Part shown: positions 1 to 44,006 of the stretch, piece by piece
Position numbering within the stretch: position 1 is the first letter of the stretch
Layout: each line of letters opens with the position of its first letter
DNA from: a virus
DNA length: 44,006 nucleotides
Direction: 5' to 3' (one strand)
IMG/VR virus record: IMGVR_UViG_3300027971_000086
Coordinates: 1 to 44,006 of that record
Program-made: the position numbers and the translations under genes
The notes under the pieces: generated by a model
The model's database searches: none
The model's input: only the letters and a program-made list of their open reading frames with translations
What the model was told of the DNA's origin: nothing

Positions 1-1290
1 TTGGATGAAGAAGCTAGTGCAAAGAGCAAAGCCAGGCAAAAAGAAAATGCTCGTATGGCAGATGAGAATAAGGTATTAGAAAGATTAATTCGAGATAAAA
101 CAATGGCCGAAAAGGCTGGCATGGAAACATCCATAGCCGAGAATGGCAAAATAGTCAAAGTAATGGAGCAAAATTCCAAGAAAATTGCCGAGGATATTAA
201 AGAGGCCTTGCCAGTTAAGGATGTAAGTGCATCGTCAGAAGAAGTAGGTGATGTATATCAGAAACACGGTGAATCTGTTTTAGGATTTGCCAAATTGTAT
301 ACAGATGAACAAATGGCCACTTATAAAGAAGGTGCAGAAACTTCTTTAAAACAAAACAAAGAACAACTAGAAGAAAATAATGTAGAACTAGCAGGGTTAC
401 GTACTAAGGCAATGGAAAGCGAATTGTCCACTGCTGAACAACAAAAAATAAAACGTCTTGAAACTGAAAACGCTCTTTTAGAAAGTGGTATCAAATATAA
501 CGAAGCAGAAATCGAAGCTTACAACAAAGCTGAAAATGAAAAGAAAGGTATTGTTACAAAATCAGCTGAGGCACAGGTAGCAGCAACTGAAAAAGTATCT
601 GCTGACATCAAACAAGAATTATCCAGTATAATGGAAAATGTAGGCGATAATTTTGATGAAGTAATGACTAATAGTGTAGACGAATTCGGCAGTAATTTTG
701 ATGAAGTTATAGGAGGGCAGCTTTTAGAGAACATGGATCTTGGTGAAAAATCTGCAGACAATTCCGCAGAAAAAATCATGGCTGACATAAAAGATTCCTT
801 GCCTACAAGTGATGTTGACTTGGAAAAAATGGGCGAGAATATGTTGGCAAACTTGGGCAAAGACGAAAAGTATAGTGAAAATAAAGAAGATCCCACAGAA
901 AGAATTAAGGCCGATATAAAAGCAGAGACCACAAACAAGGCCAAAAATACTAAATTTAGTGACATCAGTATAGATGCTAACGGAATGCCGGTGATTAGAA
1001 GTAAAGCTGAAAGTCTTAAAAAAGAAGAACCTAAAAAAGAACCAAGTCCAGGCAAAAAGATTAATCCAGAAACTGGAGAAGAATACACTCCGGTTGATGA
1101 ATCTGCTAAAACACCGTCTGCTAAGGATGGTGCAAAGGAACAAAAATCGAACCTAGACGATGTAGTAAAGAAACTAGAGTTGTTAAATACTACCATGAAT
1201 GCTCTTATAAAGAAAACTGAGGATATATCGTCTAAACAAATTCAAGCTACAAAAAGTATTGCCAGTGGTAATCTATTTGGGGCAAGATAA
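1..1290 (+). CDS. C-terminal part of a coiled-coil structural protein (5' truncated)
   Basis: The reading frame is open from the first base, so the true start is probably upstream and at least 429 residues are present. The protein is highly charged (Lys/Glu-rich), has no membrane segment, and looks like long alpha-helix/coiled coil, especially around residues 100-190. A short motif recurs: AEDIKEALP (about 64-72), ADIKQEL (about 199), ADIKDSLP (about 261) and ADIKAE (about 303). The last 45 residues (leucine-rich helix, then SGNLFGAR) resemble the C-terminal tails of tape-measure-like or other long phage structural proteins. That is a similarity of style, not a proven homology. Its stop codon overlaps the start of the portal gene by one base (taATG), suggesting translational coupling. 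In T4 the tail tube gene 19 precedes gene 20, and this protein is not gp19. Specific function unknown. Confidence 0.6.
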   Translation: MDEEASAKSKARQKENARMADENKVLERLIRDKTMAEKAGMETSIAENGKIVKVMEQNSKKIAEDIKEALPVKDVSASSEEVGDVYQKHGESVLGFAKLYTDEQMATYKEGAETSLKQNKEQLEENNVELAGLRTKAMESELSTAEQQKIKRLETENALLESGIKYNEAEIEAYNKAENEKKGIVTKSAEAQVAATEKVSADIKQELSSIMENVGDNFDEVMTNSVDEFGSNFDEVIGGQLLENMDLGEKSADNSAEKIMADIKDSLPTSDVDLEKMGENMLANLGKDEKYSENKEDPTERIKADIKAETTNKAKNTKFSDISIDANGMPVIRSKAESLKKEEPKKEPSPGKKINPETGEEYTPVDESAKTPSAKDGAKEQKSNLDDVVKKLELLNTTMNALIKKTEDISSKQIQATKSIASGNLFGAR

Positions 1291-3017
1291 TGAGTTGGCG
1301 TAGATATTTCAGTCCCGTATCGGTTAACAATCAAACTGGCACAGTTAGTCCCATGAGCAATAACGGCAGTAAAGCCGGACCTGCACGTAGTAATTACAGC
1401 AGTTATTTGCCAGATATCTATGTGGGTAGTCCCAATAGAATAGAACGTTATATGCAGTATGATACCATGGACATGGATCCAGAGGTCAATGCAGCATTAG
1501 ATATTCTGGCAGAATTTTGCACACAGAAAAATAAAGAAAATAACACAACCTTTCATCTTAGTTTTAAAGACAAGGCCACAAATACAGAAATCCGTGTTCT
1601 AAGAGAATATCTTCAACAGTGGTTTAAACTACAACAGTTTGACACAAGATTTTTTCGCATGGTCCGTAATACTTTCAAGTATGGCGATGCATTTTTTATT
1701 AGAGATCCAGAAACACAAAAATGGTTTTATGTAGATCCTAGCAAATTAGTCAAAGTTATTGTTAATGAAAGTGAAGGCAAAAAGCCTGAACAGTATGTGG
1801 TCCGTGATTTGGCACCTAATTTTCAAAATTTAGTAGCCACTCAAATACAGACTAGTCCTAATCAAACTAATAATAGAGGTAGTAATTATGTGGCTGGCGG
1901 CGGCCAAGCTAGAGGAGCAACAGGTGCGTACCCTACACAATATGGAGATAGATTCCATATTGGTGAAAATGAAATGGCCATTGATGCTGCCCATGTAATA
2001 CATTTAAGTTTGAGCGAAGGGTTAGATAATAATTATCCATTCGGCAATAGTTTATTAGAACAAGTGTTTAAAGTATACAAACAAAAAGAACTATTAGAAG
2101 ATGCTATTCTAATCTATCGTATACAACGTGCTCCAGAGCGTAGAATATTTTACATTGATGTAGGCAACATGCCCAGTCACATGGCCATGAGTTTTGTGGA
2201 ACGTGTTAAGAATGAAATACATCAGCGTCGCATTCCTAGTCAAAGTGGGGGCGGAATGAATGTGATCGACAGTGCCTACAATCCATTAAGTATTAACGAA
2301 GATTATTTCTTCCCTCAAACTGAAGGTGGCCGAGGCAGTAAAGTTGAAACTTTACCTGGCGGTACAAACTTAGGTGAAATTGATGACCTTAAATACTTTA
2401 CGAATAAACTTTTTAGAGCTCTAAGGATTCCTAGCAGTTACCTACCTACTGGTGCGGACGACAGCCAGGCACAGTATAACGACGGAAGAGTAGGTACTGC
2501 TTATATTCAAGAGTTACGTTTCAATAACTATTGTATGAGATTGCAAAGTCTCATATCCAGTGTGTTTGATGAGGAATTTAAGCGTTATCTACATGTTCAA
2601 GGTACTAATATTGACAGTAGTTTATTTGAAATAAGATTCCAACCACCACAGAACTTTGCCAGTTATCGTCAAGCTGAAGTTGACGGGCAGAGAATCAACA
2701 CATTTAACACTATACAGGCTGTGCCTTATATCAGTAAGCGTTTTGCCTTGAAGAGATTCCTAGGGCTCAGCGAAGAAGAGATGGCAGAAAACGAAAACTT
2801 ATGGAAGCAAGAGAAGGGCATGAGTTCTGTAAGTGGCACTGATGCCAGCGGAGAATTACGCAGCACAGGCATTAGTGCTGCTGGCATAGACAGTGATCTA
2901 GAATTGACCAGTGATACTAGTGCTCCAGAAGATATGGCCCAGGCTGCCGGAGGTATGCCGCCAGGCGTTGATACAGGTATGGGTGCAACAGCACCAGCAG
3001 CGGCCCCTCCAGTTTAA
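1290..3017 (+). CDS. 20: Portal vertex protein gp20
   Basis: This is the dodecameric portal through which DNA is packaged and to which the neck attaches; it also nucleates prohead assembly. At 575 residues it is somewhat longer than T4 gp20 (524). Recognisable gp20 blocks are the early MDPEVNAALDILAEF segment (about residues 60-75), the NNYPFGNSLLEQVFKVYKQ block with the following RAPERRIFYIDVG (about 246-290), and the ALRIPSSYLP motif (about 376-386). These are the regions targeted by classical gp20 diversity primers. The C-terminus is low-complexity (Ala/Pro/Gly-rich, ending APAAAPPV). The start overlaps the previous stop by one base. It heads a T4-like order 20-67-21-22-23, interrupted by accessory genes. 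Confidence 0.96.
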   Translation: MSWRRYFSPVSVNNQTGTVSPMSNNGSKAGPARSNYSSYLPDIYVGSPNRIERYMQYDTMDMDPEVNAALDILAEFCTQKNKENNTTFHLSFKDKATNTEIRVLREYLQQWFKLQQFDTRFFRMVRNTFKYGDAFFIRDPETQKWFYVDPSKLVKVIVNESEGKKPEQYVVRDLAPNFQNLVATQIQTSPNQTNNRGSNYVAGGGQARGATGAYPTQYGDRFHIGENEMAIDAAHVIHLSLSEGLDNNYPFGNSLLEQVFKVYKQKELLEDAILIYRIQRAPERRIFYIDVGNMPSHMAMSFVERVKNEIHQRRIPSQSGGGMNVIDSAYNPLSINEDYFFPQTEGGRGSKVETLPGGTNLGEIDDLKYFTNKLFRALRIPSSYLPTGADDSQAQYNDGRVGTAYIQELRFNNYCMRLQSLISSVFDEEFKRYLHVQGTNIDSSLFEIRFQPPQNFASYRQAEVDGQRINTFNTIQAVPYISKRFALKRFLGLSEEEMAENENLWKQEKGMSSVSGTDASGELRSTGISAAGIDSDLELTSDTSAPEDMAQAAGGMPPGVDTGMGATAPAAAPPV

Positions 3018-3023
3018 TAAATA
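3016..3023 (+). promoter_or_regulatory. ATAAATA element, candidate T4-type late promoter
   Basis: AATAAATA, followed by G, overlaps the portal stop codon. T4 late promoters are little more than a TATAAATA -10 element. Initiation 5-7 nt downstream would place the RNA 5' end essentially at the ATG at 3029, giving a leaderless message. The match is to a short AT-rich motif, so chance occurrence is possible. Confidence 0.4.
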
Positions 3024-3028
3024 GATAT

Positions 3029-3271
3029 ATGATCTTAAGAGAATTATTCTATCTTAATCCTGAAACACAAAAAGTCAGCAACGATTTTAGATTCGATGCG
3101 GCCCGTGATGTGTCGGAATTACTGCGTAGTGACACAAGAAAAACCAGACTAACTTTAAAACAGATAAATGATTTAAGGAAGAGTTCGGAAGCACATATTT
3201 TAGAAATGGAAGAAGATTTGACATTTGTACAAAGTATGTATGGCGCCGAACCTGCAGCACCAGCAGCTTAA
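3029..3271 (+). CDS. Small conserved-type protein downstream of portal, unknown function
   Basis: An 80-residue charged protein, predicted mostly helical (residues 22-70), with an Ala/Pro tail (PAAPAA) like that of the portal protein just upstream. It sits where T4-like phages keep small prohead core genes, so a prohead or core role is possible, but I do not recognise the family. There is no Shine-Dalgarno before the ATG. Instead an AATAAATAG element ends 4 nt before it, the same arrangement as at 8535. Its leaderless appearance makes the exact start less certain, but the N-terminal sequence MILRELFYLNPE reads as a natural protein start and there is no better upstream codon. Confidence 0.7.
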   Translation: MILRELFYLNPETQKVSNDFRFDAARDVSELLRSDTRKTRLTLKQINDLRKSSEAHILEMEEDLTFVQSMYGAEPAAPAA

Positions 3272-3288
3272 ATTATAAAGGATTAAAG

Positions 3289-3891
3289 ATGGATTGGAAT
3301 CTCAGTTTATATGGCTTGATTAGCCAGCAGCATAGAAATTTTATACCTGTTTTTGAAAAGTTTTTTGCACAGGTAAAACCAGCAAACGTTGTAGAGGTTG
3401 GCACTGGCCAAGGCGGTACAGCATTGGCTCTTAATAATGTGTTAAAGAATTTAAATTATACATATTCATACACTACCTATGATGTGATTAATTTAGGTCA
3501 ATTTCAACAATTAAGGGATGATGGCATTATTGTACGTTGTTGTAATTTGTTCAATGATGATTATAAAACCATTAAAGAAAGTAACTATGACGAAATTAAA
3601 AATGCTATTCAACGTCCAGGTACTACAGTATTAATGTGTGACGGTGGTAATAAAATCAATGAAGTTAATTTGCTAGCAGATTTGCTCAAGCCAGGTGATT
3701 ATATTATGGCCCATGATTATAGTGAAACCAAAGAGTATTTTGAAACTCATATCAAAGCCCCCAATGAATGGCTATGGTGTGAAATTACTTTTGAAGATGT
3801 ACAGGAAGCATTAGATAGAAATAATTGTGTTCCTTATATGCAAGAGGAATTTCAGTCTGTTGTTTGGATGTGCAGACGTAAACCTCTATGA
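3289..3891 (+). CDS. Class I SAM-dependent methyltransferase-like protein (Methyltransf_24/CmcI-like)
   Basis: A 200-residue protein with a Rossmann-type methyltransferase layout. A glycine-rich SAM-binding motif I (VVEVGTGQGG, about 34-43) follows a helix. An acidic strand end lies at about 64 (TTYDV). A DGGNK motif at 118-122 precedes a helix and LLKPGDYIMAHDY (132-144). The DGG...HDY pair resembles the metal-dependent O-methyltransferase/cephalosporin-hydroxylase-like group, where Asp and His bind a divalent metal. The DGGH of that group appears here as DGGN, so activity is uncertain. The substrate is unknown; sugar O-methylation is a reasonable guess because the next gene is glycosyltransferase-like. 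A good Shine-Dalgarno (AAAGGA) precedes the ATG. It overlaps the next gene by ATGA, implying coupled translation. Confidence 0.72.
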   Translation: MDWNLSLYGLISQQHRNFIPVFEKFFAQVKPANVVEVGTGQGGTALALNNVLKNLNYTYSYTTYDVINLGQFQQLRDDGIIVRCCNLFNDDYKTIKESNYDEIKNAIQRPGTTVLMCDGGNKINEVNLLADLLKPGDYIMAHDYSETKEYFETHIKAPNEWLWCEITFEDVQEALDRNNCVPYMQEEFQSVVWMCRRKPL

Positions 3892-4475
3892 AAAGAAGTT
3901 TTGTGTTTGGCAATGGCCGAACACGATTGAATATAGACTTTGATGAAGTTAAGCCATACGGAGCTATCTATGCCTGTAATGCTGTATATAGGGATTACAG
4001 GCCAGATTATCTTGTGGCAGTAGACACCAAGATGGTTGAAGAAATCAATCAAGCTGGTTATCAAAAGAATAGTTCAGTCTGGACAAACTATAATATAAAA
4101 TATAAAAATTTTGAAAAGTTTAACTACTTTGAGCCTAATTTAGGTTGGAGTAGTGGACCCACAGCATTGAATTTAGCTACTAGCCACGACCCTCATGAGG
4201 TCTATATTTTTGGTTTTGATTATTCAGGCCTTAATGGCAAATTAAACAATGTATATGCTAATACTTTTAATTATAAAAATAGTAAAGACCCTGCAACTTA
4301 CAACGGTAACTGGCTAAAACAAACAGAAACAATTATTAAAACTAACCCTAATATAAATTATTTTAGAGTTAATGTGGAAAATTTTTACGAGACTAATTGG
4401 AAATATCCCAACTATAAAAGTGTACTTTTTAAAGATTTTAAGGATCTTATCAAAGACTGGGAAAAAATACGTTAA
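3888..4475 (+). CDS. GT42-like/DUF115-like putative glycosyltransferase
   Basis: A 195-residue protein. The N-terminus FVFGNGRTRLNIDF (about 5-18), followed by a CN dipeptide near residue 31, recalls the GNGPSLKxIDf...CN opening of bacterial sialyltransferases (GT42, CstII-type). The middle SSGPTALNLA...EVYIFGFDYSG (about 90-118) recalls their TSG...ALGYKEIYLxGxDfY segment. The family's catalytic histidine near the C-terminal third is not obvious, so the protein may be a divergent or non-catalytic relative. It overlaps the methyltransferase-like gene by four bases (ATGA), so the two are very likely made together and may act on the same glycan or nucleotide-sugar. Other accounts (unknown Rossmann-fold phage protein) remain open. 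Confidence 0.5.
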   Translation: MKRSFVFGNGRTRLNIDFDEVKPYGAIYACNAVYRDYRPDYLVAVDTKMVEEINQAGYQKNSSVWTNYNIKYKNFEKFNYFEPNLGWSSGPTALNLATSHDPHEVYIFGFDYSGLNGKLNNVYANTFNYKNSKDPATYNGNWLKQTETIIKTNPNINYFRVNVENFYETNWKYPNYKSVLFKDFKDLIKDWEKIR

Positions 4476-4510
4476 AATTACACCATTATCAACCAATTTT
4501 TACAGTTATA

Positions 4511-4518
4511 TGTAAATA
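4511..4518 (+). promoter_or_regulatory. TGTAAATA element, weaker candidate late promoter for the 67-21-22-23 operon
   Basis: TGTAAATA lies in the 76-nt gap before the gp67-like gene, one or two mismatches from the TATAAATA late-promoter core. Initiation near 4525 would leave a short leader containing AGGAGA (4541-4546) before the ATG at 4552. The position, immediately before the scaffold/protease/capsid genes, is where strong late transcription is needed. A TTGACA hexamer at 4522 has no well-spaced -10 and is not counted. Confidence 0.35.
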
Positions 4519-4551
4519 TACTTGACAGCTCATTACCTATAGGAGAACAAA

Positions 4552-5508
4552 ATGACAGATCGTTCAAAATTCGAGCAGATGCTTGAGCACCTTATCAATG
4601 ACAATGAGGCCAAAGCACGTGAATTATTTCATGACATCGTAGTAGCTAAATCCCGTGAGATTTATGAGAATCTACTAGCTGATGATTTTGAAGAAGAGGA
4701 AACAGAAGAAGGCATGGACATGATGGGCGGTATGCCTGAAGAAGAAGCCATGGGCGGTGACGAAACCGATGACATGTTAGGCGATGTTGAATCCGATGAC
4801 GACATGGGCGGTGATGAGTTCGGTGGTGACGACATGGGTGGTGATGAGTTCGGCGGCGATGACGACATGGGCATGGGCGGCGAAGAAGAATTAGGCGATC
4901 GTTTAGACGACCTAGAAGCAGAATTAGAGGCCCTTAAGGATGAGTTTGAAAGCTTAATGGGCAATGAAGAAGGTGAAGAAGGCGAGTTCGGCGGCGATGA
5001 CATGGGCGGCGACGAGTTCGGTGGCGAAGAGGAAGAAGAGGAAGGCGAAGAAGAGAGCATGTACTTCGAGAAGCGTGACGAAGATGAAGAAGAGGAAGAA
5101 TCAGATGATGAACAGACTGACGAAGACTTTATTCGCGAGTATGTAGAAAAAGTTGGCGGTGGTAAAGACTATACTAGCTTTGGAAAAATGGGTGACGACG
5201 GTGTAAACACCAAGTCAATCGTAGCTGGTAAGAATGACATGGGCGGTACAGCTAAGAATTTAAATCAAGGCGGTACAGAGACTCCAACATTTGCTAATCA
5301 AGGACAATTGAAAGGCACTGGTGTATTCAAAGGCAGCAAGCCACAGCTACAAGATGGTGGAAACATTAATGTTCCAGGCGGAAAGGCTGGTAAGACAGCA
5401 TTTAAGAAGAAAGAGCCAGGACATGGGGCTGAGAAGAAGAGCACAGGTGACAATGGTGACAGAAGTGCTGACAGTCCAATCAATGGCGCTCCAGGAAGAG
5501 CAAAGTAA
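4552..5508 (+). CDS. 67: gp67-like prohead core protein with a long acidic extension
   Basis: The first 45 residues (FEQMLEHLINDNEAKARELF, then a helix ending in an Asp/Glu run) match the pattern of T4 gp67: a short amphipathic helix with AR-LF followed by an acidic tail. At 318 residues it is about four times the length of T4 gp67 (80). Residues about 55-190 are almost entirely Asp/Glu/Gly/Met, including GGDEFGG/DDMGG units at about 85-105 and 143-162, around a coiled-coil segment (LDDLEAELEALKDEFESLM, about 118-136). The C-terminal third is basic and Gly/Lys-rich, with NVPGGKAGKTAFKKK near 276-290, a segment I recall from marine T4-like prohead core proteins. It has a strong SD (AGGAGAA) and precedes the protease gene by 8 nt. 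Likely an internal scaffold component degraded by gp21. Confidence 0.8.
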   Translation: MTDRSKFEQMLEHLINDNEAKARELFHDIVVAKSREIYENLLADDFEEEETEEGMDMMGGMPEEEAMGGDETDDMLGDVESDDDMGGDEFGGDDMGGDEFGGDDDMGMGGEEELGDRLDDLEAELEALKDEFESLMGNEEGEEGEFGGDDMGGDEFGGEEEEEEGEEESMYFEKRDEDEEEEESDDEQTDEDFIREYVEKVGGGKDYTSFGKMGDDGVNTKSIVAGKNDMGGTAKNLNQGGTETPTFANQGQLKGTGVFKGSKPQLQDGGNINVPGGKAGKTAFKKKEPGHGAEKKSTGDNGDRSADSPINGAPGRAK

Positions 5509-5516
5509 ACATATAG

Positions 5517-6143
5517 ATGAACTACTTACGTGAAAATCTCAGTTTCGACCAAGCCCGCATGGTGGTCGAATCTGACGGCCAAGACGGCAAAAACCTTTAC
5601 ATGAAGGGTATCTGCATTCAGGGAGGCATCAAAAATGCCAACCAGAGAGTATATCCTGTAGATGAAATTGAAAGAGCTGTCAAAACTTTGAATGATCAAA
5701 TTACAGGCGGATATAGCGTTTTGGGCGAAGTAGATCATCCAGATGACTTAAAGATCAATTTGGACCGTGTGTCACACATGATTACTGAAATGTGGATGGA
5801 CGGTCCAAATGGTTATGGAAAATTCAAGATATTGCCAACACCCATGGGCCAACTAGTGCGTACTATGTTGGAAAGTGGAGTCAAGTTGGGAGTGTCTAGC
5901 AGAGGTTCTGGCAACGTCAGCGGTGATGGCACTGGCAAAGTCAGCGATTTTGAGATCATTACAGTAGATGTGGTGGCTCAACCTAGTGCTCCTGGAGCAT
6001 ATCCTACACCAATTTATGAACACATTATGAATGCCAGAGGTGGTTATAATGCTTTGCGCATAGCGAAAGAGGTCAAGGGTGATTCGAAAGCACAAAAATA
6101 CATCAAAGAGAGTTTATTAGAAATAATAAACAAACTCCACTAA
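5517..6143 (+). CDS. 21: Prohead maturation protease gp21
   Basis: This serine protease cleaves the scaffold and trims the capsid protein during head maturation. At 208 residues it is close to T4 gp21 (212). It keeps the family landmarks: GEVDHPD (His at residue 74; GELNHPP in T4), GVSSRGSG (serines 127-128; GVSSRGLGS in T4) and VDVVAQPSAPGAYPTP (about 150-165; VDAVWGPSAPDAWVTP in T4). The short basic/helical tail after residue 175 may correspond to the inhibitory, self-cleaved end. The start has only a weak SD, 8 nt after the previous stop, so translation is probably coupled. It is followed 12 nt later by the scaffold gene. Confidence 0.95.
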   Translation: MNYLRENLSFDQARMVVESDGQDGKNLYMKGICIQGGIKNANQRVYPVDEIERAVKTLNDQITGGYSVLGEVDHPDDLKINLDRVSHMITEMWMDGPNGYGKFKILPTPMGQLVRTMLESGVKLGVSSRGSGNVSGDGTGKVSDFEIITVDVVAQPSAPGAYPTPIYEHIMNARGGYNALRIAKEVKGDSKAQKYIKESLLEIINKLH

Positions 6144-6155
6144 AAGGAGAATCAC

Positions 6156-7256
6156 ATGTTGGACGTATTGAAAGGCTTATTTGAAAACAATGTGGTTAGC
6201 GAAAGTGTTAAGGCTCAAATTGAAGAGGCTTGGGAGGCTCGCATTGCCGAGAATCGTGAGCAAGTAACTCAACAATTAAGAGAAGAATTCAGTCAACGTT
6301 ATGAGCATGATCGTCAGGTTATGGTTGAAGCTATCGATCGTATGATCGGTGATCAATTGGCTCCTGAGATTGCTGAATTTGCTGAAGACCGTGCTCAACT
6401 TGCCGAAGCTAAGGCCAAGTATGCAGTTAAAATGAAACAAGACAGTGCAAAATTAAAAGAATTCGTTCTTAGAAGTTTAGCTGGCGAAGTGAAAGAATTG
6501 CATGAAGACCAAAAAGTTATGGCAGGCAAATTTTTCAAGTTAGAGGAATTTGTAGTTGAAGCGCTCGCTAATGAAATTGCAGAATTTTATGCAGATAAGA
6601 AAGATCTAGCAGCTACCAAGGTCAAGTTGATCAAGGAAGGTCGTATTGCATTAGATCAGATGAAGAAACAATTTGTCAAACGTGCTGCCGTAATGGTTGA
6701 AGGTTTAGTCACTAAGAACTTGAATAGAGAATTAGTACAACTAAAAGAAGATATTGAAGCAGCAAGAAAGGCAGATTTTGGACGTAGAATATTTGAAGCG
6801 TTTAGTAATGAATATCAATCCAGCTACTTGAATGAGAAATCAGAAACAAGTAAATTACTTAAAGTCGTTAATAAAAAGGACTATGAGATTGCTGAAGCAC
6901 ACACTGTACTATCAAAGGCTCAAAAGGTCATTGAAAGCAAGCAGACAGAAATTCGTGTACTAAAAGAAAGCATTCAAAGAAAGGCAATCATGAGTGAGCT
7001 ATTGGCTCCATTGAACTCAGACCAAAAGGGAATTATGAGCGAGCTTTTGGAAACTGTTCAAACTCAGAGATTGAATGAAAGTTTTAACAAGTATTTGCCA
7101 ACCGTTATCGACGGTGGCGGTGCTCCAAAAAGAAGACAGGCACTTGTAGAGGCAAAAGAAATTACCGGTAACAAGGTTACCAGAGAAACAACAACAACAA
7201 TCAGCAGCGAGCCCGATAGTAACATCGTTGATATCCGTCGCCTGGCTGGACTATAA
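6156..7256 (+). CDS. 22: Prohead scaffold (core) protein gp22
   Basis: A 366-residue, almost wholly helical, highly charged protein between gp21 and gp23, the position and character of T4 gp22 (269 residues), the major internal scaffold. Several glutamates in L-x-E or I-x-E contexts could be cut by gp21, for example near the N-terminus and around QLAEAKAK (about 87-94). The N-terminus MLDVLKGLFENNVVSESVKAQI resembles T4-like gp22 starts. A good SD (AAAGGAGAA) lies upstream. The middle contains imperfect repeated blocks of the type EFVVEALANEIAEFYADKK, each with hydrophobic positions suited to coiled coil. The C-terminal 40 residues (DGGGAPKRRQALVEAKEITG and onwards) are basic and less ordered. 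Confidence 0.9.
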   Translation: MLDVLKGLFENNVVSESVKAQIEEAWEARIAENREQVTQQLREEFSQRYEHDRQVMVEAIDRMIGDQLAPEIAEFAEDRAQLAEAKAKYAVKMKQDSAKLKEFVLRSLAGEVKELHEDQKVMAGKFFKLEEFVVEALANEIAEFYADKKDLAATKVKLIKEGRIALDQMKKQFVKRAAVMVEGLVTKNLNRELVQLKEDIEAARKADFGRRIFEAFSNEYQSSYLNEKSETSKLLKVVNKKDYEIAEAHTVLSKAQKVIESKQTEIRVLKESIQRKAIMSELLAPLNSDQKGIMSELLETVQTQRLNESFNKYLPTVIDGGGAPKRRQALVEAKEITGNKVTRETTTTISSEPDSNIVDIRRLAGL

Positions 7257-7272
7257 TTAAGGAGATTATATA

Positions 7273-8457
7273 ATGTCACAACTACTAACAAGTCGTTGGC
7301 AGGAGACCAAAGAGGCCCTACTAGAAGGTCTTCAAGGTACAAAGAAATCAGTGATGGGTGTTACTTTAGAGAATACACGTAAGTATCTCGCAGAGAGCGC
7401 AACAGCTGGTGGCACATCTGCTGGCAACGTAGCAACACTAAACCGCGTGATTCTTCCAGTAATCCGTCGTGTTATGCCAACCGTTATCGCTAACGAGTTA
7501 CTAGGCGTTCAACCAATGACTGGACCAGTTGGCCAAATCCATACTCTACGTGTTCGTTATAGCGACAGTGTTGCCGGCAGTCAAGACGGCAGTATCGTTG
7601 GTGTAACAGCAGGTGAAGAGGCACTAAGCCCATTCAAGATTGCTGAGCAGTATTCCGGTGCTAGCACTGGTAAGGCTGCAAGTACAGCAGCTCTTGAAGG
7701 CGTAGCTGGAAAGCGTATGAGCATTCAAATCCTCAAGCAAACAGTTGAAGCTAAGACACGTAAGCTATCAGCTCGTTGGACATTTGAGGCAGCTCAAGAC
7801 GCACAAGCCCAACAAGGTATTGACATCGAAGCTGAAATCATGGCAGCTCTAGCACAAGAAATTACTGCTGAGATTGACCAAGAGATCCTAGCAAGCCTAA
7901 ACAGCTTGGCAGGTACAGCAGCGTTGACATACAACCAAGCACAGGTCAGTGGTACAGCCACATTCGTTGGTGACGAACATGCTGCTCTAGCAGTTCAAAT
8001 CAACCGTGTTGCAAACATCATTGCACAGCGTACACGTCGTGGCGCTGGTAACTGGGCAGTTGTAAGTCCATTTACACTAACAATTCTACAAAGCGCAACA
8101 ACATCAGCTTTTGCACGTACCACTGAAGGTACATTCGAAGCTCCAACAAACACCAAGTTTGTTGGTACACTAAACGGCGCAATGAAGATTTATGTTAACA
8201 CATATGCTCAAGATACCGCTGATATCCTTATTGGATACAAAGGTACTAGCGAAAGCGATGCAGCAGCATTCTACTGCCCATACGTTCCATTAATGAGCAG
8301 TGGTGTTGTACTAGATCCAACAACATTCGAACCAGTCGTAAGCTTTATGACACGTTACGGATATGTTGAATTAAGTAATACAGCAAGTTCTCTTGGTAAC
8401 GCAGCAGACTACCTAGGTAAGGTAGCTATTAATAGCGGAAACGTTAAGTTTAGCTAA
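7273..8457 (+). CDS. 23: Major capsid protein gp23
   Basis: This is the hexamer-forming shell protein with the HK97 fold. At 394 residues it is clearly shorter than T4 gp23 (521) and may lack the T4 insertion domain. Conserved gp23 stretches include PTVIANELLGVQPMTGPVGQ (about 77-96), GAGNWAVVSP (about 257-266), and the C-terminal block with ADILIGYKG...AAFYCPYVPLM...FEPVVSFMTRYGY. A gp21-type cleavage site LAE|S ends at Glu41, aligned with LTE|A of T4, so the mature protein would start at about residue 42. The SD AAGGAGAT lies 9 nt upstream. It is the last gene before a strong terminator. Confidence 0.97.
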   Translation: MSQLLTSRWQETKEALLEGLQGTKKSVMGVTLENTRKYLAESATAGGTSAGNVATLNRVILPVIRRVMPTVIANELLGVQPMTGPVGQIHTLRVRYSDSVAGSQDGSIVGVTAGEEALSPFKIAEQYSGASTGKAASTAALEGVAGKRMSIQILKQTVEAKTRKLSARWTFEAAQDAQAQQGIDIEAEIMAALAQEITAEIDQEILASLNSLAGTAALTYNQAQVSGTATFVGDEHAALAVQINRVANIIAQRTRRGAGNWAVVSPFTLTILQSATTSAFARTTEGTFEAPTNTKFVGTLNGAMKIYVNTYAQDTADILIGYKGTSESDAAAFYCPYVPLMSSGVVLDPTTFEPVVSFMTRYGYVELSNTASSLGNAADYLGKVAINSGNVKFS

Positions 8458-8490
8458 TCTGCATTAGTTATTTTAGAGTAACTTTTAAAA

Positions 8491-8514
8491 GGCACTATTC
8501 GTAGTGCCTTTTTT
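8491..8514 (+). terminator. Rho-independent terminator after gp23
   Basis: A perfect 7-bp stem GGCACTA/TAGTGCC with a TTCG tetraloop is followed by six T residues, and A residues precede the stem. It lies 33 nt after the gp23 stop and separates the head operon from the fibre module. Confidence 0.92.
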
Positions 8515-8521
8515 ATGACTG

Positions 8522-8529
8522 AATAAATA
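8522..8529 (+). promoter_or_regulatory. ATAAATA element, candidate late promoter
   Basis: AATAAATA, followed by G, lies directly after the gp23 terminator, where a new promoter is expected, and ends five bases before the next ATG. The nine bases AATAAATAG and the 4-nt spacing to ATG are identical to the site at 3016. Confidence 0.5.
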
Positions 8530-8534
8530 GTTGC

Positions 8535-9200
8535 ATGATAATCGAACTACATATTTTTACTAACTCCACAGTACATGCCCCATCAACAAGGCATATTGAA
8601 AATACCTATAAGTCATTTATGGATACTTTCAAATATAAAGTTAAAACTACAATTTGGTGCGATCGCAATCCCAATGTGGAAGCATCAGAGGAATATATTA
8701 ATAATTTAAAAAAAATATTTCCCATAGTCAATCATGAAGTTGGCGGACTTAGTCACGGATATCATTTAGCAGCTAAAACTAGTAATTCTGAATTTTTAAT
8801 TATGTTAGAACATGATTGGGATTTCATTGCTGAAAATATTCACCATACATTGCCGCAACTTATAGATGGCATGCGTAAGGACAATATTTTACATTTGAGA
8901 TTTAATCGTAGGCCACAAGGCAACATATCCATGGAAATGGATACGGGATTGTTGCCAGTCAAAGGTAAAGTTTTTGATTTCTGCACTACTCCATTATTGG
9001 GTAATAATCCTCATATTATTAATAGACAACGTTGGTTAGATGAAGCTACCAAACATACTCATTACATGGGGTTTGGTGGTGCATATGGTTTAGAAGAATA
9101 CTTACATGCCAGCCCTTTAATAGGTGCTCTTTATGGTCCACTAGGTCATCCCCCCACAATATATCATACGGACGGCAAACATCTAACTAGACAGTATTGA
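8535..9200 (+). CDS. Putative GT-A-fold glycosyltransferase-like protein
   Basis: A 221-residue protein. The first 45 residues (MIIELHIFTNSTVHAP... TTIWCDRNP) look like the opening of a nucleotide-sugar-binding Rossmann half. LIMLEHDWDF at about 88-97 resembles the acidic metal/nucleotide-sugar motif (DxD-like) of GT-A enzymes that ends a beta strand. HINRQ-type and GGAYGLEEYL (about 186-195) segments follow in the acceptor half. Similar short GT-like proteins are common in large phages, but neither donor nor acceptor can be read from sequence. There is no Shine-Dalgarno; the ATG follows AATAAATAG by 4 nt. It stands alone between the capsid terminator and the fibre genes. It could modify capsid or fibres, or host glycans; this is inference. 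Confidence 0.55.
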   Translation: MIIELHIFTNSTVHAPSTRHIENTYKSFMDTFKYKVKTTIWCDRNPNVEASEEYINNLKKIFPIVNHEVGGLSHGYHLAAKTSNSEFLIMLEHDWDFIAENIHHTLPQLIDGMRKDNILHLRFNRRPQGNISMEMDTGLLPVKGKVFDFCTTPLLGNNPHIINRQRWLDEATKHTHYMGFGGAYGLEEYLHASPLIGALYGPLGHPPTIYHTDGKHLTRQY

Positions 9201-9206
9201 TAAATA
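9199..9206 (+). promoter_or_regulatory. GATAAATA element, candidate late promoter for the fibre module
   Basis: GATAAATA overlaps the stop of the preceding gene. RNA starting near 9212 would carry a leader of about 60 nt with a 6-bp hairpin (9224-9241) and an AGGAGAA Shine-Dalgarno (9262-9268) before the ATG at 9273. Confidence 0.45.
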
Positions 9207-9223
9207 AATTGTCTAGATATATT

Positions 9224-9241
9224 ATGGGGTTCCCGCCCCGT
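9224..9241 (+). promoter_or_regulatory. Hairpin in the leader of the 9273 gene
   Basis: ATGGGG and CCCCGT pair around a TTCCCG loop (six pairs including one G-U). Flanking TCTAG (9212-9216) and CTAGA (about 9246-9250) could extend the structure. No T-tract follows, so it is not an intrinsic terminator. It may stabilise the transcript 5' end or affect translation. Confidence 0.35.
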
Positions 9242-9272
9242 AGGCCTAGAACGCCATTAACAGGAGAAAAAA

Positions 9273-9680
9273 ATGGGACGTCCACTAAGTAAAGATATTA
9301 ACGGTGTCAAAGTAATTGGCACATTCACCGGTGATGCAGGTATTAGAGTAGTAGGTAAATTTGGCGGCACAGTCAATACTGACTACTATATTGTCAAACA
9401 GCGTGGTGCTAAAACGTATGTTGTCACAAGAGATGGCACAACATTTCAAACTGGCGTATTAGCTGCAAGTGTGGTCAATAACGGTGATATTTTAATCACA
9501 GGTTCCACTGATAGTGGAAAAACACCTACACCAGGTGCTACACCATCAGCAGGGTCAAAGGCCATTGCCAAATTGACCAAGAGATTGGCCACTGATTTTA
9601 GTTCAAATACATATACATGGTATTTGAGCAATTATCAAGATAGCACAGGCGATTTTATTGTATTAACACCAACAACTTAA
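9273..9680 (+). CDS. Probable small virion protein, unknown function
   Basis: A 135-residue, Gly/Thr/Val-rich protein, probably all-beta, with no signal peptide or membrane segment. The opening MGRPLSKD is reminiscent of small virion-associated proteins next to fibre genes in marine T4-like phages (recalled similarity, unverified). Residues 65-95 are a Gly/Thr/Pro-rich linker (STDSGKTPTPGATPSAGSK) dividing an N-terminal beta domain from a C-terminal half ending TGDFIVLTPTT. A strong SD (CAGGAGAA) precedes the start. The next gene starts one base after its stop, so the two are probably coupled. Confidence 0.65.
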   Translation: MGRPLSKDINGVKVIGTFTGDAGIRVVGKFGGTVNTDYYIVKQRGAKTYVVTRDGTTFQTGVLAASVVNNGDILITGSTDSGKTPTPGATPSAGSKAIAKLTKRLATDFSSNTYTWYLSNYQDSTGDFIVLTPTT

Positions 9681-9681
9681 T

Positions 9682-10761
9682 ATGTCAAAAGTTCTAAGAA
9701 TTCAGGATGGTGGCTACAAGATCATAACAAAGTCTGGTAGTGAGATCAAGCTGGACACCGGTGAGTCACAGGGTAAAGTTACCATCACCGGTGATTTGTT
9801 CGTCAAAGGTAATACAACTTATTTTGATGTAGCAGATCTTAGAATTGAAGATAATATTATTGTACTAAACAAAAATGAATCCGGTGCTGGTATAACTCAC
9901 CCTGATCGTCAAGCTGGTATTATGATCGAAAGAGGCACGTTGCCTGATGTTCAATTCTTTTTTGATGAAACAATTCAACATTTTAATCCTTCTTTAGGTC
10001 TACATGGTGAAACGGTCAACGGAACATATGTTTTAAAAAATACCAACGGCAATCTCATCGGATTAAAAATTAATAGCATTAAGACTGACGGCAATAATTT
10101 AAATTTCGATCTGGGGGATGATGGTGTATTAATGGTAGATCCTTCGGGCAGTAAGGATTATAAATCTCGAGTAGGTCATATTAATAGTATTCCCAATCTT
10201 GATTTTTTGCAAAAGTACGTGGCTGCTGAAGCAGGTAATGCTCTTATTGAAAAATTATATCGTTATCAAACTCTAAGTCCAGGAGTATTTAGACAAACTG
10301 GTACAGGAATTCAATCTTTGGATTTTCAAGCAGGGGATGCCTATACTAGACTAGAATTTTCTGTGTCAGATTTACAAAGTACAAACAAAAAAATAAAAAC
10401 AATTGTTGATAATGATGGATTGTTAGTAGGTGATAATGCTCCGTCAACTGCTCCTAGGGTAAGAATCAATGGAACAGGAATTAGTACAGAAAATACCAGT
10501 TTAGAATCAGGCAACATATTTAAAATAGCACCGGAAGACGGGTTGGTAAATATCGAGTCCCAACTATCTTTTAAACAATTACCAGATACACAAATAAATC
10601 CAGATCTTATAGATGGTCGTACTTTGATATATACTAGGCAAGAGGAAAAAACTGGGGGCACTGGAATTTTTTATATAAAACAGGCGTCTGCAGGTGATAC
10701 TGTTTCCTCAGGTGAACTTATCAGTGCTACTAAAGCATTAGTTTATGGATTGATATTTTAA
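9682..10761 (+). CDS. Tail fibre/baseplate-type structural protein with a G-TT-IED module
   Basis: A 359-residue, beta-rich protein. Residues about 25-90 carry a module common in phage fibres: KVTITGDLFVKGNTTYFDV, then IEDNIIVLNKNE, then a QAGIMIERGTLPDVQFFFDE-type stretch. This module is thought to form part of trimeric fibre shafts or attachment regions. A related version occurs in the 32488 gene (INTNLYVNGTTIQVNT...TIDDSIIQTGGD). The rest (about 100-359) has no motif I can name. The start is one base after the previous stop with no strong SD, so coupled translation is likely. As a non-terminal member of the fibre run it probably serves as a fibre or connector. Confidence 0.75.
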   Translation: MSKVLRIQDGGYKIITKSGSEIKLDTGESQGKVTITGDLFVKGNTTYFDVADLRIEDNIIVLNKNESGAGITHPDRQAGIMIERGTLPDVQFFFDETIQHFNPSLGLHGETVNGTYVLKNTNGNLIGLKINSIKTDGNNLNFDLGDDGVLMVDPSGSKDYKSRVGHINSIPNLDFLQKYVAAEAGNALIEKLYRYQTLSPGVFRQTGTGIQSLDFQAGDAYTRLEFSVSDLQSTNKKIKTIVDNDGLLVGDNAPSTAPRVRINGTGISTENTSLESGNIFKIAPEDGLVNIESQLSFKQLPDTQINPDLIDGRTLIYTRQEEKTGGTGIFYIKQASAGDTVSSGELISATKALVYGLIF

Positions 10762-10770
10762 GGAATAATA

Positions 10771-11085
10771 ATGACTGTAAAAAGTACGGTACTTGACGGC
10801 ACAATTCGACCAATATTAACAGTTGCTCAAAATCAGCAATATGCTGTGACCAGTATGTTTTATTGTAGTACAGCAGTTACAGATAGTGTCTTACAGGTTT
10901 ATATTGTTGCAAGTGGTGATACTCCCAGTAATCTTAATAAAATTATACAAGATTTATTAATAACCTCGGGTGATACTTTTACTTTTGATACAGAAAAAAT
11001 TATTTTAGATTCAGGGGATTCTATTCAGGCCACTATTACTGGCGGCAGCATTAGTTGTACTGTAAGTTATGTTAGGGTTGCTTAA
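10771..11085 (+). CDS. Small beta-sandwich-like virion protein, paralogue of the 32110 gene
   Basis: A 104-residue, Thr/Ser/Val-rich, probably all-beta protein with a good SD (AAGGAA). Its C-terminal half (EKIILDSGDSIQATITGG...VSYVRV) aligns by eye with the end of the 112-residue protein at 32110 (GKLVLESGDSLRVQASSNG...VTLSIL). The two look like diverged duplicates flanking the big fibre genes. The function is unknown; a capping, decoration or fibre-accessory role is inference. The stop overlaps the next start (taATG). Confidence 0.7.
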   Translation: MTVKSTVLDGTIRPILTVAQNQQYAVTSMFYCSTAVTDSVLQVYIVASGDTPSNLNKIIQDLLITSGDTFTFDTEKIILDSGDSIQATITGGSISCTVSYVRVA

Positions 11086-11666
11086 TGAAGTTCCTTAAAA
11101 CTTATAAAATAAACAATAAAAAGGCAAAAGATAAATCTTTTATCTATAGAACTGACCAACAGCTCATTATGGATTCCGTGGTTAGTTTGCGTTTACCAAC
11201 GGGTACAGGCGATCCGAATTTTGCCCCAGGCACTCCGGAGAATCAAAGACCAAATTTACCTTATGCTCAAAATGGTCTATTAAGATATAATTTAAGTTTA
11301 GATGCTCTTGAAGTATTACAACAAGGTATATGGTATCAATTAAAAACAAAAACTCCCTTGGCTATCGTCCAGCAATCATTTATACCAACACCGGCAGATC
11401 CGATAACAGGCATTACCTATGTCGATGGTACGGAAATACATTTCGGACCTTTAAAAGGACAAGCCAATCAGGCACCTGTTGGACCACGTAATATATTAGT
11501 CTATATAGAAAACGTTCCACAAATTCCTATCACTAATTATGATTTAGTTGAAAGCACAGGATTTGTAGGCCAGCCAGGTAAAATTTATGCCCAAGGCATT
11601 TATCTTGAGTTTTCTAGCCCGGTCCCAGCTGGCAAAACTGTCACCGTTCTTCACGGATTTGACTAA
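11085..11666 (+). CDS. Fibre-type structural protein, unknown function
   Basis: A 193-residue protein coupled to the preceding gene by a one-base stop/start overlap. The segment NGLLRYNLSLDALEVLQQGIW (about 64-84) fits the G-xxRYN...E-x-xxGxW motif often seen at the N-terminal or central part of phage fibre/adhesin proteins. The second half (about 95-193) looks like a compact beta domain, with NILVYIENVPQIP and GKTVTVLHGFD near the end. No enzymatic residues are evident. Likely a virion protein of the fibre apparatus. Confidence 0.68.
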   Translation: MKFLKTYKINNKKAKDKSFIYRTDQQLIMDSVVSLRLPTGTGDPNFAPGTPENQRPNLPYAQNGLLRYNLSLDALEVLQQGIWYQLKTKTPLAIVQQSFIPTPADPITGITYVDGTEIHFGPLKGQANQAPVGPRNILVYIENVPQIPITNYDLVESTGFVGQPGKIYAQGIYLEFSSPVPAGKTVTVLHGFD

Positions 11667-11682
11667 TATATCTTTGAAATCT

Positions 11683-11690
11683 GATAAATA
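11683..11690 (+). promoter_or_regulatory. GATAAATA element, candidate late promoter for the 11807 fibre gene
   Basis: GATAAATA is centred in the 140-nt gap. Initiation near 11696 would give an untranslated leader of about 110 nt that contains several hairpins (11714-11790). Confidence 0.45.
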
Positions 11691-11806
11691 ATTTTGAACA
11701 GCCGAGGTAGTTCTTGGTTGGTCTATTTTACTGTGGTAAACCAGCAAAGAGCCCGAAAGGGATGTGAATTCGGTTAACCGTGAAACACGGGGTATAGGGG
11801 AGCGGT
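11691..11806 (+). promoter_or_regulatory. Structured 5' leader of the 11807 fibre gene
   Basis: This non-coding stretch is markedly GC-richer and more structured than its surroundings. A TTGGTT...AACCAG pairing spans roughly 11714-11744. CCC-GAAA-GGG (11752-11761) is a GNRA-capped hairpin. CCGTG-AAA-CACGG (11778-11790) is a second hairpin, partly overlapping the palindrome CGGTTAACCG (11771-11780), so alternative folds compete. The Shine-Dalgarno AGGGGA (11796-11801) lies 5 nt before the ATG. I do not recognise a known riboswitch or tRNA here. Confidence 0.45.
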
Positions 11807-13387
11807 ATGGCCATTGGTCGTATTTCAGGGCAGCTCTTAAAGGATAATTTACTTCGTGATGGAGTAAATTTACGCTTTGAGAATGACCTACTTTATCTGC
11901 TAGTCAGCGCTGAGGACGGGGACAACCACAAGGTTGGCATTAAGACTCAAAATCCATCCTATACATTAGATGTTAACGGTACTACAAGAAGTACACATAT
12001 ATTAGGCACTACTGCCGAAGTAGGCGATGTATATGTGGAAAATAATATTATTAAAAGTGTTATAGGGGATTTATATCTCCGTGGCGCTACACCTATTGAT
12101 AAAATTAAAATTGACAATGACGTTTTAATCACTGGTAATTTACACGCCACAGGAGCGATTACAGCTGACGGCGACTTAACCCTAGGTGATGCCAATACTG
12201 ATAATATTGTTTTTAATGCCGACATCAATAGTGATGTATTACCAAATATCACAGATAGATATGATTTAGGATCTTCAGATAAAAGATGGCGTTCTACTTT
12301 CCAACAAAAAATCTATGTTGGTGACATTTCAATCGAAAACTATACTATTAGTAATTTTAAAACTAATGGCAGTATTATATTGTCGGCTAATGGATCAGGT
12401 ATAATTGAATTAACCAGTTATACTAAACTTGATTCGGATTTAGAAGTACTTGGTAATATTAAGTTAGGTACAAACGGTCAAGGGCAATCCACATTGGATA
12501 CTGTTACTAGTACAGTAAATCTAGTTAATAATATAGCAACCACAGTAAATTTTGCTGGTGGTGCAACAGATATTCAGATTGGTAGTAGCACAGGTACTAC
12601 CAATGTAAACAATAATTTAGATGTCGATGGCGATGTCAATATTGATGGTGGTGATTTGACGGTGAGTACCGCAGTGTTTAATCTAGCTAATAATAATGCT
12701 ACCACAATTAACTTTGCAGGTGCCGCAACAGATATTCAAATTGGTAGTAGCGAAGGTATCACCAATGTAAACAATAATTTAGATGTTGATGGTGATGTCA
12801 ACATTGATGGTGGTGATTTAACCGTTAGCACAAGTGTGTTTAACTTGGCCAATGAAACAGCAACTACAGTGAATTTTGCTGGTGATGCAATAGACGTTCA
12901 AATTGGTAGTAGCGAAGGTATTACTAATGTAAACAATAATTTAGATGTTGATGGTGATGTCAACATTGACGGTGGTGATTTAACAGTTAGTACAAGTGTG
13001 TTTAACTTGGCCAATGAAACAGCAACTACAGTGAATTTTGCTGGTGATGCAACTAATGTTCAAATTGGTAGCGATGAAGGTGACACTAATGTCAACAATA
13101 ATTTAACTGTTGACGGTGTGACCAATGTACAAAAAGAATTAACCGTAGAGGGTGATACCACAGTTAATAGTAGATTAACTGTGGAAGGAATTGTAGACGT
13201 TAATAACAGTCTATATGTAACAGGCAGTACAGATGTAAGCCAATCATTAAATGTGCAGGGTTCGACATCAGTACAGAGAGAATTAGTAGTAGAAGGTGAT
13301 ACACAGATTAATAAAAGTTTAGCTGTGGAAGGTGAACTAAAAGCAGGTAAACTTGTTGATACAGTTATCGATTGTGGGGAGTATTAA
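11807..13387 (+). CDS. Repeat-rich tail fibre protein
   Basis: A 526-residue, Asn/Val/Asp/Gly-rich, beta-structured fibre. Residues 1-110 resemble a fibre attachment region (NPSYTLDVNGTTRSTHI is a common phage fibre segment), and DRYDLGSSDKRWRSTF at about 147-162 is another standard fibre motif. Residues 245-434 hold three full and one partial copy of a 54-residue repeat (TTVNFAG...IQIGSS...NVNNNLDVDGDVNIDGG). Residues 429-512 are seven consecutive 12-residue units of the type VxxxLxVxGxTx, suggesting a triple beta-helix or beta-spiral shaft. It ends VIDCGEY, echoing the IIDCGSF end of the 32488 protein. It has its own promoter-like element and a structured leader with a good SD. Confidence 0.85.
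   Translation: MAIGRISGQLLKDNLLRDGVNLRFENDLLYLLVSAEDGDNHKVGIKTQNPSYTLDVNGTTRSTHILGTTAEVGDVYVENNIIKSVIGDLYLRGATPIDKIKIDNDVLITGNLHATGAITADGDLTLGDANTDNIVFNADINSDVLPNITDRYDLGSSDKRWRSTFQQKIYVGDISIENYTISNFKTNGSIILSANGSGIIELTSYTKLDSDLEVLGNIKLGTNGQGQSTLDTVTSTVNLVNNIATTVNFAGGATDIQIGSSTGTTNVNNNLDVDGDVNIDGGDLTVSTAVFNLANNNATTINFAGAATDIQIGSSEGITNVNNNLDVDGDVNIDGGDLTVSTSVFNLANETATTVNFAGDAIDVQIGSSEGITNVNNNLDVDGDVNIDGGDLTVSTSVFNLANETATTVNFAGDATNVQIGSDEGDTNVNNNLTVDGVTNVQKELTVEGDTTVNSRLTVEGIVDVNNSLYVTGSTDVSQSLNVQGSTSVQRELVVEGDTQINKSLAVEGELKAGKLVDTVIDCGEY
12539..13110 (+). repeat. 162-bp (54-residue) tandem repeats in fibre gene
   Basis: The copies begin at 12539, 12701, 12863 and 13025 (the last partial), exactly 162 bp apart. 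Copies 3 and 4 share nearly identical DNA around the junctions (aatgaaacagcaactacag), pointing to recent tandem duplication; copies 1 and 2 are more diverged. Confidence 0.93.
13091..13342 (+). repeat. Seven 36-bp (12-residue) units in fibre gene
   Basis: There are seven consecutive units with no insertion: VNNNLTVDGVTN, VQKELTVEGDTT, VNSRLTVEGIVD, VNNSLYVTGSTD, VSQSLNVQGSTS, VQRELVVEGDTQ, INKSLAVEGELK. The hydrophobic positions (1, 5, 7) and Gly at 9 are invariant in character. The 54-residue repeat just upstream contains the same 12-mer (VNNNLDVDGDVN), so the shorter unit is probably the structural rung. Confidence 0.9.
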
Positions 13388-13411
13388 TAAGCAGTAATTT
13401 TAACTTTTTTT

Positions 13412-13419
13412 GGTAAATA
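13412..13419 (+). promoter_or_regulatory. GGTAAATA element, weak candidate late promoter for the giant gene
   Basis: GGTAAATA in the 78-nt gap differs at one base from the NATAAATA form seen at other gene boundaries. Initiation near 13426 would leave a 40-nt leader with an AAAAGGGA Shine-Dalgarno (13452-13459) before the ATG at 13466. Confidence 0.3.
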
Positions 13420-13465
13420 AAGAAGTTACATGAAACTTATTCATTAAATTCAAAAGGGAAATTAG

Positions 13466-16400
13466 ATGAGCACTAATATCAGATTTAAACGCAGTGATGT
13501 ACCAGGAAAAGTACCATCACTAGATGCACTAGACCTAGGCGAATTAGCCATTAACAGTGCCGACGGCAAACTGTTTACTAAACAAGAATTTAAACCACCA
13601 GGTGGTTTAGCAGCAATCCAGAAGATTGTTGAAATCGGCGCGACAGCAGTACCTAATGTACTATATGTTAGTAAAGGTGGTGATGACAGTAACAGTGGTA
13701 AAACATTAGGGGAGAGTTTTGCAAGCCTAAAAAAGGCATTAAGCATTGCGACCCCTGGTACAACCATATTTTTGAAAAGCGGAGAATATATCGAAGATAA
13801 TCCGCTAAGAGTTCCTGCTCGTGTTTCAGTTGTTGGTGACAACTTACGTAATACCACAGTTCGTCCAAAGAACCCAACAAAGGACATTTTCTGGGTTTAC
13901 AACGGTGCTTATATTTTCTGTATGAATTTCAAAGGACACATTGCTCCTTCAGCAGCGGTCTGTTTCCCTCCAGACGGTAGTGCTGGTGAAATTGTAACTT
14001 CCCCATATACCCAAGCGGTAACTAGTATCACAACAACTGGTACAGGTATGCGTGTTGACGGTGCTGTAACTACTGGACTACGTTCAATGGTTTGCGATGC
14101 GTTCACACAGTACAACCAAGGTGGTGTTGGTATTCACATGTTGAACAGAGGAAACACACAGTTAGTTTCCATCTTTACAATTTGTTGCGATATTTCTTTC
14201 CTATGTGAAAGCGGTGGTTTCTGCTCAGTTAACTTATCAAACAGCTCATTTGGTAATTATGGACTAGTAAGTCGTGGTGCTAGTGAAATTTTATATCGTG
14301 GTGTTGTTAAGAAGTCAAGTGGACGTCAAATCACATTTAAGAATTTAGCCAAGCGTCCAAACATTGGTGACGGTGTATTATTTGCCAACTATAATCAAGC
14401 TACATGTAATAGAGACAATGGTCTAGTAGTAGATAGTTTAGCATTTGACCTATTACACGAAGGCACAACACAAAGTACATTTGCTGGTCTACGTTATTGG
14501 GCCAAAGACATTATTGAAATTGAAGATCAAGGTGAAGAAACTGTAGCAGCAATTGATTTTGCTCAGAAGGTTATTAAAAAGATTATTAATAAAGATGCTT
14601 ATACACCTTTAAGTAGTGAATCTCCAGTTTCACCAAGTGTAGCACTTGTACCTTCGGCACAAAGATTAATCAATGACGAATTCAGTATCATCAGTAAAAT
14701 TGTTAAAAATGGCCCAATCAGTCCAAAAGTTATAATTACTGCTGATTATGATTTGGCAGAACCTGAATATAAATTTTTAAGAGAACAAGTATTAGATCGT
14801 AAAGCCGAAATTCAAGATCAAACAATTGCTTTCATTAACAGAACATTCCCAAGCTTAAAATATGTTCAAAGCAAATGTTCTAGAGACGTTGGTTTAATTA
14901 TTGATGCTGTAATTAATGATGCGGTATTTAATACAAATTATCTAACAGTTAAGGCAGCCAGAACATATCTAAGCATTACTAATGGTTTAGTTATTCCAGC
15001 AGAAACAAAAACAGCCACAATTGAAGCTATTAAATTTGTTCGTGACAAAGTTATTGCACTATTGACTGAAGATGCTACTTTTGCTGGGTACGCCACTGCT
15101 AATTTCAAAATTATCACCGATGCATTAACAGATGCTAGTGGAGCAGGTGTTAGCTCATCATTGAACGCTGAAGTTTTAAGATATACAACTTATCAGGATA
15201 CTAACACTGATGTTAATAATCTTGTTGTAAACTTACAAGCTAACAAAGATTTTATCAAAGCATCAGTAATTCAGTATATTAATGATAACTATCCATCATT
15301 AAGAACAAGTTATTCTGAAACTGTTTGTGCTAGAGACATTGGATATACCCTTGATGGTATTTGCTATGACTTAGCTTATGGTGGCAATGCTGAAACACTT
15401 GATGCAGCCAAGAGATATTATAGCTATGCTAATGGTACAAGACAACTTGCTGAGTTTGAATTCCCTGCTACAGTTGACGCTTATGGTCGTGTACAACTAC
15501 TAAGCCAACGTGTGGTAATTTTAGATGTAATTCAAAGCAGTGGTCTAAGCGAAGATCAAGTTTTTGCACTTGACGGCGCTGATCTAGTTGCAACAAATCA
15601 AACTCAAGTTAACAGACTAGGTGGACTATTCCAACTATTCTTAAAACAGATTGAAAAAGAAATTGTAGCTACCAGTGATTTTATTCAGTCAAATGGTGCT
15701 AAGTTAGATGACGAAGATTTAGATGATGCTTATGATACACTACAGGCCAACAAGGCATTTATCAAAGCTGAAGTTATTGCGTACCTAACCAATACATATC
15801 CAGCATTTGCCTATGATAGAGTTAAATGTGCTCGTGATATTGGTTACATTATTGATAGTATTTGTTTTGACATCACTCACGGCGGCAATCGTCAAATTGT
15901 ACAGGCAGGTATCTACTACTATGGTTTCAATGACAAATCAAATGTATTGACATCTGTACTACCAAAACAAAATAAGCAAACAATTAATGCTTATCTATAT
16001 TTGAAAGAGCTATTAGCAGATGTAATTACATCTAAGCCAACTCCAAACCCATGGCAAGGTGCTATTCCACAAAGATTAGCTACAGCTGATATGCCAGCAG
16101 CCACAGCGGCAGAATGCAGTGCTATTAATAACCTAATCGATGTAATTGTTGAAATTCTTCGTGAAGGCCCAAACAATGCTGAGGATTCAGTACAAAGAGC
16201 AAGACAAGCTATTAGCTTAACACCTACCACTGATATCAATAAGATCAGAGCATTTGACTTATTAATGGCTAACAAAGAATTTATTCAAGCTGAATTAAAA
16301 GCTTACATCAATATTAATTGGTATGAAATCAGTGATGGTGATACACAGTTTGCTCGTGTTAGCAAGGCAACTGAACTAACATTAGGTACAACTACAACTG

Positions 16401-19400
16401 GTTATCCAGTGACAACTTATCAGCCAGCATCACTTAAAGCTATTAGAGATGCAGTATTAGCAGCTAAAGAAGATATCAAAACAGAAACAATTAAGTTCAT
16501 GGCTAACAGTTTCTTTGATAACTTCAGTTTCAACAAGCCAAAGTGCTACAGAGACGTTGGGTTAATCCTAGATGCTATTCTAAGTGACATGATATTTGAC
16601 AGCAACTATAAGACAATTACTGCTGCTGCTAGTTACTTCCGTGCTTATGCTAGTGATGTTATTGGACCACAGAAGGTCCAAACAATTGCTGCACTAGAAG
16701 CTACTAAAGTATTAACATTAGAGCGTGTGGTTACTCCAGCTGCCAAGACAGCAATTGCCACAAGATTTGATATTTTATTAGATATTATTAAGAATGGCAC
16801 TGTTGACGATCCTTTTGCAACAGCTCCTGCAATTACATATCCTCTACCACTAAGAAACAGTGAGGAAGATATTGAGCGTAAACAGGCTGTAACAATCCTA
16901 AGAAATAATATCAACTTTATCAAAGAAGAAATTGCTGATTATGTTGATGCCAACTTTACTCTAATGGATTATGACAGAGAAAAATGTGCTCGTGACGTTG
17001 GTTTAATTATTGATGCACTAGGTTGGGACTTAATGTTTGGATCAAACTTCCGTGCTATTACAGCTGGTCGTAGCTATCAAAGAGTTGATGCTGCTAAAGT
17101 AGTTAAAAATCAAAAGTTAGCTACAATTGGTGCATTCAAGCAACTTAAGAAAGTGCTTGCTGAATCAGTAAAATTAAACACACTAGCAGTTAACAGTATT
17201 CAAAGAGGTATGGACATCATTATTGACATCGTTCAAAGCAATGGTGCAGATGTTCCAAAGTATATTATTCCATTCCCAACAAGCGGACGTGATGTTGGTT
17301 ATAAGAGAGCAAGAGACCTAGTTGAAAAGAACAGAGAGTTTATTGTCAGTGAAGTATTAGCATTTATCAGTGCAGGCGGTAATTCAGATTATCCATTTGA
17401 TGCTCCATTAGGTTATGACGAAGTTAAATGTGAGCGTGATTTAAATCTAATTCTAGATGCTGTATACTATGATATCACTTATGGCGGTACATTAGAGTCT
17501 GAAGTTGCTGCACGTAGTTACTTTGTTGGCGCACTAAGTCAGTTAGACCCAAGTGGTAGCAATGCTGATGAAGTTACCGCTACATTAAATGCTTATGAAT
17601 ACTTGAAAGATGTATTAGCATTAATTGCTGTTGATTCAGCAGTGACAAGAACAGCAGGCAATACCACAGTACAGTTAAGAAGCCCAACTGGCAGCGATGG
17701 CAGTTCACAAGCTGCTGCTGATATGGTTGCTCTAGTTAATTTAATTAGATTATATATTAATGAGGGCAATGCAACTGACGGTGCTCTTACAATTGCAGGC
17801 ACTGTTTCTCAGCCAAACACTAAGTGGGTTGATCCTGCTCTAGTAGCACAATATAGAGTTCTACAAGATGAAAAAGTAGCTGTAAAAGATGCAATTGTTG
17901 ATTATGTCAATACAAACTATGTAGTATTTGGTTATGACAGAGATACATGTGCTCGTGACGTTGGTTTAATTATTGATGCTGTACGTTATGACATGATGTT
18001 TGGCGGCAATTTCCAAAGTATCACGGCTGGACGTAGTTACTGGAGAGCCCAAGCAAGTGTTGTAAGAGATGACCAAAAAGTGGCCACTCTAGCAGCATTT
18101 GAATTATTAAAAACAAAACTATTATTAGTTGTTGGCAGCAATGTCACAGCTAAAGCCACTGTAACATCTTGTATGGATGCTATTCTAGCAATTATTGACA
18201 GAGGCTTAACCGCTGCTCCAGTAATTGTGTGGCCAGTTCCAACAGATGAAACTGTTGGCACACCAAATGCATATACTCAGGCTTATCTAGATGCTAGAGA
18301 TGATATTCAAACTGCTAAGGAAAGTCTTGTTAGTACCGTTAATCAATGGGTTCTTGATGCTTATAATAATGATGATTATGCCGGCGACGGATTTATCTAT
18401 GGCCCAGCGCAACAAGCTAATTGTCAAAGAGATTTAAGATTTATCATTGATGCTATTTGTTATGATTTAACATACGGCGGAACAATGCAGAGTGATATTG
18501 CTGCTCGTGCTTATAGAAGCGGAGTTACAGGCGATTCTGTATTAGTTTCCGGTGACTTGCAAGTTACAATTGATGCTTATGGAATATTAGCCGATGAACT
18601 AGCAGACGCAGTTATTGGTGTAGGACCTAAGGCTAGAGTTGCTGCTCTAGCTGATCGTATTGCTGCTGTTATTGGTGGCGATACTAGCGCTACAACTCTT
18701 GCACCTACAGATTGGGTTGCTGCTAGTTTGACCACATTAAGTGATGCAATGAGCGATGCTAGTACATCTATTCAAACTGCGGTAACTGCATTTGTTGATG
18801 CTAATTACGCTTACAATAGAGATAAGTGTAAGCGTGACGTTGGTTACTTAATTGATGCTATGAGTTATGATTTACTATATGGTGGTAATCTTGACACAGT
18901 TTCAGCAGCTCAAAGTTATTTTGATGGTGCTATTACTCCAAGAAGTATTATTCCTAAAGAAATCATTCAATCTGTTGCTGCTTACGAAAGACTAAAAGAA
19001 GTAATTCAAGATGTGGTACAATTAAGAGATGTAGTACCAAGTAGTAACAAGTTTGTAGCTGGTGAAAGAGTTGCAGCTGGCATGGATCTAGTTAATAGAA
19101 TCCTAAACAGTGGTGAGAGTGTTGCTCCAACAAGACCATGGGCACTACCACTTCCAACAGGCGGTGCAGATAATGCCAGCGTCAAGTATGACGGTACTAG
19201 TATTTCTGGGTATCTAAATGCTAGAAACTTAATTGAAGCTAACAGAGACTTTGTTAAAGCTGAAGCTATTGCTTATATTACTACAAATTATTCTGCTGTC
19301 GTGTATAATCAAGAAACATGTAAGCGTGATATTGATTATATCCTAGATGCAATTTATTATGATATGACTTACGGTGGTAATTCACAAACTAGAATTGCAG

Positions 19401-22400
19401 CACAAGCATATTATTCTGGTGCTTCACAATTGGGTGCAGGTCAAAAGGCTGCCACAGTTGCTCTATTTGCTCATTTAGCTGATATCTTAGAAAGTCTTTC
19501 TAAAGGCTCAGCAATAACTGTATCAACTGGAAATACAGTTGTTCAGAAGCGTGGAGATACCGCACCTAGTCAACAGCGTGATGTTAGTCCGTTTAATGGT
19601 GCAACTCATGCTAAGACATTAATGACAACCGTTCGTAATTACGTTAATAATGACACATTAGCTGCTGAAGATCTTCCAGATACAAGTTGGGTAGATAGTG
19701 GATTAATTACTATTTCAACATTGTTAGATGCTGAAGCTAGTAGTGGTACATCGCCAAACTATAACAGCACAATTCAAACTGCTGTTACGGCTTTTATTGA
19801 CACAAATTATCCAGATTTAACATATGATGATGCAAAATGTCGTAGAGACATTGGCATAATTGTTGATGCTTTACGCTTTGACATGATGTTTGGTACAAAC
19901 TTTGCTACTACTGTAGCTGGACGTAGTTATAGTCGTGAAGTAGCATCAGAAGTTAACGGCGATCAGAAACAAGCTACATTGGCAGCATTTAACTTTGCTA
20001 AGGCCAAGTTATTAGAACTTATTGCTGACAACTCAAATCTACAAAACAAGGAAGGTATTACTGGTAGTAGTACTGCTGCTAGTGCTGCACGTACTTTAGT
20101 AGGTATTGTTTACAATTCCATCTTTAATCAAGCTGCACCAAGTGCAGCTACAGCTCCTAGTGCAGACGACTTAGCTTGGGTAGAACAAGAGTTAGTAGAC
20201 ATTAGTGATGCAATGGATAATGATAGAGCAAATATCAAAACAGCAGTTACAGACTACATTACTAAGAATTATAGTGATTTAGACTATGAAGTAAGTACAT
20301 GTCAACGTGACGTAGAGCTTGTTATTGATGCTGTACGTTATGACATGATGTTTGGCAGTAACTTTAAGACAATCGTAGCTGCTCGCAGCTACTATCGCAG
20401 CCAAGTTGTTAACGGTGACTTTACTAGCCTCGGCCAAAAGCCTGCTACAATTACTGCTTTTGAACTACTAAGAGAAAAATTATTAGTTCTAGCAAGTGGC
20501 AATGAAACAGCCAAAGCCCGTGTAACAGCTAATATGGCATTGTTCTTAAAGATTCTAGCCAAAGGCGAGGAAGCAATTCCAGCATTTGACTTACCGAGCC
20601 CAACTGGTTATAACACTGCTGCTTTCAAACTAAACTATGCCAATAGCAGAAACTTAATTAATGCTAACAGAGAGTTCTTTAAAGCTGAATTAGTTAAGAA
20701 AATTGTTACATTTGGTACTGATGATGATGTTCAATTTAATGTTAATGTTTGTTTAAGAGACGTTGACTTTATTATTGATGCTGTATGTTATGACTTAACT
20801 TATGGTGGAAATACAGAAACTACCAATGCTGCGGCATCATATTATGCTAGTAACGCAGATGGAATTACTAATTCAGTTCCAAGTGCTCAAAGATTAGCTA
20901 CAGCTGATGCATATAGCTACTTGAGAGATTTAGTAGAGGGTGTTGCTCTTAATCAAGATTTAAGCCCAATACAAATGAAAGTTCCTCAGGTATTTGGTCC
21001 TAAAGCTAGTTTAGTTGGCAGTCAAGCTGGTAGAAATCTTGCATGGAATGTAAGAGATCATATCAGTACAACTACAGCAGATCCTGCTAAAGTTTATCCA
21101 GATCTAAGTTGGGTTGACGGTATTGCCCCAAGTGAAGCTACTCGTGGTTCATTAGAAAACTTTGCTGTTCTATTAGGCAAGTATAAGACTAATAATCTAG
21201 TAGCAACCACAGCAGATCAAGTGATTCGCATTGGTTTACCGGATCAGTTAACCAGCTATAGCATAGCTCGTTTAGGCGGTTTAGATGTTACTGATTTTGA
21301 TACAGTTAACAATGAAATTACTACTGATAGTAATCATGGATTAGAAGTAGGTGACATTGTAGTATTTAAAGGCACACTAACAGGTACAGGACTAACAGCC
21401 GATGTACAATATTATGTGTTAACAAAAACTTCTGACACATTTACTTTAAGTGCTACTAGAACAGGCACCACTCCAGTTGATATTTTAGGCAGCGGCAGCG
21501 GCGTAACTATTAATAACTATAATATTACTAAGTGTAAGCGCGATGTTTCTCTTATTTTAGATGCTGTTCGTTATGACATGGCGTTTAATACCAAGTTCAA
21601 GACAATTGTAGCAGCAAGAAGCTACTTACGTAGTCAAGCTAGTGCTATTACTGGCAGTCAAAAAGCTGCTTCTCTAGAATTGTTCACAGAAATGAAAGCA
21701 AAACTACGTACTTTAGCTACTCAAGCTACTAGTACACTAGGTATTATTGGTGTTCGCGACGGTGGCGGCGGTGGCGAAACTGGCACAACTGGTCCAATTT
21801 ACACTAGAATTAGTGAACTAATGGATCTAGTTATCAATACTATTGATGATGAGGATGAAAGTAACTTACCAGTGAAGCCATATTCATTACCATTGCCAAC
21901 TGGATTGAACACAGTTCTTGGTACACCTATTAACTCGTTTAACAGAGGTTTCCTAAATGCTAGAACAGCAATTGAAACCAATCGTGAGTTCATCAAGGCA
22001 GAAATGATTGCTTGGATTGACGATCAAGCTAGACGCAATGTTAATGGATTTAATAGTAACTTAGATGGAACTCCATTCACTTATAGTCGTGTTACTTGCT
22101 TACGCGATTTAGACTATATCTTAGATGGTATCTATTATGACTTAACTTACGGTGGTAACACAGAAACCATTAACAGTGGCACTTCTTATTACTCAGGTCT
22201 TGGTATTCAAAGTTTAGACGAAGCAGACGCATATGCTTCTGAACAGGCTTATGATTACTTAGGCAGAATTATTTTAGATGTTACACGCAATGTTCTAGTT
22301 GACAGTGTTCAAACTGCTGTACCACAAGTACGTGGTGCTGCTGCTGGAGCTAAAGCTGCTCAAACACTAGAAATTCTAAGTGACACAGTCATTAACATTG

Positions 22401-25400
22401 TTAAAGGCGGTGTAAAACAAGTTCCAGAAAGAATTGAGCCAGACTTCCTAGCTGGTGATGAAACACTAGCTTATGTAAGATCAACACTACAAGAGCAGAA
22501 GAAAAATCTACAAGCTCGTATTGCTGATTATATTGACAGCTATATTTTACAATACAACACAGAAAAATGTGCTCGTGACGTTGGCTTAATCATTGATTGT
22601 GTCATGTATGACTTAGTACTAAACAGCAACTTCCAAAGTATTACAGCAGGTAGTGTATACTTACAGAAGGCAGCTGGTGTGGTTACAAGCTATCAAATTG
22701 GACCACAACTAGAAGCTATTAAGTTTATCAGAGACAAGTGTGTTGCAGTCAGTAAGGCTCCTCCTCTAACAGAGAATCTAGCAGCCATTGCTGAAATTAA
22801 CAATAGATTTGACATTCTATATGACATCGTTGACAAAGGTGTTGAAGTTGCTCCTCCAGTGGTAAATGTTCCACCACAAGGTGCTGCTTTTAATCCAAAT
22901 GCAATCAACGCTGCCAAGTCAATTATTGCTAACAAAGAGTTCTTAAAAGAAGAAGCTACTGCTTATATCACAGCTAACTATAAGACTTATGACCAAAGCC
23001 GTTGTGCTCGCGACGTTGGCCTAATCATTGATGCTGCACTATTTGACCTACTATTAGGTACAAACTACAACAGTATCAAGGCAGGCTTATCATATCGCAG
23101 AGCAACCAGCAGCTTGGTAGTTAGTGATCAACTAACAGAAACATTAGGTGGTATTGATTTTGCTCTAAGAAGAGTTACAGCTCTTACAACTGACGCAACA
23201 GCTATTGCTAGCATTACAGCCAGTTTTGAACTAATCAAGAACATCATTTCAGGCGGTTCAATCCCAGTAACACAACTACCACTAGCTGGCGGAAGTGTTT
23301 ACTCTCTACCAAGAGCAAGTGGAAAAGTATTCCGTAGCAGCTCTTACTTTGATGCAGTTGCAGAGATCAAGAGCAATGTTGCTTCTATTGCAACAGCAGT
23401 AAGTGATTATATCATTGCTCAAATTGATGGTGGATCTAATCCAGCATTTAAGGACTTTGAATATGGTGCTGGTACTCCAGATGGTGTTGCTAGACAAACT
23501 GCTTGTGAACAAGACATTGGTTATATCTTAGAAGCATTATGCTATGACTTAACCTATGGTGGTAACATGGAAACAGTTAACGCTGGTCGTGCTTACTACG
23601 CGGGTCTAGGTGCTCTAGAAAGTCTAGAAGGCGAAGGTACTGAAGTAGCTGCTACTTATGAAGCTTATACATTCTTAGCCAAGTATCTATCCGAAGAAGT
23701 TCTTCAAGATGCTGGCATTCCTGAGAATGTTGCTGTAGAAGCAGAGCGTCTAATATTAGGAATTAGAAACCTAGTTGACGCGGGCGAGAACAGCAATCCA
23801 ACAGTAGTTACACCGGATCTAACTTGGGTATCCACTGACAGATCAGAATATGTAACACTAGATGGCAACATTTTAACTGATAAAGAAGTACTTAAAACTG
23901 AAATAATTAACTTTGTTAACAGTAACAAGTCTAATTTTGCAAACAATACACATTTTGACGCAGCCAAATGTGAACGCGACTTAGGATACATTTTAGATGC
24001 TGTATTCTATGATGCAATGACAGGCAGTAACTATCAAACTGTTACAGCTGGTTTATCATATCGTAGACTTGATGCTGGTGATGTATTAACAATCGATCAA
24101 AGATTTGCCACAATTAGAGCACTACAAAAAGCTAAGTTGTTGGTATTGGCAGTAAGCAGTGTTAATAGTACTGTAAAGGACAGATTGAAAGCTAATCTTA
24201 CAACTGTTATTGACCTTATCAGTGACAGTGGTTATGATACATCAGCACCAACCTTAGTATTCACAAATAACATAGTAACTACAACTGATGCTCAAAAAGC
24301 CACAGCAATCGATTTACAGACAAATAGAGCATCTATTAAGACAGCTTTAGTTGCTTGGTTCACAGGCTCAACTGGTAGTGCTGGTGTTGACTACTATGAC
24401 GGTGGTGCATTCTGGACAGGTCTAACACAAGCTAAGAGAGAAGCATGTACTCGTGACGTTGGTTATATCATTGATGCACTAACATATGACTTGTTATATG
24501 GCGGTGCAGGTAATCTTGGCAACTGGGCTACCAAAATTAATGCTCGTGCATACTTTGTTGGTAATGTATCTCAGTTAGGTACAGATTCAGATGAGAAAAC
24601 AGCAACATTGGCTGCTTATGCGAAACTTAAGACTTTGATTGCAGCATCTGTTGATGATACATTAACTAGTAGATCAGAAACATTAATTGATCTCATTATA
24701 ACTGAAATTACCGATGCCGGTAATGATGGTATTCCAGATGAGGACACTTTCAATGCTACTATTGTTAAGCCACCACTAACTGGTAATACTAATAGTTCTA
24801 GTTTAACTAACTTAAACAATGCCAAAGCAGACATTATTTCTGACACATTGGATTATATTGTAACTAGAGAGTTTGATCAATTTGATGAAGCAAAATGTGC
24901 TAGAGACGTTGGTTATATGATTGACGCACTACGCTATGACTTACTATTTGGCACAAGCTTTAGAAGTTATATCGCTGGACGTAGCTATACACGCGAAGCA
25001 GCAAGTCGTGTTTATGCTGGTGGTGATGAATTTATTGCTACATACGCAGCTATTACACACTTGAAGTCATTGATGCTTGGTATTGTTGTTGAAAATGCAG
25101 CAGTGCTTATCAGTGCAGATGCTCAAGCAAGACTCAAAGCTAACTTTGAAATCATTAGACAGTTCTTAGAAGGCAATGATGACCCAACTTATAGTACTTT
25201 AGCATTATGGAGTAGTGGCACAACTTATGCAGCCAATGCTGTTGTGTTCTACAAAGGCACTGCTTATCGCTCATTAGTTGGTAGCAACACAAATCATAAC
25301 CCAATTACCGCAACAACTTATTGGGTTCAGCAGTCAGTTCCAACAGGTGGTACAGATAATATCTTTACAACAAGTATTGCTACTGCTCGCAATAACATTG

Positions 25401-28400
25401 CTAAGAACAGAGACTTTATTATTGATGAAGTATTGGCCTACATCGATCAAGAAAGTGGAGCCAATAGCGGTGACGGAAGAGGAAACTTTAGAAGCGACGA
25501 GTATCCATTCTTTGCGTTATCAGGACCTCAGAGAGATACATGTGAACGCGACTTAGGTTATATGATTGACGCTTTCCTCTTTGACTTAACCTACGGTGGA
25601 AACTTAGAAACATTTGTAGCTGGTAGTGCTTACTATAACGGTACTGTACTAGGTGCAGGCGAGAAATTAGGAACATTAGACGCATACAAGTATCTAAGTG
25701 CTATCATAGCAAAAGTTGCTGCTGGTAATGCTACTATTCCTGAAGCAATAACAGGTACTTATGTACAAGGTACAACTGGTGGTAATACTGCTAGAATTAT
25801 TTCATTAGTTGATCTAGTGATTGATTTCATTGATGCTTGCCCGATTGATCCAAGAGTAGTTACTCCAAGTACAGATTGGGTTGCAAGTAAGCTATTCGTG
25901 TTCAGTAATGCGCTAAACGATGCTAAGACCACAGTGGCCAAAACAACTACTGATTATGTTCTAGCTAACTTCCCAGAGCTTGGTGACGGTTTTGTTACTA
26001 AGTGTCGTAGAGACATTGGCTTGATTATTGACGCAGTTCGTTGGGACATGATGTTCAACACCAATTTCAGAAGCGCCGTAGCTGCTCGCAGCTATTATCG
26101 TGCTCAGGCAGCTACTGTTCTTGGTGTTCAGAAGGCAGCTACAAAGGCAGCATTTGGAATTGTTAAGACTGCACTACAAGATATTGTCAAGTCTGATGAT
26201 ACAGCTTATGCTAGAGTTGGTGCTAGCATGGACTTGGTCATTGACATTATTGAAGATGATGCGAATGTTCCAACACTACAAACAGGCCTAGATTATTACG
26301 GTGGCACTGTAAGTAGTTTTGACAGTGGTTATCTATCTGCTAGAGATCGTATTGAAGCTAACAGAGACTTTATTAAGGCTGAAATTGCTGCTTATATTGA
26401 GCGCACAAGCGCAAGTCCAGCAGCTCCAGCTGACTATGATAAGGCAACATGTTTACGCGATGTTGATTATATCTTAGACGCAGTACGTTATGACTTAACA
26501 TACGGTGGCAATCTAGCAACCGTAGAAGCTGGTCGTGCGTATTACAATGGTACATCATTCAGTGCTGATTACAGAGCAGACGAAATTGCTGCAACTGTGG
26601 CTGCATATGAAAGATTACGTGTGATCCTAGGTCAAATTGCTCAAAATGCTACAGTTACTAAGACAACAACTGGACCAAGTGCTAATACATTAACTCAGTC
26701 TACAAGCGGGCTTGCAGGTAGTGTAGCTGGTGCTGCTACTGCACAGGCTCTCATTGTTGACTTGAAGACATATATTGATTCCACTCCAGGTGCAAGCAAT
26801 AATGCTGCTGAAAGACTACCTAATACAAGTTGGGTTAACAGCCAGTTTGTGTCATTTGCTACAACAATGGGTGACAATAAAGAAAGTCTTGGTTTACAAG
26901 TAACTGATTATGTTGACGCGAACTTCCCAACACCATTTACATATGACAAAGAAACATGTGCCCGTGATGTTGGTTACATTGTTGATGCTGTACGCTATGA
27001 TATGATGTTTGATAATAATTTCAGAAGCTATGTAGCTGGACGCAGTTATTATCGTGCTCAGGCAAGTCTTGTAGTAGGTGATCAGAAAGAAGCTACATTG
27101 TCCGCGTTCAAGTTCTTAAAGGACAGATTACTAGCGATTGTGGCTGGCAATGCTGAAGCTACAAAGAGAGTAACAAGTGCAATGCGTACTGTGTTAGACA
27201 CAATTAATTTAGGTGAAACAACTAGAAATAGTTATGATCCATTAATTAGCACAGCAGTTGGTTTACTTGGTACAAATAAAGCAAGTCTATTATCTCAGAT
27301 GGGTACATATCTAGATACTGCTGATAATAGCTTTACATTCACTTACTATAACAAAACTACATGTTTACGCGATATTGGTTATGTAATTGATGCTATCAAG
27401 TATGACTTGACTTACGGTGGCAATATGGAAACAGTTGTTGCTGGTCGTGCATACTATGAGGGTGTAGTACTAAGAAACGCAGGTCAAACTACTGGTCCTA
27501 CTCATATTGCAGCCACTAAGGCAGCATTCACTGAGTTAGGCGTTAAGATTGCTGCTATTAGCACTTTCCCAGGTAGTGTGGCTGATAGAGCTAAGGCATT
27601 ATTAGCTAATGTTAATGCATTAATTGACGACGACGCAAGTGTTACAGAAGTTTACGCAGACGCTTCGTGGTCCGATACATCTGTAAAAGAAATTGCTGCT
27701 GCTATGTTAGACAATAAGGTAGCATTAGGAACTGCTGTTACAGATTATGTAACTGCCAATTTCCCAGAACTAGCAGGTGTATATAATGTAGAAAAATGTG
27801 CTCGCGATGCTGGATTACTAGTTGATGCAGTTCGTTGGGATATGTTATTTGCCAGCAACTTTAGAAGTATTGTAGCTGGTCGTGCATATTACAGAGATGC
27901 GTTAAATCTAAATGCCGATGGATTAGCTAGCTTAGATCAAAAGAAAGCTTCAATTGCAGCGTTCTCTTACTTGAAAGAGCAGTTATTAGCTCTTGCTACA
28001 GGTAATAAAGTTGCTAGTACTAGTATTGCAGCCAACATGGATGTGATTTTAGAAATACTAAGCACAGGATTAGGCGACAATTCTGCAACAGTGGCATTAA
28101 GTATTCCAGATGGTACTCGTACTAACACAGAGTATAATGATGCTAAAACTTATCTATTAGCTAATAAAGCCAGTATTGTAAATGAAGTTGTTAGTTATAT
28201 CAATACAGACTTAGGTCCTTTTATCGAAAACGGTGGTGACACTGGATATAATGAAACTAAGTGTGCTCGCGATGTTGGTTATATTGTAACTGCTGTAGCT
28301 TATGACTTAGTAACAGGTAGTAACTATCAAAGTACTATCGCTGCACTACGTTATCTAGGTAACAGTGCTGTTAAAGTACTAGGCGCAAAAGAAAAGCACA

Positions 28401-31400
28401 TGACAATCCTAAGCTTAAGACACCTCAAGCACTTGTTAGCTTCAATTGTGGCTAGCCATGCTGCATCCGTTACTGCTGTTAAGGCCAGTATGGATCTAAT
28501 CATTAACATTATTAATGTTGGTGATGATGCGGTTGCTGACGCATTAACAGGAATGACATTCCCAACAAGCAATGTTACATCAACTGCTCAAACTGCATTA
28601 CGTGCTGATAGACAAGATATCATTGATGATATTGAGACTTTCTTAACAGGCTATACCGTAGGTGGATTTAGTTGGACAGCATTAGCTGGTAGACAAGCCA
28701 CATGCTTACGCGATGTTGGATATATTATTGACGCAATCACATATGACTTAACATACGGTGGTAACTGGGCAACAACTATTGCTGCTCGTGCTTACTACGT
28801 GGCTGTGTTAGGCGGCAGTGATGTTTCAAATCTAGATCCAGATAACAACAGTCCTTTAGAAAAGGCCGCTACATTGGCTGCTTACGCAGAACTAAAAACA
28901 TTGCTCACTGGTTATACTGGTTCAGGTGATTTAGTTGACATCATTACTGATGTAGTTGATAATGGATTAAGTGCTCTTCCAACAGTTCAGTATCCAGAAT
29001 TGCTCAATGCAAATGCTGACAAGTCAATTGCTAAAAACAACTTGTTAAATTCAGTTGATGTTGTTAAGACTAAGACAATTAGATATATCAATGAAAGAAC
29101 ATATTTCCAATATGATTCTGTCAAGTGTGAGCGTGACTTAGGTTACATCTTAGATGCTGTGTTCTATGACATAGTAACTGGCAGTAACTATCAAAGCGTA
29201 ACAGCTGGTCTTGCTTATACAAGACTTGATGCTGAAGATGCAATTAGTCCTCCACAGAAGTTTGCTATCCTGGCTGCTTTAACTCGCGCTAAGAGTCTTG
29301 TTGCTAATGTTGTAAGCACTAATGCTGCTGCTGTAACAGCAATTAGAGATAAGCTATCCATTGTTATTGACATTATCAATGATGAAGGAAATGCTCCAGC
29401 TCTAAGTTTCCCAACAGGAAATGTTACAACTACAGCAACTAACACATTACAGACTAACAGAGCAACTATTATCTCTGATTTAGACACTGCAATGGCTGGT
29501 TATACAGTAGGCACATTTGCTTGGGATACATTTGCAGGTACTGGTGCCAGATATGATACATGCTTACGCGATGTTGGTTTAATTGTTGATGCATTAACAC
29601 ATGACTTAACCTACGGTGGTAACTGGGCAACTGTTATTGCTGCTCGTAGTTATTTTGCAGGTGTTTCAGCTCAATTAGGAACTGACGCTGATGAAGTTAC
29701 TGCTACAGTAGAAGCTTATGACAGACTAAAAACTGTTATTGCTGCTCGCGTATCAGGACAAACAACTGACGCTAATAATTTAATCAACGTTATTAGAACT
29801 TATATTGGCGGCGGAAGCTTACCAGCTATCACTTACCCAACATTGGCGGGTGCTGATACAAAGCCTAACGCAAGTATTTTTGCATCTAAAGCAGCCTTAG
29901 TCGCAGCCAAAGAGAATCTAGTAATTGCAATCCAAGATAGTATTAATGATGTTCCATATATTAGAAATGGTGCTTATGACGCTGTTAAGTGTGGAAGAGA
30001 CGTTAATCTTATTATTGAAGCAATTGGTTGGGACTTAATGTTTGGTACTACATATCGTACAGTTAAGGCTGGACAGTCATACTTAAGAAGTTATGCTAAG
30101 ACAGTAACCAGCGAACAGAAAGCTGCTACAATTGGTGCTCTATACTTTGTTAAGAAACAGTTAACTAGTATTGTTTCTAACGCAGGCAATCGTACAACAT
30201 TACGTGGATTGATGGATATTGTTATTGATATCCTAGATCGCGGTGTAGTAGCAATTCCAGCGTCAGACGATATCACAATGCCAGCTCCAACAGCTGGAGC
30301 AGGTACTGCATTTAATAGTACTTACGCAGATGGTATTACAACTATTGTTAATAATACAAGCTTTATAAAAGCAGAAGTTCGTGCTTGGATTGCTAGAAAT
30401 TATCCAGAACTAGATTATGACAAGAACGTTTGTGAAAGAGACGTTGTTTATATTCTAGAGGCACTACGTTACGATATGACTTACGGCGGAAACACTCAAA
30501 CTGTAGAAGCTGGTCGTTCTTACTTAGAGGGCACTGCATTAACATTAGGAGTCAAACCAATCGATCCTAATAATCCTAGTAATCTAAACTATCTCAATGA
30601 TCCTGATTCAAAACTTCCTGGCGGAGAAACTGAGAAAGTTGCCACAGTTGGTGCTTACAATTTCTTAGGTGGATTGTTAAGAGATCTAATATCCGATGAG
30701 GTTATTTCTCCACAACAAACTATCGTGGAAGTTGGTACAAGAGTTGGTGACAGCAGTGCTGTCGGGCTTCGTGCAAAGGGCTTAATTGACGGTATTAAGA
30801 ATATTGTCGATCAAGAAGATGTTGATTTTGTAGCAGTAGTTGTTCCATCATATACTTGGGCAAGTGTTGCTTCTAAGGCATCTTATGCTTTATTAGTTGC
30901 TGCAACAACTTTAGATGATGATGTAGTTTCTGCAATTACTGATGCATATGAAGATCAGTGGTTCGTATACAATGAAGACAAGTGCGCTCGCGACCTAGGA
31001 TTTATTGTTGATGCACTAGCTTATGACTTAGCATACGGTGGAAACAGAGAAACTAGAGATTGTGGTGTACAGTATCTATACAAAGGTGGTATTGTTATTC
31101 CAACAGGAACCAAAGGACCAACATTATTGGCTATTGGCAACTTGATTAGTAATATTTACGATCGTCTAGATGGTGAAGATTACGACACATCTATAGCAAC
31201 AGAATCAAGTGATATCCTAAGTGACAACGTTTACGCTGTGTTGAAGACTGGAGTTGCTCCCGCATTAGTGATCCCAGACTTAACTAAGGCTGACACTGAG
31301 TATGTATTACTACGCGATTTGGTCCTAGACAATGTTCCTACAATTCAAGCCGACACAATCACATTCATCAATACAGAGTATGCTGGATTTGGTTACAAGC

Positions 31401-32080
31401 AAGAAACATGTAAGCGTGACATTGGCTTAACATTGGATGCTGTGGCTTATGACTTGATCTACGGTGGAAACAGTAGAACCAAGTATGCAGCAGAGCAGTA
31501 TTTCAGTGGTGGTAGATTACAGATCCCAGCGGATAGTAAGACTGCTACAGCAGCCTGCTTCAACTACTTAGATTTCTTAGTTAGACTAGTGATTAAGAAT
31601 GAGTATATTACTCCATTCCAATCATATGCTAGCCAAGATACAAGTAATGTAGCTGCTACACAGGGCGAAGTGACCAACGTTGCAGCATTGTTTGACGCGT
31701 TCACTGATATCGTTACAAACGGTTATATCAGTGTAGTGACACTAGATGCTACATTTAAGTCAAGTGTTGATGACAATACATACGCAACTTTCCACCAAGT
31801 TAGCCAGATTACAACAACTGGCCACACACTAGAGTGGGTAGGAACTGGTATTGACGTTGACAGTGCGTTACCATATAATGGTGGGGTACCGATTGAGGCC
31901 AATGAGATTGTCAGTGAAAATGGTGGATTCATCAACTTCACTAGCACAGACCAGAAGGGAGACTTCAAGATTGGACCAGAACTAACAATTAAACGTGACT
32001 CAGGTTCGATTGTTGGTAGAGCATTTAACAAGAGCTTGCTAGGTGTTATTACACCATACATCCTAGCATTGAATGAGTAA
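13466..32080 (+). CDS. Giant 6,204-residue virion/fibre protein with 36 helical repeats
   Basis: An uninterrupted frame of 18.6 kb (roughly 0.65 MDa). Residues 1-45 (IRFKRSDVPGKVPSL...LGELAINSADGKLFT) are a typical fibre N-terminus of the Mtd_N-like kind. Residues about 65-300 look like a right-handed beta-helix: LYVSKGGDDSNSG, then TIFLKSGEYIEDNPL, typical of pectin-lyase-like phage adhesins. From residue 314 to about 6,080 there are 36 repeats averaging 162 residues, each marked by CxRD(V/I/L)G-x-I-(I/V/L)-DA-x-x-YD and a Gly/Asn turn. They look alpha-helical. The last 95 residues (GHTLEWVGTGIDVD...FINFTSTDQKGDFKIGPELTIKRDSG) form a separate beta cap that I recall from marine phage structural proteins. 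An HGL-type domain (about 2,600-2,685) and a CBM5/12-like module (about 3,913-3,960) are embedded. No enzymatic repeat motif is known to me. SD AAAAGGGA. Confidence 0.93.
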   Translation: MSTNIRFKRSDVPGKVPSLDALDLGELAINSADGKLFTKQEFKPPGGLAAIQKIVEIGATAVPNVLYVSKGGDDSNSGKTLGESFASLKKALSIATPGTTIFLKSGEYIEDNPLRVPARVSVVGDNLRNTTVRPKNPTKDIFWVYNGAYIFCMNFKGHIAPSAAVCFPPDGSAGEIVTSPYTQAVTSITTTGTGMRVDGAVTTGLRSMVCDAFTQYNQGGVGIHMLNRGNTQLVSIFTICCDISFLCESGGFCSVNLSNSSFGNYGLVSRGASEILYRGVVKKSSGRQITFKNLAKRPNIGDGVLFANYNQATCNRDNGLVVDSLAFDLLHEGTTQSTFAGLRYWAKDIIEIEDQGEETVAAIDFAQKVIKKIINKDAYTPLSSESPVSPSVALVPSAQRLINDEFSIISKIVKNGPISPKVIITADYDLAEPEYKFLREQVLDRKAEIQDQTIAFINRTFPSLKYVQSKCSRDVGLIIDAVINDAVFNTNYLTVKAARTYLSITNGLVIPAETKTATIEAIKFVRDKVIALLTEDATFAGYATANFKIITDALTDASGAGVSSSLNAEVLRYTTYQDTNTDVNNLVVNLQANKDFIKASVIQYINDNYPSLRTSYSETVCARDIGYTLDGICYDLAYGGNAETLDAAKRYYSYANGTRQLAEFEFPATVDAYGRVQLLSQRVVILDVIQSSGLSEDQVFALDGADLVATNQTQVNRLGGLFQLFLKQIEKEIVATSDFIQSNGAKLDDEDLDDAYDTLQANKAFIKAEVIAYLTNTYPAFAYDRVKCARDIGYIIDSICFDITHGGNRQIVQAGIYYYGFNDKSNVLTSVLPKQNKQTINAYLYLKELLADVITSKPTPNPWQGAIPQRLATADMPAATAAECSAINNLIDVIVEILREGPNNAEDSVQRARQAISLTPTTDINKIRAFDLLMANKEFIQAELKAYININWYEISDGDTQFARVSKATELTLGTTTTGYPVTTYQPASLKAIRDAVLAAKEDIKTETIKFMANSFFDNFSFNKPKCYRDVGLILDAILSDMIFDSNYKTITAAASYFRAYASDVIGPQKVQTIAALEATKVLTLERVVTPAAKTAIATRFDILLDIIKNGTVDDPFATAPAITYPLPLRNSEEDIERKQAVTILRNNINFIKEEIADYVDANFTLMDYDREKCARDVGLIIDALGWDLMFGSNFRAITAGRSYQRVDAAKVVKNQKLATIGAFKQLKKVLAESVKLNTLAVNSIQRGMDIIIDIVQSNGADVPKYIIPFPTSGRDVGYKRARDLVEKNREFIVSEVLAFISAGGNSDYPFDAPLGYDEVKCERDLNLILDAVYYDITYGGTLESEVAARSYFVGALSQLDPSGSNADEVTATLNAYEYLKDVLALIAVDSAVTRTAGNTTVQLRSPTGSDGSSQAAADMVALVNLIRLYINEGNATDGALTIAGTVSQPNTKWVDPALVAQYRVLQDEKVAVKDAIVDYVNTNYVVFGYDRDTCARDVGLIIDAVRYDMMFGGNFQSITAGRSYWRAQASVVRDDQKVATLAAFELLKTKLLLVVGSNVTAKATVTSCMDAILAIIDRGLTAAPVIVWPVPTDETVGTPNAYTQAYLDARDDIQTAKESLVSTVNQWVLDAYNNDDYAGDGFIYGPAQQANCQRDLRFIIDAICYDLTYGGTMQSDIAARAYRSGVTGDSVLVSGDLQVTIDAYGILADELADAVIGVGPKARVAALADRIAAVIGGDTSATTLAPTDWVAASLTTLSDAMSDASTSIQTAVTAFVDANYAYNRDKCKRDVGYLIDAMSYDLLYGGNLDTVSAAQSYFDGAITPRSIIPKEIIQSVAAYERLKEVIQDVVQLRDVVPSSNKFVAGERVAAGMDLVNRILNSGESVAPTRPWALPLPTGGADNASVKYDGTSISGYLNARNLIEANRDFVKAEAIAYITTNYSAVVYNQETCKRDIDYILDAIYYDMTYGGNSQTRIAAQAYYSGASQLGAGQKAATVALFAHLADILESLSKGSAITVSTGNTVVQKRGDTAPSQQRDVSPFNGATHAKTLMTTVRNYVNNDTLAAEDLPDTSWVDSGLITISTLLDAEASSGTSPNYNSTIQTAVTAFIDTNYPDLTYDDAKCRRDIGIIVDALRFDMMFGTNFATTVAGRSYSREVASEVNGDQKQATLAAFNFAKAKLLELIADNSNLQNKEGITGSSTAASAARTLVGIVYNSIFNQAAPSAATAPSADDLAWVEQELVDISDAMDNDRANIKTAVTDYITKNYSDLDYEVSTCQRDVELVIDAVRYDMMFGSNFKTIVAARSYYRSQVVNGDFTSLGQKPATITAFELLREKLLVLASGNETAKARVTANMALFLKILAKGEEAIPAFDLPSPTGYNTAAFKLNYANSRNLINANREFFKAELVKKIVTFGTDDDVQFNVNVCLRDVDFIIDAVCYDLTYGGNTETTNAAASYYASNADGITNSVPSAQRLATADAYSYLRDLVEGVALNQDLSPIQMKVPQVFGPKASLVGSQAGRNLAWNVRDHISTTTADPAKVYPDLSWVDGIAPSEATRGSLENFAVLLGKYKTNNLVATTADQVIRIGLPDQLTSYSIARLGGLDVTDFDTVNNEITTDSNHGLEVGDIVVFKGTLTGTGLTADVQYYVLTKTSDTFTLSATRTGTTPVDILGSGSGVTINNYNITKCKRDVSLILDAVRYDMAFNTKFKTIVAARSYLRSQASAITGSQKAASLELFTEMKAKLRTLATQATSTLGIIGVRDGGGGGETGTTGPIYTRISELMDLVINTIDDEDESNLPVKPYSLPLPTGLNTVLGTPINSFNRGFLNARTAIETNREFIKAEMIAWIDDQARRNVNGFNSNLDGTPFTYSRVTCLRDLDYILDGIYYDLTYGGNTETINSGTSYYSGLGIQSLDEADAYASEQAYDYLGRIILDVTRNVLVDSVQTAVPQVRGAAAGAKAAQTLEILSDTVINIVKGGVKQVPERIEPDFLAGDETLAYVRSTLQEQKKNLQARIADYIDSYILQYNTEKCARDVGLIIDCVMYDLVLNSNFQSITAGSVYLQKAAGVVTSYQIGPQLEAIKFIRDKCVAVSKAPPLTENLAAIAEINNRFDILYDIVDKGVEVAPPVVNVPPQGAAFNPNAINAAKSIIANKEFLKEEATAYITANYKTYDQSRCARDVGLIIDAALFDLLLGTNYNSIKAGLSYRRATSSLVVSDQLTETLGGIDFALRRVTALTTDATAIASITASFELIKNIISGGSIPVTQLPLAGGSVYSLPRASGKVFRSSSYFDAVAEIKSNVASIATAVSDYIIAQIDGGSNPAFKDFEYGAGTPDGVARQTACEQDIGYILEALCYDLTYGGNMETVNAGRAYYAGLGALESLEGEGTEVAATYEAYTFLAKYLSEEVLQDAGIPENVAVEAERLILGIRNLVDAGENSNPTVVTPDLTWVSTDRSEYVTLDGNILTDKEVLKTEIINFVNSNKSNFANNTHFDAAKCERDLGYILDAVFYDAMTGSNYQTVTAGLSYRRLDAGDVLTIDQRFATIRALQKAKLLVLAVSSVNSTVKDRLKANLTTVIDLISDSGYDTSAPTLVFTNNIVTTTDAQKATAIDLQTNRASIKTALVAWFTGSTGSAGVDYYDGGAFWTGLTQAKREACTRDVGYIIDALTYDLLYGGAGNLGNWATKINARAYFVGNVSQLGTDSDEKTATLAAYAKLKTLIAASVDDTLTSRSETLIDLIITEITDAGNDGIPDEDTFNATIVKPPLTGNTNSSSLTNLNNAKADIISDTLDYIVTREFDQFDEAKCARDVGYMIDALRYDLLFGTSFRSYIAGRSYTREAASRVYAGGDEFIATYAAITHLKSLMLGIVVENAAVLISADAQARLKANFEIIRQFLEGNDDPTYSTLALWSSGTTYAANAVVFYKGTAYRSLVGSNTNHNPITATTYWVQQSVPTGGTDNIFTTSIATARNNIAKNRDFIIDEVLAYIDQESGANSGDGRGNFRSDEYPFFALSGPQRDTCERDLGYMIDAFLFDLTYGGNLETFVAGSAYYNGTVLGAGEKLGTLDAYKYLSAIIAKVAAGNATIPEAITGTYVQGTTGGNTARIISLVDLVIDFIDACPIDPRVVTPSTDWVASKLFVFSNALNDAKTTVAKTTTDYVLANFPELGDGFVTKCRRDIGLIIDAVRWDMMFNTNFRSAVAARSYYRAQAATVLGVQKAATKAAFGIVKTALQDIVKSDDTAYARVGASMDLVIDIIEDDANVPTLQTGLDYYGGTVSSFDSGYLSARDRIEANRDFIKAEIAAYIERTSASPAAPADYDKATCLRDVDYILDAVRYDLTYGGNLATVEAGRAYYNGTSFSADYRADEIAATVAAYERLRVILGQIAQNATVTKTTTGPSANTLTQSTSGLAGSVAGAATAQALIVDLKTYIDSTPGASNNAAERLPNTSWVNSQFVSFATTMGDNKESLGLQVTDYVDANFPTPFTYDKETCARDVGYIVDAVRYDMMFDNNFRSYVAGRSYYRAQASLVVGDQKEATLSAFKFLKDRLLAIVAGNAEATKRVTSAMRTVLDTINLGETTRNSYDPLISTAVGLLGTNKASLLSQMGTYLDTADNSFTFTYYNKTTCLRDIGYVIDAIKYDLTYGGNMETVVAGRAYYEGVVLRNAGQTTGPTHIAATKAAFTELGVKIAAISTFPGSVADRAKALLANVNALIDDDASVTEVYADASWSDTSVKEIAAAMLDNKVALGTAVTDYVTANFPELAGVYNVEKCARDAGLLVDAVRWDMLFASNFRSIVAGRAYYRDALNLNADGLASLDQKKASIAAFSYLKEQLLALATGNKVASTSIAANMDVILEILSTGLGDNSATVALSIPDGTRTNTEYNDAKTYLLANKASIVNEVVSYINTDLGPFIENGGDTGYNETKCARDVGYIVTAVAYDLVTGSNYQSTIAALRYLGNSAVKVLGAKEKHMTILSLRHLKHLLASIVASHAASVTAVKASMDLIINIINVGDDAVADALTGMTFPTSNVTSTAQTALRADRQDIIDDIETFLTGYTVGGFSWTALAGRQATCLRDVGYIIDAITYDLTYGGNWATTIAARAYYVAVLGGSDVSNLDPDNNSPLEKAATLAAYAELKTLLTGYTGSGDLVDIITDVVDNGLSALPTVQYPELLNANADKSIAKNNLLNSVDVVKTKTIRYINERTYFQYDSVKCERDLGYILDAVFYDIVTGSNYQSVTAGLAYTRLDAEDAISPPQKFAILAALTRAKSLVANVVSTNAAAVTAIRDKLSIVIDIINDEGNAPALSFPTGNVTTTATNTLQTNRATIISDLDTAMAGYTVGTFAWDTFAGTGARYDTCLRDVGLIVDALTHDLTYGGNWATVIAARSYFAGVSAQLGTDADEVTATVEAYDRLKTVIAARVSGQTTDANNLINVIRTYIGGGSLPAITYPTLAGADTKPNASIFASKAALVAAKENLVIAIQDSINDVPYIRNGAYDAVKCGRDVNLIIEAIGWDLMFGTTYRTVKAGQSYLRSYAKTVTSEQKAATIGALYFVKKQLTSIVSNAGNRTTLRGLMDIVIDILDRGVVAIPASDDITMPAPTAGAGTAFNSTYADGITTIVNNTSFIKAEVRAWIARNYPELDYDKNVCERDVVYILEALRYDMTYGGNTQTVEAGRSYLEGTALTLGVKPIDPNNPSNLNYLNDPDSKLPGGETEKVATVGAYNFLGGLLRDLISDEVISPQQTIVEVGTRVGDSSAVGLRAKGLIDGIKNIVDQEDVDFVAVVVPSYTWASVASKASYALLVAATTLDDDVVSAITDAYEDQWFVYNEDKCARDLGFIVDALAYDLAYGGNRETRDCGVQYLYKGGIVIPTGTKGPTLLAIGNLISNIYDRLDGEDYDTSIATESSDILSDNVYAVLKTGVAPALVIPDLTKADTEYVLLRDLVLDNVPTIQADTITFINTEYAGFGYKQETCKRDIGLTLDAVAYDLIYGGNSRTKYAAEQYFSGGRLQIPADSKTATAACFNYLDFLVRLVIKNEYITPFQSYASQDTSNVAATQGEVTNVAALFDAFTDIVTNGYISVVTLDATFKSSVDDNTYATFHQVSQITTTGHTLEWVGTGIDVDSALPYNGGVPIEANEIVSENGGFINFTSTDQKGDFKIGPELTIKRDSGSIVGRAFNKSLLGVITPYILALNE
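14390..31620 (+). repeat. Array of 36 CxRD repeats (about 160 residues each)
   Basis: The conserved Cys codon of successive copies falls, for the first five, at 14405, 14876, 15326, 15827 and 16544 and, for the last, at 31409. Mean spacing is close to 486 bp. Consensus around the Cys: (K/T)CxRDVGxIIDAVxYDxxxGxNxxTxxAxRxYY, followed by QKxATxxAxxxL, a central amphipathic region ending in IIxxG, a proline-rich linker with P-x-P, then NRxFIKAExxxYI and aromatic-xYD before the next Cys. Two subtypes occur: (T)YGGN with A-AYY, and (M)FGSNF with AGRSYY. At DNA level the copies are well diverged, so the array is old, unlike the collagen tract downstream. Confidence 0.93.
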
Positions 32081-32109
32081 TTTTTAAGTTTAACAAAGGA
32101 TAAATTAAA

Positions 32110-32448
32110 ATGGCAAGTGTACCTTTAAACGCATTTAGGACTGTAACAGCAACATTAACCTCTACTCCTACCAATATCTACACAACCCCTGCGGGGGTTA
32201 CAGGTATTGTGCTAGGAACACAGGTAACTAACATTACCAGTAGTGGTTCAGCTGCTGTAACAGCATGGCATGTAAGAGGAGTTGTTTCGAATGAATTAGT
32301 CAATACATTTGAAATTCCTCATAGCGATGCCGTAAGTATCGTGGCAGGAAAGTTGGTTTTAGAATCAGGTGATAGCTTGCGTGTTCAAGCTAGCAGTAAT
32401 GGAGCTCTAAAAGTTACATTAAGTATTCTAGAATCAGCCAACGACTAA
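32110..32448 (+). CDS. Small beta-rich virion protein, paralogue of the 10771 gene
   Basis: A 112-residue, Thr/Ser/Val-rich, probably all-beta protein that follows the giant gene by 29 nt, with SD AAAGGA. Its ending (GKLVLESGDSLRVQASSNGALKVTLSIL) parallels the end of the 104-residue protein at 10771, so both look like copies of one small virion fold. Placement directly after a giant fibre gene fits a fibre-associated cap or connector, but no function is proven. A 5-bp hairpin (CGACT/AGTCG) overlaps its stop codon without a T-tract. Confidence 0.7.
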   Translation: MASVPLNAFRTVTATLTSTPTNIYTTPAGVTGIVLGTQVTNITSSGSAAVTAWHVRGVVSNELVNTFEIPHSDAVSIVAGKLVLESGDSLRVQASSNGALKVTLSILESAND

Positions 32449-32487
32449 TACGAGTCGCTAGCGGCATAATTTATAAGGAATAATAGA

Positions 32488-33441
32488 ATGGCAGCCCAAA
32501 AAAAAGTAGAACTGTTTAGTGGTCGTGTTAAGAAAGTCCCAGCACGGGACATTAGAACGCAGGGCCTAGGAACAGGTGAAGAACGAACTAATTTCTTAAA
32601 ACTAAGCGAAGCAGAACCAAACCTGTTTGTGCCTTGGCGTAGATTTGATGACCAAAATCAGCCTTATGATGTAAGTCCTAGAGATCAGGTAGAAATCACT
32701 AAAGTTGACTACCAAACAACCCCATCAGATACAACATTAAGAGCTATGTTACTATCAGATAATGCTGGTAACAGAACTTGGACTGATAAGATTGCTATTG
32801 ATGCTAATGAAAACATGATCATCAATACAAATTTGTATGTAAATGGTACAACGATCCAAGTTAATACAGTTTCAACAACAATTGATGATTCTATCATTCA
32901 AACTGGTGGTGATACTCCTGCTACAAACCTTCTTATCGGTAGGGATAGTGGTGTTGCTTTCCGTTGGTGGGACGAAGCAGCCGCAGCCTTAAATGGTGAT
33001 GCTTCAGGTCCACAAACAGGCTTCTTTGGTTTTCAATATGATACACAACGTTTTGTATTCATTCCAAAAGGATCCGAGAATGCTCAGGGTAAGTTTGTTG
33101 GTGAAACTGCTGGTACATTAGGTGCTGCTTTAGAGTTAACAGACTTAGTTGTTCAGAACATTTATTCTCCAGATAACATTGATTTAAGAATTTTTGCTGG
33201 AGAAAATGGAACTGTTAAGATCACTTCACCGATTACCGAAGGTACGTGGAATGGTGATATTATTGATGTAGGTTACGGTGGTACTGGGCTAGCAGAACTA
33301 AATCCTAAAGGTGTAGTTTATGGTAATGGTTCAGAACCAGTAGGTGTTACCAACAGTGCTTATGTTGATGGTAGTGTTTTACAAGCTGATCTCGGAGGAA
33401 ACCCTTATTTCTCTAATATAATAGATTGTGGTTCATTCTAA
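32488..33441 (+). CDS. Fibre-type structural protein (FSGRVKK N-terminus)
   Basis: A 317-residue protein. Its first 50 residues (VELFSGRVKKVP...FLKLSEAEPNLFVPW) closely match those of the next gene, implying the same docking site in the virion. Residues about 110-145 (NLYVNGTTIQVNT...TIDDSIIQTGGD) are the fibre module also present in the 9682 gene. GVAFRWWDEAA and FFGFQYDTQRFVFIPKGS (about 153-205) are typical of this module's continuation. The C-terminal half includes GYGGTGLAELNPKGVVYGNG, a widespread phage fibre motif, and ends FSNIIDCGSF. SD AAGGAA. Likely a trimeric fibre or connector. Confidence 0.8.
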   Translation: MAAQKKVELFSGRVKKVPARDIRTQGLGTGEERTNFLKLSEAEPNLFVPWRRFDDQNQPYDVSPRDQVEITKVDYQTTPSDTTLRAMLLSDNAGNRTWTDKIAIDANENMIINTNLYVNGTTIQVNTVSTTIDDSIIQTGGDTPATNLLIGRDSGVAFRWWDEAAAALNGDASGPQTGFFGFQYDTQRFVFIPKGSENAQGKFVGETAGTLGAALELTDLVVQNIYSPDNIDLRIFAGENGTVKITSPITEGTWNGDIIDVGYGGTGLAELNPKGVVYGNGSEPVGVTNSAYVDGSVLQADLGGNPYFSNIIDCGSF

Positions 33442-33455
33442 ATAAAAAATGTAAA

Positions 33456-33470
33456 TAATCCGTAGGATTA
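33456..33470 (+). promoter_or_regulatory. Small hairpin after the 32488 gene
   Basis: TAATCC and GGATTA form a perfect 6-bp stem around a GTA loop, followed by CTTTTG. It is too weak and too poorly T-tracted to call a terminator with confidence; it may act with the hairpin at 33518-33545. Confidence 0.4.
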
Positions 33471-33517
33471 CTTTTGTAAAAATGAACTATGATAGCGGGC
33501 TGTCTATTATTGTGAAC

Positions 33518-33545
33518 AAAAAGGGTCTGAATAAGGCCCCTTTTT
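33518..33545 (+). terminator. Probable intrinsic terminator between fibre genes
   Basis: AAAAAGGG pairs with CCCTTTTT (8 bp); two further pairs lie near the loop beside a bulged C, and the stem itself ends in the T-tract. The stem is symmetric in its A/T arms, so it could act in both directions. It lies 77 nt past the preceding stop and 37 nt before the next start. Confidence 0.75.
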
Positions 33546-33582
33546 GTATGTATCTAGAGTTTATTGGTTTAGGGAGTTCTGA

Positions 33583-35628
33583 ATGAGCAGGCAAGGCAGA
33601 GTCGAACTCTTTAGCGGCAGAGTCAAAAAGGTCCGCCCTGATAAAGTTAGTGAAGATAGATACGACTTTTTAAAGCTTAGTGAAGCAGAGCCTGACTTAG
33701 GTATACCTTCTACAACTGATTCTTCCAATGCCAAACGTTTTTTATTAACTGACAAAGATGGTACACGCTATTGGTCAGATACACTATTAGTCGACGACAC
33801 TGATGGTTCACAAAATCTCATTGCCACAACTGAAATAGAAGCTCCTGTATTCAGTACTAACGAAGTTAGTATAACAGATAATACAATTTATACCAAAGGT
33901 TCTGGTGTTGATTTAAATTTGTCTACTAATAGTGGCGGTCTAGTTAAATTTAATAGTGCCATGGGAGTTAATGTCGGCCAACCTAGTCTTGGTAGACTAG
34001 TGAGCAGAGCCGTAAGAATGACTACTACTAGCACGGTAAGTAACGGGATAGCTCAATTGAATTTTATTTTAGGTAAATTAGTACCACCAAATCCCCCCAG
34101 TTTCCCCAATAATCAAACATTGACTATACAAGGTGTTAGCACATATAGAATGTGTGATTTTACTCAAATTGACAATACTAGTCATAGTAGAACAGTAGCC
34201 GCAGGAACAACGGTATCTCTGATTAAAAGAGATCAATATTATGCTACAAATTATATAACAGGTTGTGGCCCAGGCACAGAAGGTGTAGTAACTGCTTATA
34301 GAAATGATCAGGATGTGGGCAACCACACAATGACAGATACTCAGGGCGAAGTTTCATTAATTGGTGACGACAATGGCACTTTTGGTGAGTTAAACATAGC
34401 AAATGATCGAGATTATAGCTTAATAACATCACCACCGATTGCCACAACTTTTTGGCAGAGTTTTGATGTTAGAGCAGTTGGTACAGTGACAGAAGGATGG
34501 CATGAAGTTTATATAGATCACACTGCGGCAGATAACACAAATACAGCTTATTGGTACGCTGATCTTAGCACGCCAGGTACTCCAAGCATAACAAATTATA
34601 CATTAACTGCACCATTAAGTCCCACAGTAATTTATAGCAGCACAATTCCACATTATACTACTGCTAACGCCTTTACATTAAATTTTGATGTTAATAAGCT
34701 CAGCGGTGATACGTATCCCACGTCTAATACTTTTATAACTGGCTCAGCAGGCGGTGCTTTTGATGCTCCAGTTAGTGTTACTTATGCAGGCGCTGGAGTG
34801 ACAACCCCGTTGACTAGAAATCTTTATGTTAGCAGCGGCTCAGTTAATGTAACTACAACTGCACAAATCAAAGCTGGGTTTGGCTCTAATAGTGGTACTT
34901 GCTCTATAGCTGTTAATAATGGTTATAACACAGGTACAAGAACTTTTAGCCCAGGATCCACAGTATTATTTAAAACTGGTACAAATACCAGTATAGACGA
35001 AACTAATATATCAGTGGCTAGTTTTGGATCAGGCAGTGGTAATGCACTTAGAATTATCAATCCAGGTAGCAGTGACACACCTACTATATCATCTACTTCA
35101 GCTTTTGACAGCCAAACATCTACGTTAGAAACATATGATGCTGTGGTAGTAGGATCTGGAAGTCAAGGATTACTTAAACATGATCAAACAGACTATAGTA
35201 CAGGCTATTTACCAGCTGGTCCTAATTTAAGTGTAGGTCGTAGTGGCAGTCAATATTTTACTTTTAAGTATACTCGTAGTGCTGTATCAAAATTTGACAT
35301 ACAATTTACCGGTACTTTGGCAGGAATTTGGGTAGCTTTACCGGGTAGTACCATAGACAATAGTAGCACACTGAATGGTTGGGTGTCAATGACCACAGCT
35401 TATGCAGGAAGTGGCGCACCAGGTGCTAATATTGCAGGTGGTGGTAACGGCAGTAATGGTTGTGCCTTGGGCGGTATTGTACAAATTAATTCATCAGGTA
35501 CACAAAGAAGAACTTGTACATTTGGTACAGTCAGTAGCTCTAGTACAGCTACAAAAGAAATCGTAATAAGAATTAAGTTGACTAGTGGTCAAAGTATTAC
35601 GGCTTTAAGTATATTAGGATCTGCATAA
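33583..35628 (+). CDS. Large virion adhesin/fibre protein (FSGRVKK N-terminus)
   Basis: A 681-residue protein. Residues 1-50 (RVELFSGRVKKVRPDKV...DFLKLSEAEPDLGIPS) match the N-terminus of the preceding gene, a probable common attachment segment. Residues about 100-550 are Ser/Thr/Gly-rich beta structure with Ig-like strands. The last 120 residues (YFTFKYTRSAVSKFDIQFTG, GIWVALPGSTID, then GAPGANIAGGGNGSNGCALGG and an RIKLTSGQSITALSIL end) form a distinctive domain I recall at the C-terminus of structural proteins in marine T4-like phages. A receptor-contacting tip is the natural inference, because the N-terminus is conserved and the C-terminus specialised. SD AGGGAG. The next gene starts one base after the stop. 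Confidence 0.78.
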   Translation: MSRQGRVELFSGRVKKVRPDKVSEDRYDFLKLSEAEPDLGIPSTTDSSNAKRFLLTDKDGTRYWSDTLLVDDTDGSQNLIATTEIEAPVFSTNEVSITDNTIYTKGSGVDLNLSTNSGGLVKFNSAMGVNVGQPSLGRLVSRAVRMTTTSTVSNGIAQLNFILGKLVPPNPPSFPNNQTLTIQGVSTYRMCDFTQIDNTSHSRTVAAGTTVSLIKRDQYYATNYITGCGPGTEGVVTAYRNDQDVGNHTMTDTQGEVSLIGDDNGTFGELNIANDRDYSLITSPPIATTFWQSFDVRAVGTVTEGWHEVYIDHTAADNTNTAYWYADLSTPGTPSITNYTLTAPLSPTVIYSSTIPHYTTANAFTLNFDVNKLSGDTYPTSNTFITGSAGGAFDAPVSVTYAGAGVTTPLTRNLYVSSGSVNVTTTAQIKAGFGSNSGTCSIAVNNGYNTGTRTFSPGSTVLFKTGTNTSIDETNISVASFGSGSGNALRIINPGSSDTPTISSTSAFDSQTSTLETYDAVVVGSGSQGLLKHDQTDYSTGYLPAGPNLSVGRSGSQYFTFKYTRSAVSKFDIQFTGTLAGIWVALPGSTIDNSSTLNGWVSMTTAYAGSGAPGANIAGGGNGSNGCALGGIVQINSSGTQRRTCTFGTVSSSSTATKEIVIRIKLTSGQSITALSILGSA

Positions 35629-35629
35629 C

Positions 35630-36748
35630 ATGGCAGTATCAGATACCCAGAAAGTTGACCTACTATACAAAAAAGTCTTTGGTGTTGCCAAGACTGACCT
35701 CGGCACGAACAAAAGTCCCAGTAACGAAGCTATTGCTAGTCCTTCCTTATTGCGTGGTGACATAGTTTGGACACAATCTTCAAGTATTCCAGCAATAGCA
35801 GCAGCAGTTTCTTATATTGTAACAGAATATACAGGTACAGATAGCATAGAAGCAGTGGCCGACACTACTACATCACCGATTGGCGGTGTATATCCTACTT
35901 GGAAAACAAACATAATAGATTGGATACCACCTGAATTTGGTGCCACGTATTTTGTTAAAGTATATGCAGATAGTCCGAATGCTACTAATCCACAATCCAC
36001 AGGTACTCAAATATTTGACAGTGGTACAGGCGGTGTCGGTGAATGGTATTTTGATTATCAATCAGGTGTATTGAATTTTATAGGCGGAACAATTCCGTCT
36101 GCATTGACCAGTGGCAAGTCAATTTATGTGGCGGGATATGCTTATATTGGCCTAAAAGGTACTGGTAATATTCCTCAATCTAGGATTGGTAATCTTAATA
36201 TTCATGATAATTCTATTACTGCTGTAGAAGTAGCCGGTACTAGTGGTGATGTTATTATTGAGCCTAATGGCACAGGATTTTCAAGAATACAAGGCAGTAG
36301 ATTTAATCAATCTATGCCAATTTTTGGTGAAAGTGTAAGTTTACCTAGTTTTAGTCGTGGCACTTATATGGCCAGAGTTACAACAACTAGTGCAGCACCA
36401 GGTGAATTAACATTTGACGGATTGACAGGTGGCACTACTAATCGACTAGTGCTACCTAATTTTTATGCCTATAAGGTCAGTGCAGACATTGTGGCAAAAA
36501 CTACTACAGAAACGGCCACGTGGAATATTAAGTTTTTAGCCAGTAGAGGAACAGACGCGAGTACAATAATGATAATAGGAAATACCTTAACTGAAAGAAT
36601 TGCAGCAGATTCAACCGCCTTGAGTTGGACCATTTCAGCTGTTGCCGACACCGTAAATGGATGTATTAGTCTATTTGTCACCGGAGAAGATTCCAAAACC
36701 GTAAGATGGCTGGCAGCGATAAATACGTTGGAATTGTATCAGACTTAA
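35630..36748 (+). CDS. Conserved virion structural protein (SDTQKVDLLYKK type)
   Basis: A 372-residue protein. The opening MAVSDTQKVDLLYKKVFGVAKTD, followed by SNEAIASPSLLRGDIVW (about 30-46), is a signature I associate with structural proteins of marine T4-like phages. Residues about 85-180 include YPTWKTNIIDWIPPEFGATYFVKVY and WYFDYQSGVLNFIGGTIP, a beta-sandwich-like region. The last 140 residues look like a separate beta domain. A function in the baseplate or long fibre assembly is inferred only from company. It starts one base after the previous gene, with AGGA upstream, so coupling is likely. Confidence 0.75.
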   Translation: MAVSDTQKVDLLYKKVFGVAKTDLGTNKSPSNEAIASPSLLRGDIVWTQSSSIPAIAAAVSYIVTEYTGTDSIEAVADTTTSPIGGVYPTWKTNIIDWIPPEFGATYFVKVYADSPNATNPQSTGTQIFDSGTGGVGEWYFDYQSGVLNFIGGTIPSALTSGKSIYVAGYAYIGLKGTGNIPQSRIGNLNIHDNSITAVEVAGTSGDVIIEPNGTGFSRIQGSRFNQSMPIFGESVSLPSFSRGTYMARVTTTSAAPGELTFDGLTGGTTNRLVLPNFYAYKVSADIVAKTTTETATWNIKFLASRGTDASTIMIIGNTLTERIAADSTALSWTISAVADTVNGCISLFVTGEDSKTVRWLAAINTLELYQT

Positions 36749-36758
36749 GGAAACCTTG

Positions 36759-37037
36759 ATGGCTTTGTGCTTGGACATTGATGATTCGGTGGTTGGTATT
36801 GGTTTTAAAAATGCCTATGCCATAATCGCATCCATTTCTGGTGACAAAAGATCCATCCAAGTAAAAATCTTATACTATACCAACCGCGAAGCCAAAATTA
36901 AAGAATATCAACCAGTTAGATATGACATTTATAGTATTGCTTTGACTGATTTAGACACAGGCATGACACTATTTTCATCAATTTATACTTGGTTAAAAAA
37001 AAATATTCCTACGTTTGCCCAAGCTGAAGACTGTTAG
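36759..37037 (+). CDS. Small virion-associated protein, unknown function
   Basis: A 92-residue protein. I start at the ATG at 36759, which has AAGGA 8 nt upstream, rather than at the TTG one codon earlier. It begins MALCLDIDDSVVGIGFKNAYA, then strands with charged loops and a C-terminal helix. Small proteins of this size and opening sit next to fibre genes in marine T4-like phages (recalled). It is placed 10 nt after the 35630 gene and 9 nt before the giant collagen fibre gene, so it is probably co-translated and could be a fibre-assembly helper or baseplate component. The function cannot be read from sequence. Confidence 0.65.
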   Translation: MALCLDIDDSVVGIGFKNAYAIIASISGDKRSIQVKILYYTNREAKIKEYQPVRYDIYSIALTDLDTGMTLFSSIYTWLKKNIPTFAQAEDC

Positions 37038-37046
37038 AAGACTTAA

Positions 37047-40000
37047 ATGAGCATTTTAAAACAATATAATCCAGCAACAGGCGAATGGGATCCGATTTTA
37101 ATTGGTAAGGAAGGTTCACAAGGTCTTCAAGGTATCACTGGCTCAACCGCTATTGGTGGGTTTTATCTATTTCATCAAACAACACCGCAAACAGTATGGG
37201 AAATTGTACATAATTTAGGTACACGCTATCCTATCGTCGAAGTTATTGACACTGATAATAAGAGTCTTACTGGTACAGCTAATTTTCCACAAATAGAATT
37301 CTATAGTGAAAGTACAACAATTCTGACATTTGATACACCAACTGCCGGTTATGCTGCTTTTACCAGTGGTGGTGGTAGTCAAGGTGTACAAGGTATTCAA
37401 GGAGCACAAGGCACCCAAGGTGCTCAGGGTATACAAGGGGCACAAGGTTTAATAGGTTATCAAGGTATACAAGGTATACAGGGAACTGGAATTAAATGGC
37501 GTGGTGAATGGGATAGTAACACACTATATGATCCCAATGATGCTGTATATTATAATGGCGGAAGCTGGATAGCTACCCAAATAAATCAAAATCAAGATCC
37601 TCCTTATGAAGGAAACCCATATTGGGACCCAATATCACTACAGGGTATCCAAGGAAACTTTGGTTATCAAGGTGTACAAGGTAGTCAGGGCACATTTGGT
37701 CGCGACGGACAACAAGGAACCCAAGGTGTTCAAGGTGTTCAAGGATCACAAGGTCGTCAAGGTGTACAAGGCATTGGATTTATTTGGAAAGGTATTTGGA
37801 GTGATCAAACTGAATATGCCAGAAACGATACTGTTTTTTATAATGGACAATCTTGGGTAAGTGTACAAGATTCTAATTTAGGAAACGAGCCAACATACGA
37901 TAGTAGTTATTGGGAGGTAATGGCTAGCCAAGGTATCCAAGGTGTCCAAGGCGTTCAGGGTGTACAAGGTGTACAAGGCGTTCAGGGTGTACAAGGTGTA
38001 CAAGGCGTTCAGGGTGTACAAGGTGTACAAGGCGTTCAGGGTGTACAGGGTGTACAGGGTGTACAAGGTGTACAAGGTGTACAAGGTGTACAAGGTGTAC
38101 AAGGTGTACAAGGCGTTCAAGGCGTGCAGGGTGTACAGGGCGTACAAGGTGTACAAGGTGTACAAGGTGTTCAAGGCGTTCAGGGTGTACAAGGTGTGCA
38201 GGGTGTACAAGGTGTGCAGGGTGTACAGGGCGTACAAGGTGTACAAGGTGTACAAGGTGTACAAGGCGTTCAGGGTGTACAGGGTGTACAGGGTGTACAA
38301 GGCGTTCAGGGTGTACAGGGTGTACAAGGTGTACAGGGTGTACAAGGCGTTCAAGGTGTCCAGGGTGTACAAGGTATACAGGGTATACAAGGCGTTGGAT
38401 TTCAATGGCGAGGAATTTGGGATTCTACATTTAATTACAGCTCTAATGACTCTGTATTCTATAATGGCAGTAGTTTTGTAAGCTTACAGTATGATAATTT
38501 AAATCATCAACCAGATTTGCCTGAAAATATTGGAGTTTATTGGGATTATGTAGCACAACAGGGTATTCAAGGTATACAAGGTGTACAGGGTGTACAAGGC
38601 GTTCAAGGCGTTCAAGGTGTACAAGGTGTACAGGGCGTACAAGGTGTACAAGGTGTACAGGGCGTACAAGGTGTACAAGGTGTACAGGGCGTACAAGGTG
38701 TACAAGGTGTACAAGGTGTCCAGGGTGTCCAGGGTGTCCAGGGTGTGCAAGGTGTTCAGGGTGTCCAAGGTGTGCAAGGTGTTCAGGGTGTCCAAGGTAT
38801 TCAAGGTATTCAAGGTGTACAGGGTGGCGGTATTATATGGAGAGGTCCTTGGAATCCTATAACAGCTTATGCTTATAGTGACGTAGTTTACTATGACGGA
38901 AACAGCTGGATTTCTAGATATTATGATCCTCTAACAGGTAATTCTTTACCTAACGTTGGTAATAGACCTTCAGACGAAAGTGAATTCTGGGACAGGATGA
39001 CAGCCCAAGGTATCCAGGGTCTACAAGGTGTTCAAGGTGTACAGGGTGTACAGGGTGTTCAAGGTGTACAGGGTGTACAAGGCGTACAGGGTGTACAGGG
39101 TGTACAAGGCGTACAGGGTGTACAAGGTGTACAAGGTGTACAGGGTCTACAAGGTGTACAAGGTGTACAAGGTGTACAAGGTGTCCAAGGTGTCCAGGGA
39201 GTTCAAGGTGTACAGGGTGTACAGGGTGTACAGGGTGTACAGGGTGTACAGGGAGTCCAAGGTGTACAAGGTGTACAAGGTGTACAAGGTGTCCAAGGCG
39301 TACAAGGTGTACAGGGTGTACAGGGTGTACAAGGCGTTCAAGGTGTACAGGGCGTTCAAGGTGTCCAAGGTGTCCAGGGTGTCCAGGGTGTACAAGGCGT
39401 GCAAGGCGTGCAAGGCGTCCAGGGTGTCCAGGGTGTACAAGGTGTACAAGGCGTACAAGGTGTACAGGGTGTACAAGGTGTCCAGGGTGTACAAGGTGTC
39501 CAGGGTGTACAAGGTGTCCAGGGTGTACAAGGTGTCCAGGGTGTACAGGGTGTACAAGGTGTTCAGGGTGTCCAGGGTGTCCAGGGTGTTCAGGGTGTTC
39601 AGGGCATACAGGGTATCCAAGGTACTGGATTTAAATGGCAAGGTCAGTGGAATTCTACATATAATTACAGTTTAAATGATACTGTATTCTATAATGGTAG
39701 TAGTTTTGTAAATTTACAGTATGATAATTTAAATCATCAACCAGATTTGCCTGAGAATGTTGGGATTTGGTGGGATTATGTAGCACAACAAGGCATCCAA
39801 GGCATCCAAGGCGTACAAGGTGTACAAGGACTACAAGGTGTACAGGGTGTACAGGGTGTACAAGGTGTACAGGGCGTACAAGGTGTACAGGGCGTACAAG
39901 GTGTCCAAGGCGTTCAAGGCGTTCAAGGCGTTCAAGGAGTCCAGGGTGTACAGGGTGTACAAGGTGTGCAGGGTGTACAGGGTGTACAAGGTGTACAGGG

Positions 40001-43000
40001 TGTACAAGGTGTACAAGGTGTCCAAGGTGTCCAAGGCGTTCAAGGCGTTCAAGGCGTACAAGGTGTACAGGGTGTACAGGGTGTACAAGGCGTTCAAGGT
40101 GTTCAAGGCGTTCAAGGTGTACAAGGTGTACAAGGCGTTCAAGGCGTGCAAGGCGTGCAAGGCGTCCAGGGTATCCAAGGTGTACAAGGTGTCCAGGGTG
40201 TCCAAGGAGTCCAAGGTGTACAGGGTGTACAAGGTGTACAAGGCGTACAAGGTGTTCAAGGCGTACAAGGTGTACAAGGTGTTCAAGGTGTCCAGGGTGT
40301 ACAAGGTGTCCAGGGTGTACAAGGTGTCCAGGGTGTACAAGGCGTTCAAGGTATCCAAGGACTTGGTATTGTATGGCGAGGCCAATGGGATATTAATGGA
40401 CATTATGCCTTTAATGATACAGTTTATTATGACGGAAACAGCTGGATTTCGGTATATTATGACCATGATACTGGGTTCTCCTTAGACAACACTGGAAACA
40501 GGCCGTTTGATGGAAGCACTTATTGGGAGAGGATGACGGCGCAGGGTATCCAAGGTGTACAAGGCGTGCAGGGTGTACAAGGTGTACAAGGCGTTCAAGG
40601 TGTCCAAGGCGTTCAAGGTGTACAAGGTGTACAGGGTGTTCAAGGTGTGCAAGGTGTACAAGGCGTACAGGGTGTCCAGGGTGTACAAGGCGTTCAAGGT
40701 GTACAAGGTGTACAAGGTGTACAGGGTGTACAAGGCGTTCAAGGTGTACAGGGTGTACAAGGCGTTCAAGGTGTACAAGGCGTACAAGGCGTACAAGGCG
40801 TACAAGGCGTGCAGGGTGTACAAGGCGTGCAGGGTGTACAAGGTGTCCAAGGAGTCCAGGGTGTACAAGGTGTACAAGGTGTCCAGGGCGTACAGGGTGT
40901 ACAGGGTGTACAAGGTGTTCAAGGCGTTCAAGGTGTACAAGGTGTACAAGGCGTTCAAGGTGTTCAAGGAGTCCAGGGTGTACAAGGTGTACAAGGTGTA
41001 CAGGGAGTACAAGGTGTACAAGGTGTCCAGGGTGTTCAAGGTGTTCAAGGTATCCAAGGGTTGGGTATTATATGGCGTGGCCAATGGGATATTAATGGAC
41101 ATTATGCCTTTAATGATACAGTTTATTACGACGGAAACAGTTGGATTTCGGTATATTATGACCTAGCAACTGGATTCAGTCTAGATAATACAGGCAATCG
41201 TCCATTTGACGGAAGCACTTATTGGGAGAGAATGACTGCCCAGGGTATACAGGGTGTGCAAGGTGTACAAGGCGTCCAAGGCGTCCAAGGCGTTCAGGGT
41301 GTCCAAGGCGTTCAGGGTGTCCAAGGCGTTCAGGGTGTCCAAGGTGTACAGGGTGTACAGGGTGTACAGGGTGTACAAGGTGTCCAAGGCGTGCAGGGTG
41401 TACAGGGTGTACAGGGTGTACAAGGTGTCCAAGGCGTGCAGGGTGTACAAGGTGTACAGGGTGTACAGGGTGTACAGGGTGTACAGGGTGTCCAAGGTGT
41501 ACAAGGTGTGCAGGGTGTACAAGGCGTACAAGGTGTCCAGGGTGTACAGGGTGTACAAGGCGTACAAGGTGTACAGGGTGTACAAGGCGTACAAGGCGTT
41601 CAAGGTGTACAGGGTGTACAAGGCGTACAAGGCGTACAAGGCGTGCAGGGTGTACAAGGCGTTCAAGGTGTACAAGGCGTTCAAGGTGTACAAGGTGTAC
41701 AAGGCGTGCAGGGTGTACAAGGCGTTCAAGGTGTACAAGGCGTACAAGGTGTACAAGGCGTTCAAGGTGTACAAGGCGTTCAAGGTGTACAAGGTGTACA
41801 AGGCGTGCAGGGTGTACAAGGCGTTCAAGGTGTACAAGGTGTACAAGGTGTCCAGGGTGTCCAGGGTGTCCAGGGTGTCCAGGGTGTTCAAGGTGTACAA
41901 GGCGTTCAAGGTGTACAAGGTGTACAAGGTGTACAAGGCGTACAGGGTGTACAAGGTGTACAAGGTGTTCAAGGCGTACAAGGCGTACAGGGTATTCAAG
42001 GACTCGGCATTGTATGGCGCGGGCAATGGGACACTAATGGACATTATGCTTTTAATGATGTAGTTTATTATGATGGAAACAGCTGGATTTCTACATATTA
42101 TGACTTAGTAACGGGATTCAGTTTAGACAATACTGGCAATAGACCATTTGATGGAAGCACTTATTGGGCTAGAATGACAGCTCAAGGTATTCAAGGTGTC
42201 CAAGGTGTACAGGGTGTCCAAGGTGTACAAGGTGTACAAGGTGTACAAGGTGTACAAGGTGTACAAGGTGTACAAGGTGTACAAGGTGTACAAGGTGTGC
42301 AGGGTGTACAAGGCGTCCAGGGTGTACAAGGTATCCAAGGCGTTCAAGGTGTCCAAGGCGTTCAAGGTGTACAAGGTGTACAGGGTGTTCAAGGTGTGCA
42401 AGGTGTACAAGGTGTACAGGGTGTCCAGGGAGTACAAGGCGTTCAGGGTGTACAAGGTGTACAAGGCGTTCAGGGTGTACAAGGTGTACAAGGCGTTCAG
42501 GGAGTACAGGGCGTACAAGGCGTACAAGGAGTACAAGGCGTACAAGGCGTACAAGGTGTACAGGGTGTACAAGGTATTCAAGGTGTTGGATTTAAGTGGA
42601 GAGGGACTTGGAACGCTACTACTAATTACGGTATAAATGAATCTGTATTCTATAATGGTAGTAGTTTTGTAACTCTCCAAGATAATGTGCTTAATAAGCA
42701 ACCAGATTTACCTGAAAATCTTGGTGTTTATTGGGATTATATAGCTCAACAAGGTATTCAGGGTGTACAAGGTGTACAAGGTGTACAGGGTGTCCAGGGT
42801 GTCCAGGGTGTACAGGGTGTACAGGGATTACAAGGTGTCCAGGGCGTTCAAGGTGTACAGGGTGTACAAGGTGTACAGGGTGTACAAGGTGTACAGGGTG
42901 TACAGGGTGTACAAGGTGTACAGGGTGTTCAAGGTGTACAGGGTGTACAGGGTGTACAGGGTGTCCAGGGTGTCCAGGGTGTACAAGGTGTCCAAGGCGT

Positions 43001-44006
43001 TCAGGGTGTACAAGGCGTTCAGGGTGTACAAGGTGTCCAGGGTGTCCAGGGTGTTCAAGGTGTTCAAGGTGTACAAGGTGTCCAGGGTGTCCAGGGTGTT
43101 CAAGGTGTACAAGGTGTACAAGGTGTACAAGGTGTCCAAGGTGTCCAGGGTATCCAAGGTGGACAAGGCATTCAAGGTGTTCAAGGTGTTCAGGGTGTAC
43201 AAGGCGTACAAGGCGTTCAGGGAGTACAGGGCGTACAAGGTGTACAAGGTGTACAAGGTGTACAAGGTGTACAAGGTGTACAAGGTGTCCAGGGTGTACA
43301 AGGTGTACAAGGTGTACAAGGTGTACAAGGTGTTCAGGGCGTTCAAGGTGTACAAGGTGTACAAGGTGTACAAGGCGTACAAGGTGTACAAGGTGTACAA
43401 GGTGTACAGGGAGTACAAGGTGTACAAGGCGTACAAGGTGTACAAGGTGTACAAGGCGTACAGGGTGTCCAAGGCGTACAGGGTGTTCAGGGTGTACAAG
43501 GTGTACAGGGCGTTCAAGGTATTCAGGGCATTCAGGGACTTGGCATTGTATGGAAAGGCCAATGGGATATTAATGCACATTATGCCTTTAATGATGTAGT
43601 TTATTATGATGGTAATAGTTGGATTTCTGTTTATTATGACCCAGTAACTGGCTTTACTTTAGACAATACTGGTAATAGACCATTTGACGGAAGCACTTAT
43701 TGGGAGAGGATGACAGCCCAAGGTATTCAAGGTCTACAAGGTGTACAGGGTGTACAAGGTGTCCAGGGCGTACAAGGTGTACAAGGAGTCCAGGGTGTAC
43801 AGGGTGTACAAGGTGTGCAGGGTGTACAGGGCGTACAAGGTGTACAGGGTGTCCAGGGAGTACAAGGCGTTCAGGGTATACAGGGTGTGCAAGGTGTCCA
43901 GGGTGTACAAGGTGTCCAAGGTGTCCAGGGTGTACAGGGTGTTCAAGGTGTACAAGGTGTACAGGGCGTACAGGGCGTACAAGGCGTTCAGGGTATACAG
44001 GGTGTG
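37047..44006 (+). CDS. Giant collagen-like tail fibre with carbohydrate-binding-like modules (3' incomplete)
   Basis: The frame is open from ATG 37047 to the window end, 2,320 codons without a stop, and the real end lies outside. Residues 1-110 form a fibre-type N-terminal domain ([17 protein letters not shown], then [19 protein letters not shown]). After that come eleven collagen-like tracts, almost all Gly-Val-Gln with a few Ile, Thr, Ala or Ser at position X, together about 1,630 residues and with no proline. They are separated by ten aromatic modules of 53, 56 or 61 residues. Each module has the pattern W(R/K)GxW...Y...(N/D)DxVxY(N/D)GxSW...P...YWxxM, like CBM5/12 chitin/cellulose-binding modules. 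The coding frame is constant across the whole tract, so there is no sign of a frameshift. The likely product is a trimeric, very long adhesin. No convincing SD (only AGAAG at 37037-37041); it probably relies on coupling to the gene ending at 37037. Confidence 0.92.
37482..37928 (+). other. CBM-like spacer modules 1 and 2 (53 residues each)
   Basis: Module 1 (37482-37640) and module 2 (37770-37928) are each exactly 159 bp. They carry KWRGEWDS...[11 protein letters not shown] and IWKGIWSD...[11 protein letters not shown], with the conserved Trp/Tyr/Asp positions and a closing PYW or SYW. They are the shortest and most diverged class, and lie nearest the N-terminus. Confidence 0.8.
38391..42749 (+). 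other. CBM-like spacer modules of 56 residues (three copies)
   Basis: The copies are at 38391-38558, 39621-39788 and 42582-42749, each exactly 168 bp. They share VFYNGSSFV, then [10 protein letters not shown] ([10 protein letters not shown] in the third), and end YWDYVAQ or IAQ. The start and end given here span the three copies; collagen tracts and other modules lie between them. The first two are very similar in DNA as well as protein. Confidence 0.82.
38823..43718 (+). other. CBM-like spacer modules of 61 residues (five copies)
   Basis: The copies are at 38823-39005, 40359-40541, 41058-41240, 42000-42182 and 43536-43718, each exactly 183 bp. They share [10 protein letters not shown], a YYD...TG segment, and a closing [10 protein letters not shown] ([10 protein letters not shown] in the first). 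The copies at 40359 and 41058 are nearly identical in DNA over most of their length; the first copy is the outlier. The span covers all five; tracts and other modules lie between. Confidence 0.83.

Follow-up and report, generated by a model that had tools for sequence, protein, structure and literature searches.

A giant tail-fibre-like phage protein with 36 tandem units predicted to share the phycobiliprotein fold

In many phycobiliproteins, and in the lyase-independent globins known as BBAGs (bilin biosynthesis-associated globins; PMC10151467), bilin attaches at a CXRD motif. BBAGs occur in heterotrophic bacteria as small proteins encoded beside heme oxygenase and pre-PcyA, and Rockwell et al. 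reported that two of these CXRD globins from outside light harvesting, BBAG-1 and BBAG-3, bind bilins without lyases (PMC10151467). Phages also carry bilin-related genes. Wegner et al. left open the purpose of phage bilin enzymes (PMC11480375), and Sullivan et al. called the role of phage cpeT unresolved (PMC3037559). The same study detected T4-GC969, a giant cyanophage protein, in S-SM1 particles by mass spectrometry (PMC3037559). T4-GC969 belongs with T4-GC734 and T4-GC830 to a set of giant cyanophage proteins (phrog_4527, phrog_5342, phrog_701, phrog_18802 and phrog_3442) that are annotated as tail fibre or structural proteins. We found that these proteins contain about 3–8 copies each of a unit that is present 36 times in a single protein of the phage described here. 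Our search of the open-access literature yielded no paper that recognizes the unit as phycobiliprotein-like, and none that describes phage tails assembled from domains of the phycobiliprotein fold, a use that appears to be undescribed.

The window analysed here is a complete IMG/VR record of 44,006 bp, which means that it is a fragment of an incomplete genome. Its giant gene (13466..32080, + strand) has an ATG start and no internal stops and encodes 6,204 aa (668.8 kDa). It sits in a T4-like structural cluster, with portal (1290..3017, +; phrog_213, E = 1.6e-117), protease and major capsid protein (7273..8457, +; phrog_138, E = 4.1e-99) genes upstream and fibre-like and collagen-like genes downstream. 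The N-terminal part (aa 1–202; 13466..14071, +) matches the tail fibre protein family phrog_17885 (E = 2.3e-67), the first ~285 aa are 42–45% identical to cyanophage tail-fibre proteins, and PHROG tail-fibre matches extend to aa 278. A β-helix or pectin-lyase-like region overlaps this part (about aa 62–305; 13649..14380, +), with DUF1565 above the Pfam cut-off at aa 72–127 and Pect-lyase below it. At the other end, a cap (aa 6080–6204; 31703..32077, +) matches positions 879–1002 of phrog_17885 (E = 3.1e-31). The phrog_17885 profile is 1,002 positions long. The window protein resembles it over ~200 aa at the N-terminus and over the C-terminal cap, and the match leaves out the unit array.

The original prediction, made from the DNA letters and their translations, was of one continuous 18.6-kb gene for 6,204 residues with a fibre N-terminus, a β-helix, 36 repeats and a C-terminal cap, and this anatomy is what we found. 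A fibre N-terminus, β-helix and fibre C-terminal cap inside a structural cluster are the features by which we recognize a T4-like tail fibre. The reading of the protein as a giant rope or side fibre also fits, both with this anatomy and with what is known of its relatives, since mass spectrometry detected one relative in a virion. The giant protein is very probably a virion fibre or tether. As part of the virion, its shaft would act as a spaced rod or rope that brings the tip to the host.

The array of units spans 14405..31702 (+), with the first motif at aa 314 and the last at aa 5982. It contains exactly 36 C-x-[RQ]-D motifs, in which Cys and Asp are present in 36/36 and Arg in 35/36; unit 19, which reads CEQD, is the sole exception. 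Spacing from motif to motif averages 161.9 aa (median 154, range 135–261), in good agreement with the predicted unit of about 160 residues. An HMM of the units found one extra match that lacks the motif, near aa 919. The motif cysteines make up 36 of the 55 Cys residues in the giant protein, and cores of neighbouring units are on average only ~29–33% identical. The invariant columns of the window units are C, D, D and Y. The motifs first proposed as invariant were therefore partly correct: the Cys and Asp of CxRD stand, the Arg has its one exception, Asp-Ala is not fully invariant, and only the Asp of Tyr-Asp is. Two types of window unit, F-G-x-N and Y-G-G-N, tend to take turns along the array: 25 of the 35 steps are switches (p = 0.013). 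We considered an alternating two-type array resembling alpha and beta subunits and set it aside, as the statistical support was weak (p = 0.013 and 0.036).

We modelled units 26–28 (26813..28081, +) with AlphaFold2 without templates and obtained three linked globin-like domains with a pLDDT of 86.3. Unit 26 modelled alone (26813..27229, +) gave a pLDDT of 94.1 and a pTM of 0.89, with six helices in 139 residues; the third helix has the motif Cys in its first turn. When this model was compared with 350,542 PDB chains using Foldseek, the top 50 matches were all phycobiliproteins, the bilin domain of ApcE or smURFP (probability 1.00, TM mostly 0.6–0.7, with modest E-values of 0.014–0.11). In a viral library, the leading Foldseek matches were giant phage tail proteins. 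The modelled unit begins at the helix that aligns with phycobiliprotein helix A, and the N-terminal X/Y helical hairpin responsible for alpha–beta assembly is absent from it. Judging from these models, the unit almost certainly has the phycobiliprotein fold, which is the branch of the globin fold that binds bilins.

Sequence comparisons pointed the same way. Phycobilisome (PF00502) was the only Pfam model above its cut-off within the array (3e-13; 50.5 bits against a cut-off of 22.2), and the match covers two stretches in the second half; the best stretch (aa 4892–5014) includes unit 29 (28097..28546, +). PF00502 was also the only Pfam family to match more than one of 68 single units. Ten units matched at E ≤ 0.1, and these single-unit matches are mostly sub-significant (best E 7e-6). 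The commonest single-unit matches in NCBIfam were phycocyanin alpha and allophycocyanin ApcA, each of them weak. Phycocyanins ranked first when a profile of the window units was run against 177,635 PDB sequences, and about 50 of the 59 matches were phycobiliproteins; a profile built mostly from phage units outside the window again ranked phycocyanins first, with phycobiliproteins accounting for 33 of 34 matches. These alignments place the phage C-x-R-D onto the C-A-R-D of phycocyanin KCARDIGYYLR, its bilin cysteine motif. In a profile–profile comparison with CpcA/CpcB sequences taken from cyanobacterial genomes, the score was 38.3 over 94 columns (E = 3.4e-6), whereas 40 block shuffles scored 15.1 ± 2.1. 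With the four motif columns masked, the score equalled that of the shuffles, and similarity beyond the C-x-R-D triad was not detected. The case for homology therefore rests on the motif together with the fold, and sequence by itself makes a motif-in-context argument.

The original prediction described the helical repeat as one for which no named family was known, and it gave alignment to a well-characterized domain as grounds for rejection. That description survives in part. The phage repeat has no named family of its own, but its predicted fold is that of phycobiliproteins, and PF00502 matches above a curated cut-off. What the units have in common with phycobiliproteins (phycocyanin, allophycocyanin, the ApcE bilin domain and the engineered smURFP) is the predicted fold, the helix pattern aligned over those 94 columns, and C-x-R-D at the corresponding place, the opening turn of the third modelled helix. 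They differ in being arranged in tandem within one giant polypeptide, in their phage tail context, in having an extra invariant Asp and Tyr, and in that a chromophore is only putative. Because the X/Y helices are absent, similarity outside the motif is undetectable and any pigment is putative, we class the phage unit not among light-harvesting phycobiliproteins but as a phycobiliprotein-like domain set in a new architecture. BBAGs are likewise phycobiliprotein relatives outside light harvesting, but the phage units form fibre arrays, and no neighbouring genes of the kind that accompany BBAGs were recognized among the window ORFs examined. Through the phage units, the debate over how phycobiliproteins arose gains a large pool of CxRD globin-like domains.

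The C-x-R-D site itself is well conserved. Across 775 units, C is present in 90%, R in 88% and D in 95%, and two near-invariant residues are specific to the phage units: an Asp at +14 from the Cys (97%) and a Tyr at +30 (95%). Cys was missing from 67 of 712 units in which all positions were aligned; in its place stood mostly Phe, Thr, Tyr, Trp, Val or Leu. With kinship among the Cys-less units ignored, Arg was present in 96% of Cys-bearing but 27% of Cys-less units, Asp in 99% against 64% and the distal Tyr in 99% against 55%, while A59, D63, N69, N23 and E30 changed little or rose. Joint loss of C, R, D and Y with the scaffold kept is what is expected when a single functional pocket is given up. 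The original prediction had suggested that the Cys might serve in stacking, metal or disulfide contacts, which is not supported; this residue lies in a bilin-attachment motif and disappears together with R, D and the distal Tyr. In two other arrays (L048 and L012), the motif Cys has been lost in 7/10 and 5/9 units, respectively, which makes these arrays natural material for comparing what the site does.

These patterns lead us to favour, though not strongly, the view that C-x-R-D acts as a ligand site. Our overall reading, held with moderate confidence, is of a giant fibre or tether associated with the tail, its shaft built from about 36 phycobiliprotein-fold domains, each with a ligand-binding C-x-R-D-(Y) site. 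Every such site would bind a ligand, for which a linear tetrapyrrole (bilin) is the leading candidate. The bilin would be supplied by the host, or in some phages made by a phage-encoded heme oxygenase and PcyX, and would attach either spontaneously or by way of a CpeT/CpcV-type lyase. That a bilin is the ligand in at least some phages is a tentative suggestion, and phage tails may carry, or may once have carried, bilin pigments.

The strongest competing explanation, to which we give slightly less than an even chance, is that phages re-used a module from a bilin-binding globin, or have it by common ancestry, for structure without any pigment. The C, R, D and Tyr would then form an internal polar cluster or a unit–unit contact that stiffens the rod. 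This would suit the phage-specific Asp and Tyr, the missing X/Y hairpin of light-harvesting phycobiliproteins, and the presence of units in phages without bilin genes and probably without bilin-rich hosts. It fits less well with the joint loss of the site residues, in which mainly bulky residues replace Cys and the rest of the core is kept, as for a vacated pocket. It would also make retention of the exact Cys-Arg-Asp triad a coincidence.

Alternatively, the units could be true biliproteins carrying biliverdin, PCB or PEB, with phage heme oxygenase, PcyX/PebS and CpeT/CpcV serving the virion besides or instead of the host antenna. The shared fold and triad are compatible with this, and it would offer an answer to the questions left standing in the literature (PMC3037559, PMC11480375) about the phage bilin enzymes and cpeT. 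Genomic context provided further leads. In 11 of the 12 cpeT-bearing cyanophages that we examined, cpeT (bilin-lyase-like) lies 0.01–1.8 kb upstream of a unit-bearing giant ORF, which is T4-GC734 where so annotated; the exception is P-HM1, in which the ORFs next to cpeT lack units. Seven cyanophage loci (L289–L293, L296 and L297) have the conserved order cpeT, unit-bearing giant ORF (T4-GC734), short tail fibre gene. This synteny is one inherited arrangement and not a set of independent events, in a region generally rich in host-like genes. In addition, a 318-kb unit-bearing phage contig (G004/L017; 317,722 bp) encodes a heme oxygenase and a PcyX-type reductase in overlapping genes (L096:1498-2710), ~43–90 kb from its units, and the best PDB match of the reductase is 5owg (7e-63).

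However, bilin genes and units do not strictly co-occur. S-ShM2, S-SSM4, S-B43 and DSL-LC03 have units and no significant CpeT match, which together with P-HM1 rules out a strict coupling of cpeT to the units. Units were present in all eight viral contigs of 100 kb or more that carry PcyX, but also in all five large MCP-matched controls without a bilin reductase. The association is therefore non-specific, and we discarded PcyX as an indicator of fibre pigmentation. A scan of 21 large contigs and cyanophages that had been fetched for their units found a bilin reductase in only 1. Conversely, P-SSM2 has ho1 and pebS yet no unit matches, and Pelagibacter phage Mosig (L193) has heme oxygenase and PcyX with no CxRD units in its genome; the Mosig pair lies between tail-fibre/2OG-Fe oxygenase genes and neck genes. 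Given such controls and genomes, we treat the bilin genes and cpeT synteny as leads and not proof. No bilin gene, including heme oxygenase and pre-PcyA, was recognized among the window ORFs examined, and many of the likely hosts make little bilin. We consider true biliprotein units rather unlikely. Less likely still is the broadest version, in which tail fibres of many aquatic T4-like phages would be pigmented structures resembling phycobilisome rods, with a covalent bilin per unit at CxRD and with heme oxygenase, PcyX/PebS and CpeT/CpcV genes serving at least partly to pigment the virion. The units nevertheless give phage-made bilins and phage CpeT a definite candidate acceptor.

A tblastn search of 50,697 phage records found units in 176, all of them cyanophages if one unassigned marine virus is counted, which belongs to the cyanophage family Kyanoviridae. 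The cyanophage genomes have 3–14 unit matches each, spread over several giant ORFs; the T4-GC969 ORF of S-SM1 (SSM1_102) carries 3 units. Well-studied cyanophages such as S-PM2 have giant proteins listed as "hypothetical" or "tail fibre", and these now gain a fold. This distribution in isolates (176/176) would be expected if phycobiliprotein-like surfaces on cyanophage tails were mimics or decoys that engage host factors for phycobilisome assembly or degradation. We regard this as very unlikely, since units also abound in probable non-cyanophages and tails normally remain outside the cell. A pattern scan found units in hundreds of aquatic IMG/VR contigs, and a pattern scan of GTDB contigs, which has low sensitivity, found no unit arrays in cellular genomes.

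The window phage itself has its nearest capsid and portal relatives among Sinorhizobium, Agrobacterium and other jumbo phages. Its capsid protein is closest to that of Sinorhizobium phage Phosso among isolates (71%), and its portal to those of Phosso and Atu_ph07 (48–50%). A protein encoded at 33583-35628 (phrog_8578) offers a host clue, as nearly every relative among isolates is a phage of Caulobacter, Brevundimonas, Agrobacterium or Sinorhizobium. We found no psbA in 39 unit-bearing contigs. With psbA lacking there, and with portal, capsid and the fibre-adjacent protein all pointing to alphaproteobacterial phages, we rejected a cyanobacterial host; the probable host of the window phage is an alphaproteobacterium, not a phycobilisome-bearing organism.

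Expansion of a short repeat gene by misassembly, named in the original prediction as a possible refutation and conceivable for a repetitive gene on a metagenomic contig, is excluded in practice and has a negligible probability, given the low identity of neighbouring cores, a longest exact repeat of 35–39 bp inside the gene, and a collinear array (L009) from a different metagenome. The L009 array has 28 CxRD units in the same order as window units 4 to 36 (l01-w04 ... l28-w36), with 42–88% identity between corresponding units and a few best matches out of register.

Two other ORFs in the window are also repetitive. The fibre-like protein encoded at 11807-13387 contains a 162-bp (54-aa) tandem repeat in 3.7 copies with 85% matches. 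A second giant ORF (37047-44006; at least 2,320 aa) runs off the end of the contig and consists of hundreds of collagen-like G-V-Q triplets interrupted by short W-R-G...Y-W modules; TRF counted ~617 copies of a 9-bp unit there.
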